Below are positions 1 through 64,000 of a stretch of 64,000 nt of DNA, one piece after another. The number at the start of each line of letters is the position of its first letter. The stretch's first letter is position 1. The notes beneath the pieces were generated by a model. The model was not told where the DNA came from, ran no database searches, and was given only the letters and a program-made list of their open reading frames with translations. The translations under genes and the position numbers were made by a program. The DNA is from Pseudoflavonifractor sp. 524-17 (GTDB lineage Bacteria; Bacillota; Clostridia; Oscillospirales; Oscillospiraceae): positions 1 to 64,000 of the forward strand of contig NZ_QWEK01000020.1 of NCBI RefSeq assembly GCF_009935845.1, written 5' to 3'.

Positions 1-17
1 GCTACTCCTTTTGGCAT
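1..17 (-). CDS. possible 5' end of a minus-strand gene (partial)
   Basis: An ATG at 17 reads leftwards off the window edge (M-P-K-G-V). A GGGGTGA stretch about 7 nt upstream could serve as ribosome binding site, and the long palindrome at 25-70 would lie in its leader. Only five codons are visible, so nothing can be said about the product and it may not be a gene. Confidence 0.25.
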
Positions 18-24
18 AATAAAT

Positions 25-70
25 CACCCCACTTGTTAGTAGTATACCATACTGTCTAACAAATGGGGTG
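25..70. repeat. long imperfect palindrome downstream of the chemoreceptor gene
   Basis: Arms at 25-39 (CACCCCACTTGTTAG) and 56-70 pair over 15 bp with one mismatch. A second small stem (AGTAT/ATACT) lies inside the loop. Read on the minus strand it is followed by an A/T-rich stretch without a clean T-run. It could be a terminator for the chemoreceptor gene or an operator for the gene starting at 17. Confidence 0.5.
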
Positions 71-111
71 CTGTTCAAAGTCCCGCGGCTTTTTGTTCAC
101 AGTGCCGGCGG

Positions 112-2085
112 TCAGTTTTCCGCCAAAATAAACTGGTTTACCAGCTGCTTCAGACTGGCGGCCTCGGCGGAGAGCTCCTGGCTGGCGGCGGCGGACTCCT
201 CGCTGGTGGCGGAGTTGGTCTGCACCACGGAGGAGATCTGCTCCACCCCGCTGTTCACCTGCTCGATGGCGGAGGTCTGGCTCTCGATGGCACGCACCAC
301 AAGGTCCATCTGGGCGGTCACGTGGCCGGCCTGGACGCTGGTCTGCTCCAAAGCCTCGTTTACCTGGTCCACCGCCTGGCGGCCCTCGGCCACAGCCTCA
401 ATGGAGCTGCTGATGAGCTCCTTGGTGGCCTTGGCGGCCTCGTCGGACTTGGAGGCCAGATTGCGCACCTCGTCCGCCACCACGGCAAAGCCCTTGCCGG
501 CGGAGCCTGCCCGGGCAGCCTCCACCGCGGCGTTCAGGGCCAGAATGTTGGTCTGGAAAGCGATGTTCTCAATGGCGGCGATGATACGGGAGATCTCCTC
601 AGAGGAGGCGGAGATCTTCTCCATGGCGGTATTCAGCTCCTTCACGTGCTCCACGCTGACCCCCAGCTGGGCGCCGGCCTGCTGCACATAGTGGCCTGCC
701 TCCTCCGCGGCGGCGGCGGTCTCCTTGGCGCTGCCGGCGATGTCCGCGATGGTGGCCGCCAGCTCCTCCACCGAGCTGGCCTGCATCATGCAGCCTTGGC
801 TCAGGGTCTGGGCGCCGGTGGATACCTGTCCGCTTGCGGCGGATACCTGGCCGGCGGAGGCGTTGATCTGGCGCAGGGTGCCGCTGACCTCCACCTTCAG
901 GGTACGCATGGAGGTCAGAATTCCCTGGAACCCGCCCACATAGGCGTCCCGGTGGGTGGACTGGATGTTAAAGTTCTGACCGGCCATCTCCTTGAGCAGA
1001 TACCGGATATCGCCGATAATGGTATTCAGGCCGGACACCAGCTCCGCCGTGGAACGGGTCAGCTCGGCGGTCTCGTCTCTGCCTCTGCTCTCAGGGACGG
1101 GAGACTCCAGATCCCCCGCCACCAGCTGCTTCATCCGCTTGGCGCAGGCCCGCATGGGTACGCTGATATTGCTGGACAGCTTCAGCGCCACCACAATGGA
1201 GGCCAGAATGGAGATCACAATCACCACTACATTAATAATCATGCCGAAGTATGTATCCGCCAGATAGTCCAGCTTGGGGGCGGTGACCGCCACGCTCCAG
1301 CCGTCCGTGCCCCCCACCGGGGCATAAGCCGCAAACCGGGGGCCCTCGGCGCTCTGGAAGCTGCCGAAGCCGTTCTTCCCCTGGCGCATCTCGCTGTGCA
1401 GCGCCGCCAGCTCCTTCAGGGAGCGGTCGCTCTCGGCCTCCCGCTCGATGTTCTGGGTGGTAATGGTCTCCAGCGTGACGTCGGCAATGGTGTCGCCGGA
1501 TTTGTTGATCATATAGGCCCGGCTGTTCTCACTTACCTTGATGGAGGAGACAATGCTGTTCAAAAAGGTCTCCGGCGGCACGAAGTAGACCACGCCCACA
1601 ATCCGGGCGCCGTAGATCCCCCCGTCGTAGAGGGGCGCCGCCACCATAATGGACAGCTCCCCCGTCACCTTGCTGATCAGGGGTTCCGATACGTAGACAT
1701 TGCCCTGCATGGCCTGCTGCACATACTCCCGGTCGGAGTAGTCCTTTCCGTCAAAGATGCTGTAGCCGTCCAGGCCGATGATATTTCCCCGCTGAAACCC
1801 GTGTACCTTGACCCGCTCGTCAATGACGGCCTGCTTTTCGCTCACCGGCACGGTCTCGTCGGACAGCTGGGGGATGCACCCCGTGTCCATGGCCACGTTT
1901 TTGTAGGCGGTCAGCTCCTGCTCCACCCGTTCCGCCGCCAGCACCGCGGTCTGGCTCATCATCTGGTCCACGGTGGCGATGGTGCTGTTGTAATTCAGCG
2001 AAATGCTGAAGCTGCCCACCGCAACCAGCGCCGCCAAAACGGTGGCCATCAGACATACTGTGATCTTCTTCCGGATACTGTTCAT
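112..2085 (-). CDS. methyl-accepting chemotaxis protein
   Basis: A 657-residue transmembrane chemoreceptor that senses an external ligand and signals through CheA/CheW. Visible parts are TM1 at about residues 8-30, a periplasmic-type dCache sensor to about 275, TM2 at about 280-302 and a HAMP segment to about 355. The helical signalling domain fills the C-terminal half and carries the conserved hairpin tip ([20 protein letters not shown]). No C-terminal CheR-tether pentapeptide is seen. The ATG at 2085 has a purine-rich site (GGGGTGCAGAGAG) directly upstream. An extension to 2184 would run into the promoter at 2155-2184 and is rejected. The ligand cannot be predicted, and no other chemotaxis gene lies in the window. 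Confidence 0.93.
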
Positions 2086-2154
2086 CTCTCTGCACCCCAA
2101 TAATTTTTTGTCATTGAACTGCCTGGTGGTTTTGGTATTTCCTCTAATATATTC

Positions 2155-2184
2155 ATTATATTGGCCAAAAAGACCCTTTGTCAA
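2155..2184 (-). promoter_or_regulatory. sigma-A promoter of the chemoreceptor gene
   Basis: On the minus strand TTGACA (2179-2184) and TATAAT (2155-2160) are separated by 18 bp, about 70 bp upstream of the chosen start codon. Confidence 0.7.
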
Positions 2185-2263
2185 TAGGTCTTGCCTGATA
2201 AATGGCAGAATATCCAGCGGCGCGTGTTTCTTTCGCCAGACAGGGCAAACGCGCTTCCGGCGG

Positions 2264-3736
2264 TCAGTAAATGCCTGCCAGCTCCTGATACAGGTTTTTG
2301 GCGTAGGAGTCGGTCATACCACTGATAAAGTCGGTGACCAGGAGCATCCGTAAATAGAGGTCCCGCACCGGCTCCCCGGTCTTCTCCCGCTGGTAGCACG
2401 CCAGCTGGCTGTCGGAGAGCAGCCGGATGAGCTTCCGCTGGGAGGGCGTGGGCCTGTATTCCTCTGAGGTGCCGTCATCCGCGTCCATGTAGATAACGGC
2501 CGGGGCGAACCGGGACAGCAGCGAGGACAAAATGGTCTGGGCGGCCAGCTCCAGGGTGAGGATGCCGGGGGACTGATAGACAAACTCCCCCATGGCGGCC
2601 TTCAGGATGCGGATGCTGCCGCCGTGGTACGTGCGGCTGATAATCTCCTGCTGGAAGCGCCCCTCCATGATATCGGCGTAGGTGTTGTCCTTGTGGGAGC
2701 CATAGGGGGTGAATCCGAACGCGGCGGTGTACATCAGCCAGTGGCGGGCATAGGCGATCCACCGCTGGAACGCCTCCATCCCGCCGTACTCCCGGCGCAG
2801 GTCCTCCAGCCGGCGGATCAGATCCCCGGACTTCTCCTCCTGCTGGGGGGTGAGGGCCCAGCGCTCCCGGTTCTGGGCCAGGGTGTCCCAATAGAAGGTG
2901 ATAAAGTCATCTAAGGTAAACAGGCCCTTTTTATAGGCGTCCTCCAGGTCGGCGGTGGCGTAGGCGATATCGTCTGCGGCCTCCAGGATGTAGGTCAGGG
3001 GGTGGCGCTGGACTGTGCCGTCCATCTCCGTGCCGCACTGCCGGGCCATCTGCCGGAACTGCTCCTCCTCCGCCTGGAAATACCCCGGCTTGTGGCGCTT
3101 GATATCCGGGTCCTTGGGGTGAAAGGAGCTGGAATCCACCGGGTACTTCACCAGGGTATGGAGCACCGCAGGCGTCAGATTCATGCCGCAGGACCCGTCC
3201 ACGTGGTACACCTTGGTGAGCAGGCGCAGGGCCTGGGCGTTGCCCTCGAAGTGGTACAGGTCATTGGTCATCTTGGTGTCAAAGAGCTGGTCCAGGGCGC
3301 TGCCCTTATAGCTGAGCTTCCCCAGATTCTCCTGAAACCAGGCGCCGATGACCACCTCGCCAAAATGGCCGAAGGGCGGGTTGCCAATGTCGTGGAGAAG
3401 GCCGGCGCACATGGCGGCGTTGGCGGCCTCCTTGGCCTGCTCCTCGGTGATGGCGTAGGGGGTGTCCTTCTGGTAGCGGATGATGTTGGCGGTAGCCATG
3501 GTGGTCAGCTGCTTGGCCAGGGCGGAGGTCTCAACCGAATGGGTGAGCCGGGTGCGGACAAAGTCGCTCTTGTCCAGGGGGAAGACCTGGGTCTTGTCCT
3601 GAAGCCGGCGGAAGGGCGCGCTGTTGACAATGCGCCAGTAATCCTGCTCAAACTCGCTGGTGGGGTACTTGGCCATATCGGGAGGGATGTCAATCTCCTC
3701 CTGCCGCTTCGCCCCCAAAAGTGTCCTCCAATTCAT
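2264..3736 (-). CDS. dgt: deoxyguanosinetriphosphate triphosphohydrolase (dGTPase)
   Basis: A 490-residue HD-domain enzyme that hydrolyses dGTP (or dNTPs) to the deoxynucleoside and triphosphate, acting in nucleotide pool control. The N-terminal third has the family signature [10 protein letters not shown] and the metal-binding H...HD...D set: RLTHSVET, then [15 protein letters not shown], then the EAADDIAY segment. The start at 3736 has an AAGGAGG site 6-7 nt upstream. The longer frame to 3901 lacks one and overlaps the promoter region. It is monocistronic, divergent from the lipoprotein gene at 3934. Confidence 0.93.
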
Positions 3737-3803
3737 AGAGCCGCCTCCTTTTCTTGGTACTGCGCATGGCGTAAAAGCGCTGGAAATGGGGGAAATATGT
3801 TCC

Positions 3804-3833
3804 ATTATAGCATACCCCTGGGGAAAACGGCAA
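3804..3833 (-). promoter_or_regulatory. probable promoter of dgt
   Basis: Minus-strand TTGCCG (3828-3833), an 18-bp spacer and TATAAT (3804-3809), about 70 bp upstream of the dgt start. Confidence 0.55.
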
Positions 3834-3933
3834 GGGCAGATCCGTCTGCTTCCACCCGTTTTCCGCTCCGCCTTGCGCCGTCCGCCGCTTTGTGATACCA
3901 TCAGAACATATCACATGGAAAGGAGGCTGCGCT

Positions 3934-4836
3934 ATGGGGATTCGCGCAGGAGCGGCGGCTGGGGCGGTCCTGATTCTGGCGGCGCTTCTGTCCGGGTGCG
4001 GCATTGTGCCTGTCCTGCCGGGCCGGGAGCCCTTTGGGGAGGTGACCGGCTCAGAGGACCAGGCCCGGGAAGTGTACGAGACCTTTTCCCAGCGGCTCCG
4101 GCAGGAGGCGCCGGAGGACTGGGAGGGCTGGTCCCTCAGCTGGTCAGAGGCAGGCTGGGATATCGACATCTACCGCACCCAGGCATATACGCTGGCCTTT
4201 TGCGAGGCCCACGGCGGCGGGGACTACCTCTGGTATGACGGCTGGCTCTACTGGAACAGCCATGGAACCGTCTGCTATCGGGCCATGGACTGGGCGGAGC
4301 TCGGGACGGAGGATTTTGCGGCGCAGCTGTGGCAGATGAGTCAGGAGCTACTGGACCGAACCCCGGACGAGCTGACCTATCAATACATCCCCATGGCCAG
4401 CGGCAACCAGCACCTTCTCAAAGCCCGCTATGTGCTGAAGGAGGAGGAGCCGGGGGACTATGGGGATCTCTCCGCCTACCTCTCCGGCGGCGGAGACTAT
4501 GACACTGTCAACTTTACCTGGCAGGACGTGGGCGATCTGGATCAGGGGGTAGGGCGGGACAACGTCTGCGCACACATTCTCTTCTTCCCCTTTGACGGCT
4601 CCACCGACCTCCAGGCCGAGCGGAAGCTGTGGTCTTTTGGCTATGGCTGCGGCCTGTCGGAGCGAAATATTCCCGCCATCTCCGTGCAGCAGGACGACCG
4701 GGCGGGCTGTCAGGCTGTCATCGCCGCCATGGACTTCGCCGCCCTCCGGGATCGGGCCGTGTATCAGGATACGCTTGCCTTTCCCGGCCTCCCGTTCCAC
4801 ATTGGGGAGACAAGCGGCGGGCCGGGCGCGCCGTGA
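3934..4836 (+). CDS. putative lipoprotein of unknown function
   Basis: A 300-residue protein. It begins with a lipoprotein signal peptide whose lipobox LLSGC lies near residues 18-22, so the mature protein should be anchored outside the membrane. The rest is rich in Trp, Tyr, Asp and Glu and I recognise no domain. An AAAGGAGG site lies 6-7 nt before the ATG at 3934. An upstream in-frame start at 3892 lacks such a site. It stands alone between divergent dgt and convergent spoIVB. Confidence 0.75.
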   Translation: MGIRAGAAAGAVLILAALLSGCGIVPVLPGREPFGEVTGSEDQAREVYETFSQRLRQEAPEDWEGWSLSWSEAGWDIDIYRTQAYTLAFCEAHGGGDYLWYDGWLYWNSHGTVCYRAMDWAELGTEDFAAQLWQMSQELLDRTPDELTYQYIPMASGNQHLLKARYVLKEEEPGDYGDLSAYLSGGGDYDTVNFTWQDVGDLDQGVGRDNVCAHILFFPFDGSTDLQAERKLWSFGYGCGLSERNIPAISVQQDDRAGCQAVIAAMDFAALRDRAVYQDTLAFPGLPFHIGETSGGPGAP

Positions 4837-4857
4837 CACAGCCAAACATCATCAAAA

Positions 4858-4904
4858 GAAAAGGGAACGGAGGGCTCCAGTGAAGCGCCCCCGTTCCCTT
4901 TTTC
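4858..4904. terminator. bidirectional terminator between the lipoprotein gene and spoIVB
   Basis: A perfect 10-bp stem (AAGGGAACGG at 4861-4870 with its complement at 4891-4900) is flanked by A-run and T-run, so it can stop both convergent genes. Confidence 0.85.
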
Positions 4905-4912
4905 CCAATGCG

Positions 4913-6019
4913 CTACCGCTGGGCGGCCTGGAGCATACTCTCCGCCAGAATGCCGTAGCCCTGGGCGGGATCGTTCACCAGCACATGGGTCACCGCTCCC
5001 ACCAGCTTCCCGTTTTGCACAATGGGGGATCCGCTCATCCCCTGGACAATGCCGCCGGTCTGCTGGATCAGCCGGGGATCCGTGACCTTGAGCATGAGAT
5101 CCCGGCCTTCCCCTCCGCTGTCTGGATAGACGTGGGTGATCTCCACCTCATATTCCTCCACCCGGTCCCCGGCGATGTTGGAGCGGATGACGGCCTTGCC
5201 GGTCTTCACCTCATTCCGCGCCGCCACTGGGAGGGCCTCCAGCCCGCCGGCCAGGGCTTCGTCGGTGAGGGTGCCGAAAATACCGCAGCCGGTGTTGGCG
5301 TACAGGTCGCCCAGATCCCGCTCCACCTGGAAGGCCCCCCGCAGCTCCCCGGGGGCGCCCGCCGCCCCCCGCTTCACATCGCTGACCTCGGCATACATGA
5401 TGGACCCGGACTGGAGGGGCATGAGCTGGGCGGTATCCACGTCGCTCACCCCATGGCCCAGTGCGCCGAAGGTACAGGTCTGGGGATCATAGTAGGTGAC
5501 GGTGCCGATCCCCGCCATGGAGTCCCGAATCCACGCCCCCAGCCGGTAACTGTCGTCGGCGCTGCACTTGACGGCCTGGGCGGTCATCTGGAGCTCCTGT
5601 CCCCCCCGGACCGCCCGGATGCTCATCTTCTCGCCGCTGAGATCCTGGAGGATGGACTGGACCTCCTCAATGGAGTCCACCTCCTCGCTGTTGATGTGGG
5701 TAATGATATCCCCCTCCCGCAGGCCGCAGGTCTTGGCCGGATTCTGGCTGCCGCTGCCGGTGTCCACATCGGCCAGGCCCACTACCATCACGCCGTCGGA
5801 AAACAGCTTGATTCCCACCGCCCGGCCGATGGGAATCAAGGTCCTTCCGCCGTCCACGGCATCCTCCGCCGGGGCGGCGGCTCTGGTCTTTCCCTCTCCC
5901 CGGCCCGGCAGGGTCAAGGCCCCCGCGGGGGCGGCCAGAGAGAGCGCCCCCAGAACCAGCGCCAGTGCCAGCAGGCGGCGGGGCGCCCGCCTGGGCGGCC
6001 TGTGCTGTTCGTCCCGCAT
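4913..6019 (-). CDS. spoIVB: SpoIVB peptidase (stage IV sporulation protein B)
   Basis: A 368-residue secreted serine protease. In endospore formers it is made in the forespore and triggers pro-sigma-K processing in the mother cell. It has an N-terminal membrane anchor at about residues 15-35, a PDZ segment at about 70-160 (CGLREGDIITHIN) and a C-terminal S55 peptidase domain. The candidate catalytic His is in GALGHGVSD and the Ser in GMSGSPIVQNG. The ATG at 6019 has AAAGGGTGA 5 nt upstream. This gene is the best evidence in the window that the organism sporulates. Confidence 0.93.
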   Translation of the reverse strand: MRDEQHRPPRRAPRRLLALALVLGALSLAAPAGALTLPGRGEGKTRAAAPAEDAVDGGRTLIPIGRAVGIKLFSDGVMVVGLADVDTGSGSQNPAKTCGLREGDIITHINSEEVDSIEEVQSILQDLSGEKMSIRAVRGGQELQMTAQAVKCSADDSYRLGAWIRDSMAGIGTVTYYDPQTCTFGALGHGVSDVDTAQLMPLQSGSIMYAEVSDVKRGAAGAPGELRGAFQVERDLGDLYANTGCGIFGTLTDEALAGGLEALPVAARNEVKTGKAVIRSNIAGDRVEEYEVEITHVYPDSGGEGRDLMLKVTDPRLIQQTGGIVQGMSGSPIVQNGKLVGAVTHVLVNDPAQGYGILAESMLQAAQR

Positions 6020-6323
6020 CAAATCACCCTTTCTGAAAAGAATAAAATTTGCGCAAAACGCGCGCAGCGTTTCCGCGCAGATTTAATATGGCCGGGAAAC
6101 GGCAGGACAAACGCCGCCCGCGCTGCCAATGAAACACACCTTTGGATCGGCAAAGTTTCCCTGGCGGCTGGCGGCAGGGCGTTGGGAGATCTCCCCTGCG
6201 CCTGTCTTCCAAGTCTGCCAGAAAGAAACGGGAACACAGTTGGGAAAATCAGTCTTTTTATTTTCCCTGGGTTGTGTTATCATGAGGTTGGTTTTATAAA
6301 ATGCGGAATTAGGAGGCAGACTG
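6020..6323. other. divergent intergenic region between spoIVB and the 6324 gene
   Basis: 304 bp without a gene. On the minus strand CATATTA (complement at 6084-6090) matches the -10 box of forespore sigma-F/G promoters and would suit spoIVB, but no good -35 box is visible at the right distance. On the plus side TTGTGT and TTATAA about 16 bp apart lie upstream of 6324. Both assignments are weak. Confidence 0.35.
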
Positions 6324-7397
6324 ATGTCCTTTGAAGTACGGGTGAAAAACGGGGCGCGGGTGGCCGCCCTGCGGATTCTCTCCCTCGTCATGATTGGGGT
6401 GCTGGTGTGGTTCCTCAACTGGGATCTTATGGCGGATACCCTCCGGGAAGAGGGCGCCTATTGGGTTTTTATTGCCTTTACCGGCATTTTTGTTCTGTTT
6501 TTCGCCCTCTCCTTTTACATCGCCCGGCGCCCCCGCATCAAAGCAGACGGGCAGACCGTCACCTTTTACCCCCTGTGGCGGCGGTCCAGAACCGTGGCGC
6601 TGTCGGAGATCACCTCCCGTGGGGAGAAGTTTGACTACTCTGACCCCAAAAAGGCGGCGCTGGCCGGGGCAGTGGGCGGCGGACTGCTGGCCTACGCCGT
6701 CACCCGGCGGGACGCCGCCGGGCTGAAGCCCCCTCAGGCCACTATCTACACCTATTACAGCGGCGCCCGCAAGCTGTTTACTATTTCCTCCCGAAACGCC
6801 CAGAATTTAGAGCAGTTTAATCAGCTGGTAACCGCCCAGCTGGCGGAACGTCCGCCCCAGGCGGACCCGCACGCGAAGCCGTCAAGGCTGCCCCTTCTCT
6901 GTGCAATCGGGATCCCTGCGGCCTGCGCCCTGACGGTGGTTACCTTCCTCCTTCTCCCCCGGGAGCGGCCCCGGGAACAGCAGGATTTTCTGGCGGGGAC
7001 GGCCTGGATCGCCAACAACGACGGCTCCTACTGGGTCTTTGAGCCGGATCATACCTTCCACTGGTACCAGACAAAGGGAATCACTGACGACAATTATTTC
7101 GCCGGCACCTATGAATTTCACATGGGCTCTGACGGGATCAAGTATTTGACCACCGAGCTGTCTCAATACGCCGTGACGGAAGAGGAAATTCTGGGCGTCA
7201 TCGCCAGGGCGCCGGCGTACAACGTGGACAATTTTGTCTGCTTCTCCACCACAAACCAATCCTTTCTGCGCAATGGGGAGGAGCAGCTCGACCAGCCGAA
7301 TGTATCCTCTTATTTCGGCTTTCTTTTGCTGGACGGAACCTATCTTGACATCGCGAACATGACCACCGGCAACTATTACGGCTTCACCAAGGAGTAA
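6324..7397 (+). CDS. membrane protein of unknown function
   Basis: 357 residues. There are hydrophobic segments at about residues 14-32 and 43-64, a cytosolic-looking region with a PH-like strand pattern (KADGQTVTFYPLWRR) to about 175, and a third membrane segment at about 190-212. The C-terminal domain of about 145 residues is probably external. An AGGAGG site lies 6-8 nt before the ATG. I do not recognise a family. The gene stands alone, 55 bp ahead of the corrinoid-protein gene. Confidence 0.7.
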   Translation: MSFEVRVKNGARVAALRILSLVMIGVLVWFLNWDLMADTLREEGAYWVFIAFTGIFVLFFALSFYIARRPRIKADGQTVTFYPLWRRSRTVALSEITSRGEKFDYSDPKKAALAGAVGGGLLAYAVTRRDAAGLKPPQATIYTYYSGARKLFTISSRNAQNLEQFNQLVTAQLAERPPQADPHAKPSRLPLLCAIGIPAACALTVVTFLLLPRERPREQQDFLAGTAWIANNDGSYWVFEPDHTFHWYQTKGITDDNYFAGTYEFHMGSDGIKYLTTELSQYAVTEEEILGVIARAPAYNVDNFVCFSTTNQSFLRNGEEQLDQPNVSSYFGFLLLDGTYLDIANMTTGNYYGFTKE

Positions 7398-7452
7398 CAC
7401 CGATCTGAACCGTATTTGAGCATTCAAAAATTTGCAAAAAGGATGGATGGAC

Positions 7453-8085
7453 ATGAGTACATTGACCGAACTGTCCCAGGCGGTGGAGAAGGGCCGTGCC
7501 AAGCTGGTAAAGGCGCTGGTCCCCCAGGCCCTGGAGGCGGGGACCAGTCCCAAGGCAATTTTAGAGGAGGGGCTTCTGTCCGGTATGAACGCGGTGGGAG
7601 AGCAGTTCAAAACCGGCGTGATGTTCGTCCCCCAGGTCCTCATGGCAGCCAAGGCCATGAACGCCGGCATGGAGCTGCTCAAGCCCCATCTCAGCGGGGA
7701 AAGCGCCGGCTTCAAGGGCCGGGCCTGCCTGGGTACTGTCAAGGGGGATCTTCATGACATCGGCAAAAATCTGGTGCGCATGATGTTTGAGGGCCAGGGC
7801 ATTGAGGTCATTGACCTGGGGGTAGATGTCGCCCCGGAAGCCTTCGTCCAGACCGCCATTGAAAAGGACTGTCAGATTATCGCCTGCTCCGCCCTGCTCA
7901 CCACCTCCATGCCCTCCATGGGCGCGGTGGTGGAGGCGGCCAAAGCCGCCGGCATCCGGGACAAGGTGAAGATTATGGTGGGCGGGGCCCCTGTCACCGA
8001 CCGGTTCTGCACTGACATCGGCGCGGACGCCTACACCCCCGACGCCGCCACCGCCGCCACCGTAGCCGCCGGATTTTTGGCGTAA
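7453..8085 (+). CDS. methyltransferase cognate corrinoid protein
   Basis: A 210-residue protein of the MtaC/MtbC/MttC type. It has an N-terminal four-helix B12-binding cap at about residues 1-85 and a Rossmann B12-binding domain at about 90-210 with the cobalt-ligand motif DLHDIGKN (D-x-H-x-x-G). Such proteins shuttle a methyl group between a substrate methyltransferase and a second methyltransferase acting on tetrahydrofolate or coenzyme M. Of the ATGs at 7447 and 7453, the second has the better spacing to AGGATGG. No methyltransferase (MtaB/MttB-like) or reactivase gene is near, so the substrate is unknown. Confidence 0.88.
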   Translation: MSTLTELSQAVEKGRAKLVKALVPQALEAGTSPKAILEEGLLSGMNAVGEQFKTGVMFVPQVLMAAKAMNAGMELLKPHLSGESAGFKGRACLGTVKGDLHDIGKNLVRMMFEGQGIEVIDLGVDVAPEAFVQTAIEKDCQIIACSALLTTSMPSMGAVVEAAKAAGIRDKVKIMVGGAPVTDRFCTDIGADAYTPDAATAATVAAGFLA

Positions 8086-8100
8086 TCCCCATAAAATGCA

Positions 8101-8139
8101 AAAAGGGACTCCTGTCGGATGACAGGGGCCCTCTTTTTT
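8101..8139 (+). terminator. terminator of the corrinoid-protein gene
   Basis: Inverted repeat CCTGTC (8111-8116)/GACAGG (8121-8126), with outer GGG/CCC pairing, followed by a T6 run. Confidence 0.75.
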
Positions 8140-8163
8140 CGCCGTCCTGACAAAAGCGACGCC

Positions 8164-8424
8164 TCATTTTCTCAACGTGATTACGATTGCAAAAATCGGA
8201 ATAATAACAATCAAAAGCGCCAGAACGATCCCCAAAATCAGCGCCCATTTCGTCTGCTCTTTTCGATACCGGGTCACAAGATCATAAACATTTAGCCCCA
8301 GGGCAAGTTCCACGGCGCCGGCAACCAAAAGATTGCTGTACACAGGAAAGAGGAGACTGCACAGATACAGTATCCCGCATATACAAGCCAAAAGGGCGTA
8401 CACAAAGTTTTTAGCGTCTTTCAT
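8164..8424 (-). CDS. small membrane protein, unknown function
   Basis: 86 residues, almost all hydrophobic: membrane segments at about residues 6-26, 28-46 and 58-80, with a short charged loop RYRKEQTKW between the last two. The ribosome binding site is weak (no AGGAGG before the ATG at 8424). Base composition is more A/T-rich than the neighbours. It lies just outside the distal end of the phage element. It could be a real short gene or a chance frame. Confidence 0.5.
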   Translation of the reverse strand: MKDAKNFVYALLACICGILYLCSLLFPVYSNLLVAGAVELALGLNVYDLVTRYRKEQTKWALILGIVLALLIVIIPIFAIVITLRK

Positions 8425-8677
8425 TCACGCAGAACCAACAGGTCTTTATACTTGCGCCAACAACATCCCAGCCGCGGATCCAGTAACCTTCTCGATTCCA
8501 ATAAAACTCCGAGCATTTCAAATTAACCGTCACCTCAAAACCTGTATTACCGAAAAATCCATGGAAAACACCAATAGCCGCCGCTTCGTTTTGGAATTAT
8601 CTCACACTATTTTGCCGCTAATACGACTTATATTTGGAATCTTTCTCTTATCCTTCTCTCTTGCCCTTACCTCTTAA

Positions 8678-8803
8678 AACCTGTATTCATTAACCTGGGA
8701 TGCCGGATGAACGGGGGATTTTTCCCATCGGACAAGGAAAACCGACGCGGTATGGCGGGAAAAAGACCAGCCATACCGCGTTCAACGGTTGTGAATACAG
8801 GTT
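8678..8803. repeat. 126-bp element bounded by 12-bp perfect inverted repeats
   Basis: AACCTGTATTCA at 8678-8689 is exactly inverted at 8792-8803. No target-site duplication is evident outside the arms. It encloses the hairpin at 8745-8781. It may be a miniature element, a site remnant or simply a large stem. Confidence 0.55.
8745..8781 (-). terminator. probable terminator of the phage-like operon
   Basis: A perfect 12-bp stem (8745-8756 with 8770-8781, 13-nt loop) lies about 30 bp past the holin stop codon. On the minus strand it is followed by CGGTTTTCC, so the T-tract is short. Confidence 0.55.
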
Positions 8804-8812
8804 CTCTGTTTT

Positions 8813-9259
8813 TTAGCGTGACTTCCCCTCATCCCCCTGCTGGCGCAGCACCTCCAGCGCCGCCCGGAGGCAGGCGGGGTAGGGCACTCCCATAATCCCC
8901 AGATTTTCCAAAATAGACAGTCCCTCGTTGGCGATAAAAAACAGCAGCACCGCGGTGCGGGCGTACCCGCCGCTGCGGAGCATCCCGTCCAGCTGGGCCG
9001 CCGCCAGCACCAGCATCAGCTCCGCCCCCTTTCTGCACAGCCCCTGAAAGCCCGCCCTGCTGTCCAGGGCGCCGCTTCTGCTCTTTCCCGACCGGCGGAA
9101 CACCCCCGCCACCGCCACGCCTGTGATATAGTCCGCCGCCATGCACACCACCAGCGTCTGAAGGGCGGTGTCCCACCCTCCCAGCAGGCCGGCCAGCCAG
9201 CTCCCCGCCGCCGCGGCCGCCGCCAGCGCAAGATTTCGTATTGACGCAATCTCTCTCAT
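8813..9259 (-). CDS. phage holin (toxin-secretion/lysis holin family)
   Basis: 148 residues. There are hydrophobic segments at about residues 10-30 and 32-52 (ADYITGVAVAG motif of the Holin_4 type) and at about 85-115. Holins make membrane holes that release phage particles or muralytic enzymes. The ATG at 9259 has GAGGG 4-5 nt upstream. An alternative ATG at 9277 has a similar site. It is the last gene of the phage-like operon, and no endolysin gene accompanies it. Confidence 0.82.
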   Translation of the reverse strand: MREIASIRNLALAAAAAAGSWLAGLLGGWDTALQTLVVCMAADYITGVAVAGVFRRSGKSRSGALDSRAGFQGLCRKGAELMLVLAAAQLDGMLRSGGYARTAVLLFFIANEGLSILENLGIMGVPYPACLRAALEVLRQQGDEGKSR

Positions 9260-9300
9260 GCTTCCCTCTCTTCCCATTTTTCCCTCTTGCATCTATTGTG

Positions 9301-9867
9301 CTACTTCACCAGCTTCTCCAAGGACTCCCAGTCCAGACCCAGCGCCTCGATGCTGTCCCAGGTGTCAAACCGCTCCTCCATCTTGTCCCAGGTGATAAAC
9401 CAGTACACATACTCAATGAGCAGATGGCAGGGGAGGATATCCTCAATAATCCCCCGCATCTCCTCAAAGCCGTCTGGAATCCCCGGCACATCGGGGAAGC
9501 GCACCTCCACCCGCCCCGGGTCGCCGGTCTCACTGGCCACCGCGTTGAGGCCGCACCCCCGCAGATTGTCGTTGATAGCCGCCAGGGTAAAACTGTCCCC
9601 ACCGATGCGCAGCAGGGCGGCCAGGGCGGTGCGCCGGTCCTCCAGGGTATGGGTGACGGGACGCCGGGCCAGCAGGCGCTCTATATTCTCCAGCCCCTCG
9701 CCCTGGGCGGTGGACACCAGCATTTCCCGTTCCAGCTCCTCCAGCGCGGCCGCGCCGCCGTCCAGGGCGCCGCCGATGCTCTCCAGCTCCCCTCCGTTCA
9801 AGCTCCCCTCCAGCCGGTAGATACCCAGAGGGGCCAGCAGCTTTTTCAGATAGTCTCCATAGCTCAT
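9301..9867 (-). CDS. xkdU: baseplate protein, XkdU/YmfQ-like (DUF2313)
   Basis: A 188-residue homologue of the PBSX XkdU / Mu gp48 family, which sits at the inner baseplate beside the J-type wedge protein. Typical features are the N-terminal YLKKLLAPLGIY start and the TLEDRRTALAALLRIGGDSFTL-like middle. Its ATG overlaps the stop of the preceding gene (ATGA), implying translational coupling. Confidence 0.82.
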   Translation of the reverse strand: MSYGDYLKKLLAPLGIYRLEGSLNGGELESIGGALDGGAAALEELEREMLVSTAQGEGLENIERLLARRPVTHTLEDRRTALAALLRIGGDSFTLAAINDNLRGCGLNAVASETGDPGRVEVRFPDVPGIPDGFEEMRGIIEDILPCHLLIEYVYWFITWDKMEERFDTWDSIEALGLDWESLEKLVK

Positions 9868-10928
9868 GCCGTACCCTCCAGCGCGGCAACCGTCAGCTGA
9901 CCCAGCCGGGGCAGCTCTCCCACCGCCAGCGCCATATCCCCCGCCGGGGCCGTCACCGCACAGTTTCCTACTTCCTCCTGGCCAAAGACCAGACTGCTCA
10001 CCTCCGCCCGCAGTACGCTCTTCCCCAGCCGGCGGCCGTCAAACCAGCCCTCTACCGCTCTCCGGACGGCCTGCTGGGCCTCCGCCTGGGTGTATCCCTC
10101 CGCCGGGCGCACTTTTATTGTCAGATCCACCGTGCGCGGCACCGGGGCCTTGACTTTCACATCCACGGCGATCTCCCGCCGGGCCTGGAAGTATTCCTCC
10201 AGCTGTGCCAGGAGGTTCTGGTCCGGTACACCGTCCAAGGTGGACACCACTACGTCCACGCTTCCCTTCCCTCTGGGCCGGGGGATGACCTGGGCGGCGG
10301 CCACCTGCTCAAAGGACATGGCTCCCTGCTCATAGAAGGCGGCGTTGGCGCCGTTGGGCATCCGCCGGAATGTCTCCAGCACCCGCTGGCGCAGGGCCTC
10401 GTCCTCCTCCTCATCCATGCCCCCCAGAAATGGGGCGGGATTGGAACACCGCCGTATCCCCACCGGGGCCACCGCCATGGTCAGTACGGTCTCCGCGGGG
10501 ACATTTCCCGCCTCTCCCGGCTCCGCCGCCTCCGCCGGCACGGTAACAGACGTGGTTCCTGCCCGCAGCACCCCCGCCTGGGTGGTGACAAAGCGCATCT
10601 GCCCCGCCGTCATGCACACCGTTCCCAGGGGAACAGCCAAATCGCTCCCCGACGCTCCGTCCACCAAAAAGCACAGCGTCCCCTGGGCCCGGGCCGCTCC
10701 CCGGCGGGACAGCCCCCGCAGGGCGGCGTGCCGGTCCAGATACTCCCCCTGTGCAGTCTGGGGAAAGCACTGCCGGGCCACCCACTCCCCCTGGACATAC
10801 AAGGCGTGAATCTGGGCCGCCACGGCGTACAGCCGCACCGCCATCTCGCTGGTGCCGCTGATCTGTGTCCCCGTCCGCTCGCACAGGTCCGCCAGCATCC
10901 CGCTGTACAGCTCCTCAATGCTCTTCAT
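9864..10928 (-). CDS. xkdT: baseplate J-like wedge protein (XkdT)
   Basis: A 354-residue baseplate wedge component of contractile tails (P2 gpJ / PBSX XkdT family). Characteristic segments are RLYAVAAQIHALY, the AALRGLSRRGAARAQGT region and the GNVPAETV turn. Length is normal for XkdT. The start at 10928 overlaps the upstream gene by 14 bp. Confidence 0.88.
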   Translation of the reverse strand: MKSIEELYSGMLADLCERTGTQISGTSEMAVRLYAVAAQIHALYVQGEWVARQCFPQTAQGEYLDRHAALRGLSRRGAARAQGTLCFLVDGASGSDLAVPLGTVCMTAGQMRFVTTQAGVLRAGTTSVTVPAEAAEPGEAGNVPAETVLTMAVAPVGIRRCSNPAPFLGGMDEEEDEALRQRVLETFRRMPNGANAAFYEQGAMSFEQVAAAQVIPRPRGKGSVDVVVSTLDGVPDQNLLAQLEEYFQARREIAVDVKVKAPVPRTVDLTIKVRPAEGYTQAEAQQAVRRAVEGWFDGRRLGKSVLRAEVSSLVFGQEEVGNCAVTAPAGDMALAVGELPRLGQLTVAALEGTA

Positions 10929-11292
10929 TGTCTCCCTCCCCTCTGTCCTGCCACTGGGTCTGCGCCGTCATGGCCGTGCCGTTCCAGCGCAAAAACACCT
11001 TCAGCCGGCCCCGGCCCGCCTCCTCTTCCAGGCGCACCTCCTCCACCTCCAGCTCCTCCTCCGGCTCCAGGGCCTGCGCCACATACTGGCGGGCCAGGGC
11101 CAGGCGCTGGGCGGGCTTCACCCGCCCCAGCCGCCAGAGCTGGCTGCCCAGCTCCGGCATCCACGGGAGGGCTCCCCGCCTGGCGTTCAGCCGCAGCAGC
11201 ACCCGCTGCAAGATCTCCTCCCCGCCGGCGACGGTGCGCACGCCGCCCCGCCCGTCCGCCTCATAGTCTCCATCCCGCAGCATCAGATCCAT
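10915..11292 (-). CDS. baseplate protein, XkdS/gp25-like (DUF2634)
   Basis: 125 residues. In contractile tails the gp25/W-like wedge protein is encoded just before the J-like gene, as here. The sequence shows MDLMLRDGDYE and a central LNARRGALPWMPELGSQLWR stretch typical of this family. The start ATG overlaps the upstream TAA (TAATG). A longer frame to 11754 is a shadow of the gene upstream. Confidence 0.78.
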   Translation of the reverse strand: MDLMLRDGDYEADGRGGVRTVAGGEEILQRVLLRLNARRGALPWMPELGSQLWRLGRVKPAQRLALARQYVAQALEPEEELEVEEVRLEEEAGRGRLKVFLRWNGTAMTAQTQWQDRGEGDNEEH

Positions 11293-11699
11293 TACGTATT
11301 TCCTCCGTCTCCATCGTCTCCTCCCTCCGCCGGTGGCTCCAGCGTCAGGGGGACGCCGTTTACCAGCACCTTTGCCGCCACAATCTCCACATTGCCATTC
11401 CGCCGCAGGGCGATGGACGCCCCGCCGTTGCTGAACAGCTGGATCTCCCCCGGCTCCAGGCTGCCGCCGTACCGGGTCCCCGCCACGCAGGGCGTCTCCC
11501 CCTCCTCCCCGGTTTTCAGCACCAGCACCTCTTGCCCTGCCTCCGGCTTCCACTGGTAGCCTCCCGGCCCGAAGACCGGCATTTCCCGCCGCTCTCCGGA
11601 CGAATACACCCCCGCCGGATTTCCCGGCAAGGTCACCTGGCCCACCTGGGCCTGGCTCTCCTCCCGCCGCCCCTGGCGGCTTCTCTGAGACAGCCACAT
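11292..11699 (-). CDS. baseplate spike/gpV-like protein (XkdR position)
   Basis: 135 residues. The central part (VGQVTLPG ... GGYQWKPEAGQEVLVL) resembles an OB-fold of the gpV type, followed by a beta-rich stretch (QLFSNGGASIALRRNGNVEI) that resembles spike repeats. By gene order it corresponds to PBSX XkdR, and it may form the membrane-piercing spike. AAAGGAGG lies 6-8 nt before the ATG at 11699. Confidence 0.65.
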   Translation of the reverse strand: MWLSQRSRQGRREESQAQVGQVTLPGNPAGVYSSGERREMPVFGPGGYQWKPEAGQEVLVLKTGEEGETPCVAGTRYGGSLEPGEIQLFSNGGASIALRRNGNVEIVAAKVLVNGVPLTLEPPAEGGDDGDGGNT

Positions 11700-11744
11700 G
11701 ATTTTCCCTCCTTTCACTTAGAACCCGGCCTATGGTACCGCTTT

Positions 11745-12692
11745 CTATTTCCATTTATTATTCACCATGGTCAGCTGGGTATAGGCCCCCTCTCCGTCCA
11801 CGCCGGTCTCGCACTGGTCCACCAGCCACGTCCCGGACAGCCTGGGCCGCTCCACCCGCAGCTCCACCTGCTCTCCGGGCCACGCCGCCCAGGGGCTGGC
11901 CAGCCGCAGGGTCAGTGTTTTGGTCCCCTCGGCGGACCGGTCCAGCTGATACTGTCCGCTGTACCGCTTGGCCTCATACCCGCTCTTCCGGGGCAGCGTG
12001 AGCACCTTCCGGCTCATGCCCCCCTGCCGGGTGAAGTTCTGGTTAATTACCTTCTGCTCCCCCCGTCCGGTGCGATCCCGCACCAGCACCTGGGAGAGCA
12101 CGCCGTACCGCCGCTCTCCTAGGGCCGCCCATGTAATTGGGGCGGTTTCGTCCAGCACCCGCCGCCCCGAGGCGCCTCCATCCAGGCGCAGCCGTCCCTC
12201 CCGGTCGAACCGGGGCAGCACGCCTCCGTGGTAGCGGGCGAATTCATACACCACCGCCCACTCGCTGCTCCCTGTCTTTACCGAGTAGCCCGGCACCGAG
12301 GGCAGCTTTTCCCCCTGCACCGTCTCCACCCCGTAGGGCTTCACGTGGTTTTGCACAATATCCTCCACCGTGGCCAGCTGGTAGTCCGCCCCTACCGCCT
12401 CATTGTCCAGCAGCAGGGCCGCCATCCCCCGTCCGTGGATATCCAGCCTGGCCCCCCGGCTGTCCCACCGGGTCTCGTACTCATCCACCACGCCGGAGAA
12501 CACCCGCTGCGCCCCTTTCTGAGCGTAGAAGCGGGTGGCGTCTCCCAGCTCCGGGGCGGCGGTCTCGCCCCACAGGCACTGCACAAAAAAGCTGTCGCAG
12601 GGGGCGCCCAGCCCATAGCGGAAGGTCCACCGAAAGGCCTGGGGCAGCGACAGCCGCCGCCCGTCATAGCAGCTCAGCCAGCACTCCATCAT
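11745..12692 (-). CDS. xkdQ: baseplate hub protein, XkdQ-like (gpD family)
   Basis: A 315-residue hub protein related to PBSX XkdQ and the late-control gpD/gp27 family, forming the ring on which spike and tube assemble. Support comes from gene order (after the LysM protein) and from the FSGVVDEYETRWDSRGARLDIHGRG segment type. ATG at 12692 overlaps the upstream TGA (ATGA). A second ATG follows at 12689. Confidence 0.8.
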   Translation of the reverse strand: MMECWLSCYDGRRLSLPQAFRWTFRYGLGAPCDSFFVQCLWGETAAPELGDATRFYAQKGAQRVFSGVVDEYETRWDSRGARLDIHGRGMAALLLDNEAVGADYQLATVEDIVQNHVKPYGVETVQGEKLPSVPGYSVKTGSSEWAVVYEFARYHGGVLPRFDREGRLRLDGGASGRRVLDETAPITWAALGERRYGVLSQVLVRDRTGRGEQKVINQNFTRQGGMSRKVLTLPRKSGYEAKRYSGQYQLDRSAEGTKTLTLRLASPWAAWPGEQVELRVERPRLSGTWLVDQCETGVDGEGAYTQLTMVNNKWK

Positions 12693-13252
12693 TTCACCCG
12701 CACCCGCTCTCCCGGAAAAATCAAATTGGGGTTTTTGATCTGGGGATTCCACCGGATGACATCCTCCAGTGCCGACCCGTACCGCCGTGCCAGTCCCCAC
12801 AGGTTCTCCCCCCGCCGTACTGTGTGCCACACCCCGCCGGCGGAGCCGGAAGGGGCCGTTCCACCCGCCGGATACTCAGTCTTCAAGCTGTCCGTATATC
12901 CGCCATAGCTCTCCCAGAAGGTAAATGCGTAGCGCACATAGTCGCTGCGGGGCTCCTGCTGAAGGGTCAGCTCCACAAAGTAAGCATTGGCGCACTGCCA
13001 CACCGGGTGAACCAGCAGTCCCGGCCCCTCCCTGTAGAACACGCTGGCCAGCTGCTTGAACTGGCTGTAGGCGTCCGGGCCAGTAAACTCCCCCTCTCCC
13101 CGCATCACCCGCCGCCCCGGCCCCAGGTCCTGAAGGTGATACCGCCCAAAGGGCACTTTATTGGCCGCCATGGACCGCTCGTAGTCAATCCGATAGGTCC
13201 GTGGGTTGTGGGGCCACACGAAGTCCTTATACCGCATGGGTTCCAATCTCAT
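12689..13252 (-). CDS. xkdP: LysM-domain tail protein (XkdP)
   Basis: 187 residues. The N-terminal domain of about 120 residues is of the XkdP type. A C-terminal LysM module at about 140-187 (VRRGENLWGLARRYGS ... IFPGERVRVK) may bind peptidoglycan or stabilise the hub. Of the two ATGs (13258, 13252), the second has correct spacing to GGAGGAGG. In PBSX-like phages the tape-measure gene precedes xkdP, but here the 277-residue protein does. Confidence 0.85.
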   Translation of the reverse strand: MRLEPMRYKDFVWPHNPRTYRIDYERSMAANKVPFGRYHLQDLGPGRRVMRGEGEFTGPDAYSQFKQLASVFYREGPGLLVHPVWQCANAYFVELTLQQEPRSDYVRYAFTFWESYGGYTDSLKTEYPAGGTAPSGSAGGVWHTVRRGENLWGLARRYGSALEDVIRWNPQIKNPNLIFPGERVRVK

Positions 13253-13267
13253 ACCCATCCTCCTCCG

Positions 13268-14101
13268 TCAAAACAGGGGAAATCCCCCGTCATACCGCCG
13301 GGCGTCCCGCTGGAAGAGGCGGTCCAGCCCCTCCGGGGACAGGGAAGTCTCCCCGGCCCCCGCCGTCCCTCTGTCCAGCGTCCACCGGACGGACCGGCTT
13401 TGAATCTGCCTGCTGTACTGGGCGGCGGAGCGCCGCTGCCCGGCCTGCCGGGCCAGGGCCGTCCCGCGGATGCGCTCCATTCCGGCGACCTCCGCGGCCC
13501 CGCGGACCTGCTCTATCCCGGCGATCTCCGCCGTCCCTGCTCCTTCCTCCCCGGCGGACACCGCCTCCGGCAGCATTTCTCCCCGCCTTGCTCTGTCTCC
13601 AACCCTTCCGGCAAGCTCCCCGGCCCGAACGGCGGTCTGGAGGGCCTCTTTTCCCAAAAAACCGGCGGAGCCTGTGCGCTCCTCCGGCGTCTCTCTCCGC
13701 TCCCACGCGTTCTCTCTCCTCTTCGCCCTTTTTGGGGCGGCATCCGGGGCGCTCCCTGACAGGGCAGCGGGGATCTCCTCGCCCGCCGCCCTCTCCCGGG
13801 ACTCCCTGGGGGCCCTCTCCCCCTGTTTTTCCCAAACAGGGGCCCAAAAAGCCCACGCCTCCTCCGGATCCGGCTCCCCATCTGAATGGTCTTCCCTTGG
13901 CAGGCCCTCTCTCCGCCCTGCCTCTGGGCCATATTCTCTTTCCCGGCCTTCGGAACGCGCCTCTCCCGCCGCCGCGGATTTGGGCGGAGCCGCTTTTGTC
14001 TCCGCCCCGGGTCCCAGGACCGCCCCGATCTCGGGAAATTCGATGGTCTCCTCCTCCTGGGGCAGCTCCGCGTCCAGCAGCGCCTCTAAATAGTCAATCA
14101 A
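13268..14101 (-). CDS. 277-residue low-complexity protein in the tape-measure position
   Basis: A 277-residue protein rich in Ala, Arg, Glu and Gly with no recognised domain. The first 25 residues (YLEALLDAELPQEEETIEF) look ordered, residues 30-130 look disordered, and 140-260 could be helical. In contractile phages the gene right after the frameshifted tail chaperone encodes the tape measure, usually several hundred to over a thousand residues. None is present, so this may be a very short tape measure or an unrelated filler. The TTG start at 14101 overlaps the stop of the -1 frameshift product (TTGA), suggesting coupling. Confidence 0.65.
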   Translation of the reverse strand: MIDYLEALLDAELPQEEETIEFPEIGAVLGPGAETKAAPPKSAAAGEARSEGREREYGPEAGRREGLPREDHSDGEPDPEEAWAFWAPVWEKQGERAPRESRERAAGEEIPAALSGSAPDAAPKRAKRRENAWERRETPEERTGSAGFLGKEALQTAVRAGELAGRVGDRARRGEMLPEAVSAGEEGAGTAEIAGIEQVRGAAEVAGMERIRGTALARQAGQRRSAAQYSRQIQSRSVRWTLDRGTAGAGETSLSPEGLDRLFQRDARRYDGGFPLF

Positions 14102-14735
14102 AGCGCCGCCCCCCGTCCCAGGGCCTCAAACCGCTCCTGGTCAAACGCGGCGTTGTGCCCCCCCTCCTGCTGGCTGACGATGCTGCCGCACCCGGGACAC
14201 CGCCCCTCCAGTGCTTCCGCCCGGCAGGCGGGGCACAGCTGTCCCAAGGCCTCCTCGTCGTCCAGCATCAGGTTGAGGATACACCACAGATAGTCCCGCT
14301 CCTTCATCTCTCTCACCCGCGCCTCGCTGGGCAGGGCGCTGAAGGTCCGGAGCACGCGCCAGCGGAGCCGGGCGTCCGGCGCGTGCTCCAGGCTTTTTTT
14401 AGGGTTTCGGCCTCCGCCTCTCCCTGCATAGAGGGGTTCTCCTCCCGGTCGAAGGCGGCCCACTTTTCCGCCAGGGCGGCGATCTCCCGAGCGGTCAGCC
14501 CATCCAGCGCGGCCTGTCCGTTTTCAAACAGGGGGGTTCCCTCCCGTTCCAGGGCCCGGGCCAGCAGACAGGCATTGGCGCACAGGGCCCGCTCCCGACC
14601 GTCTCTGGCCAGACTCTCTGCCTCCCGCCGGGCCTCCAGCGTCTCTCCGGCGCTCAGCAGGCGCAGCGCCAGCCCATCCTCCAACGCCAGCCGGTCCGCC
14701 CCAGCCAGCAGCTTTGTCCAGCGATTACCGCTCAT
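14098..14735 (-). CDS. tail assembly chaperone, long -1 frameshift form (gpGT-like)
   Basis: Reading 114 codons from the ATG at 14735 and slipping back one base at 14394-14400 gives a 212-residue protein. Its last 98 residues come from the -1 frame and end at 14098. This extension has a CPAC...CPGC zinc-ribbon-like motif near its end and a helical segment (REMKERDYLWCILNLML) before it. In long-tailed phages, short and long chaperone forms made by frameshifting coat the tape-measure protein and recruit tube subunits. The -1 stop overlaps the start of the next gene, which argues that the extension is translated. A stand-alone start at 14463 in that frame has no ribosome binding site. Confidence 0.8.
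14313..14735 (-). CDS. tail assembly chaperone, short form (XkdN position)
   Basis: The 0-frame product is 140 residues. It is mostly helical up to residue 114 (SLARDGRERALCANACLLAR), after which the 0-frame tail is a Pro/Arg-rich run likely to be just read-through of the overlap. Position after the tail-tube gene identifies it as the gpG/XkdN-like chaperone. Its ATG overlaps the tube gene's stop (ATGA). Confidence 0.75.
   Translation of the reverse strand: MSGNRWTKLLAGADRLALEDGLALRLLSAGETLEARREAESLARDGRERALCANACLLARALEREGTPLFENGQAALDGLTAREIAALAEKWAAFDREENPSMQGEAEAETLKKAWSTRRTPGSAGACSGPSAPCPARRG
14349..14400 (-). promoter_or_regulatory. -1 ribosomal frameshift signal (slippery A7 and stem-loop)
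   Basis: The slippery heptamer A AAA AAA (14400 to 14394, in frame as CTA AAA AAA GCC) is followed after 4 nt by GGAGCACGCGCC (14389-14378). That segment pairs perfectly with 14360-14349 across a 17-nt loop. Slip site, spacer and 12-bp GC-rich stem match the standard layout of programmed -1 frameshifting. Confidence 0.85.
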
Positions 14736-15121
14736 AGGGCCATCTCAATCCGCTTGGTGGCCACAATGGTAATCTTCTCCACTACCATGGCCCCCAGGGC
14801 GCCGGTCTCGCTGATGTCGCTCCACTGGCACCCGGAGTAAATCACCTTCCGGTCCGGCTTGCAGATCACCAGGCTGAAGTCCTTCAGCTCATAGAAATTC
14901 AGTCCGTCCCGAATGGCCTCGTCGGTGGCGTACAGCCGGGTCAGCTCCAGCACATGGCTGCGCTGTCCTGGGATGGAGGCCACCGGCTCATCCTCGCCGA
15001 AGGCCTCCACAATCTGGCTGCGCTTTGTGGTCCGGGCGGCGTAGCTCTGCACCACCGCCACCTTCCGGCCCTCCACCTCCAGATAGATATCGCTGCTGGT
15101 GGGAAATCCCGCGATTTTCAC
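14732..15121 (-). CDS. tail tube protein (XkdM-like)
   Basis: 129 residues, beta-rich, directly after the sheath gene, which is the invariant position of the tail tube in contractile tails. Segments such as VEKITIVATKR and SLVICKPDRKVIYSGCQW fit a tube fold. The start is GTG at 15121 with AAGGAGG 8 nt upstream. The longer frame to 15211 overlaps the sheath gene and is rejected. Confidence 0.78.
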   Translation of the reverse strand: MKIAGFPTSSDIYLEVEGRKVAVVQSYAARTTKRSQIVEAFGEDEPVASIPGQRSHVLELTRLYATDEAIRDGLNFYELKDFSLVICKPDRKVIYSGCQWSDISETGALGAMVVEKITIVATKRIEMAL

Positions 15122-15135
15122 TGTACATTCCTCCT

Positions 15136-16170
15136 TTAAACTGTAATGTGGGCGCTCAGCCAGATCTGGTTGAGCCCGTGGGTCACTGAGAAGGCGAACT
15201 CCACCCGGCACACGGTGGGGTTCTGTGGGTCCGCCTGGGCGGTCACGCCGTCATAGCTGTTGATGATCTCCCGATTCACCTTGTTTTCCAGCTCCAGCAC
15301 CACCTGGGACCGGATGGCCCCCCGGCTCTGCTCGTTGTTTTTGGCCCGGCGGAACTTCACCCGCAGGGCCTCCCGCACGGTGGGAATCACGTCGTCCACA
15401 ATCCGGATGGTGCTCAGTTCCCGCCAGGTGGTGTCGGACGCGCCGCCGGTCTTGGTGCGGGTGGTCACCCCGCGCACCACGGTATATATGCCGCCGCTCT
15501 CCTCCACCGGGGTCACGCCCCCCTGGACCAGCGTGTCAATCTCCCCGTCGGTGTACCGGGCGCTCAGGCCGTTCAGGCCCTTCAGCTCCGCCCCGCCCAG
15601 GGGCACCGCCGGGTCCCGTTCCCCGGCGATGGCTCCTGCCACGGCGGCGGCCAAAGCGGCGCCGTTGTCCTCCCCCGCCGCCGGACCCACCAGCACCACC
15701 CGCTCGCAGTTGAGGCCCGCCGCCCGCTGGGTCAGGGCCTGTACGCTCTCCGCGCCGCCGCTCACCACGGCGATCCGCTCCCGCCGGGCCTGGGACGCCT
15801 CCATCACGCATTCCCGCAGGGCCTGCTGCACCGTCAGCTCCGTGCTGTCGCAGGTGAGGATTGCCGCCCCCTCCGCGCTTCCCAGCAGAGAAAATGCCTG
15901 TGTGTAGTCCTCTCCGGCCACCGGCACGGCGTACACCGCCGCCGCTCCGTTCTGGAACAGCAGCTTGACCAGCCCGCTCAGCGCCGCCTCCTCGCCGAAG
16001 GTCTCCGCCGCCTCTTCAAACCGGCTGAAGTGGTACAGGGCGCCGGCCTCCCCGGTTTCGCACTGTGCCGCGATCCCCACGGCGTAAGCGCCGCCGCCCC
16101 CCTGCACAATGGAGGACGCGTCATAGGAGGAGTACACCCCCGGCCGCTCATGGCTTGTCATTTGATTCAT
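15136..16170 (-). CDS. xkdK: contractile tail sheath protein (XkdK-like)
   Basis: A 344-residue sheath subunit. The N-terminal RPGVYSSYDASS is the typical sheath start. The C-terminal part (NKVNREIINSYDGVTAQADPQNPTV ... AFSVTHGLNQIWLSAHI) matches the conserved sheath C-domain. It is short for the family, consistent with a minimal particle. The start overlaps the previous gene by 4 bp. A sheath proves the tail is contractile (myovirus-like). Confidence 0.9.
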   Translation of the reverse strand: MNQMTSHERPGVYSSYDASSIVQGGGGAYAVGIAAQCETGEAGALYHFSRFEEAAETFGEEAALSGLVKLLFQNGAAAVYAVPVAGEDYTQAFSLLGSAEGAAILTCDSTELTVQQALRECVMEASQARRERIAVVSGGAESVQALTQRAAGLNCERVVLVGPAAGEDNGAALAAAVAGAIAGERDPAVPLGGAELKGLNGLSARYTDGEIDTLVQGGVTPVEESGGIYTVVRGVTTRTKTGGASDTTWRELSTIRIVDDVIPTVREALRVKFRRAKNNEQSRGAIRSQVVLELENKVNREIINSYDGVTAQADPQNPTVCRVEFAFSVTHGLNQIWLSAHITV

Positions 16171-16667
16171 GCTCTGTTGACTCCCTTCACTTCAAAATCC
16201 AGGAAGGCGCCTCCCTCATCCGCCGCAGCGTAGAGGTACGCCTGGCACACCGCCCGCACCGGACAGCGCCATCGATCCGCCTCCCCGTCGTAAACGCATT
16301 CTCCGCAGGAGAACTCCTTTATCTTCAGCCCCGCCGGCCCGCCGGTGTGCAGGGCCTGGGCCAGCCGGTCGAAGGTGCGCTCCACCTCCGCCGCCCCCTC
16401 TCCCGGCCCCGCGTAGAGGTCCACGCCGAAGGTAAGGAGTACCCGCCGGCCGTACAGCTCCACCCACCGCTTTGTCTGCTCGTCGTACCGCTCCCCCAGG
16501 TAATCCCGGAACCCCGCCGGGCCTCCCTGGACCTCCCGCAGGGACACCGCTGCCAGACCGCCCCTGCTCTGTTTTCGGCTCTCCTCCGGCCAGGCGCTCA
16601 CCGCCCGCACCCCCTGCTCCTCCAGGAAAGCGGTCAGACACTCCCGAATATCATCCAGTCCCGCCAA
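16167..16667 (-). CDS. tail completion/neck protein (XkdI/J position)
   Basis: 166 residues. By position before the sheath gene it should be a tail terminator or neck protein. It contains LLTFGVDLYAGPGEGAAEVERTFDRLAQAL and two cysteines in FSCGECVYDG, reminiscent of minor tail proteins of PBSX-like elements. The start is TTG at 16667, just after the upstream TAG, with AAGGAGGGG about 6 nt before it. Function is inferred from order only. Confidence 0.6.
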   Translation of the reverse strand: MAGLDDIRECLTAFLEEQGVRAVSAWPEESRKQSRGGLAAVSLREVQGGPAGFRDYLGERYDEQTKRWVELYGRRVLLTFGVDLYAGPGEGAAEVERTFDRLAQALHTGGPAGLKIKEFSCGECVYDGEADRWRCPVRAVCQAYLYAAADEGGAFLDFEVKGVNRA

Positions 16668-16668
16668 G

Positions 16669-16995
16669 CTACCCCTCCTTGTCCTCCGGCGATACAACAG
16701 CCCACCAGTGGGAGAACTGCGCTCCCGCCCGGATGGCCTGGGCCCGGCGCACCCGGTAGCTTCTCCCCCCGCACACCACCCGGTCGTTCCACGCCACCGG
16801 GACCTTAGCGCTGCCCAGGTAGAGGAACCGGCCGGTGCGCCGCCGGCCCAGGGGAGTGGGGACCTCCTGGGCGTCCCCACCTCCCTTCTCCAAAATGGGC
16901 TGGAGCAGGGCGCGCCCCTTTTGGCAAGCCCCTTCCCGCCAGACCTCCACCGGCCGGCCGTACTCCTTCAGGATCCATTCAAACCCGCCGTTCAA
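16669..16995 (-). CDS. head-tail joining protein (XkdH-like)
   Basis: 108 residues. The TTG start at 16995 overlaps the upstream TGA (TTGA), with AGGGGGT ahead of it. Content such as GRFLYLGSAKVPVAWNDRVV and SYRVRRAQAI fits a small beta-barrel joining protein of the FII/XkdH kind, and the gene sits between connector and neck genes. No specific domain can be claimed. Confidence 0.6.
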   Translation of the reverse strand: MNGGFEWILKEYGRPVEVWREGACQKGRALLQPILEKGGGDAQEVPTPLGRRRTGRFLYLGSAKVPVAWNDRVVCGGRSYRVRRAQAIRAGAQFSHWWAVVSPEDKEG

Positions 16996-17348
16996 CCTCT
17001 TACCCCCTGAAAGCAAAACCCTTCGTCTCTTGCATAGGGGGCCAGCAGGCGCTCCGCCTGCTCCCGCAGGGCCGCACCCCGCCGGCCGCCCCCGGTATCA
17101 ATGCTCAGATCCCCGGCGGAGAACCGTTCCACCGCGCCCCGCTCACTCCTCAGCCCCAGGGCCAGGCAGGCCGCCGCCAGGGGGAAGACAGGGCAGTCCT
17201 CCGGCCCCGTCCCCGCCCTGAGCCGGGGGGCCAGCTCTTCCGCCGCCGCCCAGCACAGCGCCGTTATCCCGTCCCGCTCCTCCCGGTCCAGGCCGCCCAG
17301 CTCCACCGCCAGGGCCAGGATTTTCTCCTCCAGCTCCGTGCTATACAT
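16992..17348 (-). CDS. head-tail connector protein (gp6/YqbG-like)
   Basis: 118 residues, helical (STELEEKILALAVELGGLDREERDGITALCWAAAEEL-type helices, here cited as spanning residues 3-38). Position after the major capsid gene matches the adaptor that docks on the portal ring. The ATG at 17348 overlaps the capsid stop by 8 bp. Confidence 0.65.
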   Translation of the reverse strand: MYSTELEEKILALAVELGGLDREERDGITALCWAAAEELAPRLRAGTGPEDCPVFPLAAACLALGLRSERGAVERFSAGDLSIDTGGGRRGAALREQAERLLAPYARDEGFCFQGVRG

Positions 17349-18372
17349 GCAGCACCCTGGCCGCGTCGGCGAAGAGCTTGGCAAACCCGCTGACGCTGGT
17401 AATGGCCGCCCGCTCCAGCTGCCGGTCGATGAGCTTGTCGTACTCCACCATTACCTCGCTGCCCTGCACCATCTCCAGGGCATAGTTCCGGTCCAGGCCG
17501 ATCATCGTGCCGCTGCCCAGTGCGGAGGTGCGCAGCAGCGTCGCCCCCAGCGGGGTATTCAGTCTGCCGGTCCCCTGGAAGTTGAGTCCCGTCAGGGGAT
17601 TCTGAAACTCCTCCAGCTTGAGCAGCGCCCGCATCACGTCTCCGGATACCAGCAGCGTATTCATCTCATAGGGGTCAAACTGGGCCCAGAAGTCCACCAG
17701 GCTGTCATAGCTCAAGGTACCTTTGGCGCCGCCGATGGGGCTGGTGCCGATGGTATAGCTGGGCGCCGGGTTTCCGTTGCCGTCTCCGTTCTCCAGCACG
17801 TCGATGGCGTCCTCCAGATGCATCCGGTTGATGTGCGCGCCAATCTGCCGCAGGGTAACGGAGAACAGGTCCAGCTTCTGATAGCGGATGGCCTCATAGG
17901 GGGCCACCAGCATTCTGCCCCGCTTGTGCAGCCGCACCAGATTCTCCTGGCTTCTCACCCGGGTCTGTGGGATTTCCGCCCCTTCTGCCACATGGCGCAG
18001 CTCCTTATGCTTTTTTTCCGGCACGCAGGCGATAGACCGGTAGTCCATCCCGTCGAACTGGGTCACCGCCGCGGTCATCTGCGGCAGCAGATTGCTCTCC
18101 TCCATGCCCTGGCGCACCGCTCTGGCGATGTACTCAGGAAAAAGCACCGCGGACTGGGCGCTGGCGAAGAACTTCTCCACCACGTCGCTCCCCTTGCCCT
18201 TCACCTTGATGTCGAAGCGTTTGAGCTGCCGCTGATAGGCGTCCAGCCCCTCCATGGCCGTCCCCCGGTAGCTCTCGGAGGGGTCCTCCCGCTCCAGCAC
18301 CTGGGTAAAGGATCGTCCCGCCTCGTTGTACATGCCCTTTTCCAGTCTCACTCGCTCACACTGATAGCTCAT
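17341..18372 (-). CDS. major capsid protein
   Basis: A 343-residue HK97-fold-type capsid subunit of the PBSX XkdG kind. Position between the decoration-like protein and the connector, length, and segments such as ANTLLVSGDVMRALL-like (residues about 238-252) and GTMIGLDRNYALEMVQGSEV support this. ATG at 18372 with GGAGGAG about 6 nt upstream. The TTG one codon earlier is less likely. Confidence 0.82.
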   Translation of the reverse strand: MSYQCERVRLEKGMYNEAGRSFTQVLEREDPSESYRGTAMEGLDAYQRQLKRFDIKVKGKGSDVVEKFFASAQSAVLFPEYIARAVRQGMEESNLLPQMTAAVTQFDGMDYRSIACVPEKKHKELRHVAEGAEIPQTRVRSQENLVRLHKRGRMLVAPYEAIRYQKLDLFSVTLRQIGAHINRMHLEDAIDVLENGDGNGNPAPSYTIGTSPIGGAKGTLSYDSLVDFWAQFDPYEMNTLLVSGDVMRALLKLEEFQNPLTGLNFQGTGRLNTPLGATLLRTSALGSGTMIGLDRNYALEMVQGSEVMVEYDKLIDRQLERAAITSVSGFAKLFADAARVLHV

Positions 18373-18390
18373 CAATCTCTCCTCCCTCTC

Positions 18391-18726
18391 TTACAGCAGC
18401 ACCACAGCGGCGCCCTCGCCGTCGGCCTGCACCACCAGATAGTCCGCGCCGTTCTCGTCCGCCGCCATGCCGCCGCTGCCGTCGGCGGACAGCTTGGCCC
18501 ATCCGATGCCCACGCCTGTGGCGGGGACCGTTGCAAAGCCTCTCACCTGCACCGCGGCGCACCCGTTCTTCACCGCCGCGGCCACGCCGGCCGGCCGGTC
18601 ACCGGCGGCGCAGGGGGCTGCCGTGCCGTTTCCGCTCACCTTTACCACCTGGCCCGCCTTCACATTTTCTTCCGCCTCAAAGGTGGCCATCACTTCTCCA
18701 ATCCCCTCAAACGAAATTCGCTCCAT
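18391..18726 (-). CDS. putative capsid decoration/stabilisation protein
   Basis: A 111-residue, Gly/Ala-rich beta protein (AGQVVKVSGNGTAAPCAAGD, GVGIGWAKLSADGSG) between protease and major capsid genes. Small proteins here in other phages cap or stabilise the capsid. Its start is preceded by AGGAGGAGA. Assignment is by position and composition. Confidence 0.6.
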   Translation of the reverse strand: MERISFEGIGEVMATFEAEENVKAGQVVKVSGNGTAAPCAAGDRPAGVAAAVKNGCAAVQVRGFATVPATGVGIGWAKLSADGSGGMAADENGADYLVVQADGEGAAVVLL

Positions 18727-18748
18727 CTCTTCTCCTCCTTAATTTTGT

Positions 18749-19666
18749 TTAAATACGAAATCCCTCATCTGCCTGCGTCTCCAGCCCCTGGCTGCTCTGG
18801 TAGCTCAGCTGGCTTCCCGCCGGATAGAGCTGCTCCAGCCGGTCCTCATAGGCGGCTTTCAGGGCGGCCAGCTCTCCCTCCTCCAGCCGGTCCGCGATGC
18901 GCGCCATGGTCTCATGGCTCAGTCCCGGCTCTGCCAGGCCGCCCAGCCGGGCCACCTCCCGGCGCAGCTGGGCCAGATAGCGCCTTCCGGTCTCCGCCTC
19001 CCGCTCCAGCCGCTTCAGCTCGGGCCTGGCCTGGACCAGCTCCTTCCAGCTCATATCCATATGCTTGAGCACCCCTGCCTGTCTCTGGGCTGGCACAGCC
19101 ACAAAGGACCACTCATAGGCGTCGATCACCCCGGTCAAATCCGCCCAGCAGAGCTGGCCGCCGTAGCGCTGTCCCTTGATATGTGCGCACCGCCCCCGGT
19201 CGTGGATGTCCTCGCCGCACACGGAGCACACTGCCCGTTCCACGCCGCATCCGATGGACACCTCCCGCTTGATGCCCCCCTCAATCTCTGCGATGAGCTC
19301 CTCATTGCCTGGGGTGCGCAGCATATAGGCGTACCCTTTCAGGTAGCAGTAGGGCTCTCCCGCCGCGGTGCGCGCCTGCTCCTCCCGCACCAGCTCGGCG
19401 CGGTAGATCCGGGCCACCTGCTCTTTGGCGCTCCAGTTGTGGTCGAACACGCCGCACTTGCCCACAAACCGCTCCGCCAGCTCCTCCAGGGAGGCCAGTG
19501 GAAACCGCTCAAAATCCCGGTCCACCTCGTTGTCGCACAGCCGCACGCAGAAGGTATACACCTCCTCCTCCGTCAGCTCCTTTTTGCTCTGGGCGTGAAT
19601 CAGCGCCAGATCCGCCGGACTCACCGTGCCGCTGCCGCCCACGCCCGCCTCTTTGATAATGTTCAT
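18749..19666 (-). CDS. phage capsid protease/scaffold-like protein (XkdF-type)
   Basis: 305 residues. Residues about 30-190 resemble the XkdF-like serine-protease domain (YLKGYAYMLRT, VDRDFERFPLASLEELAERFVGK) and contain a CSVC...C metal-binding-like cluster (ERAVCSVCGEDIHDRGRCAH). The C-terminal third is a predicted coiled coil (WKELVQARPELKRLEREAETG), suitable as scaffold. ATG at 19666 overlaps the portal stop (ATGA). The longer frame to 19819 is a shadow. Confidence 0.72.
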   Translation of the reverse strand: MNIIKEAGVGGSGTVSPADLALIHAQSKKELTEEEVYTFCVRLCDNEVDRDFERFPLASLEELAERFVGKCGVFDHNWSAKEQVARIYRAELVREEQARTAAGEPYCYLKGYAYMLRTPGNEELIAEIEGGIKREVSIGCGVERAVCSVCGEDIHDRGRCAHIKGQRYGGQLCWADLTGVIDAYEWSFVAVPAQRQAGVLKHMDMSWKELVQARPELKRLEREAETGRRYLAQLRREVARLGGLAEPGLSHETMARIADRLEEGELAALKAAYEDRLEQLYPAGSQLSYQSSQGLETQADEGFRI

Positions 19667-20829
19667 GTCCGCTTCTCCCCCTCCAATTCGTTCTCCATCC
19701 TGGTCTTTCGGGCCTGCTCCCGGTAGAGCTCGGCTCTGGCCTCCTCCACCAGATCCTGCAAATTGATGTCCTCCCACACCACCTGGATTCCGCTGCCGAA
19801 GCCGTGTACTCTCAGCCACAGCTCACAGATCCGCTCCACCACCGGGGTCAGTGTGCGCCGTATGGCGGTGATCTCGCTGGTCATCATATCCGCTTGCTGT
19901 GCGCTCATCCGCTCGGTGGTGGACCAGCTCAGCCCCAGCAGGAAGGGCGGAATACCTGTCCGAGCCACCAGCTGTTCCAGAATCTGCCGCACCGGCACCT
20001 CGCTGTCCAGGACCTGGTTGTCCGCGCCGATGACCTTGATGTCCACGTCTCCCACCGCCACAAAGTCTCTCACGCTGCCTTGCTTCCCCGCCTGCATGGC
20101 GGCGGACCACTCTCTGGCGATCTGAGCGCCCCGCTCCTGGGCTCTTCCCCGCTCCAATCCGTCCCGCTCCGGCCTGCACACCACGGCGAAGCGCACATTG
20201 CCCATCCGCTCCCAGTTCATCCCGGTGGCCTGATAGATTTTCAGCAGGATTTCCACCAAGAAGGGCATGGACCGCAGCAGGGACACCCCATAGGGGCTGT
20301 CCGTCTCCGGCTGAAAGGGCGTAAACAGCAGCAGATCCTGCCTTGGCAGCGGCTGTGGGACTCCGTTTTCTCCCCTGACGCACAGGGTAAAGTCCAACGG
20401 GCTGTCCCCTTCTTTTATCATCAGATCCGCCGGATTTCCGCACAGCAGGGCGGCAATCTCTGTATGCCGCCGGTCCAGCACCAGCTCCCCCACGCCTCTG
20501 CCGCAGGTGAGCATGGCGTCCAGATAGCTGTCCAGAAAGGACTGCAATCCCCTCTGTCCCCGCCCGGTGTTCACTGTGCGCAGAAATTCCGCCAGTCCTG
20601 GCGCCGCCGCCGGGTCCTCCGCCTGCACCGCCACCCCGCCCACCAGCCGCACCAGCTTCAAAATGGCGGCGTCCACCACCGGCACCGCCTCCCGGATGCT
20701 CCGGTACAGGGCGATCTCCCCATTGCGCAAGGGCACGTACCCATCCAGCAAAGCGAAGGGGTGCCGCTCTGCCTCCCGCAGCTGTACCGCCGGCGCCTCC
20801 TGCTTTTTCCCCTTTTCAAACCACCTCAA
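19663..20829 (-). CDS. phage portal protein
   Basis: A 388-residue portal subunit forming the dodecameric DNA gate at the capsid vertex. Support: position between large terminase and protease, plus PBSX/XkdE-like segments (HPFALLDGYVPLRNGEIALYR, the GIPPFLLGLSWSTTERMSAQQADMM helix region near residues 300-325). The start is TTG at 20829 with GGAGGG about 10 nt upstream. Confidence 0.83.
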   Translation of the reverse strand: MRWFEKGKKQEAPAVQLREAERHPFALLDGYVPLRNGEIALYRSIREAVPVVDAAILKLVRLVGGVAVQAEDPAAAPGLAEFLRTVNTGRGQRGLQSFLDSYLDAMLTCGRGVGELVLDRRHTEIAALLCGNPADLMIKEGDSPLDFTLCVRGENGVPQPLPRQDLLLFTPFQPETDSPYGVSLLRSMPFLVEILLKIYQATGMNWERMGNVRFAVVCRPERDGLERGRAQERGAQIAREWSAAMQAGKQGSVRDFVAVGDVDIKVIGADNQVLDSEVPVRQILEQLVARTGIPPFLLGLSWSTTERMSAQQADMMTSEITAIRRTLTPVVERICELWLRVHGFGSGIQVVWEDINLQDLVEEARAELYREQARKTRMENELEGEKRT

Positions 20830-20848
20830 GCTTTAAAAACCCTCCCAT

Positions 20849-22105
20849 TCAGAACACCTGCCGCTCCACGCACAGGGCCTCAAACTCCGTCTCCTCCTCC
20901 CGGCCGGCGATGGTGGCGGCGAAGTAGCGGATGTCGTCCATGGCGTGGTCGTGTTCTTTTCTCACCTGGTCGTCCCCCGCCCGCTCGTCCCAGCAGTACA
21001 GGGAGAACTCCCGAATGGCGTCGCCGCATCCCTGACAGATCACCAGTCGCCCGGTCTGGAGGAGCTCCGCCGTCCTTCGGATCCCCCTCAGCACCTGATT
21101 GTCCGCCTTCACCACATTCCAGCCCTCCCGGCGGAGGATTTCAATAAAGCTGGCCGCCGACGGATCTACCACCACGGTGTCCACGCTCCGCTCCCCCGCC
21201 AGCCGGGCCAGGTCCTGGGCATACTCCCCATCGGTCTTCTGCCGGCCTGTCTTTCCCGCGTCGTAGTAGTACTCCTTTACCCGGTACCACACTCCCTCCC
21301 GCAGGCCCCACAGCCCGAAGGAGGCCGGGTTGCGGGTCCCGTAGTCGCAGGAGACACACCACCGCTCCATGGGTCCCTGCGGTACCGGCTTGACGTAGCT
21401 GCTGTCGAAGAAGTCGTATACCGCCCCCTGGGCGGCGGTCCACTCTCCCAACACAAACCGGCGGTAGAAGGTGCCGCTGTAGGTGCGCGCATACCGCTCC
21501 CGCACCTGTCTGGACAGGCTGGGGTTGTCCTCCATGGTGAAGTGGAGGTACAGCGCCCGCCGCTCCTCGCTCTTTTCAATCCACTCCCGGTAAAACCAGT
21601 GCTCCGGCCCCGCCGGGTTGCAGGAAAACCAGCTCTTGGCTCCCTGGACGGAGCACCTGGCCAGCGCCTGCTCCACAAAGGACCGCGGCATAAGGGCCAC
21701 CTCATCCAGCAGCACCCCCGCCAAAGTGACGCCCTGGATCAGCCCGGCGCTCCCCTCGTCCCGCCCGCCGAAGAGATAGAAGGTGTTGTGCCGCCTCCCC
21801 CGCCGCACCTCGATCACGTTCCGGCTTACCTTCTCCTCACACTGGAACCCCAGCTGTCGCAGGGCGGGCAGCACCTCCCGGAGCAGGTTGCGCCGCAGGG
21901 CCCCCACGCTCTTGCCGCACAGGGCGAACTGTTCCTCCCGAAAGCGCCCCATGGCCCAGCAGAAGAAGGACAGCCCCATGCACAGGGTCTTCCCGCTGCG
22001 CACCGCCCCGTCGCAGATAATAGCCTCCCGGTCCCTCCAGGGGGAGCGCCCGCACCACCAGGTCAACACCGTCCGCTGTTTGGGGGAAAAGGATTTAAAT
22101 TTCAT
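20849..22105 (-). CDS. PBSX-family terminase large subunit
   Basis: A 418-residue DNA-packaging motor. The N-terminal ATPase has Walker A GAVRSGKT at about residues 33-40 and Walker B LLDEVALMP at about 130. The C-terminal nuclease domain carries acidic residues (SCDYGTRNP, VVVDPSAASF). Length and motifs are complete, so packaging could be functional. It overlaps the small upstream gene by 11 bp. Confidence 0.92.
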   Translation of the reverse strand: MKFKSFSPKQRTVLTWWCGRSPWRDREAIICDGAVRSGKTLCMGLSFFCWAMGRFREEQFALCGKSVGALRRNLLREVLPALRQLGFQCEEKVSRNVIEVRRGRRHNTFYLFGGRDEGSAGLIQGVTLAGVLLDEVALMPRSFVEQALARCSVQGAKSWFSCNPAGPEHWFYREWIEKSEERRALYLHFTMEDNPSLSRQVRERYARTYSGTFYRRFVLGEWTAAQGAVYDFFDSSYVKPVPQGPMERWCVSCDYGTRNPASFGLWGLREGVWYRVKEYYYDAGKTGRQKTDGEYAQDLARLAGERSVDTVVVDPSAASFIEILRREGWNVVKADNQVLRGIRRTAELLQTGRLVICQGCGDAIREFSLYCWDERAGDDQVRKEHDHAMDDIRYFAATIAGREEETEFEALCVERQVF

Positions 22106-22388
22106 TCAACCCCTCCGCCGCCTTTTCCAGCGCCTGAAAGAACCCGCCCGCTTCCTCCGATTCCCGGCTCAGCTCCAGCAGCCGCTCCAGGGTCTTCAGC
22201 CTGTCGTTGAGCTTCACCTCCACCCCACCGTTTCCGCTCCGCCTGAGCTCGGAGAGCATCATCAAATCCATCCGGTCGATCTCCTCCAGCTGTCCGCCGT
22301 CCAGGAAGGCCAGCTTTACCACATCGTTGGGCCTGCTCTTTGCCATCTGTTCAATCTGCCGGAGTACGGTTTTCCGTCCATCTCTCAT
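22095..22388 (-). CDS. putative terminase small subunit
   Basis: A 97-residue, charged helical protein in the slot of the DNA-recognising small terminase, overlapping the large-subunit gene. It lacks the clear helix-turn-helix of XtmA-type proteins, so recognition may differ or be absent. ATG at 22388 has AGAGGTGAGG about 9 nt upstream. A GTG at 22403 is an alternative. It is the first gene of the phage-like operon. Confidence 0.55.
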   Translation of the reverse strand: MRDGRKTVLRQIEQMAKSRPNDVVKLAFLDGGQLEEIDRMDLMMLSELRRSGNGGVEVKLNDRLKTLERLLELSRESEEAGGFFQALEKAAEGLNEI

Positions 22389-22456
22389 GGCGATTTGCCT
22401 CACCTCTTTTCACCCTTGCTTCCCAACCCCCAAAAGTTGCACGTCTCCGTACATCT

Positions 22457-22485
22457 AAGAGGAAAAATATTTTTATTTTCCTCTT
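22457..22485. repeat. AT-rich palindrome upstream of the phage-like operon
   Basis: AAGAGGAAAA (22457-22466) is exactly inverted at 22476-22485 around a 9-nt AT centre. It lies in the divergent gap between the first phage gene and the zinc-ribbon gene, about 70 bp from the phage start. It could be an operator for the element or a two-way terminator-like stem. Confidence 0.55.
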
Positions 22486-22510
22486 GTTGAAGAACCAGCC
22501 CGTCCTCAAG

Positions 22511-22539
22511 TTGCATTTCCCACCCTGTTTTGATAGAAT
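22511..22539 (+). promoter_or_regulatory. sigma-A promoter of the zinc-ribbon/ABC operon
   Basis: TTGCAT (22511-22516), a 17-bp spacer and TAGAAT (22534-22539), 63 bp upstream of the start codon. Confidence 0.65.
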
Positions 22540-22602
22540 AGGAAAAACCGCTCTCTCCGTTTGTGTGTGATCCAAGGACAGGGCGGAGATGGAGGGATTT
22601 TG

Positions 22603-24354
22603 ATGCAAACCTGTACTCACTGCGGCCAGCCTTTGGACCAGAACGCCCGGTTCTGTCCCAACTGCGGCGCGTCCGCCCCGCCGCCCCCGCCGCCCAGGGC
22701 CTCCGGGGGATTCTGTCACAACTGCGGGGAGCTGCTCTCCGGGGACGCCGGCGCTTTCTGCCCCAACTGCGGCGCCTGTCTGGACGCCGCCCCGCCGCCC
22801 CCGCCGCCGGCTCCGTCTTCCCCGGCTATTCCCGCCGCGTCTCCCATCCCTGTGGTAAAGAAGCCCGCCAAGGCCCGGCGCATTCTCCCCTTCGTGGCCC
22901 TCTTCGCGGTGGTGCTGGCGGGTGCGGGTGCGGCCATTGCCTTTTTTACCGGCGTATTCGCCTCTCCGGCGGACAAATTCCTGGCCTATCAAAAGGAGCT
23001 CCTGCTGGAAAAGGGCCTGTCCGACCTGATGGACAACACCCGGCAGATCAACGGCCTGCTGGGCCTGTCCACGGACATGACCCTCACCGCCCGGGTGGAC
23101 GATCCCGATATCAACCAGTATCTGGACGGATCCGCCCTCCGCCTGAAGGTGGACATGGACAAACGGGCCCTTCTCGCCAATCTGGAATTTGACCTCATGG
23201 GCAGCACCATCCTCACCGGCGCGCTGACCTACGACAACGGCACCCTGGGCTTCTGCCTGCCGGAGCTGGACGACACCTATTATCTCATCGACCTGGCCCA
23301 GCTGGCCCGCCGCTCTGGCGGCATTGAGGGGCTGGAGGATCTGGAGATCCCCACCATCCCAGCGGATCTCCTCCACGATCTGGCCCAGTGCTACATCAAC
23401 GTGGTGCTGGACACGGTAAACAAGGACAATGTCACCCAGCTGGACGGCAAGGTCATCCGTCTGGACGGCCTTGGTAAGACGGTGGACGGACAGACCTACG
23501 TCTTCCGCCCCTCCGCCGAAGACATTGAGGGGATGGTCCTCCGCCTGGCGGACACCCTGGAGAAGGACAAAAACCTGCGCGGCTTTGTCACCACGCTGCT
23601 GGGCAGCAACCAGGCGCTTATCGAGCGGGCAACCGGTGTGGACCTGGAGGATGTCCTGGACGACGCTCTTTCCCAGGCGGCCAACAACCTCCGGGCTCAG
23701 GCGGCGGAGATCGGCCGCACAATGGAATCTTCCGGCTTCTGCTGGTATCTGGGGGTCAGCGGCGGCAAGGTCTGTATGCAGCGCCTGGAGCTGGACGGCG
23801 GCGACGTGGTCCTCGCCTACGAGTCCTACCGCCCCGGCAAGGGGGAGCGGCACGACCTGTACTATATGGAGTCCTACGGCTCCCGGGATTTTGCCGCCGA
23901 CCTCACCATAGCGGAGGAGAACGGCCGCTACAGCGGCGAATGCGTCCTCACCACCTCCTATGACCAGGAGCTCTACCGCGTCTCCTTCCGCGATGTGGAC
24001 AAAACCAAGCGTTCCGCCCTGGGCGCCTGCTACGGTGACTATCAGATCATCATGCCTGTGGATTACTCCGGCGACCTCTATGCGATGAATTTTTCCGTAA
24101 TGAAAGCCGCCCAAGGCGGCACGGACCACATCTTTGACTTTGACAGCCTGGCCGATCTGACCTACACAGAGGAGCTGCGCGGCCTCACCGTCACTCTCCA
24201 CACCACGGACCAGCCCTCCACCGCCGCCAAGCCCCGCACCCACACCCAGGACATCACCAATTACGATTGGTGGCAGTATGAGGATCTGATGGAGCGCCTG
24301 AGCGATACCCTCACTCACGACGTTCTGTCCCAGCTGGACGTCTACTACCGCTGA
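22603..24354 (+). CDS. zinc-ribbon membrane protein of unknown function
   Basis: 583 residues. Two or three CxxC pairs form N-terminal double zinc ribbons (CTHCGQ...FCPNCGAS; FCHNCGEL...FCPNCGAC; residues 4-63), separated by proline runs. One membrane segment follows at about 92-112, then a large (about 470-residue) probably external domain. The external part has repeated Gly/Asp/Tyr-rich beta strands but no domain I recognise. The ATG at 22603 has GGAGGG upstream. It is followed after 5 bp by the ABC exporter genes, so it may be a partner or a regulator of that transporter. Confidence 0.78.
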   Translation: MQTCTHCGQPLDQNARFCPNCGASAPPPPPPRASGGFCHNCGELLSGDAGAFCPNCGACLDAAPPPPPPAPSSPAIPAASPIPVVKKPAKARRILPFVALFAVVLAGAGAAIAFFTGVFASPADKFLAYQKELLLEKGLSDLMDNTRQINGLLGLSTDMTLTARVDDPDINQYLDGSALRLKVDMDKRALLANLEFDLMGSTILTGALTYDNGTLGFCLPELDDTYYLIDLAQLARRSGGIEGLEDLEIPTIPADLLHDLAQCYINVVLDTVNKDNVTQLDGKVIRLDGLGKTVDGQTYVFRPSAEDIEGMVLRLADTLEKDKNLRGFVTTLLGSNQALIERATGVDLEDVLDDALSQAANNLRAQAAEIGRTMESSGFCWYLGVSGGKVCMQRLELDGGDVVLAYESYRPGKGERHDLYYMESYGSRDFAADLTIAEENGRYSGECVLTTSYDQELYRVSFRDVDKTKRSALGACYGDYQIIMPVDYSGDLYAMNFSVMKAAQGGTDHIFDFDSLADLTYTEELRGLTVTLHTTDQPSTAAKPRTHTQDITNYDWWQYEDLMERLSDTLTHDVLSQLDVYYR

Positions 24355-24359
24355 GCGCC

Positions 24360-25016
24360 ATGGAACAGCGTCAGCCAATCGTCACCCTGGACCGGGCGGA
24401 GAAGCGGTACCGCGGGGGCCCAACGGTGCTGGGCCCCCTCTCTCTGGAGGTATATGCCGGTGAGATTCTGGGCATCCGCGGCCCCAACGGTGCGGGGAAG
24501 AGCACTCTGCTCAAGCTCCTGGCCGGGGTGCTCCGGCCGGACGGCGGGACCTGCCGCTACGGGGCGGACCTGGACCGGCAGGTGGGCTACGTCCCCCAGG
24601 AGGTGGCTCTGTACGACTCCCTCACCGGTCTGGAAAACCTCCGTTTCTGGGGCCGGGTGTACGGTCTCCCCCGGAAGGCCATCGCCGCCCGCAGCCGCTG
24701 GCTGTTAGAGCGGCTGGACCTTACCGCCAAGGCCAAAGCGCCGGTATCCGCCTACTCCGGCGGGATGCGCCGCCGGCTCCATCTGGCCACCGCCCTGATG
24801 ATCACTCCCCGGCTGCTCCTGCTGGATGAGCCCACCGTGGGGGCGGACGCCCCCTCGGCGGAGCTGATTCTGGGCATCCTCACCCACCTGCGGGAGCGGG
24901 GCTGCGGCGTGGTCTTCATCAGCCACCAGCACGGCGAGCTGGAGCGGGTGAGCACCCGCATCCTCACCCTGGAAAAGGGGGTTATCTCGCAGTCAGAGGG
25001 GGACGCCGCGCCATGA
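24360..25016 (+). CDS. ABC transporter ATP-binding protein
   Basis: A 218-residue ABC-2-type exporter ATPase. Walker A GPNGAGKST at about residues 41-49, Q-loop in GYVPQE, signature YSGGMRRRL, Walker B LLLLDEP, H-loop SHQ. It powers the fused permease encoded next, whose ATG overlaps this gene's stop. No Shine-Dalgarno is obvious, consistent with coupling to the upstream gene. Confidence 0.9.
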   Translation: MEQRQPIVTLDRAEKRYRGGPTVLGPLSLEVYAGEILGIRGPNGAGKSTLLKLLAGVLRPDGGTCRYGADLDRQVGYVPQEVALYDSLTGLENLRFWGRVYGLPRKAIAARSRWLLERLDLTAKAKAPVSAYSGGMRRRLHLATALMITPRLLLLDEPTVGADAPSAELILGILTHLRERGCGVVFISHQHGELERVSTRILTLEKGVISQSEGDAAP

Positions 25017-27379
25017 GAGGGTTAAAGGCCGCACTTGGGAAGGATCTCCGCCTGTTCCGCAGCGGCACGGGGCTTATCGCTCTCCTTCTGCCAGCCCTGC
25101 TCCTGCTGGCCCTTCGGGCCGGCATGGCCTCCACCCCCCGGCAGGCCTATGTGGAGCCCTTCCCCATCGCCGTCCGGGATGAGGATCAAACCGTCATGTC
25201 CCGCTCGCTGATCGGTCAGATTGGCCGTGTGGAGCTCTTCTCCCAGGTAGTGCTTGCGCTGCCTGGCCAGTCAGACGCTGACCTTCTCCGGCAGGGGGCC
25301 GCCGCAGTGGTCACCATTCCCAAGGATTTTTTCTATACCATGTACACCATGGACAACCAGGCCGTCTCTGTCACCCTCAACCGCTCCATGCCTCTGGAGG
25401 CGGCTCTCTTTCAATCGGTCATCTCCTCCGTCACGGATATCATCGCCGCGGACCAGACGGCGGGCCGGGCGGTCTATGAATTCTGCTACGGCGGCCTTAC
25501 CCCCGAGCGCTCCGCCCAGCTCTGGCGGGAGACCTCCCGGCATCTGCTGGAGGACGCCCTGGGCCGGCAGCAGGTCTTTGACGCCGCCGTCCAGACCGCT
25601 GATGTCCAGCAGACCCTGGAGCGGAATTTCTTTGTCTGCGCCCTGTCCGCCCTGTGCCTTTTCTTCCCTCTCTGCGCGGTGAAGACCCTGCCGGAGGAGC
25701 TGGCCATGGGGATTCTCCCCCGGTATCTGGCGGCGGGGGGCCGGGCGGCCGCCTTCTTCTTTTCCAAATTTCTCACCGCCCTGCTGCTCACCACTCCCGC
25801 CCTTCTCCTTCTGGTGGCTGTCTTTCAGCCGGGGGACTGGCGCGGGGTGCTGCTTCTCTCCTTTCTTCTCTTCTGCGGGGCCTTCGGCCTGCTCCTGTGT
25901 GTGGCGGCCTGGTCGCCGGACAGCGCCGCGGCCCAGCGCCGGGGCAATCTGATCCTCCTGCTCTCCCTGCTCTCCGGCGGCGCGCTGTACGCCAGGGAGC
26001 TGCTCCCCCTCCCGGTCCAGACTCTGGGCCGGCTCACCTTGCCCTACTACGCCCGGCAGGGGCTGGAGGCGCTGTCCCGCCAGGAGGGCGTCTTCGTCCC
26101 CTGTCTGTCTGTCCTCTGGCCCTTCCTGGCCCTGGGGGGCGGATGTGCCCTGCTGTCGCTCCCCGGTCTGGTCCACCATGGCCGGCGCCGCACCGGCGGC
26201 GTCCCCGCCCTTTCCTCCGCCGCACCGGAGCAGCCCGGCGCCCAGCCCTACCTCCCCCGGTCCGGCCGGCTGTTCTCTCTAGCCGTCCTCAAGGTCCGTT
26301 CCATGGCCGGCGGCTGGCTGGGCCTGCTGGTCACGCTGGGCGCGGCGGCTCTGTGCGGGGCTCTGGCGGCTTACGCCGTTCAGGTCCGCCCCACCGCTCT
26401 CACCTTGGCGGCGGTGGTGGAGGACGCCCATCCGCTGGCCCAGGAGCTGACAGACCGCCTTGCCGCCCAGGAGGGGGTCTGTCTCCAGGTGGTCTCCGCC
26501 GGACAGGGCCGGCGTCTCCTCGCCTCCGGCGGGGCAGAGGGAGTGCTCACGATAGGCCCCGGCTACGGCGCCGATCTGGAGGCGGGCCGTCTCCCCACGC
26601 TCACCTATAACAGCGCCGCCTCCTCCGCCTCGGCCCAGGCCGCCCGGGAGCTCATCGCCGGCCAGACCGCCGCCCAGCGGGCCCGGCTGCGGGGCCTGCG
26701 GGACGCGGAGGCCCGTCTGAACCGCCCTCTCTCCGATCAAGAGGCGCGCACTCTCTACGACAGCATGGCCCAGGCACAGGAGGCCCTCCCCCCGCTGTGC
26801 CGCTTCACCGCCCTGGGGGGCGCTGCACCGGCGGACCCCTTCGCCCCCAGCCCCTTGGGGTTCACCACTCTGGCGGCTATGTTCACCCTGCTCACCTGGG
26901 CGGCGTGGACCGGCCGCACCGACGCCCGCCGGGTGGAGCGCCGGGTGTGCGCCCTGCCTGGCGGACGGCTGCTCTCCTACGGCAGCGACTTTCTGGCTCT
27001 GCTGCTGGTGGGACTGCTGATCTCCGCCGCCGCCTTTCTGCCTGGCGGTCCCCCCGCCCCTCTGGAGCTGGCCGCCCTGCTGCTCTATTTATGTACTCTG
27101 TCCGCCTTTGCCCTGGCTCTCACCCGCTTTTCCGCCCTCAGCGGCCGGATTGACGCTCTGGCTCCCTTTGCGGCGCTGATCACCTGCCTGGCGGGGGGCT
27201 GCTTTGGGGATCTGGGACAGTTTTCCCCCTTTCTGCGCCGCCTGTCCCTGTGTACGCCCCAGGGTCTCGCCCTGCGGCTCAGTCAGGGCTGGCGTCCCGC
27301 CGCTCTGATCCTCCCCGCCGCCGCCCTGCTCCTCCTCCTTCTCGGCGCGCCGCCCCGGGAGGGAACCCGCGAGCCGTAA
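25013..27379 (+). CDS. ABC-2 type permease, two fused halves
   Basis: A 788-residue integral membrane protein. It is built of two similar ABC-2 permease units: residues about 1-395 and 420-788. Each has an N-terminal membrane segment, a large external loop of about 170 residues and a cluster of five to six C-terminal membrane segments. Most ABC-2 permeases have only one such unit, so a single chain probably replaces the usual dimer. ATGA overlap with the ATPase gene. Substrate unknown. Confidence 0.85.
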   Translation: MRGLKAALGKDLRLFRSGTGLIALLLPALLLLALRAGMASTPRQAYVEPFPIAVRDEDQTVMSRSLIGQIGRVELFSQVVLALPGQSDADLLRQGAAAVVTIPKDFFYTMYTMDNQAVSVTLNRSMPLEAALFQSVISSVTDIIAADQTAGRAVYEFCYGGLTPERSAQLWRETSRHLLEDALGRQQVFDAAVQTADVQQTLERNFFVCALSALCLFFPLCAVKTLPEELAMGILPRYLAAGGRAAAFFFSKFLTALLLTTPALLLLVAVFQPGDWRGVLLLSFLLFCGAFGLLLCVAAWSPDSAAAQRRGNLILLLSLLSGGALYARELLPLPVQTLGRLTLPYYARQGLEALSRQEGVFVPCLSVLWPFLALGGGCALLSLPGLVHHGRRRTGGVPALSSAAPEQPGAQPYLPRSGRLFSLAVLKVRSMAGGWLGLLVTLGAAALCGALAAYAVQVRPTALTLAAVVEDAHPLAQELTDRLAAQEGVCLQVVSAGQGRRLLASGGAEGVLTIGPGYGADLEAGRLPTLTYNSAASSASAQAARELIAGQTAAQRARLRGLRDAEARLNRPLSDQEARTLYDSMAQAQEALPPLCRFTALGGAAPADPFAPSPLGFTTLAAMFTLLTWAAWTGRTDARRVERRVCALPGGRLLSYGSDFLALLLVGLLISAAAFLPGGPPAPLELAALLLYLCTLSAFALALTRFSALSGRIDALAPFAALITCLAGGCFGDLGQFSPFLRRLSLCTPQGLALRLSQGWRPAALILPAAALLLLLLGAPPREGTREP

Positions 27380-27388
27380 CCTCAAGCC

Positions 27389-27424
27389 ATTTCCCGGGCG
27401 GCAGAAGCGCCCGGGAAATTTTTC
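27389..27424 (+). terminator. terminator of the zinc-ribbon/ABC operon
   Basis: A perfect 12-bp stem (ATTTCCCGGGCG at 27389-27400 with its complement at 27408-27419) followed by a T-run. Confidence 0.85.
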
Positions 27425-27501
27425 TCCTGCCGTCCGCGACAAAATTTTTCTCTCTTTTCTGTATATAATATCTAAAATTACAGGGACAATTCAAAAAACG
27501 C

Positions 27502-27530
27502 TTGCATACTTTTTTTCTGTGTGCTATAGT
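27502..27530 (+). promoter_or_regulatory. promoter of the LacI-type regulator
   Basis: TTGCAT (27502-27507), 17-bp spacer, TATAGT (27525-27530). The operator copy at 27542-27555 starts about at +5, so bound repressor would block this promoter. Confidence 0.75.
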
Positions 27531-27541
27531 ATCGCCATGAA

Positions 27542-27555
27542 GTAAAACGTATAAC
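27542..27555. promoter_or_regulatory. LacI-type operator copy 1
   Basis: GTAAAACGTATAAC, a near-palindrome centred on CG, just downstream of the -10 box of the regulator gene. Confidence 0.7.
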
Positions 27556-27574
27556 TAACGCAAGATTATACTCT

Positions 27575-27588
27575 GTTAAACGTATCAT
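27575..27588. promoter_or_regulatory. LacI-type operator copy 2 (degenerate)
   Basis: GTTAAACGTATCAT shares the left half and CG centre with the other two copies and lies 33 bp after copy 1, about three helical turns. Confidence 0.55.
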
Positions 27589-27606
27589 TCTTATCAGGTG
27601 ATCACT

Positions 27607-28593
27607 ATGGCTACCATTAAGGATATCGCCCAGCACGCGGGCGTCAGCGTCTGTACCGTCTCCCGATATCTCAACCACAAGATCACCGTCCGGCGGGACA
27701 CCCAGGAGCGGCTGGAACACGCCATAGAGGAATTGGGCTACGTCCCCAACGTAGTGGCCCAGTCACTCAAGCGCAACAGCACCTCCAACATCGCGGTTAT
27801 CGTCCCCCGCATCAACACCTCTTATTATTCCGACATGACCGGCGGCATCAGTTGGGAGCTGGCCAAGCACGGCTATCACCTCTTCATTTTCGAAAAGGAC
27901 CATTTGCAGAAGAGCGAGCTGGAAATTTTGCAGATGATGCGGGAAAATATGGCCGCCGGGGTCATCTTTATCGGGATGTCCTATGACCTGGCCTTCAAGG
28001 ATACTTTAAAGTACTTAGTGGATTGGGGCATCCCCGTGGTCTATGTCAACCGCCTCATTCCGTACACCCATTACCCTCTGCTCTACCCCGACTTTCTCAA
28101 GGTGGGGGAGCTGGCCGCCGGCCATCTCATCCAGCGGGGCAAGCGCCGTCTGGCCCTGGTGCGCAAGGGGGACAGCGGGGACGACCCCATGGTGCAGCAC
28201 GCGGCCTCTTTCCGCACGGCCACTCTGGCCGCCGGCCTGCCGGAGCCGGTGATTCTGGACACCAGCCCCGGCCTGGTCACCTCTCCCAGCTGTCTGGACG
28301 CGCTCATCGACGGCGGCATTGACGGGGTCTTCGCCCTCAACGAGCTCATCGCCGCCGGCCTGGTGAAGTGCCTGTCCCAGCGGGGGGTGCGCATCCCCCA
28401 GGACATTGCCGTGCTGGGCTTCGGAAACTCCATCGTGGGGGAGATCACCACCCCGGAGCTGTCCTGTGTAGACCTTCAGAACTACGAATTGGGCATCCAC
28501 AGCGCCCAGCTTATCATCCGCCAGATTGACGGCCTGCCCATCGACCCGGTAACGGTGCTGGAGCCCTCCATCGTCCAGCGCACCTCCACCTGA
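27607..28593 (+). CDS. LacI-family transcriptional regulator
   Basis: 328 residues. N-terminal helix-turn-helix (ATIKDIAQHAGVSVCTVSRYL) and hinge helix, then a two-lobed sugar/nucleoside-type ligand domain from about residue 60. ATG at 27607 has AGGTGA 6 nt upstream. The first in-frame GTG at 27598 is less suitable. It precedes a purine-deaminase-like gene and a nucleoside ABC importer, and three copies of a CG-centred palindrome flank it. It is likely to be the local repressor and autoregulated, with a nucleoside or base as inducer (inference). Confidence 0.9.
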   Translation: MATIKDIAQHAGVSVCTVSRYLNHKITVRRDTQERLEHAIEELGYVPNVVAQSLKRNSTSNIAVIVPRINTSYYSDMTGGISWELAKHGYHLFIFEKDHLQKSELEILQMMRENMAAGVIFIGMSYDLAFKDTLKYLVDWGIPVVYVNRLIPYTHYPLLYPDFLKVGELAAGHLIQRGKRRLALVRKGDSGDDPMVQHAASFRTATLAAGLPEPVILDTSPGLVTSPSCLDALIDGGIDGVFALNELIAAGLVKCLSQRGVRIPQDIAVLGFGNSIVGEITTPELSCVDLQNYELGIHSAQLIIRQIDGLPIDPVTVLEPSIVQRTST

Positions 28594-28616
28594 CCCGGTA
28601 TTTTTCAAGGACAAAC

Positions 28617-28644
28617 AGACGAACCGCCGCTGTTCGTCTTTTGT
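28617..28644 (+). terminator. terminator after the LacI-type regulator
   Basis: AGACGAAC (28617-28624) pairs with GTTCGTCT (28632-28639), 7-nt loop, then TTTGTT. Confidence 0.7.
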
Positions 28645-28651
28645 TATAAAA

Positions 28652-28665
28652 GTTAAACGTATAAC
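28652..28665. promoter_or_regulatory. LacI-type operator copy 3
   Basis: GTTAAACGTATAAC, the best copy of the palindrome, 63 bp before the deaminase start. It overlaps a TATAAC hexamer that may be the -10 box; no clear -35 box is seen. Confidence 0.7.
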
Positions 28666-28676
28666 TAAAGCGTAAA

Positions 28677-28696
28677 AACCTGTCCCTGGACAGGTT
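28677..28696 (+). repeat. 20-bp inverted repeat in the deaminase leader
   Basis: AACCTGTCC (28677-28685) and GGACAGGTT (28688-28696) pair perfectly with 2 bp between. It is a second protein-binding candidate or an mRNA hairpin. Confidence 0.5.
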
Positions 28697-28727
28697 CCAC
28701 GAGATAGACGGAAAGGAACGATTCACC

Positions 28728-30458
28728 ATGTCTCACAGTGTCTCTCAGCTCCAGCAGGTCCACGACATCTTTGACATTGTCCACGGCGAAAAAGAGGCTG
28801 ACCTCCTCCTCAAGAACCTCAACATTTTGGATGTCCACGGCGAGACGGTCTACGCCGGCTCTCTGCTCATCTACAACGGCCGCATCGTGGCCCTCTCACC
28901 CGACGAGGACAAGATCAAGGTGAAGGAGGTCTTTGACGGCCAGGGCCTGTACGCCATTCCCGGCCTCATCGACGCCCACATCCACTTCGAGTCCCAGCTG
29001 GCCCACCCCACCGCCCTGGGGGAGGCCATGGTCCCCAACGGCACCACCACCATCTTTGCCGAGTGCCTGGATCTCATCGGCTCCGCCGGCGCGGACGGCC
29101 TGGAGGCCTTTAAGCTCCTCTTCAAGGACTATGAGAAGCTGCCCTACCGGGTGTACGCCTTTGCCCCCGGCAAGAAGGTCCCCGCCGCCATTACCGAGGA
29201 GATTCTGAAGCTGGACCCGGTCATCGGCCTGGGCGAGTTTGAGCACTTCTCCTACTCCAGCGGCAATGAGGACGACTTCAAGAAGGCGGCCTGGCTGCGG
29301 GAGCGGGGCGGCTTTATGAACTCCCACTGGGGCGTCACCACTCTCAGCGACATGGAGCTGAACTATCTCCCCGCCATCGGCTCCACCAACAACCACGACG
29401 TCTGGAACGTCAATGATATGGAGAAGAGCATCCGCTACGGCTACGCCACCCAGATCAAGTTCGGCGTGGGCAGCAGCGAAGTGATTAAAACCCTTCTCCG
29501 GGCCATTGTGGACCGGAAATTCCCCACCGACAATTTCTGCCTGTGCTCCGACAACATCTCCATCGACCGCCTGACCAAGCTGGGCCATATGGACTGGATC
29601 ATCTCCCTGTGCGTGGAGATGGGCATCCCCCCCATCAAGGCCATTAAGATGGCCTCCTACAACACCGCCAAGTACTTCCGCATGGACGACCAGTTCGGAT
29701 CCCTCACCCCCGGCCGCTTCGCGGACATCGTCCTCACCGACAGCCTTTCTGTCATTGAGCCCAAGTACGTCTTTAAGAGCGGCAAGCTCATCGCCCAGGA
29801 CCGCAAGCTGCTCACCCACACGGAGATCGGCTACGACGGCATGGTCACCAAGGGCGTGCCCGGCCTGAATGACCTCACCGCCGACCAGCTGGACATCCAG
29901 CCCATTGAGATCTCCGCCGACGGCAAGCAGGCCAAGGTCCTCCTCTTCGACGTGTACGGCCGGGGCCACGCCAAGTTCTACCAGGAGGTCTGGGTGCCCT
30001 ATGCAGAGGGCAAGGTAATCCCCGAGCTGGACGGTCAAAAACTCTCCCGCATCTCCGTGCTCAAGCGCTATCCCGCCGCCGGAGAGGCCCGCCACATTGT
30101 CAACGGCCTGTTTAAGGGCGTGTATGTGGACCGGGGGGCGGTTTCCACCTCCTTCCCCGCCCCCACGCCCTACATGGTGGTGGTGGGTCAGGACAGCCAG
30201 GAGATGTGCGCCTGCCTGAAGGCGGTGGACCAGTACTCCGGCGCCTGCATCGTCACCGAGGACCAGAAGCCCTCCGCCGTCTTCCCCATTGAGATCTACG
30301 GCATGATGGCCAATCTGCCGGTAGACGAGCTGCGGGCCGCCTCTCAGAAGATCGACGACGCGCTGGAGGCTCTGGGCAACCACAACGAGGGGGAGCCTGT
30401 CACAAACAAGCTGCTCAGCCTGTTCATCTCCCTGCACCGCTTCCGTTTTATGGAGTAA
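28728..30458 (+). CDS. adenine-deaminase-like amidohydrolase
   Basis: 576 residues, the usual length for AdeC-type adenine deaminases, which convert adenine to hypoxanthine. The metal-binding HxH lies in DAHIHFES (about residue 87). Further matching points are SHWG, TNNHD and CSDN, followed by the C-terminal adenine-deaminase domain. Three catalytic-region motifs differ from Escherichia coli Ade: HE to HD, TDD to SDN, PHEI to AECLD. The substrate may therefore not be adenine. GGAAAGGAA precedes the ATG. It heads the nucleoside importer operon (next gene 36 bp on), pointing to salvage of a purine-like compound. Confidence 0.82.
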   Translation: MSHSVSQLQQVHDIFDIVHGEKEADLLLKNLNILDVHGETVYAGSLLIYNGRIVALSPDEDKIKVKEVFDGQGLYAIPGLIDAHIHFESQLAHPTALGEAMVPNGTTTIFAECLDLIGSAGADGLEAFKLLFKDYEKLPYRVYAFAPGKKVPAAITEEILKLDPVIGLGEFEHFSYSSGNEDDFKKAAWLRERGGFMNSHWGVTTLSDMELNYLPAIGSTNNHDVWNVNDMEKSIRYGYATQIKFGVGSSEVIKTLLRAIVDRKFPTDNFCLCSDNISIDRLTKLGHMDWIISLCVEMGIPPIKAIKMASYNTAKYFRMDDQFGSLTPGRFADIVLTDSLSVIEPKYVFKSGKLIAQDRKLLTHTEIGYDGMVTKGVPGLNDLTADQLDIQPIEISADGKQAKVLLFDVYGRGHAKFYQEVWVPYAEGKVIPELDGQKLSRISVLKRYPAAGEARHIVNGLFKGVYVDRGAVSTSFPAPTPYMVVVGQDSQEMCACLKAVDQYSGACIVTEDQKPSAVFPIEIYGMMANLPVDELRAASQKIDDALEALGNHNEGEPVTNKLLSLFISLHRFRFME

Positions 30459-30494
30459 TCCGGCCCCGCCCGCGCAGGATAGGAGAAAGCTGTT

Positions 30495-32018
30495 ATGAAC
30501 GATTATATCAGAATGGAGCATATCACCAAGCGCTTTCCCGGCGTCACCGCCAGCGCCGACGTATCCATTGGCTTTGCCAAGGGGGAGATTCACGCGCTGC
30601 TGGGCGAAAACGGCGCGGGAAAGTCCACTTTGATGAATATGCTCTACGGCCTGCTCAAGCCGGACGAGGGCGTCATCACCATTGACGGCGCTCCCGTACG
30701 CATCAGCGGCCCCCAGGACGCCATTGCCCACGGCATCGGCATGGTCCACCAGCACTTCATGCTCATCCCCAAGTTCACCGTAATGGAAAACGTGATTTTG
30801 GGCGCCAAGCTGGAGCGGGAACCCCTTCTGGACACCCGCTCCGCCCGGCAGAAGATTCTGGACCTGTCCCAGCGCACCGGCCTGAAGGTGGACCCGGACG
30901 CCCGCATTCACGACCTGAGCGTGGGCGACCAGCAGCGGGTGGAGATCATCAAGGTGCTCTATAAGGGGGTCAACGTCCTCATTATGGATGAGCCTACCGC
31001 GGTACTTACTCCCCAGGAAACCGACGAGCTCTTCGCCGTACTGCGCAACTGGATCAAGGACGGCAACACGGTGATCTTCATCACCCACAAGATGCGTGAG
31101 GTGCTGGAGTTCTGCGACCGGGTCAGCGTCCTGCGGGACGGCCACTTTATCGAGACCGCCCAGGTCAGCGACATCGACGAGGAGCGCCTGGCCCGCATGA
31201 TGGTGGGCCGGGACGTGGAGCTCCAGCTCCAGAAGCCCCCCGCCAAGGCGGGGGCCACCGTACTGGAGGTGGACGGCCTCACCGTCCGGGCCGACGGCGG
31301 CATCCCTGCCGTGGACAACGTCAGCTTCACCGTCCGGGCCGGCGAGACCGTGGGGATTGCCGGCGTAGACGGCAACGGCCAGCTGGAGCTGATTGAGGCC
31401 ATTATGGGCCTCACCCCCGCAGCCTCCGGGGATATCCGCTTCAAGGGCAGCTCCATCGCCCACAGCACCCCCAAGGAGATTTTGGAGCAGGGCGTGTCCA
31501 ACATCCCCTTCTCCCGCCAGACCGAGGGCCTGGTGCTCAACTTCTCCGTCCGGGACAACTTTATTCTCAAGGAGCGCTGGCACAAACCCTACGCCAAGCA
31601 CGGCTTCCTTCAAAACAAGGTTATCGACAGCACTGTGCGCAAAATGATCCAGGACTACTCCATCAAGGCCAACGGCCCGGAGACCCGGGCGGGCAATATG
31701 TCCGGCGGCAACCAGCAGAAGATCGTGGCCAGCCGGGAGATTGAGCGGCCTCACGACCTGCTCATCGCCTGCCACCCCACCCACGGCCTGGACATCGGCG
31801 CCATTGAGTTCATCCATAAGCGTATCCTTCAGGAGCGCGCCGACGGCAAGGCCGTCCTGTTGGTGTCCACCGAGATGGACGAGCTGCTGGCCCTGTCGGA
31901 CCGGATTCTGGTCCTCTTCAAGGGTCAGATCATGGGCGAGGCCCCCGCCACCGCCAAGGCGGTGCAGCAGATTGGCCTTATGATGCTGGGCAAGAGCGCC
32001 GCGGACGCCCCCGCCTGA
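30495..32018 (+). CDS. nucleoside ABC transporter ATP-binding protein (BMP type)
   Basis: 507 residues with two ABC domains. The first is complete (GENGAGKST at about residue 36, signature LSVGDQQRV, Walker B LIMDEP). The second has lost the Walker A lysine (GVDGNGQLE) but keeps MSGGNQQK, as is normal in this family (NupA/YufO-like). It energises the two permeases encoded downstream. AGGAG lies upstream of the ATG. Confidence 0.92.
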   Translation: MNDYIRMEHITKRFPGVTASADVSIGFAKGEIHALLGENGAGKSTLMNMLYGLLKPDEGVITIDGAPVRISGPQDAIAHGIGMVHQHFMLIPKFTVMENVILGAKLEREPLLDTRSARQKILDLSQRTGLKVDPDARIHDLSVGDQQRVEIIKVLYKGVNVLIMDEPTAVLTPQETDELFAVLRNWIKDGNTVIFITHKMREVLEFCDRVSVLRDGHFIETAQVSDIDEERLARMMVGRDVELQLQKPPAKAGATVLEVDGLTVRADGGIPAVDNVSFTVRAGETVGIAGVDGNGQLELIEAIMGLTPAASGDIRFKGSSIAHSTPKEILEQGVSNIPFSRQTEGLVLNFSVRDNFILKERWHKPYAKHGFLQNKVIDSTVRKMIQDYSIKANGPETRAGNMSGGNQQKIVASREIERPHDLLIACHPTHGLDIGAIEFIHKRILQERADGKAVLLVSTEMDELLALSDRILVLFKGQIMGEAPATAKAVQQIGLMMLGKSAADAPA

Positions 32019-32094
32019 ACCGCCTGTGTCCCCGCTGCCTGCGCCAGCGGAATCATCAGAAGACATAATTTCTATTTGGAGAAAGGTGAATGTT

Positions 32095-33135
32095 ATGAAA
32101 AAGAGAATTGCGGCTTTGACTCTTGCAGCGGCTATGACCCTCGGCCTCACCGCCTGCGGCGGCGGAGGCGGCTCCCAGCCCAGCAGCGCCCCCAGCGGCG
32201 CCGGTGGATCCGACGGCCAGGGCGGCGGTGACGGCGTCTCCGCGGCCATTCTGCTCCCCGGCACCATCAACGACGCCGGCTGGTCCGCCGCCGGCTACAA
32301 CGGCCTGATGCAGGCCAAGGACGAGTACGGCCTGGCCGCCGCCGACTACTCCGAGTCCGTCCCCCTGGCGGAGCAGGAGAGCACCATCCGCGACTACGCC
32401 AGCCGGGGCTATAACCTGATCATCGGCCACGGCAACGACTTCCTGGATGCCATCAAGAGCGTCTCCGCCGAGTTTCCCGACACCGCTTTCGCCGTCACTA
32501 ACTCCGTGGTAGAGGGCTATGACAACGTAGTGGGCATCGACGTAAAGAACGAGGAGCAGGGCTATGTGGCCGGTTACGCCCTGGGCCTGCTGACGCAGAG
32601 CAACAAGGTGGGCTTTGTGGGCTCCACTGAGGGTCTGGCCCAGAAGCGGGTGGAAAACGGCTTTGTCCAGGGTCTGGCCGCCTCCAATCCCAGCGCCCAG
32701 CCCGTCATCACCTATGTGGGCTCCATGGACGACTCCGCCAAGGCCAAGGAGCAGGCCAACGCCCTGTTTGACGAGGGCGTGGACTGTATCTTCCAGTACG
32801 CCCAGGGCGCCGGCATCGGCGTGGTCCAGGCCGCCGAGGAGAGCGGCAAGACCATTGTAGTCACCAGCCCCAGCCAGCAGGAGATGGCCCCCAACACCGC
32901 CGCCATGTATGTCCAGACTGACACCAAGCAGCAGATCGTCAGCGCCGTCAAAGCCTATACCGAGGGCAACTTCAACAGCAGCCTGAAGATTGAGGGCACC
33001 TTTGCCTCCGGTCTGTTCAAGGTGGGCGGCTACAGCGACAGCCTCATGTCCGCTGACGTCCAGAGCCAGGTCCAGAAGGTTGTGGACGACCTGACCAGCG
33101 GCGCCATTCAGCTGGAAGTCACCGCCGCCAGCTAA
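32095..33135 (+). CDS. BMP-family nucleoside-binding lipoprotein
   Basis: 346 residues. Lipoprotein signal peptide with lipobox LTAC near residue 20, a Gly/Ser-rich linker to about 45, then a BMP/Med fold (SAAILLPGTINDAGWSAAGYNG). These proteins capture nucleosides or purines outside the cell for the ABC importer. The ATG at 32095 has AAAGGTGA 5 nt upstream. Confidence 0.92.
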   Translation: MKKRIAALTLAAAMTLGLTACGGGGGSQPSSAPSGAGGSDGQGGGDGVSAAILLPGTINDAGWSAAGYNGLMQAKDEYGLAAADYSESVPLAEQESTIRDYASRGYNLIIGHGNDFLDAIKSVSAEFPDTAFAVTNSVVEGYDNVVGIDVKNEEQGYVAGYALGLLTQSNKVGFVGSTEGLAQKRVENGFVQGLAASNPSAQPVITYVGSMDDSAKAKEQANALFDEGVDCIFQYAQGAGIGVVQAAEESGKTIVVTSPSQQEMAPNTAAMYVQTDTKQQIVSAVKAYTEGNFNSSLKIEGTFASGLFKVGGYSDSLMSADVQSQVQKVVDDLTSGAIQLEVTAAS

Positions 33136-33152
33136 CCCCGAACCTTCCGCCT

Positions 33153-33186
33153 GCGGGAATGGGACCCCCGGCGGCCCCATTCCCGC
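33153..33186 (+). other. intra-operon hairpin after the binding-protein gene
   Basis: An 11-bp perfect stem (GCGGGAATGGG at 33153-33163 with 33176-33186) without a T-run, between the binding-protein and permease genes. Probably an mRNA-stabilising or partial attenuation structure. Confidence 0.6.
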
Positions 33187-33243
33187 CCTAGGCCGCGTTT
33201 GAAAAGGCCTAGAACCGTATTCATACTGCCAGGAGGAAGCGCC

Positions 33244-34404
33244 ATGCCTGCCAAACCAGAAGCCTCGACAAAGCCGGAAGCGTCGGCCAACTACGACCGC
33301 CTTGACCAGCTGGTCCGCCGGTTTGAAAAGCTGTTCAATATTCTCATTCCCGTTGTCGCCATTGCGGTCTCTCTGCTCATCGGCAGCATTATCATCCTTG
33401 CCCAGGGCGCCTCCCCGCTGGAGGCCTACGCCGCCCTTCTCTCAGGCGCCTTTGGCAACGCCTATAATCTGTCCAACAGCCTGGTGATGGCCACGCCTCT
33501 CATTCTCACCGGACTGGGCATCGCCCTGGCCGCCCGCTGCGGCGTCATCAACCTGGGCGGCGAAGGCCAAATCATCATGGGCGGCATTTTCGCCACGTTT
33601 GTGGGTACGCTGCCTGCCATGCAGGGCCTGCCTGCCCCGCTCTATATCCCTGTCTGCCTGCTGGCCGCTTTCCTGGGCGGCGCCCTGTGGGCCATTGTCC
33701 CCGGCTACTTTTTCGCCCGGCACGGGGTCAACTTCATGATTACCACCATGCTCCTCAACGACATCGCCAGCGGCATCATCACCGCCCTGGTCCAGGGTCC
33801 CATGAAGGAGCCGGACAAGTTCGCCCCCCAGTCCGCCCAGGTGGCGCTGTCCGCCCGTCTGCCCATCCTGCTGCCCAAGACGCGGCTCCACGCGGGCTTT
33901 CTCATCGCCCTGATTCTTGCGGTACTGGCCTATGTAATTCTATTCAAGACCTCCTTTGGCCACGACCTGCGTACTTTGGGTGAAAACCCCACCGCTGCCC
34001 GCCACTCCGGCATCCACGTCTTTACCATGCAGATGGTCATCGTCATCGTGGCCGGCGGTCTGGCCGGAATGGCCGGCTCTGCGGAGATTCTGGGCTCCCA
34101 GTACCGCCTGCGCTCCGGCTTCCTGTCCAACTATGGCTATGAGGCCCTGGCCGTGGCCATGCTGGGGCAGAAGCACCCCTTCGGCGTGGTCATCGCCGGC
34201 ATTCTTTTTGGCGCGCTGAAGGCCGGCCGGGGCACCATGTCCCGGGCTGCGGACCTGCCTACCAGCTTCAGCATGGTGCTCAGCGGTGTTATCATTTTCT
34301 TTGTGGCCATCAGCCCCGTTTTGATGAAGCTGCCCCGCTATCTGGCCATCCGCGAGATGAATCGAAAGAACCGCCAGGACAGCACCCTGTCCAACGCGGC
34401 CTAA
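33244..34404 (+). CDS. nucleoside ABC transporter permease 1
   Basis: A 386-residue BPD_transp_2-family permease (YufP/NupB-like) with an N-terminal cytosolic stretch of about 40 residues and about nine membrane segments. It contains the conserved LALAARCGVINLGGEGQ-type motif near residue 95. AGGAGG lies before the ATG at 33244. The next permease gene follows after 12 bp. Confidence 0.9.
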   Translation: MPAKPEASTKPEASANYDRLDQLVRRFEKLFNILIPVVAIAVSLLIGSIIILAQGASPLEAYAALLSGAFGNAYNLSNSLVMATPLILTGLGIALAARCGVINLGGEGQIIMGGIFATFVGTLPAMQGLPAPLYIPVCLLAAFLGGALWAIVPGYFFARHGVNFMITTMLLNDIASGIITALVQGPMKEPDKFAPQSAQVALSARLPILLPKTRLHAGFLIALILAVLAYVILFKTSFGHDLRTLGENPTAARHSGIHVFTMQMVIVIVAGGLAGMAGSAEILGSQYRLRSGFLSNYGYEALAVAMLGQKHPFGVVIAGILFGALKAGRGTMSRAADLPTSFSMVLSGVIIFFVAISPVLMKLPRYLAIREMNRKNRQDSTLSNAA

Positions 34405-34416
34405 GGAGGGTGGACA

Positions 34417-35346
34417 ATGGATTTTCTCGCTATTTTCAATCAGGATTTCTTCTATACCGCCATCCGTATGGCCGCCCCCATCATCCTGGCCGCCGTGGGC
34501 GAGGTCATGCTGGAGCGGGCCGGCATCTTCAATCTGGGCATTGAGGGCGGCATCCTCTTCGGCGCGTTTCTGGGCGTGCTGGGCTCCTACCTGTTCCAGA
34601 CGCCCTGGATGGGCTTAGTGCTGGCCATTTTGGGCGGTGTGGTGCTGGGCTTTGTCTTCGGCTGGGCCACCATCAGCCTGGGGGCCAATCAGGCTGTCAC
34701 CGGCACCGGCATCAATATCCTCTTTCTGGGCCTGACCTCTCTGCTGGCCCGGATGATCTGGGGTGTGCGGGACGTGCCTCTCACTGTCCCCGCTTTCCAG
34801 GACATCTCCATTCCCCTGCTCAGCGATATTCCGGTTCTCGGCCCTGTCTTCTTCCGGCACAGCCTGCTGGTCTACGTGTCCTATCTGATGGTTCTCGTCG
34901 CCTCGTTTGTCCTCTACAAGACCACCTGGGGCCTGAAAATCCGGGCCATCGGCGAGTATCCCAAGGCCGCGGACACCATGGGCATCCACGTCATCGCCTG
35001 GAAGTACGGCATGTCCGTCTTTGGCAACGTGTGCGCCTGCGTCTCCGGCGTCATCCTGTCCATCTGCTTCATGAACTGCTTTGTGGACAACATCTCCGCC
35101 GGCCGGGGTTATATGGCGGTGGCCTGCGTCATTCTGGGCCAGTGGAGTCCCGTGGGCGCTCTGCTGGGCGGTCTTATCTTCGGCGCCGGCAACGCCCTGC
35201 AAATGCGCCTGCAAATCTACAACGTCCCCATCCCCACCAGCATCCTCCTGGTCATCCCCATGGTGCTGGCGCTGGTTATGGTTCTGCTGGTGCGGGGCAA
35301 GGCCTCCGCCCGTCCGGCGGCTCTGTCCAAGCCTTACGAAAAATGA
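34417..35346 (+). CDS. nucleoside ABC transporter permease 2
   Basis: A 309-residue second BPD_transp_2 permease (YufQ/NupC-like) with about eight membrane segments. It carries the motif EVMLERAGIFNLGIEGG near residues 28-44 and GENP-like IGEYPKAADTMGI near 180. It completes the importer. AAGGAGGG precedes the ATG. Confidence 0.9.
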   Translation: MDFLAIFNQDFFYTAIRMAAPIILAAVGEVMLERAGIFNLGIEGGILFGAFLGVLGSYLFQTPWMGLVLAILGGVVLGFVFGWATISLGANQAVTGTGINILFLGLTSLLARMIWGVRDVPLTVPAFQDISIPLLSDIPVLGPVFFRHSLLVYVSYLMVLVASFVLYKTTWGLKIRAIGEYPKAADTMGIHVIAWKYGMSVFGNVCACVSGVILSICFMNCFVDNISAGRGYMAVACVILGQWSPVGALLGGLIFGAGNALQMRLQIYNVPIPTSILLVIPMVLALVMVLLVRGKASARPAALSKPYEK

Positions 35347-35383
35347 CCGTTCCCCTCCCCATGTTTTCCCATCACCTCACCAT

Positions 35384-35431
35384 AAAAATTAAGGGGCGTA
35401 CCGCCGGCCAGCGGTACGCCCCTTAATTTTT
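35384..35431. terminator. bidirectional terminator between the nucleoside operon and cysK
   Basis: A 21-bp perfect stem (35384-35404 with 35411-35431) with A-run on one side and T-run on the other, between convergent genes. Confidence 0.92.
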
Positions 35432-36362
35432 ATTCTCCAAACAGCGCTGTGGACAGATACCGCTCCCCGGTATCCGGCAGGAGCACCACGATATTTTTCC
35501 CCCGGTTCTCCTCCCGTTTTGCAGCCCGCGCTGCCGCCCACAAGGCCGCGCCGGAGGAGATCCCTGCCAGAACCCCCTCTGTCCTGGCCAGCTTTCTCCC
35601 CATAGCCAGGGCGTCCTCCCCCTCCACGGTGACAATCTCATCGTAAATTTCAGTATCCAGCACACCGGGAACAAACCCGGCGCCGATCCCCTGGATGGGG
35701 TGGCCGCCGGCCCGCCCGCCGCTGAGCACCGGGGAGGCCGCCGGCTCCACCGCCACGATCTTCACCTGGGGGTTCCGGCTCTTGAGGTACCGCCCCACCC
35801 CTGTAATCGTGCCCCCAGTACCCACGCCGGCCACAAAGATATCCACCGCCCCGCCGGTGTCCGCCCAGATCTCCGGTCCGGTGGTTTTCTCATGGGCGGC
35901 GGCGTTGGCGGGGTTGACGAACTGCCCCGGCACAAAACTGTTGGGAATGGTCCGGGCCAGCTCCTCCGCCTTGGCAATGGCGCCCACCATCCCCTTGGCT
36001 CCTTCTGTGAGCACTACCTCCGCGCCATAGGCCCCCATCAGCCTGCGCCGTTCTATGCTCATGGTCTCCGGCATAACGACAATCATCCGGTACCCCCGCA
36101 CTGCCGCTACACAGGCCAGACCGATCCCCGTGTTCCCTGACGTGGGTTCGATGATCACCGCTCCGGGCTTGAGCAGCCCTCTGGCCTCGGCGTCGTCCAC
36201 CATAGCCTTCGCCGCCCGGTCCTTCACGCTCCCGGCGGGGTTGAAGCACTCCAGCTTGGCCAGAATATGTCCTGCCAGTCCCTCGCTCCGCTCCAAGCGG
36301 GTCAGCTCCAGCAGGGGCGTCCTGCCTATCAGCTCCTCTACAGATGTATAGATCGCGTTCAT
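35430..36362 (-). CDS. cysK: cysteine synthase (O-acetylserine sulfhydrylase)
   Basis: A 310-residue PLP enzyme that makes cysteine from O-acetylserine and sulfide. The PLP lysine is in NPAGSVKDR (about residue 44), the substrate loop [10 protein letters not shown] at about 70-79 and the phosphate loop GVGTGGT at about 178-184. ATG at 36362 has GGAGG about 10 nt upstream. It is divergent from an Rrf2 regulator, the classic arrangement for CymR/IscR control of cysteine genes. Confidence 0.95.
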
Positions 36363-36483
36363 GCTCTGTGCCTCCCTCCATAATACCAACTATTCAAGTA
36401 GGTTTATCTGGAATTATAGACCGCCCTGCGCCCTTTGTCAACCCTTCTTTTCCGTAAATTTCCTGTCTGTTTTTCTATACCTC

Positions 36484-36519
36484 TTGATTACCCACTAACC
36501 ATTTTGTATAATGGGTTAG
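36484..36519 (+). promoter_or_regulatory. promoter and probable operator of the Rrf2 regulator
   Basis: TTGATT (36484-36489), 17-bp spacer, TATAAT (36507-36512). An inverted repeat CTAACCATT (36495-36503)/AATGGGTTAG (36510-36519, one extra base) overlaps the -10 box, suggesting autorepression and possibly control of divergent cysK. Confidence 0.65.
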
Positions 36520-36537
36520 AAGAAAGGGGGGCTTCTC

Positions 36538-36972
36538 ATGCTCGTATCCACAAAAGGCCGCTATGCCCTTCGGGTGATGATCGATCTGGCCCAGCGCCAG
36601 GACGGGGACTATATTCCCTTAAAGGAGATCGCCCAGCGGCAGGAGATCTCGGAAAAATATTTAGAGAGCATTATCAAGCTCCTGGTCCGGGCCAGACTGC
36701 TCACCGGCCTGCGGGGAAAGGGCGGCGGATACAAGCTCACCCAGTCTCCGGAGCAGTACACCGCGGGCCAGATTTTGCGGCTTACGGAAGAGTCCCTGGC
36801 CCCTGTGGCCTGTCTGGAGGAGCAGGCCGCCCCCTGCCCCCGCACCGCCCAGTGCCCCACCCGCGCCCTGTGGGAGGGCCTGGACCGGGTCATCCGGGAC
36901 TACCTGGATCAAATCACCCTCGCCGATCTGGCCCGCCCAGAGGGCCCCGTCTCACCGCCTGCACCACAGTGA
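36538..36972 (+). CDS. Rrf2-family transcriptional regulator (CymR/IscR-like)
   Basis: 144 residues. Winged helix at about 1-80 (TKGRYALRVMIDLAQ, GKGGGYKL wing). Three cysteines follow in ACLEE...APCPRTAQCPTR (about 93-107), spaced like the iron-sulfur ligands of IscR-type members, so it may sense an Fe-S cluster instead of, or besides, cysteine metabolism. Its position beside cysK favours a role in sulfur supply. AAAGGGGGC precedes the ATG. Confidence 0.88.
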   Translation: MLVSTKGRYALRVMIDLAQRQDGDYIPLKEIAQRQEISEKYLESIIKLLVRARLLTGLRGKGGGYKLTQSPEQYTAGQILRLTEESLAPVACLEEQAAPCPRTAQCPTRALWEGLDRVIRDYLDQITLADLARPEGPVSPPAPQ

Positions 36973-36988
36973 AACCGGCTTGTCCCTA

Positions 36989-37093
36989 ACCGCGACCCCA
37001 GCGAAGCGGGTCACGGCTGGAAGCGAAGAAATTCCCTGCACAGCGCAGTTTTCGCCACAGGCGGAAACGCAGCGGTGCAGGGAATTTCTTCGC
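36989..37093. repeat. two tandem hairpins between the Rrf2 gene and tRNA-Leu
   Basis: The larger has perfect 18-bp arms (37023-37040 and 37076-37093) with further internal pairing, and ends right against the tRNA CCA end. The smaller pairs CCGCGACCC with GGGTCACGG around 36990-37016. AGCGAAG occurs in both. No T-run follows on the minus strand, so it is not a standard terminator. Confidence 0.6.
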
Positions 37094-37178
37094 TGGTACG
37101 GGTAGTGGGGGTCGAACCCACACGGATTACTCCACAGGAACCTAAATCCTGCACGTCTGCCAATTCCGCCATACCCGC
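37094..37178 (-). tRNA. tRNA-Leu (anticodon UAG)
   Basis: 85 nt including encoded CCA. Acceptor GCGGGTA pairs with TACCCGT (first pair G-U). The anticodon stem CAGGA/TCCTG encloses loop TTTAGGT with UAG. A long variable arm marks it as a class II tRNA. T-loop GGTTCGACCCC. Read on the minus strand. Confidence 0.96.
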
Positions 37179-37300
37179 ATTTTAAATTATTTTGATTATA
37201 CCTCACCTGCCCCCATCTTGTAAATAACCGCAGCGGAATTTCTTATATTTATCAGCCTGCCGCTCTCTGGACGTTCTGGCATGTTTCAAGCAGACTCTAG

Positions 37301-37329
37301 TTGTTCCTGCGGGTGTTTCGTGGTAGAAT
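37301..37329 (+). promoter_or_regulatory. promoter of the lspA operon
   Basis: TTGTTC (37301-37306), 17-bp spacer, TAGAAT (37324-37329), 38 bp before the lspA start. Confidence 0.65.
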
Positions 37330-37366
37330 GGTGTGGAATCTAATCTGACAAGTAGGAGAGTCTGCT

Positions 37367-37852
37367 ATGCTCTACGTCCTTCTCGCCGGTCTGCTCATCG
37401 GGGCGGACCAGCTGGTCAAGTATCTGGTCCGCGCCCACATCCCCCTGGGGGAGTCCGTCCCCTTTCTGCCCCACATTATGAATCTGACCTATTGTCAGAA
37501 CACCGGAGCGGCGTTCTCCCTGCTCTCCCGGCATACCTGGCTGCTCACTCTGGTCTCCCTGGCGGCCTCTGCCGTCCTCATCTTCCTTGTGGTGAAGGTC
37601 TTCCGCCATCCGGCGGCCCGGCTGATGCTGACGGTGGTGCTGGCCGGGGCGGTGGGCAATCTCATCGATCGCGTCCGCTTCCGCTTCGTCACGGATATGT
37701 TTCAGACCATCTTTATCCGCTTCGCCGTCTTCAACGTGGCGGACATCTGCGTGGTGCTGGGCGGGATTGCCTTCTGTGTCTACTATTTCTTTTTTCACGA
37801 CAAGGTGACGGGAAAGGAGTCCGGCCATGACGCCTCTGCATCTGACCGCTGA
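37367..37852 (+). CDS. lspA: lipoprotein signal peptidase (signal peptidase II)
   Basis: A 161-residue membrane aspartyl protease that cleaves lipoprotein signal peptides after diacylglyceryl transfer. Four membrane segments. Catalytic aspartates are in GNLIDRV (about residue 105) and FNVAD (about 125), with the conserved QNTGAAFS motif at about 44-51. AGGAGAG precedes the ATG. It overlaps the next gene by 26 bp, as is common for lspA and a pseudouridine synthase. Confidence 0.95.
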   Translation: MLYVLLAGLLIGADQLVKYLVRAHIPLGESVPFLPHIMNLTYCQNTGAAFSLLSRHTWLLTLVSLAASAVLIFLVVKVFRHPAARLMLTVVLAGAVGNLIDRVRFRFVTDMFQTIFIRFAVFNVADICVVLGGIAFCVYYFFFHDKVTGKESGHDASASDR

Positions 37853-38732
37853 CCGGGCGGGGGAGCGGGCGGACCAGTTCCTCACCCGGTCTCTCCCCCA
37901 GCTCACCCGCTCCGCCGCCCAGCGCCTGCTGGAGGAGGGGGCTGTGTCCAAAGAGGGCGCGCCGGTGAAGAAAAACGCAAAGCTCTCCCCTGGGGACGTG
38001 CTCACCCTGGTCCTCCCCGACCCCGCCCCGGTGGACCTGGTCCCCCAGGAGATCCCTCTGGACGTGGTGTACGAGGACGGGGACGTCATCGTGGTCAACA
38101 AGCCGGCTGGCATGGTGGTCCACCCGGCGGCGGGCCACCCGGACGGCACGCTGGTCAACGCGCTGCTCTATCACTGCGGGGACAGCCTGTCCGGCATCAA
38201 TGGGGCGCTGCGCCCCGGCATTGTCCACCGCATCGACCGGGACACCTCCGGCCTTATCATCGCCGCCAAAAACGACTTTGCCCACCTGGGCCTTTCCGCC
38301 CAGCTTCAGGATCACTCCCTGTGCCGGGTGTACGAGGCGGTGTGCGTCGGCGCCCCCCGGGAGGACTGCGGCACCATCAGCGCTCCCATCGGCCGGCACC
38401 ACACCGACCGGAAAAAAATGGCGGTGGACCACCTGCGCGGCCGCCCCGCCGTCACCCACTGGACGGTGCTGGAGCGTCTGGACCGCCACGCCCATCTCCA
38501 GTGCCGGCTGGAGACCGGCCGCACCCACCAAATCCGGGTCCACATGGCCTCTTTCGGTCACCCCCTTTTGGGGGACGTGGTCTACGGCGCCAAGCGCCCC
38601 TATCCCGGCCTGGCCGGTCAGTGTCTCCACGCCCGGCGGCTGGCCTTCCGCCACCCCCGCACCGGGGAGCGGATGGAGCTGTCCTGTCCCCTCCCCCCCT
38701 GGTTTCAGGCGGTTCTGGACCGCCTGCACTGA
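37827..38732 (+). CDS. RluA-family rRNA pseudouridine synthase
   Basis: 301 residues. N-terminal S4 domain (residues about 14-60) and a RluA/RluD catalytic domain with motif HRIDRDTSG (catalytic Asp) at about 133-141 and the RTHQIRVH motif at about 231-238. Probably modifies large-subunit rRNA, but the exact site cannot be told from sequence. Second gene of the lspA operon. Confidence 0.92.
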   Translation: MTPLHLTADRAGERADQFLTRSLPQLTRSAAQRLLEEGAVSKEGAPVKKNAKLSPGDVLTLVLPDPAPVDLVPQEIPLDVVYEDGDVIVVNKPAGMVVHPAAGHPDGTLVNALLYHCGDSLSGINGALRPGIVHRIDRDTSGLIIAAKNDFAHLGLSAQLQDHSLCRVYEAVCVGAPREDCGTISAPIGRHHTDRKKMAVDHLRGRPAVTHWTVLERLDRHAHLQCRLETGRTHQIRVHMASFGHPLLGDVVYGAKRPYPGLAGQCLHARRLAFRHPRTGERMELSCPLPPWFQAVLDRLH

Positions 38733-38784
38733 CGGCCTGTCCCCCTCCTCCGCCAAATAACATTCGCAAAGCAGGTGAGCAATT

Positions 38785-39636
38785 TTGGGTAAATTCAGCG
38801 GCGTCCTCCTGGTTTCTGACTTTGACGACACCCTCTACGGCTATGATATGACAGTCTCCCAGAAAAATGTGGACGCCATTCAGTCCTTTATCGACCAGGG
38901 CGGCTATTTTACGGTGGCCACCGGCCGGGCCCGGCCCGCCTTCGCCCCCTGCGCCAATCTGGCCCCCATCAACGCGCCGGTCATCCTGTCCAACGGGTCC
39001 GCCCTCTACGATTTCCGCGCCGGGGAGACCGTCTGCGAAACCTTTCTCCCGGACCGGGTGCTTCAGGATCTCATGGAGCTCACCTTCCTCGTCCCCCAGA
39101 TCGGGTTTGAGGCGTACCACGGCGACGACATCTACCTCCACAACCCCAACGCAGTCACCCGGGCCCACCTGGACCGCATCGGCTCTGAGGGCGCCCAGCT
39201 GGCCATCCGGGACATCCCCCAGCCGCTGTCCAAGGTGCTCATCGAGCACACCCAGCGCGCTGTTTTGGACCAGGCCCGGCAGTATATTCTCTCCCGCTGG
39301 GGGGAGCACTATGAGGCCATTTTCTCCAACCAGGTCCTGCTGGAACTCACCCGCAAGGGCAGCAGCAAGGGGGGCATGGTGCTGGAGCTGGCCCGCCGCC
39401 TGGGGGTTTCCCGAGAACACATCTACTGCGTGGGGGACAATGAGAACGACATCCCCATGCTGGCTGTCTCTGCCGTCCCCTTCGCCCCGGCCAACAGCGC
39501 CCCGGCGGTGAAGGAGTGGGGCGCCGTCATGGTGGGCTCCTGCGACGACAGCTGCATCGCGGAGATCATCCACATTCTGGCCCGCCGCTACGGCCCGGCC
39601 GGATCCGAATCATCGGAAAGGAACAAAGTACAATGA
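38785..39636 (+). CDS. HAD-superfamily Cof-type phosphatase
   Basis: 283 residues. Motif I DFDDTLYG (about residues 12-19), motif II ATGR, motif III around the lysine of RKGSSKGGMV, motif IV GDNENDIPML. The C2-type cap domain spans about 85-195. It likely dephosphorylates small phosphorylated metabolites. The start is TTG at 38785 with AGGTGAG upstream. The stop overlaps the helicase start (ATGA). Confidence 0.88.
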   Translation: MGKFSGVLLVSDFDDTLYGYDMTVSQKNVDAIQSFIDQGGYFTVATGRARPAFAPCANLAPINAPVILSNGSALYDFRAGETVCETFLPDRVLQDLMELTFLVPQIGFEAYHGDDIYLHNPNAVTRAHLDRIGSEGAQLAIRDIPQPLSKVLIEHTQRAVLDQARQYILSRWGEHYEAIFSNQVLLELTRKGSSKGGMVLELARRLGVSREHIYCVGDNENDIPMLAVSAVPFAPANSAPAVKEWGAVMVGSCDDSCIAEIIHILARRYGPAGSESSERNKVQ

Positions 39637-40820
39637 TAGAAATTAACGGCGAGCAGATCCGCTGCCAATCCGACTACGCCGGCCTGGGCCTCTCAGAGGG
39701 GATTCTCCGGGCCATTGACAAAAAGGGCTACACCCAGGCCACCCCCGTCCAGGCGGCGGCCATCCCCTTCTTTATGGAGTGGAAGGACGTCATCGCCAAG
39801 GCCCCCACCGGCACCGGCAAGACCTTTGCTTTCGGCATCCCCATGGTGGAGCACATCGATCCCGCCTCCTCCAACGTGCAGTGCCTCATTTTGGCTCCCA
39901 CCCGGGAGCTGGCCCTCCAGATCCAGGAGGAGCTGCGGGACCTGTGCGCCTTTAAAGAGGGGGTGCGGGTGGTCTGCCTCTACGGGGGACAGCCCATTGA
40001 CAAGCAGATCACCCAGCTGAAAAAACGGCCCCAGATTGTGGTGGCCACCCCCGGCCGGCTCATGGACCACATGAAGCGGCGCACCGTCCGGCTGGACAAG
40101 GTGGCCACCGTAGTGCTGGACGAGGCCGATCGGATGCTGGACATGGGCTTTGTCCGGGACGTCACCCGCATTCTGGACCAGATCAAGCACCGCAAGAATA
40201 TGGGCATGTTCTCCGCCACCATCTCCCGGGAGGTGATGGACATCTCCTGGGTGTACCAGCGGGACCCGGTGGAGATCACCGTCCGTCCGGTGGAGGAGTC
40301 CAAGCCGGACATCCAGCAGTACCGCATCGACCTGGACGGCCGCACCCAGAAGCTGGACACCCTGTGCGCGCTCATCACCCACGGGGAATACGAGCGTGCC
40401 ATCGCCTTCTGCAACACCAAAAATATGGCCGACCGGCTGGCCGGCCTTATGGCCATGCGGGGCATCTCCTGTCAGGCCATCCACGGCGATATTCAGCAGC
40501 GCATCCGGGAAAAGACCCTGGAAAAGTTCAAAAAGGGGGCGGTGCGGGTGCTGGTGGCCACCGACGTGGCCGCCCGGGGCCTGGACATCGACGACGTGGA
40601 CGCCGTCTTTAACTACGACGTCCCCGACGAGCTGGAGAACTACACCCACCGCATCGGCCGCACCGGCCGGGCCAAGCGCCACGGCGTGGCTTACACCTTC
40701 GTGGCCAACATCACCGAGGGCATCCGCATGGATGACATCATCCGCAACACCAAGGCGGACATCCAGTGCCTGAAATACGACGCCGGCGGCTGCCTTCTCC
40801 CCATTGAGGAGATCCAGTAA
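39633..40820 (+). CDS. DEAD-box ATP-dependent RNA helicase
   Basis: 395 residues. All core motifs are present: Q motif (GYTQATPVQ), I (APTGTGKT), Ia (PTRELALQ), II (DEAD in VLDEADRML), III (SAT), VI (HRIGRTGRAKR). The C-terminal extension after the helicase core is very short. Such enzymes act in ribosome assembly and mRNA turnover. Last gene of the lspA operon. Confidence 0.93.
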   Translation: MIEINGEQIRCQSDYAGLGLSEGILRAIDKKGYTQATPVQAAAIPFFMEWKDVIAKAPTGTGKTFAFGIPMVEHIDPASSNVQCLILAPTRELALQIQEELRDLCAFKEGVRVVCLYGGQPIDKQITQLKKRPQIVVATPGRLMDHMKRRTVRLDKVATVVLDEADRMLDMGFVRDVTRILDQIKHRKNMGMFSATISREVMDISWVYQRDPVEITVRPVEESKPDIQQYRIDLDGRTQKLDTLCALITHGEYERAIAFCNTKNMADRLAGLMAMRGISCQAIHGDIQQRIREKTLEKFKKGAVRVLVATDVAARGLDIDDVDAVFNYDVPDELENYTHRIGRTGRAKRHGVAYTFVANITEGIRMDDIIRNTKADIQCLKYDAGGCLLPIEEIQ

Positions 40821-40856
40821 TTTCCTCCAAAGCCTGCCTTCGCCGTCCATGGACAG

Positions 40857-40898
40857 CCGGCCTGTGCACGTCCAAATGCGCACAGGCCGGTATTTTTT
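40857..40898 (+). terminator. terminator of the lspA-helicase operon
   Basis: An 11-bp perfect stem (CCGGCCTGTGC at 40857-40867 with 40880-40890), then TATTTTTT. Confidence 0.88.
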
Positions 40899-41047
40899 GT
40901 TTGTATCTGAAGGCCGGTTCCAGATTTATGAGACGGCGTGGAAAAAGTCCAAACATCTCTTTACACCCATGCCGTCTTTGTGATAGAATACATCTGTGTT
41001 TAGAATTGAGAGTTTACTTATGGCACCCAGCGGACAGGAGGCAAAAG

Positions 41048-41389
41048 ATGCGGTTGAGTCAGGTAAAAGAGATCCTAAACGCTGCGGTTCTCTGTGGGTC
41101 GTCCCGGCTGGAGGAGGAGGTCACCTCCTGCTGCGGCAGCGATTTTCTCAGCGATGTGCTGGCCTATGTCCACGATCAAAATCTCCTGCTCACCGGGATG
41201 GTTAATTCCCAGGTGATCCGCACCGCGGAGATGACCGACATCAAGTGCGTGGTTTTTGTCCGGGGCAAGCAGCCCGGGGAGGACATTGTCCGCCTGGCGC
41301 AGGAGCGGGACATCGTGGTCATGACATCGGGCGAGCAGATGTACACCGCCTGCGGACTTTTGTACAGCAATGGACTAAGGGGGAATTGA
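41048..41389 (+). CDS. DRTGG-domain protein
   Basis: 113 residues. It resembles the stand-alone DRTGG domains (KEILNAAVLCGSSRLEEEVTSCCGSD, residues 7-32 approximately; LLLTGMVNSQVIRTAEM) found beside anti-sigma-type ATPases and hydrogenase-like proteins in Clostridia. A ligand-binding or regulatory role is inferred; the biochemical function is unknown. AGGAGG lies 6 nt before the ATG. First gene of a three-gene operon, 3 bp from the next. Confidence 0.8.
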   Translation: MRLSQVKEILNAAVLCGSSRLEEEVTSCCGSDFLSDVLAYVHDQNLLLTGMVNSQVIRTAEMTDIKCVVFVRGKQPGEDIVRLAQERDIVVMTSGEQMYTACGLLYSNGLRGN

Positions 41390-41392
41390 CAA

Positions 41393-41815
41393 ATGGAACC
41401 TGTAAAAATGGTATACCCGGTAGAGGGCGGGGACTTTATCGAGGCCGGCGAGGCCTCCAGCAAGATGAAAATGGCCCTGAAAAAGCTGGGCCTGCCCTCG
41501 GATGTGATCCGCAAGGCGGCCATCTGCATGTACGAGGGGGAGATCAACATGGTCATCCACGCCAACGGCGGACAGGCAGAGGTTACGGTGACCATGGATC
41601 AGATTGTCCTGCGCATGGTAGACCAGGGTCCCGGCATTCCCGACGTGCCCAAGGCCATGGAGGAGGGCTATTCCACCGCCGGCCCCGAGATCCGAAGCCT
41701 GGGCTTCGGCGCCGGCATGGGCCTGCCCAACATGAAGCGTTATTCCGACGAGATGACCATTGAGACCGAGGTGGGAAAGGGTACCACGGTGACTATGATG
41801 CTGAAAATCGGATAA
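41393..41815 (+). CDS. RsbW/SpoIIAB-like ATP-binding protein
   Basis: A 140-residue GHKL ATPase domain: N box YEGEINMVIHAN (about 47-58), G1 DQGPGIPD (about 77-84), G2 GFGAGMGLPNMK (about 103-114). It has no dimerisation/phosphoacceptor domain, so it resembles anti-sigma kinases rather than sensor kinases. Within this operon it may phosphorylate a partner, or act with the hydrogenase-like protein in redox signalling (inference). Confidence 0.87.
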   Translation: MEPVKMVYPVEGGDFIEAGEASSKMKMALKKLGLPSDVIRKAAICMYEGEINMVIHANGGQAEVTVTMDQIVLRMVDQGPGIPDVPKAMEEGYSTAGPEIRSLGFGAGMGLPNMKRYSDEMTIETEVGKGTTVTMMLKIG

Positions 41816-41845
41816 CCGCCCCCCTCTTCTGGAGATGATGCCGAT

Positions 41846-43156
41846 ATGAAACACGCTGTTGTCATAGACGGAAACCGGTGCCGCGGCTGCACAACCTGCA
41901 TCAAAAACTGTCCCACGGAGGCCATCCGGGTCCGCCGGGGCAAGGCCACCATTCTGCCCGACCGCTGCGTTGACTGCGGCCGCTGCATCCAGTTTTGTCC
42001 CCACCGGGCCATTAAGTCCGTCAGCGACAGCCTGGACGGGCTGGAGCGCTTTCGCTTCTGCGTGGCGGTGCCGGAGCCCGCGCTTTACGGACAGTTTCAC
42101 CATATGTGGGACATTGATCTGGTGCTCAATGGTCTGCTTCAGGTGGGTTTTCACAAGGTATATGAGGCGTCCAAGGCGTCAGAGCTTCTGTCCGAGTTCA
42201 CGTTCAGCGGGGAGCACAGGAACTCGGAGCGTCCTTCGCCTCTGATCTCCTCTCACTGCCCTACCATTCTGCGCCTGATCCGCATCCGCTTTCCCCGGCT
42301 GATTGAGCATATCGACCCCCTCATTCTCCCCATGGAGCTGGCCGCCATCCAGGCCCGGCGGGAGGCGGCGGCGGAGACCGGCCTGCCTCCGGAGGACATC
42401 GGTGTATTTGCCATTGTGCCCTGTCCCGCCAAGGTCACCGCCGTCCACAAGCCCGAGGGGCTGGAGCAGCCTGTTTTGGACGGCGCCTTTGCCATTCGGG
42501 ACATTTATCTCCGCCTGCTCCATCCCATGAAGGAGCTTGGTGCGCTTACGCCCATGCGCTCCGCCGGGGCCACCGGCATCGGCGTGGCGGTGGCCAGCGG
42601 GGAGAGCCACGCCCGGGGCTCCACCCGCTTTCTGGCGGTGGACGGCATTGACAACGCCATCCAGATGCTGGAGCAGATTGAGGACGGCCGCCAGCCAGAG
42701 GTGGATTTTATCGAGCTGTCCGCCTGTACCCAAGGGTGCGTGGGCGGCTGTCTCAACGTGGAGAATCCCTACTCCGCCCGGATGCGCATCCGCCGCATGA
42801 TGAAGACTCTGCCCCCGACCCAGCATACCGCGCCGGTCACTCCGGAGGAACAGGAGGCTTTGAAATTTAACCGCATTCTCCAGTACAGCCCCGCTTTCCA
42901 GCTGGATGAGGACCGGAGCCAGGCCATGTCCAAGCACCTGCGGATCGAGGCGTTTGAGAGCCGCCTCCCCGGCCTGCACTGCGGCTCCTGCGGCGCGCCC
43001 AACTGCCATGCCTTTGCGGAGGACGTGGTGCTGGGCTTCGCCTCCCCCGACGACTGCATCTTTAAGGTGCGGGAGCGAATGCGCAACGTGGCCGGCCCGG
43101 GCGGACCCGACGCTTATCTCCCGCCCCCCTTCCGCCAGAAAAAACAGGCCGACTGA
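41846..43156 (+). CDS. [FeFe]-hydrogenase-like iron-sulfur protein, putative sensor
   Basis: 436 residues. Two 4Fe-4S ferredoxin motifs (CRGCTTCIKNCP, CVDCGRCIQFCP; residues about 11-50), then an H-cluster-type domain (about 75-330), then a C-terminal CGSCGAPNC iron-sulfur module (about 375-390). H-cluster ligands are kept: Cys in SSHCP, in PCPAK, and two in CTQGC. The proton-relay cysteine of TSCCP is His here. No [FeFe] maturation genes are nearby. This pattern suits a sensory or non-catalytic relative rather than a hydrogen-evolving enzyme. Confidence 0.85.
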   Translation: MKHAVVIDGNRCRGCTTCIKNCPTEAIRVRRGKATILPDRCVDCGRCIQFCPHRAIKSVSDSLDGLERFRFCVAVPEPALYGQFHHMWDIDLVLNGLLQVGFHKVYEASKASELLSEFTFSGEHRNSERPSPLISSHCPTILRLIRIRFPRLIEHIDPLILPMELAAIQARREAAAETGLPPEDIGVFAIVPCPAKVTAVHKPEGLEQPVLDGAFAIRDIYLRLLHPMKELGALTPMRSAGATGIGVAVASGESHARGSTRFLAVDGIDNAIQMLEQIEDGRQPEVDFIELSACTQGCVGGCLNVENPYSARMRIRRMMKTLPPTQHTAPVTPEEQEALKFNRILQYSPAFQLDEDRSQAMSKHLRIEAFESRLPGLHCGSCGAPNCHAFAEDVVLGFASPDDCIFKVRERMRNVAGPGGPDAYLPPPFRQKKQAD

Positions 43157-43162
43157 CCGAAC

Positions 43163-43204
43163 AAAAAGCGAGGAACGGAATTTAATCCGTTCCTCGCTTT
43201 TTTT
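43163..43204. terminator. bidirectional terminator after the hydrogenase-like gene
   Basis: A 17-bp stem (43163-43179 with 43186-43202) flanked by A-run and T7, between convergent genes. Confidence 0.9.
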
Positions 43205-43219
43205 GGTGCCGGCCATCTC

Positions 43220-44455
43220 CTACTCTGCATAGAGCAGGTCAATCAGGGTACACGTCATCATTTTCGACGGCAGCAGGTAGGCCATCTCCTCGTCCTCAAT
43301 GCGGAAGCGCTCCGAGTGCAGGGCGCCGGAGAAGCCGCCCACCACAATCTGCGATGTGGGCACCTGCTTTGACACATCCCCCAGGTCGTTGCTGTAGTAC
43401 CCATGGGGACGGACAGGCACCGCCGTGCCGGTGATAGCCTGGCAGTTGTCCATGTACACGCGGCTGAGCGCTTCATCCGCGATAAAGGACTGATAGCCGG
43501 GGATTTTTTCACAGTCCACCTGGCACCCAATGCTCCCCGCGGCTCCCTGGACGGCGCGGCACACCTTGCCGTCAATCTCCTCCAGAATGGCGGGCGTCTT
43601 GCTTTTGGTCGTCACCCGCAGCCTGACATAGTCGGGGATGGCGCCGGGCGCCTGTACAATCTCGTCCATGGCGGTGAGAATAATGGAGTAGTCGTCCAGG
43701 GCCAACGACTCCCGCACGCACTGCAACGCATGCAGGGCCAGCACGGCCCCGTTGAGGGCGTTGATCCCCTTGCTGGGGTCCATGGTGGGGTGGGCGGTGC
43801 GGCCGCGGATATCAAAGACCCAGCGGTTGTACCCGTCGCACCCCGCGGAGAGAAGGGCGGGCTGAGTCACCTTGCTGTCATTGATCAGCGCGTGGGTGCT
43901 GAGCAGGCCCTCCACCCCCGCAAAGCATCCCCGGGCGAGCATCTCCTGCTTACCGCTGGCGCTGTGAAAGCCCTCCTCCCGGCACAGGGTGTCATAGAGC
44001 TCCTTGGGAACGGACCCTTCCTCCGCCGGACAGCCGAAGAAAGACACCGTCCCTGCCAGGAACTGGGCCACTCCGCTCTCCTTCAGCGCCCTTGCCACCC
44101 CCGCCAGGGCGGTGGTCTGGATGTGGTGGCCGCACACATGGGCGGCGCCGGTGGCAGTGTCCGCGTCGGGGTGATTGGGCAGATAGAGGGCGTCCAGCTC
44201 CGCAATGACCCCAAAGTTCCGCCCTGGCCTGCCCAGGGGCAGCCTGGCCGTGACGCCGGTGTGGGCCGTCCGCGTCACCTCCGCCAGCCCCAGGGCGCTG
44301 AATTCGTCCAGCAGCCTCTGGGCGGTATATGTCTCCCGAAAGGCCAGCTCGGGATGGCGGTAAAAATCCCGGCCCAGGTCCAGATATGCCTGGCGGTGTT
44401 TTTGGATATAATCCAGCGCCGCCGCCTTTAACTGCGCTTTGTCAGGCGATTTCAT
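43220..44455 (-). CDS. M20-family amidohydrolase (AbgB/aminobenzoyl-glutamate hydrolase-like)
   Basis: A 411-residue zinc-dependent peptidase/amidohydrolase. Metal-binding motifs: HPELAFRE near residue 34, CGHHIQTTA (about 109), GCPAEEG (about 143), and a late conserved His/Asn region (SNDLGDVSKQVP). The closest named family is p-aminobenzoyl-glutamate utilisation protein B and related M20D amidohydrolases. The substrate is uncertain. It is last in a minus-strand group and its start region overlaps the GGAGTAA end of the upstream gene. Confidence 0.85.
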   Translation of the reverse strand: MKSPDKAQLKAAALDYIQKHRQAYLDLGRDFYRHPELAFRETYTAQRLLDEFSALGLAEVTRTAHTGVTARLPLGRPGRNFGVIAELDALYLPNHPDADTATGAAHVCGHHIQTTALAGVARALKESGVAQFLAGTVSFFGCPAEEGSVPKELYDTLCREEGFHSASGKQEMLARGCFAGVEGLLSTHALINDSKVTQPALLSAGCDGYNRWVFDIRGRTAHPTMDPSKGINALNGAVLALHALQCVRESLALDDYSIILTAMDEIVQAPGAIPDYVRLRVTTKSKTPAILEEIDGKVCRAVQGAAGSIGCQVDCEKIPGYQSFIADEALSRVYMDNCQAITGTAVPVRPHGYYSNDLGDVSKQVPTSQIVVGGFSGALHSERFRIEDEEMAYLLPSKMMTCTLIDLLYAE

Positions 44456-44461
44456 CGCTTC

Positions 44462-44767
44462 TTACTCCTCTTCCTCTACCGCCTCGATCCGGAAGTTGAC
44501 CGTAACTACGGGATCCGGGCAGGCCACCAAAGTGCAGCCCTCCTTGGCATCCCAGGGATGCCGCCCCCCCAGCTCCAGCACCCGCAGGGCGGGCCACAGG
44601 CTGTGGAACGCGGCGGCGCAGAAATTCTGGGGGCAGCGCTCAAAGTCAAACTCAAAAACCTGTCCCTCCTGGTGGCAGCGGCAGGTGTGCCCGTTTTCCG
44701 GGTGGGGCCGGCAGTGATCAACGACAATGCGGACCTTCTTCGGCTTCTGATAGCTGTGGTTATCCAT
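44462..44767 (-). CDS. TIGR04076-family small protein
   Basis: A 101-residue protein of unknown function. Family hallmarks: cysteines in DHCRP and CRCHQEGQVFEFD, AAAFHSLWPALRVLELGG, HPWDAKEG and a late CPDP. It often occurs near redox and amidohydrolase genes. The ATG at 44767 has GGAGGTC about 9 nt upstream; a TTG two codons earlier is less likely. Confidence 0.8.
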   Translation of the reverse strand: MDNHSYQKPKKVRIVVDHCRPHPENGHTCRCHQEGQVFEFDFERCPQNFCAAAFHSLWPALRVLELGGRHPWDAKEGCTLVACPDPVVTVNFRIEAVEEEE

Positions 44768-44816
44768 ACTCAATGACCTCCTAATTTTGTCGGGTTGTCT
44801 TCTCTTTACTTGGGGG

Positions 44817-44844
44817 AAAAGACGCCCTAAGACGGCGCTTTTTC
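44817..44844. terminator. weak stem between the flavodoxin-like and TIGR04076 genes
   Basis: CGCC/GGCG stem with outer AAAA/TTTT pairing and one mismatch. It could stop either strand weakly. Confidence 0.4.
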
Positions 44845-44860
44845 CTTTTTCAAACGTGGC

Positions 44861-45574
44861 CTAGGTCAAGCCCAGCTGTCTCCTGGCCTGGGCCATCTGC
44901 TCCTGGGACGCAAAGCCCGCGCAGTTGGCCGCGCTCACCTGCCCTTCCAGGCAGGCCAGTCCCGCCTGGACAATCTTTGCCGCCCAGGCCACTTTTCTCC
45001 CCAGGGCCTCCAGCTCCAGAGTCCCCGTGGGGTCGTCAAACGCTCTCTCGTTTTGGGACCAGACTGCGGCGCCGTTGTAGAAATACACACCGCCGCCCAC
45101 GACATTGGTCCCCGTACTCTGCAGCGCGGCGTTCATCGCCGCCAGGGCCGTGTCCTGTCCGCCGTTGCGCCGTCCCCCCACGGCGATGCAGCCCCCCATA
45201 CGCATTCCCGCCATTCCCCGGGGGCTCCGGCTGCCCCCGGCGGGGCGCATCCGGTTGAGGAAGTTCATCAGCAGCCCCGTGGGATTCATGGAGTAGACCG
45301 GGGACGCCAGGAGGATCCCATCGCAGCCCAGGTACAAGGGGAAAAACTCCGCCGCGAAATCATCCTGAAATACAGGGCAGTGGTCCAGTCCCCGGGTCCG
45401 GCAGGCGTTGCACCCGGTGCAGCAGCGGATCTCCTTCCCGGCCAAATCAATCTGGACGGTCTCCACCCCTGGGACCTGGGCCGCGGCTTCCAGACTGATC
45501 CCCAGCGCCTTGGCCGCCGCCCCCCGGCGTGGGCTTCCGTTTACCCCCAAAATAAGGGGTTTTCTGTGCTCCAT
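44861..45574 (-). CDS. flavodoxin-family NAD(P)H-dependent reductase
   Basis: A 237-residue FMN-binding reductase. The N-terminal LGVNGSPRRGAAAKAL motif binds FMN phosphate. A Cys-rich stretch CCTGCNACRTRGLDHCPVFQD (about 51-71) is typical of the iron-sulfur-flavoprotein/multimeric flavodoxin group. SPVYSMNPTGLLMNFLNRM forms the second flavin loop. It sits 13 bp after the deaminase gene and may perform a reductive step in the same pathway. Confidence 0.87.
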   Translation of the reverse strand: MEHRKPLILGVNGSPRRGAAAKALGISLEAAAQVPGVETVQIDLAGKEIRCCTGCNACRTRGLDHCPVFQDDFAAEFFPLYLGCDGILLASPVYSMNPTGLLMNFLNRMRPAGGSRSPRGMAGMRMGGCIAVGGRRNGGQDTALAAMNAALQSTGTNVVGGGVYFYNGAAVWSQNERAFDDPTGTLELEALGRKVAWAAKIVQAGLACLEGQVSAANCAGFASQEQMAQARRQLGLT

Positions 45575-45587
45575 CCCCGCCCCTCCG

Positions 45588-46961
45588 TTACCTTGACATG
45601 ATGCCGGAGGCGGCCCGCACCTTTTCCGCGCAGCGGATGAGCTGCTCGATGACCTTCCCCTCGTCCAGGCAGGGGAAGGCTCCGTCCTCCAGCACTACCT
45701 TTCCGTTGACTACCACAGTGTGTACGTTGCTCTCTCCGCTGCAATACACCAGACTGGCCACGGGGTCCGCCACAGGGGCGGATTTCAGCACCGCCGGGTT
45801 ATACAGGAAGAAGTCCGCCCGCTTTCCCGGCGCGATAATCCCCAGATCCGCCCGGTTCAGGGCCTGGGCGCCGCCCAGGGTGGCCAGCTCCAGCGTCTGG
45901 GCCGCGGTGAGGGCCTGGGCGTCCAGAGCGGACACTTTTTGCAGCAGGCAGGCCATTTTCAAGGTCTCCAGCATATCCTGCCCGTCATTGCTGCCGGAGC
46001 CGTCAATGCCCAGGCTGACGCAAATGCCCTCCTCCAGGAACCGGCGCACCGGGGACACCCCCGAGGCCAGAAGCATATTGGATACGGGATTGTGGGACAC
46101 CTTCACCTCGTGGCGGCGGAACACCGCAAAATCAGGCTCCGCCATTTTGACGCAGTGGGCCAGGATACAGCGCGGCCCGAAGAACGCCTCTTTGTCCAGA
46201 TACTCCACGCTGGTCATGCCAGTCTTGGCGGTGATGTACGCGTCGTCGTCCACCGTCTCCACCAGATGCTGGGTGTAGGGAATGGACAGCTCCTCCGCAC
46301 ACAGCCGGATCTCCCGGAAAAATCCCGGGCTGAAGTAGGGGTCGTCGAACAAGCCGGGCATTCCCGGCGCAATCAGGGCCACGTCCAGCATGGCCGGATC
46401 CTCCATGGCCCGGTGAATGCGGTCCACGGCGGCAAAGTAGTCCTGGGTGCTCTCCTTGGGCACCTTGGACAGGCCCAGGTAGTCGCCGGTGTGGCGGATG
46501 CGCCCCACATAGCCCCGGATGCCGCAGTCCCGGAAGGCCTGACACACCGCGTCGAACTGTCCCGCATGGGAGTGGCAGTACTGGAAATCCAGCATGGTGG
46601 TCACGCCGCTGCGCAGGTTCTCCATGCAGCCCGCCAGGGCCGCGTAGTAGAGGGCTTCCTCGTCCATATAGGGGGTCATCTGCCGGATGGTGCCCTCCAG
46701 CCACTGCCACAGGGGGCGCTCCTTGCCCAGCCCCTTGGTGAGCACCTGGAAGAGGTGATCGTGGGTATTGATGAAGCCGGGGACGAGATACATTCCTTTG
46801 GCGTCCAGCACCTGCGCGGGCGCGTACCGCTCACACAGGGCGCCGCCGCCGATGTCGAGGACCATACCATTATCTATGGCAACCGCGGCGCCGCCGCCGG
46901 CCTGCTGCTGCCCTGGTACTATTAACCTGGCGTCCCGCACCAGCATGTCAATCTTCTGCAT
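45588..46961 (-). CDS. TRZ/ATZ-type amidohydrolase (8-oxoguanine/isoxanthopterin deaminase-like)
   Basis: A 457-residue metal-dependent deaminase of the cytosine-deaminase group of the amidohydrolase superfamily. Metal ligands are visible: NTHDHLFQ (HxH), QHLVET, LAHCV and LGIDGSGSND. The Glu of HLVET is the expected acid/base. The closest relatives by motif are 8-oxoguanine, isoxanthopterin and triazine deaminases/hydrolases. ATG at 46961 follows a distant AAGGAGC (about 13 nt); ATG at 46946 is an alternative. It is next to an RpiR regulator and an M20 hydrolase, suggesting breakdown of an imported heterocycle or conjugate. Confidence 0.85.
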   Translation of the reverse strand: MQKIDMLVRDARLIVPGQQQAGGGAAVAIDNGMVLDIGGGALCERYAPAQVLDAKGMYLVPGFINTHDHLFQVLTKGLGKERPLWQWLEGTIRQMTPYMDEEALYYAALAGCMENLRSGVTTMLDFQYCHSHAGQFDAVCQAFRDCGIRGYVGRIRHTGDYLGLSKVPKESTQDYFAAVDRIHRAMEDPAMLDVALIAPGMPGLFDDPYFSPGFFREIRLCAEELSIPYTQHLVETVDDDAYITAKTGMTSVEYLDKEAFFGPRCILAHCVKMAEPDFAVFRRHEVKVSHNPVSNMLLASGVSPVRRFLEEGICVSLGIDGSGSNDGQDMLETLKMACLLQKVSALDAQALTAAQTLELATLGGAQALNRADLGIIAPGKRADFFLYNPAVLKSAPVADPVASLVYCSGESNVHTVVVNGKVVLEDGAFPCLDEGKVIEQLIRCAEKVRAASGIMSR

Positions 46962-47030
46962 AATTTCAGTATAGCTCCTTTTTCCATCCGTCCTATGCTG
47001 TGTTCCATGCAGCAAGGGCGAGGGGCTATG

Positions 47031-47915
47031 TCATTGCTCCGTGGGCTCCAATTTTTCCAGAAAGGGGGCGGCATTCCCGTTGGACGGGAACAGCATCTCC
47101 TCCGTATAGCTGATGGACTCCATGGAGTCGTTCAGCCGGACGGCCACCAGATAGTTAAGCACATTGTACAGCGCCACCAGCGCTGTGAGGGAGAGCATGG
47201 CGCTGTGGGTGGCGTATTGAATCACCTGGTCATAGGGCTTTACAGGGGTCTGCATAAAGGACTCGCTGTCCGTAAACCAGACGGTATAGCATCCCTTGGA
47301 CTTTGCCAGATCCAGCATATCCGTGCTAAAACCCTTGCCATAGCTGTAGGCGCTTACCCCCAGCACAACGTCCCTCTCTCCCCACCACTTCAGGGCGTCC
47401 ACCGTGTTGTTGAAGCCGGGGGTGAAGTGAAAGATATTCTCCCGCATTTCCCCCATGAAGATGGAGGCCATCAGATTGCAGGCCGCGCCGGTGCGGGCGG
47501 CCACAAAGCCCACCCGGCCGGCGGCTACGATCCGGTCTGCGATCTCCTCCATCTGTCTGAAGTCAACGGCGGCGAAGGTGGTGCGGATGTTCTCCCGGTC
47601 CTGATTGATGATATTCCAGCAGTTATCCCGCATCTCCCGCTGCTCGTTGGCCCTCCAGCTGCGCAGGGAGCCGGACATGCTCACCCGCTGCACCACCTCG
47701 CCCCGGATGGCGTTTTGCAGATCCTTATAGGAGTCAAACCCGATAGACTTTACAAACTTTACAATCTGGGCGTTGCTCACCCCCACGCTCTTCGCCAGCT
47801 GAGAGGCCGTACAGTATGCCGCGATATCAGGATTGGAGTTGATGTAGTCGGCTACCAGCCGTTTGCCAGGGCTGAGAGAGGGATACACCTCTTTGAGTCG
47901 TTCCGAAATCGTCAT
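47031..47915 (-). CDS. MurR/RpiR-family transcriptional regulator
   Basis: 294 residues. N-terminal RpiR helix-turn-helix (ASQLAKSVGVSNAQIVKFVKSIG at about 37-59) and a C-terminal SIS domain (about 125-250; GRVGFVAARTGAACNLMA). SIS domains usually bind phosphosugars, but RpiR proteins near peptidase/deaminase genes may see other ligands. AAGGGGGCC precedes the ATG. The promoters of this gene and of the divergent ABC importer both contain the same AT-rich palindrome, so it probably represses both. Confidence 0.9.
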   Translation of the reverse strand: MTISERLKEVYPSLSPGKRLVADYINSNPDIAAYCTASQLAKSVGVSNAQIVKFVKSIGFDSYKDLQNAIRGEVVQRVSMSGSLRSWRANEQREMRDNCWNIINQDRENIRTTFAAVDFRQMEEIADRIVAAGRVGFVAARTGAACNLMASIFMGEMRENIFHFTPGFNNTVDALKWWGERDVVLGVSAYSYGKGFSTDMLDLAKSKGCYTVWFTDSESFMQTPVKPYDQVIQYATHSAMLSLTALVALYNVLNYLVAVRLNDSMESISYTEEMLFPSNGNAAPFLEKLEPTEQ

Positions 47916-47985
47916 TGCCGCAAGGCCCCCTTATTTAATACGGCTTCCCAGACCAGCCGGCGGAAGGATCCCCCTGCCGGCATGA

Positions 47986-48001
47986 GTAAAATATATTTTA
48001 C
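47986..48001. promoter_or_regulatory. RpiR-type operator 1 (perfect 16-bp palindrome)
   Basis: GTAAAATATATTTTAC at the expected transcription start of the RpiR gene. Confidence 0.7.
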
Positions 48002-48007
48002 GCTTAT

Positions 48008-48036
48008 ATTATAGAGTGTAAAAATTTTTCTGTCAA
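48008..48036 (-). promoter_or_regulatory. consensus promoter of the RpiR gene, with operator 2 in its spacer
   Basis: Minus strand TTGACA (48031-48036), 17-bp spacer, TATAAT (48008-48013): all twelve bases match consensus. GTAAAAATTTTTCT (48018-48031), a variant of the palindrome, fills the spacer. Confidence 0.85.
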
Positions 48037-48149
48037 TGGCTTTTTGGATTTTGATTTTTACGCCTGTCAGTAGAGAAATCGTCCATTATATCTCTAATAT
48101 CCGGATAAATTTCAACTTTTTTGTGACAATCGACCAATTCAGTTCAGAC

Positions 48150-48178
48150 TTGACAGTAAAAATATTTTTATGTATACT
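48150..48178 (+). promoter_or_regulatory. promoter of the ABC importer operon, with operator 3 in its spacer
   Basis: TTGACA (48150-48155), 17-bp spacer, TATACT (48173-48178). The spacer is GTAAAAATATTTTTATG, containing the 14-bp palindrome TAAAAATATTTTTA (48157-48170). Confidence 0.85.
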
Positions 48179-48373
48179 ATGCTCGAGTAAAAAATTATTT
48201 ACATCCTGACCTTGGTTCCATGCAGCGCGCCCTGGCACCCCAGGGCGGGGGCACTCATTGATACAATCCAGAAATTGGAGGAGGTGCGCCGGAGCAACTT
48301 ATGATATGATAGCCATAAACAACAGGAAGAGAATGTGTCACTTGCACAGAAAACAGAAAGACGAGGTGTAAAC

Positions 48374-49930
48374 ATGAAGAAGAGACCATTTCGCGTTCGC
48401 GTGAGCTGCCTGCTGCTGGCCGTGGGCTTCACCCTTGGCCTTTCGGCCTGCGGCCCAAAGCAGTCGGCCGGCCCCTCTGAGTCCAACGGTCCAACCGGCG
48501 GCGGCGCCGTGAAGGACACGGTAGTCATCGCCGCCGGGCGGGAGGCTCCCACCTTTGACACCATGAATCAGAACTGGATGATGACCTGCGTCTCCACCCT
48601 GCTCACCCATAACTGTCTGGTCCGGGTGGGGGATGACCTCCAACCCGAGCCCGATCTGGCTGAGAGCTACGAGGCTGTCAGCGACACCGAATGGGTCTTC
48701 CACCTGCGCCAGGGGGTAAAATTCCACGACGGCAGCGACATGGACGCCGAGGATGTCAAGGCCACCCTGGAGAAGGCGGCCACCGTGGCCCAGGCCAAGC
48801 AGTATGTAGAGAAGATCGCCAGCGTCGAGGTTGTGGACCCCTATACTGTAAAGATCACTACCAACGGCCCCTGCTCCAGCCTGCTCATGGACCTGACCAA
48901 CCAGCAGGTATCCATTCTGAGCAAGGATGACATTGACGCCGGCGTGGACTTCAACACCCACGTCAACGGCACCGGCCCCTACAAGTTCGTGGGCTATACC
49001 CCTGGGGACAAGATCGAGTATGAGGTCAACGAGAACTATTTCAATCCCGACGAGAAGCCCGCCATTGCCCACATGATCTGGCGCATCATCCCCGAGGGCT
49101 CCGCCCGCACCATCGCCCTGGAGTCCGGCGCCGTGGACTATCTCTACGACCTGGAGACCGTCGACGTGCCCAAGCTGGAGGCGAATTCTAATGTAGAGGT
49201 GCTGCGTCAGGACAGCGCGGGCCTGGTCTACGTCATGATCAACAACGAAAAGCCCCCCTTTGATAATGTGATGTTCCGCCGGGCCATCTCCGCGGCCATC
49301 GACCGGGAGAGCATCATCAAGGTCACCATGAACGGCTTTGCCAATCCCGCCATCTCCAACGCTCCTGCGGGGTATACCTGCTCCACCAATGACAACGCGG
49401 TGGGCTATGACCTGGACAAGGCCAAGGAATATCTGGCCCAGTCCGGAGTGGATCCCTCCACGGTGGAGATGCCTCTGGTCTACACCAGCGACGCCGACCT
49501 GCGCACCGCCACCATCATCCAGGCCAATCTGGGAGAGCTGGGCATCAAAGTCACCCTGGAGTCCATGGACAACGCCACCTGGCTGTCCAGCTACGCCAGC
49601 GGGGACTATACCGCCGGCATCATCCAGCTGGCCCAGCGGACCATGGAGCAGTGGGTCACCACCCTTTACCACTCCAAGAACATCGGCGCCACCAACGGCA
49701 CCCGGCTGAACGACCCTGAGATCGACGCTCTTCTGGACCAGGCGGCGGTCACGCTGGACGACACCCAGCGCCAGGCGCTGATGACTCAGTGTGTGGCCCG
49801 CCTCAATGAGCTTTGTCCCACTATCCCCCTGTACAGCGCCATCTATGTGAAAGCGTACAACAGCGGTCTGGGCGGAGCCAACTGCAACGCCACAGGCGCG
49901 GCCTACTACCACTGGCTCTTCTGGAAATAA
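48374..49930 (+). CDS. Opp/Dpp-type ABC transporter substrate-binding lipoprotein
   Basis: 518 residues of the SBP_bac_5 family. Signal peptide with lipobox LSAC at about residues 22-25, linker, then the periplasmic-binding fold (DLAESYEAVSDTEWVFHLRQGVKFHDGS is the family signature at about 95-125). It binds a peptide or a similar amphoteric compound. ATG at 48374 with GAGGTG upstream. First gene of a five-gene importer operon divergent from the RpiR and deaminase genes. Confidence 0.93.
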   Translation: MKKRPFRVRVSCLLLAVGFTLGLSACGPKQSAGPSESNGPTGGGAVKDTVVIAAGREAPTFDTMNQNWMMTCVSTLLTHNCLVRVGDDLQPEPDLAESYEAVSDTEWVFHLRQGVKFHDGSDMDAEDVKATLEKAATVAQAKQYVEKIASVEVVDPYTVKITTNGPCSSLLMDLTNQQVSILSKDDIDAGVDFNTHVNGTGPYKFVGYTPGDKIEYEVNENYFNPDEKPAIAHMIWRIIPEGSARTIALESGAVDYLYDLETVDVPKLEANSNVEVLRQDSAGLVYVMINNEKPPFDNVMFRRAISAAIDRESIIKVTMNGFANPAISNAPAGYTCSTNDNAVGYDLDKAKEYLAQSGVDPSTVEMPLVYTSDADLRTATIIQANLGELGIKVTLESMDNATWLSSYASGDYTAGIIQLAQRTMEQWVTTLYHSKNIGATNGTRLNDPEIDALLDQAAVTLDDTQRQALMTQCVARLNELCPTIPLYSAIYVKAYNSGLGGANCNATGAAYYHWLFWK

Positions 49931-49962
49931 GAGGTTTTCCGCGTAATTGAATCACCCGGCAG

Positions 49963-49999
49963 GCCGCCTGGGGGCGGAGTAAGGCGTCCCCCAGGCGGC
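49963..49999 (+). other. intra-operon hairpin after the binding-protein gene
   Basis: A 12-bp perfect GC-rich stem (GCCGCCTGGGGG at 49963-49974 with 49988-49999), without a T-run, between binding-protein and permease genes. Confidence 0.65.
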
Positions 50000-50028
50000 A
50001 GAGCCGAAGAAGAGGAAGGGGAAGAGGA

Positions 50029-50955
50029 ATGTTAAAGTACATATTAAAGCGTCTGATCTCTCTTCTGCCAGTCATTATTGGCGCGACGCTCATTGTATAT
50101 CTCATTCTAAATATGGCCCAGGGGGATCCGGCGCGGATTATTCTAGGAGAGAACGCCACGCCGGAGGCCATCGCCCAGCTCCGGGAGGAGATGGGCCTCA
50201 ACGACCCCGTTCTGGTCCGGTATGGGCGGTACATGCTCAATCTGGTCCACGGAGACATGGGCACCTCTTACCGCACCAACGCCCCGGTTTCTGACGAGAT
50301 TTTCGCCCGGCTGCCCTATACGCTCTGGCTGGCGGCCGCGTCAATCATCATCTGCATTTTGCTGGCCCTTCCCCTGGGGACAATCGCGGCCATCAAGCAG
50401 AACTCCTTTTTGGACGGCCTGTGCATGGTGCTCTCCCTGCTGGGGGTGTCCATGCCCTCCTTCTGGCTGGGGCTGCTTCTGATTCTGCTGTTCTCCCTGA
50501 CGCTGGGCTGGCTGCCCCCCTTCGGCGCGGACGAGTGGAAGAGCGTGATTCTGCCTGCCTTCGCCCTGGCCGTGAGCTCAATGGCCTCCGTGGCCCGCAC
50601 CACCAGGGCCTCTATGCTGGAGGTCATCCGTCAGGACTACATCCGCACCGCCCGCAGCAAGGGCATCTCCCAGGGACGGGTCATCCGGCGGCACGCCCTG
50701 CGCAACGCCATGATTCCCACCATGACCTCCATCGGCATCCAGGTGGGCTTCCTGCTGTCCGGCTCGGTGCTGGTGGAGACCGTCTTCTCCTGGCCGGGGA
50801 TTGGCCGGCTGATGATCACCTCCATCCAGCAGCGGGACATCCCCACGGTGCTGGGCTGTATCATCATTTTCGCCATCTTCTTTTCCATTGTGAATCTCAT
50901 CGTGGATCTCCTGTACGGCTTTATCGATCCGCGGATGAAATCCCAATACGCGTAA
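50029..50955 (+). CDS. Opp/Dpp-type ABC permease, B subunit
   Basis: A 308-residue permease with six membrane segments. It starts with LKYILKRLISLLPVI, and the EAA motif region ARSKGISQGRVIRRHALRNAMIP at about 207-229 contacts the ATPases. AAGAGGAAGGGGAAGAGG precedes the ATG. Partner of the next permease. Confidence 0.93.
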   Translation: MLKYILKRLISLLPVIIGATLIVYLILNMAQGDPARIILGENATPEAIAQLREEMGLNDPVLVRYGRYMLNLVHGDMGTSYRTNAPVSDEIFARLPYTLWLAAASIIICILLALPLGTIAAIKQNSFLDGLCMVLSLLGVSMPSFWLGLLLILLFSLTLGWLPPFGADEWKSVILPAFALAVSSMASVARTTRASMLEVIRQDYIRTARSKGISQGRVIRRHALRNAMIPTMTSIGIQVGFLLSGSVLVETVFSWPGIGRLMITSIQQRDIPTVLGCIIIFAIFFSIVNLIVDLLYGFIDPRMKSQYA

Positions 50956-50967
50956 GGGGGGATAGTT

Positions 50968-51861
50968 ATGGCAGTACAAGCGGCGGCAAAGCCAGCATCC
51001 CGGGACGCCAGACGGCACAACAGCCAGATGTATGACGCCATGCGCCGGCTGGCCCAGAACAAGACGGCGGTCCTTGGGTTTATCATCATTCTCATCATGA
51101 TCCTCCTGGCCGTCTTTGCGGATGTGCTGTTCAACTATGAGCAGACGGTCATCAAGCAGAATTACGCCGAGATGTGCCAGGGGCCCTCCCTTGCCTACCC
51201 CTTCGGGACGGATGAGCTGGGCCGGGACATTCTGGCCCGTGTGATCCACGGGACCCGTGTCTCCCTGTCCATCGGGTTCGCCGCCACGATTATGGCGTCC
51301 TTCCTGGGCGGGGCCATCGGCGCCGTCTCCGGCTTCTACGGCAGGCGGGTGGACATGATTATTTCCCGGGTTATGGATATGCTCATGGCCATCCCGGGGA
51401 CCTTGCTGGCCATCGCCATTGTGGCGGCGCTGGAAACCTCCATGCGGAATCTTATTCTGGCCCTCACCATTTCCAGCATTCCCAAATTCGCCCGCATCAC
51501 CAGAGGGGCCGTGATGACGGTGAAAGACTGTGAGCACATCGAGGCCGCCCGGGCCATTGGGGCGAGAAACGGCACCATCATTATCCACCATGTGCTCCCC
51601 AACTGCCTGGCCCCCATTCTGGTGGAGCTGACCATCAGCGTCTCCTTCGCCATTCTCACTATTTCGGGCCTGAGCTTTCTGGGGCTGGGGGTACAGGCCC
51701 CCCGGCCGGAGTGGGGCGCCATGCTGGCCAGCAGCCGGACCTATATCCGGGACTACAGCTATATGACCTTTTTCCCCGGCCTGGCCATCATGCTGACCAT
51801 TCTGGCCTTCAATCTTCTGGGAGACGGCCTGCGGGACGCGCTGGATCCCAGACTCAAGTGA
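50968..51861 (+). CDS. Opp/Dpp-type ABC permease, C subunit
   Basis: A 297-residue permease. An N-terminal cytosolic stretch and OppC_N segment (RLAQNKTAVLGFIIIL), the FGTDELGRDILARVIHGTR motif at about 73-91 typical of DppC/OppC, and the EAA loop ARAIGARNGTIIIHHVLPN at about 193-211. AAGGGGGG precedes the ATG. Confidence 0.93.
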   Translation: MAVQAAAKPASRDARRHNSQMYDAMRRLAQNKTAVLGFIIILIMILLAVFADVLFNYEQTVIKQNYAEMCQGPSLAYPFGTDELGRDILARVIHGTRVSLSIGFAATIMASFLGGAIGAVSGFYGRRVDMIISRVMDMLMAIPGTLLAIAIVAALETSMRNLILALTISSIPKFARITRGAVMTVKDCEHIEAARAIGARNGTIIIHHVLPNCLAPILVELTISVSFAILTISGLSFLGLGVQAPRPEWGAMLASSRTYIRDYSYMTFFPGLAIMLTILAFNLLGDGLRDALDPRLK

Positions 51862-51874
51862 CAGGAGGGGCGAG

Positions 51875-52894
51875 ATGAGCGATCAGAAGAGACACGGCAG
51901 TCTGGCCCTGGACATCCAGGGCCTTGTGGTAGAATTTCACACCCTGGACGGGGTGGTACACGCGGTCAACGGCCTGGACCTGTCCATTGAGCAGGGGACC
52001 ACCCTGGGCCTGGTGGGGGAGACCGGGGCGGGGAAGACCACAACCGCTCTGTCCGTGCTGCGCCTGCTGGCCCAGCCCGCCGGGCGCATCCGCGCCGGGT
52101 CCATCCGGCTGGACGGGGAAGATCTGCTGGCCAAGAGCGAGCAGGAGATGGGGAAAATCAGGGGAAAACAGGTCTCCATGATCTTTCAGGACCCCATGAC
52201 CTCCCTCAATCCCGTGATGACCGTGGAGCGGCAGATCGCCGAGGTCATCGCCCACCACACCCGCCTGCCGGAGCGGCAGGCGGTGGAGCAGGCCAGACAG
52301 ATGCTGGAAACCGTCGGCATCCCGGGGGAGCGGGGCTCCGAATACCCCCACCAGTTTTCCGGCGGCATGAAGCAGCGGGTGGTCATCGCCATGGCCCTGG
52401 CCTGCTCCCCCCAGCTGCTCATCGCGGACGAGCCAACCACCGCCCTGGATGTGACCATCCAGGCCCAGGTGCTGGAGATGATGAAGCAGCTGCGGCAAAC
52501 ATATCAGATGTCCATGCTGATGATCACCCACGATCTGGGCATCGTGGCGGAGACCTGCGACCGGGTGGCGGTCATCTACGCCGGCCGCATTGTGGAGTAT
52601 GGCACCCTGGAGGATATCTTTGAGCACACGCTCCACCCCTACACTAGGGGGCTGTTCGACTCCCTGCCCAATCTGGAGGACCGCACCGCCCGGCTCAAGC
52701 CCATTCCGGGGCTGATGCCGGACCCGGCCAACCTGCCGGAGGGCTGCGCCTTCTGCACCCGCTGCGCCTACGCCACGGATCAGTGCGCCCAGCACAGGCC
52801 GGAGCGCTTCTACCGGACCCAGGAGCACTACGCGGAGTGCCACCGCTGCCGGCAGATCTGCTTTGAGAAGGGGGGAAGCGCCGTATGGGAGTAA
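51875..52894 (+). CDS. Opp/Dpp-type ABC ATPase, D subunit
   Basis: 339 residues. Walker A GETGAGKTT, signature FSGGMKQRV, Walker B LLIADEPTTALD. A C-terminal oligopeptide/dipeptide domain contains four cysteines (CAFCTRC...C) that in relatives bind an iron-sulfur cluster. It overlaps the next gene by 10 bp. Confidence 0.93.
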   Translation: MSDQKRHGSLALDIQGLVVEFHTLDGVVHAVNGLDLSIEQGTTLGLVGETGAGKTTTALSVLRLLAQPAGRIRAGSIRLDGEDLLAKSEQEMGKIRGKQVSMIFQDPMTSLNPVMTVERQIAEVIAHHTRLPERQAVEQARQMLETVGIPGERGSEYPHQFSGGMKQRVVIAMALACSPQLLIADEPTTALDVTIQAQVLEMMKQLRQTYQMSMLMITHDLGIVAETCDRVAVIYAGRIVEYGTLEDIFEHTLHPYTRGLFDSLPNLEDRTARLKPIPGLMPDPANLPEGCAFCTRCAYATDQCAQHRPERFYRTQEHYAECHRCRQICFEKGGSAVWE

Positions 52895-53844
52895 CATCCA
52901 CCGCGCCTCTGCTTCAGGTCAATCACCTGAAAAAGTACTTTAAAACGCCCCGGGGCACCCTCCACGCCGTGGACGACGTCACCTTCACCCTGGAGGCGGG
53001 GCGGACCTTGGGTGTGGTGGGGGAGTCGGGCTGCGGCAAGTCCACCATGGGCCGGGCCATCCTCCGCCTGCTGGAGCCCACCGGGGGCGAGGTACGCTTC
53101 GCGGGCGAGGATGTGAGCAAGCTCAGCCCCGCCCAGATGCGGGCCATGCGCACCAAGATGCAGATGATCTTTCAGGACCCCTTCTCCTCCCTGGATCCCC
53201 GCAAGTCGGTGGGCCAGACCATCGCGGAGCCCATCCGCCTGCACAGGCTGATCCGGGGGAAACAGGAACGGCAGGCGCGGGTTTTGGAGCTGATGGAGAC
53301 CGTGGGCCTGTCCGAGCGGCTGGTAAACGCCTACCCCCACGAGCTGGACGGGGGCCGGCGCCAGCGCATCGGCATCGCCCGGGCCCTGGCCGTCAATCCC
53401 AAATTCATTGTATGCGACGAGCCGGTGTCCGCCCTGGACGTGTCCATTCAGGCCCAGATCCTCAACCTGATGAAGGATTTGCAGGAGAAAATCGGCCTGA
53501 CCTATCTGTTCATCACCCACGACCTGTCTGTGGTCAACCACTTCTCAGACGACATTATGGTGATGTACCTGGGGCGGCTGGTGGAGAAGGCCCCTTCGGA
53601 GGACCTCTTCTCCCACCCCACACACCCCTATACAAAGGCGCTTCTCAGCGCCATCCCCATTCCCAAGCTCCACCGCGAGACAAAGCGGATTCTGCTCAAG
53701 GGGGAGATCACCTCCCCCATCGATCCGCCCAACGCCTGCCGGTTCGCCAACCGCTGCCCCCACGCCACCGATCAGTGCCGGCAGCAGGAGCCCCCATTGC
53801 GAGAGCGCGCCCCCGGCCACTTTGTGGCCTGCTTTAACCAATAA
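52885..53844 (+). CDS. Opp/Dpp-type ABC ATPase, F subunit
   Basis: 319 residues. Walker A GESGCGKST, Walker B IVCDEPVSALD, C-terminal domain with CRFANRCPHATDQC cysteines. The signature motif reads LDGGRRQRI in place of LSGGxxQR: the usual Ser is Asp. It pairs with the D subunit. Last gene of the importer operon. Confidence 0.93.
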   Translation: MGVTSTAPLLQVNHLKKYFKTPRGTLHAVDDVTFTLEAGRTLGVVGESGCGKSTMGRAILRLLEPTGGEVRFAGEDVSKLSPAQMRAMRTKMQMIFQDPFSSLDPRKSVGQTIAEPIRLHRLIRGKQERQARVLELMETVGLSERLVNAYPHELDGGRRQRIGIARALAVNPKFIVCDEPVSALDVSIQAQILNLMKDLQEKIGLTYLFITHDLSVVNHFSDDIMVMYLGRLVEKAPSEDLFSHPTHPYTKALLSAIPIPKLHRETKRILLKGEITSPIDPPNACRFANRCPHATDQCRQQEPPLRERAPGHFVACFNQ

Positions 53845-53857
53845 ATACCCTCTCTTT

Positions 53858-53890
53858 GCTGCCGGTCCCCACCTGGACCGGCAGCTTTTT
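53858..53890 (+). terminator. terminator of the peptide-type importer operon
   Basis: An 11-bp perfect stem (GCTGCCGGTCC at 53858-53868 with 53875-53885) and T5. Confidence 0.9.
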
Positions 53891-53955
53891 ATGCGCTCCG
53901 GGAGAAAAAAGAAGCGCACGCAGGTTTTCGCTGCGGTGCGCTCTCGTGTCACATA

Positions 53956-54843
53956 TTACCGGCACAGCCGGCGGAAGGCGGCAGGCTCTCTGGCGGAGAA
54001 GGTCCGCACTTCCCCTGTGCGGGGGTCCTCCAGGCGCAGCTCGTGGGCGTGGAGGCACAGCCGGCCCAGGGGGCGGCTCTCCGCGCCGTACTGCCTGTCT
54101 CCGGCGATGGGACAGCCTATCTCCGCCAGCTGCACCCGGATCTGGTTCTTCCGCCCGGTCTCCAGGTCAATGTCCAGCAGGGCGTACCCCCCGCCGGCGG
54201 CGATTACCTGATACCGGGTCACCGCCTCCCTGGCGTCCCCGCCGGGGCCCCCGGCATAGACCAGGTGGGTTTTGGTCTCCCGCAGATAGGACACCAGCCG
54301 GTCCTGGGCTTTGGGCGGGACGCCCTCCACCACCGCCCGGTACCCCCGGCGCAGCACCCGCCGGTCCCACGCCTCCTGAAAGGCCAGCTTTGTCTCCTCG
54401 TTCTTGGCAAAGAGCACCACGCCGGAGGTGTCCCGGTCCAGCCGGTGGACCACGAACACCCGCCCGCCCCGCTCCTTTTCCTCCCTGTACGCCCGGAGCA
54501 TGTGGTAGGCGGTGCGCACCTTCTCCCGCTCATTGGCGATGGTGAGCAGGCCGGCGGGCTTGTCGATGACGATAATGTCCCTGTCCTCATAGAGCACGGG
54601 GAAGGGCAGCGCCGGGGCGGGTTTCTCCTGCCGGGGCAGCAGCTCCACCCGGTCCCCCGGGGCCAGAGGACAGTCGTGGCGCTTGCGCGCCCGGCCGTTG
54701 ACCAAAAACTGCCCCCCGGACAGCATGGATTTTACATTATTCCTGGATTTCCCGGCCACATGGGCCAGAAGAAAGGGGAGCAGCGTGGTCTTCTCCTCTG
54801 CAACGCCCACCAGGGCAGGGCGCTTCTCGGCGGTGTCCTGCAT
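53956..54843 (-). CDS. RluA-family pseudouridine synthase (second copy)
   Basis: 295 residues with an N-terminal S4 domain (about 14-68) and a catalytic domain with HRLDRDTSGV at about 134-143. The RluA-type RKNQIRVQ motif follows. Distinct from the copy in the lspA operon. It probably modifies a different rRNA or tRNA site. ATG at 54843 has AAAGGAGA 5-6 nt upstream; the longer frame to 54945 has none. Confidence 0.9.
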   Translation of the reverse strand: MQDTAEKRPALVGVAEEKTTLLPFLLAHVAGKSRNNVKSMLSGGQFLVNGRARKRHDCPLAPGDRVELLPRQEKPAPALPFPVLYEDRDIIVIDKPAGLLTIANEREKVRTAYHMLRAYREEKERGGRVFVVHRLDRDTSGVVLFAKNEETKLAFQEAWDRRVLRRGYRAVVEGVPPKAQDRLVSYLRETKTHLVYAGGPGGDAREAVTRYQVIAAGGGYALLDIDLETGRKNQIRVQLAEIGCPIAGDRQYGAESRPLGRLCLHAHELRLEDPRTGEVRTFSAREPAAFRRLCR

Positions 54844-54914
54844 AACGGTCTCCTTTATCCCAACTTTTCTTATCGTTATCATACCATACCGCCGGAAAAA
54901 GCACAACAACCGCG

Positions 54915-54934
54915 CGCCCCGGGGAGGCGGGGCG
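54915..54934 (-). terminator. possible weak terminator of the nusA-infB-ribF operon
   Basis: CGCCCC/GGGGCG hairpin about 27 bp after the ribF stop on the minus strand, followed only later by T-rich sequence. Confidence 0.35.
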
Positions 54935-54960
54935 GCCCGGAACAATCCGGCCGCAATGTT

Positions 54961-55878
54961 TTACGTGCCTTGGAAGTAATCTCTGGTCTCCTCCGCGTTT
55001 TTCATCACCTCCCGGCGCAGGGCGTCCAGGCTGGGGAATTTCCGCTCCCCCCGCAGGCGGCGGTAGAACTCCATGCGGATGCTCCGGCCGTAGAGGTCCC
55101 CGCGGAAGTCCAGAATAAACCCCTCTGCGTTGACCTCGTCCCCGTCGTCCACGGTGGGGCGGGTGCCCACGTTGGTCACGGCCATACGGCTCTCCCCGTC
55201 CTCAAAGCACACCTTGCAGGCATACACTCCGTAGGCGGGGACCAGCACCCCCTTGGGGAAGCGCAGGTTCACCGTGGGGAAGCCCAGGCTGGAGCCCAGG
55301 CGCTTGCCGTGGGCCACCGTATTGGTCAGCGTGTGGGGGTGGCCCAAAAACTCCATAGCCCGCTCCATCTCCCCCTGGGCCACCAGCGTGCGGATGTAGG
55401 TCGAGGAGACGGTAATCCCGTCCCGCTCCACTCTGGGGATGATGTCGCAGCCGATGCCCAGCGCCCCGCACAGCGCCGACAGCCGCCGGGGATTTCCCTC
55501 CCCCTTGTATCCGAAGCGGAAGTCGTGCCCCGCCACCAGATGGGCCGCCCGGTGCTCTTTTACCAGATAATCCGTCACAAAGCTCCGCCAGGGCATCCCC
55601 ATCATCTGTTTATCAAACCTGGCCACAATTACGTCCTGTATTCCATAGCACCGCCGCATCAGATCCGCCCGATCCTCCGGGGCGCTGAGCAGGGGCTGAG
55701 GACTGCGGAGAATCAAACTCTCCGGGTGGACGTCGAAAGTCACTGCCGCGGGGGTGAGGCCGGTGCGCTCCGCCACCTCCGCCACCCGGCGCAGCAGGGC
55801 CCCGTGGCCCAGATGGACCCCGTCAAAAAAGCCCAGGGCGATTACATGTTTCGCTGCGTTTTCTCTGTCCACTGGCAA
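54961..55878 (-). CDS. ribF: bifunctional riboflavin kinase/FAD synthetase
   Basis: 305 residues. N-terminal FAD synthetase domain with GFFDGVHLGHGAL (about 16-28) and C-terminal riboflavin kinase domain with GKRLGSSLGFPTVNL (about 187-201). It makes FMN and FAD from riboflavin. The TTG at 55878 directly follows the truB stop, with GAGGTGTGA upstream; a GTG at 55872 is the alternative. Last gene of the nusA-infB operon. Confidence 0.93.
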   Translation of the reverse strand: MPVDRENAAKHVIALGFFDGVHLGHGALLRRVAEVAERTGLTPAAVTFDVHPESLILRSPQPLLSAPEDRADLMRRCYGIQDVIVARFDKQMMGMPWRSFVTDYLVKEHRAAHLVAGHDFRFGYKGEGNPRRLSALCGALGIGCDIIPRVERDGITVSSTYIRTLVAQGEMERAMEFLGHPHTLTNTVAHGKRLGSSLGFPTVNLRFPKGVLVPAYGVYACKVCFEDGESRMAVTNVGTRPTVDDGDEVNAEGFILDFRGDLYGRSIRMEFYRRLRGERKFPSLDALRREVMKNAEETRDYFQGT

Positions 55879-56751
55879 TCACACCTCGAAAAAGCTCTTA
55901 ATGGTATCCATTCTCCCCTGCCTCAGCCGCCCCAGCATGAGGAAGGCGCCGTCCGGCCCGTACACCCGGTAGTCCCCCTCCGCCCCCCGCTGGGGGAAAG
56001 AAGCCCCGTTGCGGATGGACTTCACCCGCCGTTCATCCACTGTCACCGCCGGATAGGCGGAGAAATAGGCGTCCACCGGCATAAGGCAGGCCTCCGCCTC
56101 CCCCCGCTGCGCCGCCCGGGCCAGCGCCTCCAGGGACAGGGCGTCCCCCGCGGTGAAGCCGCAGGCCATGGTCCTCCGCAGGGCGGACATGGCCCCCCCG
56201 CACCCCAGGGCCGCCCCAATGTCGTGGCACAGGGTGCGGATATAGGTCCCCTTGGAGCAGCGCACCCGGAGGATGAAGTCGCCGCCCTCCTGTCCCTCCA
56301 GGGTGAGGCTGCGGATGGTCACCGGCCGGGGCTTTCGCTCCACGCTCTCCCCCCGCCGGGCCAGCTCATAGAGCTTCTGGCCCTTGACTTTGATGGCGGA
56401 GTACATGGGGGGGACCTGAAAAATCTCCCCCCGGAAGGCGGCCAGCGCGCCCTCCACCTCCGCCGGGGAGAACGCCGCCGGCCGCTCTTCCAGTACCGTT
56501 CCGGTGATATCCTGGGTATCCGTGACAACGCCCAGGCGCAAGCCCGCCACATATTCCTTTTCGGACTCGCTGGCGAACTCCACCGCCCGGGTGGCCCGGC
56601 CCACGAAGACCGGCAGCACGCCGGTGGCCATGGGGTCCAACGTGCCGGCGTGGCCCACCCGCCGCTCGCCCAGCAGGCGGCGGCACTTCCCCACCACATC
56701 GTGGGAGGTCCACCCCTGGGGCTTATCAATCACAACAATTCCGTTGGCCAT
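55879..56751 (-). CDS. truB: tRNA pseudouridine(55) synthase
   Basis: 290 residues. It makes pseudouridine in the T loop of tRNAs. N-terminal VIDKPQGWTSHDVV and catalytic HAGTLDPMATGVL (Asp of GTLDP at about residue 39) are clear. RCSKGTYIRTL at about 167-177 is the second family motif. ATG at 56751 overlaps nrnA by 26 bp. Confidence 0.94.
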   Translation of the reverse strand: MANGIVVIDKPQGWTSHDVVGKCRRLLGERRVGHAGTLDPMATGVLPVFVGRATRAVEFASESEKEYVAGLRLGVVTDTQDITGTVLEERPAAFSPAEVEGALAAFRGEIFQVPPMYSAIKVKGQKLYELARRGESVERKPRPVTIRSLTLEGQEGGDFILRVRCSKGTYIRTLCHDIGAALGCGGAMSALRRTMACGFTAGDALSLEALARAAQRGEAEACLMPVDAYFSAYPAVTVDERRVKSIRNGASFPQRGAEGDYRVYGPDGAFLMLGRLRQGRMDTIKSFFEV

Positions 56752-57700
56752 GCTCCACCTGCCTGACGGCCGCCAAAACGGCCTGTTCCGCCTCTTCCAC
56801 TGTGCCGGGGACGCTGCATCCGGCGGCGGCGGCGTGTCCGCCCCCGCCCAGTCTGGCGCAGACCGCGCAGGCGTCCAGCCCGCCGCTGGTACGCACGGAC
56901 ACCTTGCAGCCCCCTTCTTCCAGCTCCCGGATGGTGATGCTGGTGTCCACTCCCTCAATCTGCCCCAAAAAGGCGGAGATGTCCTCCATATCCTCCTCGG
57001 TGGCCCCCGCCTCGGTCAGCAGGGAGCGTGGGATCAGGGCCACGGCGATCGCGCCTTCGTCATACCGGCGCATTCCCCGGACGATGAGCCCCTCCACCTG
57101 GAGGCGGGCCCAGCTCCTGGTGCGGAAGTGCCGCTTGCTCAGGGGGAAAGCGTCCATTCCCGTCTCCAGCAGGGCCGCCGCAGCCCGGTGGGTGGCGGCG
57201 GTGGTGTTGCTGTACTGAAAGCTGCCGGTGTCGGTGGCGATGGCCACATAGAGCGGCACGGCCATATCCGCCGTCACCGGCCCCAGGCGGGTCAAAATCT
57301 CATACACCAGCTCGCCGCAGGCCCCCCGGCCCGGGTCTACACAGGTGTTTTTCGCGAAAAAGGTCTGGGAGGGGTGGTGGTCAATGGCCAGATCCACCCC
57401 CCGGGCCAGCCACTGCTTTCCCGTGTCGGTGAAGAGGCCCTCCGCGGCGATGTCCACGCTGACTACGGTCTCCGGCTGAAACCCTTCCGGGGCGATGCAC
57501 CCCTCCAGGTAGGGGGTGAACAGGCTGGTCTCCCCGGTGCCGGGGCAGATGTGGGCGGTTTTGCCCAGCCGGCGCAGGCCCCGGCACAGCCCCGCGGCGC
57601 AGCCGATGGTGTCCCCGTCCGGCCGCCTGTGGGTGAGAATGAGGAATTGATCCCGCTCTCTCAGCCACTGGGCTGCCTGCCGGCAGGTCATCTCTCTCAT
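56726..57700 (-). CDS. nrnA: bifunctional oligoribonuclease/PAP phosphatase
   Basis: A 324-residue DHH-family phosphoesterase that degrades nano-RNAs and pAp. Motifs: RRPDGDTIG (about 25-33), the DHH of AIDHHPSQ (about 108-115), and the C-terminal DHHA1 GGGGHAAAAG (about 285-295). Its ATG overlaps the rbfA stop (ATGA). Confidence 0.92.
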   Translation of the reverse strand: MREMTCRQAAQWLRERDQFLILTHRRPDGDTIGCAAGLCRGLRRLGKTAHICPGTGETSLFTPYLEGCIAPEGFQPETVVSVDIAAEGLFTDTGKQWLARGVDLAIDHHPSQTFFAKNTCVDPGRGACGELVYEILTRLGPVTADMAVPLYVAIATDTGSFQYSNTTAATHRAAAALLETGMDAFPLSKRHFRTRSWARLQVEGLIVRGMRRYDEGAIAVALIPRSLLTEAGATEEDMEDISAFLGQIEGVDTSITIRELEEGGCKVSVRTSGGLDACAVCARLGGGGHAAAAGCSVPGTVEEAEQAVLAAVRQVEHGQRNCCD

Positions 57701-58092
57701 TCCTCCTCCTCCCCGTCCAGGACGATGTGGGCGTTGGCCGGGTTGGCTGGCTTGACCACCTCCGGGTCCCGGAGCATCTGTAAAATGTGGGCGCCCTTGT
57801 CAATGGAGTCGTCCGCCGCGAACTGAAGCTCCGGGGTGTGCCGCAGGGACAGCGCCCGGCCCAGCTCCCGCCGGAGATAGCCCCCTGCGGATTTCAGGCC
57901 CTTTACCACCTCCGCCGCGTCCCCCTTGTCCAGCACGCTGATATAGATCTTGGCGTAGCGGAGATCCGGCGTGGCCTCCACCGCGGTGACGGACACCAGA
58001 CCATGTACTCTGGGGTCCTTCACCGTGGGCAGCAGCGCCGCCAGCTCCCGCTGTATCTCCTCGTTAATCCGTCCAATCCGGTTGCTTGCCAT
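57697..58092 (-). CDS. rbfA: 30S ribosome-binding factor A
   Basis: A 131-residue KH-like protein that helps mature the 16S rRNA 5' end. Typical start NRIGRINEEIQRELA and central YAKIYISVL, RHTPELQF segments. ATG at 58092 has GAGGAGG 8 nt upstream. It lies downstream of the unrecognised 135-residue gene. Confidence 0.93.
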   Translation of the reverse strand: MASNRIGRINEEIQRELAALLPTVKDPRVHGLVSVTAVEATPDLRYAKIYISVLDKGDAAEVVKGLKSAGGYLRRELGRALSLRHTPELQFAADDSIDKGAHILQMLRDPEVVKPANPANAHIVLDGEEEE

Positions 58093-58105
58093 GGTGGTCC
58101 TCCTC

Positions 58106-58513
58106 TTAAACCGTGATATCAAAGCAGATTTCTTCCGCGTCCAGAAATTGTTTCAGGGCCTGTGTGTCAAAGTCCGCCAGCCTGCCCTGAAACCGGGTCG
58201 GGCGCTTTTTGTCTACATCGCCGCTCAGCCAGACGCTCCACAGCTCCAAAACCTCTCCCGAAGAGAAGTTTTCCGTCAGATATGCCCGCAGTTTCACCAG
58301 GTCAGTTTCTTCTTTTGCCATTACAAATTCATACCGGAAGGGCTTCATGGGCCAGCCCAGTTCGTCCACCGCGCGGCGGTAGTAGTGCAGCGGCTCCACT
58401 TTGAAGCCCTGCCGGAACGTGACGCTGTACCCGCCGCTGTACGAGGTATGTGACTCCTGAAAATTGCACAGGGGCAGTTCCTTGTCCGCTGCCAATACAT
58501 AGACACGGCTCAT
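58106..58513 (-). CDS. unrecognised 135-residue protein between infB and rbfA
   Basis: 135 residues, soluble and mixed alpha/beta, with many aromatic residues (YSGGYSVTFRQGFKVEPLHYYRRAVDEL near 24-52). The C-terminal half is acidic. I do not recognise a family. A strong TGGAGGAAGAGA site precedes the ATG at 58513, so it is likely expressed with the operon. It is separated from infB by a short palindromic repeat. Confidence 0.7.
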   Translation of the reverse strand: MSRVYVLAADKELPLCNFQESHTSYSGGYSVTFRQGFKVEPLHYYRRAVDELGWPMKPFRYEFVMAKEETDLVKLRAYLTENFSSGEVLELWSVWLSGDVDKKRPTRFQGRLADFDTQALKQFLDAEEICFDITV

Positions 58514-58536
58514 TCTCTTCCTCCATAAGCGAACAG

Positions 58537-58559
58537 AGGCGGGCGAAAACGCCCGCCCC
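58537..58559. repeat. REP-like palindrome between infB and the 135-residue gene
   Basis: GGCGGGCG/CGCCCGCC stem with an AAAA loop, flanked on the minus strand by GTAGGG. GTAGGGGCG-type palindromes are frequent intergenic repeats in Oscillospiraceae genomes (general knowledge). Only one copy is seen here. Confidence 0.5.
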
Positions 58560-58569
58560 TACGGTAAAA

Positions 58570-60981
<2,412 letters not shown>

Positions 60982-61108
60982 ATAAAGACACCTCCACTGT
61001 GGGACTTGCGCCAATGAGAAAATACAGCGTGCCGCTGCACTTTCTGATTGGAACAAGTCCCTGTCTTCTCATCTTTTCAAACGTTCTGTCCTTCCGCATC
61101 ACCGGGGC

Positions 61109-61609
61109 TTACGGATGGCGTCCGGTCCCCTTGGGGCCGGTTTTCTTCCCGGTCTGACGCCCCTTGTCGGGGCTGGGGGGCGCCGCCCACGGCTTGCGCG
61201 TTCGCTTCTCCGCCGCCCGCTTCTGGGCCTGCCGGGCCTTCTGCCGGGCTCTGGCCCGCTGGGCCCGGCTGTCCAGCTCCTCCGCCAGGGCGGCAAACCG
61301 GAGGTCCTCCTCAGCCATGCGTCGGGCGAAGGCGGCCGCCAGGCCGGCGTCGGTCACGGCCATCACAGCGCACACCCCCCGGCCCACGGCGCCCCCCAGC
61401 TCCTCCTTGGAGAAGGGGACCGCCATCCAGGGGACCTCCTCCCGCCGGCACAGCGCCTCCCCCCGGCTCAGGGTCTTCTCCGCCCCGTCCCGGGCGGCTA
61501 CCACCAGCCGGGCGCTGTGCTGGGAGACAGCCTCGTGTATCGCCTCCTCGCCGATGGCCAGCTTTCCCGCCCGGCGGGACAGGCCCAACACATGCAGCGC
61601 GCTACTCAT
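61109..61609 (-). CDS. ylxQ: L7Ae-family RNA-binding protein with long basic tail (YlxQ)
   Basis: 166 residues. Residues 1-95 form an L7Ae/L30e domain (LGLSRRAGKLAIGEEAI). The remaining 70 residues are an Arg/Lys/Ala-rich coiled-coil-like and disordered tail not present in short YlxQ proteins. The start overlaps the ylxR stop by 8 bp. Confidence 0.87.
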   Translation of the reverse strand: MSSALHVLGLSRRAGKLAIGEEAIHEAVSQHSARLVVAARDGAEKTLSRGEALCRREEVPWMAVPFSKEELGGAVGRGVCAVMAVTDAGLAAAFARRMAEEDLRFAALAEELDSRAQRARARQKARQAQKRAAEKRTRKPWAAPPSPDKGRQTGKKTGPKGTGRHP

Positions 61610-61871
61610 GGCCCGCCCCCATCTGCTCCTCCAGCGAGGCGTATACCTCCTCGGGGATCTGGACGGAAAAGGCCCGCTCCAGCCCCTTGGACTTCTTCGC
61701 CCGCTTCAGGCACGCCGGATCGGGACACAGGTAGGCCCCCCGCCCCGGCTTCTTCCCCTTAAAGTCCAAAGAGACCTCCCCCTCCGGGGAGCGGACCACC
61801 CGGATGAGCTCCCGCTTTGGCTTCATCTCCCGGCATCCCAGGCATTGACGCATGGGGATCTTTTTGGGCAT
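61602..61871 (-). CDS. rnpM: YlxR family RNA-binding protein (RnpM)
   Basis: 89 residues of the DUF448 family: MRQCLGCREMKPKRELIRVV and GRGAYLCPDPACLKRA with four cysteines. In Bacillus it modulates RNase P activity (established for the family). Conserved position between nusA and ylxQ. Confidence 0.92.
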   Translation of the reverse strand: MPKKIPMRQCLGCREMKPKRELIRVVRSPEGEVSLDFKGKKPGRGAYLCPDPACLKRAKKSKGLERAFSVQIPEEVYASLEEQMGAGHE

Positions 61872-61900
61872 GGCTGCGCCTCCTTTCCTCGCTCCGCCGG

Positions 61901-63136
61901 TTACGCTTGCGTTTCTTCCGCTTCCGCCCGCTCTTCCAATTCTTCCTGGACTCCGGCTTCCTCCGGCGGCGGAACTTCCTCCTCCGCCCCGCCGTCTATA
62001 TCAAAAAGTTCCTCCTCTTCCGGCCCCTCTTCCTCTTCCGCCGGGGCGCTGGCCGGCTTGATGTCAATTTTATACCCAGTGAGCTTGGCGGCCAGACGGG
62101 CGTTCTGCCCCTCCTTGCCGATGGCCAGGGACAGCTGATCGTCGGGAACCACCACCCGGCAGCTCTTCCCTTCCTCCAGTGTGGTGACGCTGATCACGTC
62201 GGCGGGGGAGAGGGCTGCGGCGATATACTGGGCGGGGTCCTCGCTGTATTTGATGATGTCCACCTTTTCGCCGCCCAGCTCTTCTACGACATTATTCACC
62301 CGGCGGCCGCCGGGGCCCACGCAGGCGCCGATGGCGTCCACCTCCGCCTCGGCGGACCACACCGCCAGCTTGGTGCGGCTGCCCGCCTCCCGGGCGATGG
62401 ACTTGACCTCCACCGTACCCTCGTAGATCTCCGGCACCTCCAGCTCGAACAGGCGCTTCACCAGGCCCGGGTGGGTGCGGGAGAGGAGGACCTGGGGTCC
62501 CTTAGTGGACCGGCGGACCTCCACCACGTACACCTTCAGGCGCATTCCCTCGGCAATGGACTCCCCCCGGACCTGCTCCCCGGCGGCCAGATAGGCCTCG
62601 GTGCTCTCCCCGCCGGAGCCGATGCGCAGGGACGCCGCCCCCGACCGGGGATCCACCCGGGTCACCACGCCGGTAAGAATCTCATGCTCCTTGGAGTTGA
62701 ACTCGTCATAAATCATCCCCCGCTCTGCCTCCCGCATTCCCTGGATGATCACCTGTCGGGCGGTCTGGGCGGCGATGCGCCCAAAGTTGCGGGGCTTAAT
62801 CTCAATGCGCAGCACGTCCCCCAGCTGGGCCCGGGGCAGGGCGGCCCGGGCCTCCTCCAGGCTCATCTCCGTACAGGGGTTGTCAACGGTCTCCACCACG
62901 TCCTTCTTCACGAACATGCGCACCGTGCCCAGCTCCTCATTGGCCTCCACGGTGACGTTATCCCCCACCCCCTCGTGGTCCCGCTTATAGGCGGACACCA
63001 GCGCCTGGGTGATCTTCTCTATCATATAGGACTTGGGAATGCCCTTCTGCTGCTCAATCATCTCGATGGCGGCAAAAAACTCCGCCCCGTCCAGCTCGTT
63101 GCTCTTCTGCGCTTTTGCATTCTTTCTTCCGGCCAT
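61901..63136 (-). CDS. nusA: transcription termination/antitermination factor NusA
   Basis: 411 residues. N-terminal RNA-polymerase-binding domain (about 1-125), S1 domain (about 135-200), two KH domains (about 200-340; [23 protein letters not shown]-type loop) and an acidic C-terminal tail of about 60 residues. ATG at 63136 (or GTG at 63142), both downstream of AAAGGAG. Confidence 0.95.
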
Positions 63137-63151
63137 TGTCACAAAACTCCT

Positions 63152-63607
63152 TTAAAACCGAACGTACAGGCGAACCTGGGCCACATCCTTTTTCTCAAAC
63201 GTCACGCTGCCCTCCGGGGTGTCCAGGGTCACATTGCCCCCCTCATAGCCTTGCAGCGCGCCTACGAACTCCTTCCTGCCCTCTCTGGCCCGGTAAAGGC
63301 GCACCTCCACCTCGCTGCCCATAAACCGGGCAAAATGCTCCGGCTTTTTCAGCGCCCGGTCCAGCCCGGCGGAGGAGACCTCCAGGGTGTAGCTGCCCTC
63401 AATGGGGTCGGCCTCGTCCAGCGTGTCGGACAGGGGGCGGGATACCGCCTCGCAGTCGTCGATGGACACGCCCCCCTCCTTGTCGATATACACCCGCAAA
63501 AACCAGGTTCCGGCCTCCTTGACATACTCCACGTCCCAGAGGGTACAGCCCTGTTCCGCCGCGATGGGCGCCGCCAGGCCGGCCACAAGCTCCGTCACTT
63601 TCGCCAT
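63152..63607 (-). CDS. rimP: ribosome maturation factor RimP
   Basis: 151 residues for 30S assembly. N-terminal alpha/beta domain with CEAVSRPLSDTLDE and the SYTLEVSSAGLDRAL motif (about 71-85), then an SH3-like C-domain. First gene of the operon, transcribed from the promoter at 63718-63746. Confidence 0.93.
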   Translation of the reverse strand: MAKVTELVAGLAAPIAAEQGCTLWDVEYVKEAGTWFLRVYIDKEGGVSIDDCEAVSRPLSDTLDEADPIEGSYTLEVSSAGLDRALKKPEHFARFMGSEVEVRLYRAREGRKEFVGALQGYEGGNVTLDTPEGSVTFEKKDVAQVRLYVRF

Positions 63608-63668
63608 AGTTTCTTCTCCGTTTCCTGATAATCCAAAAATTTACATGCCTGGTTTTTTCAAAAATGAA

Positions 63669-63691
63669 GAGCGGGGCGAACCCCACTCTCA
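63669..63691 (-). terminator. leader hairpin/attenuator candidate upstream of rimP
   Basis: On the minus strand GAGTGGGG pairs with CCCCGCTC (one wobble pair) around a TTCG loop. TTCATTTTT follows, inside the rimP leader. Confidence 0.55.
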
Positions 63692-63717
63692 TCATCTACC
63701 TTACATCTAACATAAGG

Positions 63718-63746
63718 ATTATAGCACACAACCCATACAGGTGCAA
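63718..63746 (-). promoter_or_regulatory. promoter of the rimP-nusA-infB operon
   Basis: Minus strand TTGCAC (63741-63746), 17-bp spacer, TATAAT (63718-63723). Confidence 0.75.
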
Positions 63747-63852
63747 GTGCTTTCCCTCTATTTTACACCCCTGTCCTGCAAAAATTATATGGTTTTCCGG
63801 CATGTGCGCAGCCGCGGGGGAACGGGTTCCATGATTTGTAACTCTTTCTTTG

Positions 63853-63880
63853 TTGACATAACCGTGAAGTTTGATAGAAT
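63853..63880 (+). promoter_or_regulatory. promoter of the gene at the right edge
   Basis: TTGACA (63853-63858), 16-bp spacer, TAGAAT (63875-63880). Confidence 0.7.
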
Positions 63881-63953
63881 AGAAGACGCTTTACTCTGCT
63901 AAACTGCCGGGGGACGCCCCGTTTCATCTACATTTTTAAGGAGACAACAAGCC

Positions 63954-64000
63954 ATGAGCGAACTGAATCTGGCCTCGGATGTCATCAACGAGGTGCGCAA
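63954..64000 (+). CDS. 5' end of an unidentified gene (partial)
   Basis: ATG at 63954 with AAGGAGAC about 8 nt upstream. It reads M-S-E-L-N-L-A-S-D-V-I-N-E-V-R and runs off the window. Too short to identify. Confidence 0.7.
   Translation, partial: MSELNLASDVINEVR

Follow-up and report, generated by a model that had tools for sequence, protein, structure and literature searches.

A short protein in the tape-measure slot of a contractile, gene-transfer-agent-like cluster of Oscillospiraceae, a candidate reduced tape measure

RESULTS

Gene content of the cluster

The window, by which we mean the whole 64,000-nucleotide stretch of Pseudoflavonifractor sp. 524-17 DNA that was analyzed, contains a compact minus-strand cluster that runs from a small terminase gene (positions 22095 to 22403) to a holin gene (8813 to 9292); all genes below lie on that strand unless stated otherwise. 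The small terminase (TerS; 102 amino acids) matches PF03592 in part and is followed by a large terminase (20849 to 22105; Pfam and PHROGs) and a portal (19663 to 20829; phrog_30703, E 8.9e-163, with a Pfam match below cut-off). The next protein (18749 to 19819) occupies the head-protease position and, from that position, may be the protease; it matches phrog_16951, a family of unknown function, and no functional family. A small virion structural protein (18391 to 18726; PHROGs) and the major capsid protein (17341 to 18375; Pfam and PHROGs) follow, and then three genes (16992 to 17384, 16669 to 17016, and 16167 to 16880) that match no named family and that, by position and conservation, may encode head-tail connectors.

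The tail genes begin with a contractile sheath (15136 to 16170), matched by PF04984 and PF17482, both above their cut-offs, and by PHROGs, and with a tube protein (14732 to 15211; phrog_27038, E 1.5e-60), the family used for our searches. Downstream of the chaperone and of the gene that is our subject lie a LysM plus DNA_circ_N protein (12689 to 13258; Pfam and PHROGs), which we take to be XkdP-like and whose start anchored the slot comparisons, and a gp44-like baseplate hub (11745 to 12830; Pfam and PHROGs), presumably XkdQ-like. A region with a gp46/gp25-like baseplate protein (10915 to 11754) matches PHROGs baseplate families and Pfam families below their cut-offs, and it probably holds two genes in different frames. 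The open reading frame (ORF) called from 10915 to 11754 begins with a low-complexity segment, apparently read out of frame, and an ORF from 11292 to 11717 may be a real gene upstream of gp46/gp25. The cluster ends with a baseplate J-like protein (9864 to 10928; Pfam), a Mu gp48-like tail protein (9301 to 9867; Pfam E 1e-5, below the curated cut-off; phrog_521, E 1.5e-20), and the holin (PF05105, Pfam). Where the window has the holin, two relatives, L021 and L023, have an ORF of 152 to 153 amino acids directly after gp48, which may encode a receptor-binding protein.

No integrase was found among the flanking ORFs that were scanned, a part of the total; these encoded B12-binding, SpoIVB peptidase, zinc-ribbon, ABC transporter, and LacI regulator proteins or were unmatched. 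Beside the terminase end of the cluster and on the opposite, plus strand lies an ORF (22561 to 24354) whose 597-residue product has zinc-ribbon domains.

A predicted frameshifted chaperone

Two overlapping frames lie between the tube gene and the slot. The first (14313 to 14735; 140 amino acids) is assigned as the G-like part of a tail assembly chaperone on its position and on a structure model of an in-frame homologue, and it has no Pfam or PHROG match of its own. The second, T-like part (14098 to 14463) is in the -1 frame and carries a zinc-ribbon-like CxxC...CxxC motif, and its stop overlaps the start of the slot gene. Between 14350 and 14424 we predict a programmed -1 frameshift signal, an A-run (AAAAAAAG) followed by a strong stem-loop.

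Relatives share the arrangement. Among 149 distinct slots, G and T parts occupy different frames in 80, and in every one of these T is read in the -1 frame; in the others the parts are fused in frame (12), or there is G only (33), T only (1), or neither (23). An A-run, either AAAAAAAG or AAAAAAAAAC, sits at the G/T junction in 74 of the 80 two-frame slots and in 1 of the 12 fused ones. In the AAAAAAAG class, 45 distinct sequences share a stem of 11 consensus pairs in which 11 of 495 cells are broken and some changes are two-sided; the pair at columns 23/49 is A-U in 20, G-C in 17, and G-U in 8. The 75-nucleotide stretch in the window folds at -37.4 kcal/mol (z -2.45), and the same stretch has z of -3.52 and -2.14 in L024 and L029. 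Because the same bases also code for protein, conservation of the stem is support for the signal rather than proof. Moreover, the consensus fold of the AAAAAAAAAC class (25 sequences) is weak, at -3.0 kcal/mol, and we therefore confine the stem-loop claim to the AAAAAAAG class.

The structure model of the fused homologue from L021 is confident in its G part and poor in its T part. When the model was compared with the PDB, the top two matches were chains of the HK97 tail assembly chaperone, both weak (E 0.54 and 0.72), and when it was compared with viral structures, named tail assembly chaperones ranked third and fourth (E 0.007 and 0.038). When the chaperone alignment was compared by sequence with solved structures, no chaperone came up and the matches were all to zinc ribbons, for example, Nop10 (best E 0.03). 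We conclude from the sequences that the two overlapping frames have the arrangement of a G/GT-type tail chaperone with a predicted -1 frameshift. In phages, G/GT chaperones precede the tape-measure gene.

The slot protein

The slot itself holds a 277-residue protein, here called X (13268 to 14101), recognized as an ORF with a TTG start and conserved ends; on the plus strand the same interval contains stops. The first-pass annotation described a short, charged, low-complexity protein in the slot after the chaperone, and both the minus-strand ORF and its neighbors bear this out: X is 34% E, D, K, and R, 18% proline plus glycine, and 18% hydrophobic. No Pfam family matches X at E of 0.01 or below, the best PHROGs match is nonsignificant and of unknown function (E 0.079), and no known tape-measure family in either collection matches it by sequence or profile.

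Conservation of X is confined to its ends. We found 93 nonredundant X references, of which 60 were printed and 50 of these aligned; the alignment is conserved at both ends only, with a start consensus of M.DYL..LL and an end consensus of LDR.F.RDARRYDGGF.LY. Under a lenient pattern that allows variants, the C-terminal motif is at the same place in 137 of the 149 distinct slots and absent from 12. The conserved ends are our grounds for treating X as a real gene and for rejecting a chance open frame in this DNA of 63% GC. A full-length match to X at E of 0.01 or below occurred in 2 of 60 relatives' genomes, its own included, and in tblastn searches X matched 11 of 16 fetched loci, for the most part with its last 20 or so residues. 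In L035 and L031, one ORF in the slot seems to join a chaperone-like start to the X C-terminal motif.

The middle of X behaves differently from the ends. Proteins with a DYL-type start (97 proteins, 84 distinct) range from 107 to 289 amino acids, with a median of 188; lengths are given for this type only because starts in the "firstATG" class are uncertain. Among cultured strains, X has 164 residues in P. phocaeensis An569, 188 in Pseudoflavonifractor gallinarum DSM 107456, 265 in Flavonifractor sp. An306, and 289 in P. phocaeensis An507. In close relatives, X varies in length and sequence and the tube protein is nearly constant. Likewise, omega ranged from 0.23 to 1.1 for X and from 0 to 0.15 for the tube across 15 informative pairs, several of which have a locus in common (16 pairs were compared, and one had no differences). 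From omega, the end-only alignment, and the poor full-length matching, we conclude that the ends are kept and the middle drifts. Across the family, the middle is 21% proline plus glycine and 17% hydrophobic residues. AlphaFold places helices at residues 4 to 11, 79 to 94, 151 to 172, 190 to 241, and 256 to 271, the last being the conserved C-terminal motif (LDRLFQRDARRYDGGFPLF); confidence is low (mean 62, pTM 0.27), about 115 residues are predicted helical, and 98 of 277 have a pLDDT below 50. The middle of X is thus fast evolving and, by prediction, largely disordered.

Tape measures usually carry one or more hydrophobic segments. None of 150 X proteins reached a 19-residue hydropathy mean of 1.6, the membrane-like level (highest, 1.43), and the only comparator, a 706-residue tape measure from the order-level prophage L271, reached 2.76. 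In TP901-1, not all hydrophobic segments of the tape measure are essential (PMC5099701).

The slot is short in all scorable relatives

The first-pass annotation had asked whether close relatives carry a long tape-measure gene at this position, which would indicate a recent deletion, and had called for a comparison of lengths across related loci. We examined 177 loci and left out 14, one without a tube match and 13 without a LysM match. Among the 163 that could be scored are the window, the identical locus L147, and some that had been fetched twice; together they reduce to the 149 distinct slots. The distance from the tube end to the LysM start, chaperone included, is at most 1,593 bp in 163 of 163. 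Because the gap is never larger, no scored relative has a long tape measure at the slot. The 16 fetched loci keep the same gene order over the length that their contigs cover.

Distribution and inheritance

All 10 genomes of the genus that we examined, among them that of the window, carry the sheath gene, as do 16 of 60 relatives' genomes. The tube gene was found in 133 of 400 genomes of the family, representing 48 of 106 genera, and was absent from 267. It matched only once in 132 of the 133 carriers; the sole exception is the genome with L031, a second, diverged copy of the element. The six weakest tube matches (E 2.5e-23 to 3.6e-12) may come from sheathless types, as that of genome G227 (L277) does. 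A scan of genome contigs with the tube alignment gave 277 relatives, and the best 80 that were kept are labeled as Flavonifractor, Pseudoflavonifractor, Intestinimonas, Lawsonibacter, Oscillibacter, and comparable genera or carry no classification. The same scan of viral contigs gave 163 relatives, of which the best 80 were kept and many are cuts of about 12.5 to 14.3 kb. Distant tube relatives are underrepresented as a result of both selections. Phage records rarely contain the tube: 2 of 50,697 did, both unannotated fecal contigs.

In the 26 of 30 genomes that could be used, distances computed from sheath plus tube agree with those from rpoB (Mantel r 0.807, p 1e-4), and the trees of the two, judged by eye, have most clades in common. 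The patchy distribution (133 of 400) means that losses or some transfer must be assumed.

The small terminase points in a similar direction. Its frame is open for only 104 codons, and its product covers positions 64 to 128 of the 141 in PF03592 (E 2.4e-4; 22.2 bits versus a cut-off of 26.1). The L021 homologue covers positions 61 to 129 of the small-terminase profile, also below the Pfam cut-off, and TerS of three sheathless loci, L258, L259, and L260, covers positions 1 to 126, 1 to 126, and 3 to 134, respectively, above it. We take profile positions 1 to 60 to be the DNA-binding part, and the window TerS appears to lack this N-terminal part. Taken together, the cluster is best read as a vertically inherited, contractile, gene-transfer-agent (GTA)-like element of the Oscillospiraceae. 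The contractile cluster seen in the first-pass annotation stands, and its phage setting would give way to this reading.

Many sheathless relatives seem to keep a short peptide in the slot

The large terminase of the window has a match at E of 1e-90 or below in 83 of 394 genomes of the order. Forty stretches were fetched from these 83 genomes, with genes called by profiles built for this analysis. Four had a sheath match (L268, L270, L271, and L272); 15, L272 among them and some cut by contig ends, had no LysM match and were unused; and 22 joined the phage-collection records L258 and L259 in a sheathless set of 24 loci. In each of these 24, the capsid and LysM profiles matched and the sheath profile did not, and the distance from capsid end to LysM start is 741 to 1,687 bp, which leaves little room for a sheath. 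Baseplate J follows in 20 of the 24. The tube matches in 11, as a fragment only in L274 and L282, and a diverged tube may be missed elsewhere. Within the fetched stretch, L260, L261, L262, L265, and L299 have head genes only. L260 (MT835508.1), named "Bacteriophage sp." in GenBank, looks like a piece of bacterial chromosome: by eye, its head-only cluster lies between apparent electron-transport genes and apparent genes for ribosomal proteins and RNA polymerase.

Just upstream of LysM, 18 of the 24 loci have, by eye, a short ORF of about 28 to 50 amino acids that ends like LSE.LERDSRRY; some listed starts give longer readings. Of the others, L263 has the peptide by profile only, those of L275 and L276 are degenerate, and L269, L277, and L286 have none in the slot, with the position of LysM doubtful in L269 and L277. 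A profile built blind from 131 C termini of the contractile family only was run on six frames of the sheathless loci (383 kb). All of its nine best matches (E 2.2e-5 to 0.99, five below 0.01) lay no more than 50 bp upstream of where LysM starts. The best match of a locus lay in the slot in 13 of 24 loci, some of them close relatives, versus about 0.5% by chance, and outside the slot in the other 11. Given this outcome, homology of the peptide to the X C terminus is well supported for some loci and plausible for the rest. Sheathless relatives seem to keep little more than the conserved C-terminal end of X.

Two sheath-bearing loci differ. In L268, from another family, the slot ORF has 130 residues and no motif. 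L270 (G043:C5), whose main link to the window is its large terminase, is a PBSX-like cluster that has a 279-residue ORF in the slot (8901 to 9740 of the oriented locus). The end of this ORF, AEGVHR, resembles the AEGVHA of the 706-residue L271 tape measure, over few residues, and L270 may be a second, independent shortening of a tape measure.

DISCUSSION

How a tail is assembled around a 277-residue slot protein is the question raised by this cluster. We think it probable that X is a shortened tape measure of a vertically inherited, contractile, GTA-like particle, with its C terminus docked on the hub and a function as anchor or tether. The C-terminal helix would dock on the hub/LysM complex at the tail tip, the LysM plus DNA_circ_N protein being the likely docking site, and the short N-terminal helix would face the neck. 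The variable, largely disordered middle would join the two ends. During assembly, the G and G-T pair made by the frameshift, as in phage G/GT systems, would hold X and the tube subunits. We infer the docking because the C termini of diffocin tape measures are anchored on the spike (PMC11329794). Across the order, the slot would run from 107 to 289 residues with a sheath to a peptide of about 28 to 50 residues with the C-terminal motif without one.

The gene position of X, between the chaperone and the hub and baseplate genes, is that of a tape measure, and the protein is neither long nor mostly helical. Moreover, no sequence is detectably common to X and any characterized tape measure in Pfam and PHROGs, which speaks against a reduced tape measure, as do the few full-length matches of X, its fast evolution, and a middle without the hydrophobic segments seen in the L271 tape measure. 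The first-pass annotation held that X replaces the tape measure. A short protein does occupy the slot, but the conserved ends suggest a tape measure that was reduced and not a substitute of separate origin.

The length of the tail is likewise a matter for caution. A rise of 0.145 to 0.15 nm per residue applies to a helix that is fully extended. For TP901-1, where tape-measure length is proportional to tail length, zero tail length falls at 127 residues (PMC5099701). For 277 residues, the arithmetic gives 42 nm without an intercept and about 22 nm with the 127-residue intercept; for the median X of 188 residues, it gives 28 and 9 nm. The tail of near 40 nm first proposed from 0.15 nm per residue thus assumes a full helix and falls to about 22 nm with the published intercept (PMC5099701). 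Because the middle of X is predicted to be largely disordered and its length shifts quickly among relatives, the full-helix rule is not applicable as stated, and no predicted tail length in nanometers is reliable. With X short and its middle largely disordered, the tail would probably be short, and X would act as an anchor and tether more than as a rigid helical ruler.

X could instead be a true ruler, its number of residues setting a tail of about 16 to 43 nm for 107 to 289 amino acids if fully helical. The proportionality published for TP901-1 (PMC5099701), the tape-measure slot with its chaperone, and the longer slot product in sheath-bearing than in sheathless clusters make this a serious minority possibility. 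A middle rich in proline and glycine, much of it predicted to be disordered, is an awkward ruler, however, and X differs in length and sequence between close relatives in which the tube is almost constant.

Another alternative concerns the particle rather than X. The element might be a PBSX-like killing particle, with a head and a contractile tail and no delivery of DNA, in which a short tail only punctures. Its gene order is PBSX-like, and a holin adjoins the cluster. PBSX is described as GTA-like without DNA injection (PMC12946183), so neither a packaging head nor vertical inheritance separates a GTA from a PBSX-like particle. A TerS seemingly without its DNA-binding part, as in the gene transfer agent RcGTA (PMC6854486), leans the other way but does not decide against a killing particle, which we regard as less likely than not.

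We consider it more doubtful still that X is an unrelated plug or scaffold that binds the hub and came to occupy the slot, tail length being set by another part or not set. The lack of a matching tape-measure family would fit, as would the persistence of the motif in clusters without a sheath and, in some cases, without a detected tube. Against it, X has the same slot, the same neighbors, and a G/GT-type chaperone upstream, and the resemblance between the L270 and L271 ends hints that a tape measure can be shortened with its C terminus kept. An unrelated insertion into the slot is less likely because the C terminus recurs in the same slot of sheathless clusters. Finally, that this genome alone recently lost or eroded a long tape measure is, for practical purposes, ruled out: every one of the 163 scorable loci has a short slot, and we found nothing in favor of such a loss.

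Work on how tape measures fix tail length, and on which of their parts cannot be dispensed with, usually proceeds by truncating the gene of a single phage. If X is a reduced tape measure, the cluster represents a contractile GTA-like element whose tape-measure-like protein is minimal, together with a natural length series: related clusters have rulers of differing length, and sheathless ones seemingly have the C-terminal part alone. Tails compared across cultured strains could then show which residues count and how a contractile tail was reduced during domestication, and the tail-poor relatives make the link between ruler and tail testable. The analysis also singles out one defined cluster as a possible vehicle for host DNA between common gut bacteria.

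Comparison with known systems

Among CC-licensed PubMed Central papers, we found no published description of this cluster or of X. The closest gene order is that of PBSX of Bacillus subtilis, which runs sheath, tube, chaperone, tape measure, LysM protein, hub, and baseplate. The window has this order, and both hosts are Gram positive. The PBSX tape measure XkdO, however, is long, whereas the slot considered here encodes 107 to 289 amino acids.

Diffocin offers the likeness on which the docking of X is modeled. Its tape measure CD1366 has its C terminus anchored on the spike at the tip and its N terminus at the collar, and the tape measures of 80alpha and T5 are resolved as trimers over 20 and 35 C-terminal residues, respectively (PMC11329794). 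A tip-anchored C terminus, published for CD1366, is what we propose for X. CD1366 differs in being a full-length coiled-coil trimer, in a bacteriocin with 32 sheath-tube layers (PMC11329794).

RcGTA is a domesticated particle with a short tape measure. This protein, g11 (Rcc01694), comprises 113 + 83 + 20 residues, about 216, and the tail has five tube discs and a length of 49 nm (PMC7296036). Its TerS starts with a coiled coil and appears to lack an N-terminal DNA-binding domain (PMC6854486). The X cluster resembles RcGTA in the short putative tape measure, the apparently domesticated particle, the short C-terminal helix, and a TerS seemingly without the DNA-binding part. It differs in that RcGTA tail proteins are siphovirus-like, whereas the X cluster encodes a sheath, and in that the RcGTA ruler is largely helical with repeats of 12 to 13 residues, whereas X is predicted to be largely disordered. 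No family match in Pfam or PHROGs links X to g11.

Finally, GTA-like packaging has been reported from DNA of fecal particles; of 25 such events, 17 fell in Ruminococcaceae and 3 in Oscillospiraceae, in Onthomonas (PMC12946183). Four metagenome-assembled genomes were searched there, with one strong candidate cluster, FpGTA of Faecalibacterium prausnitzii; for the Oscillospiraceae, no cluster is named (PMC12946183). We suggest the window cluster as a candidate for that agent. A wider proposal, which we find tempting and hold only tentatively, is that gut Clostridia contain an order-wide GTA-like family whose tape measure became smaller as the tail did, going from about 290 amino acids in contractile members to a peptide of about 30 with only the hub-docking motif in sheathless ones. 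The packaging agent of Oscillospiraceae known from fecal particle DNA would then be the contractile branch of this family. Compared by description only, FpGTA and the window cluster are alike as domesticated packaging clusters of related gut bacteria, and they differ in the tail: FpGTA is described as podovirus-like with no identifiable tail (PMC12946183), whereas the window cluster has a sheath.
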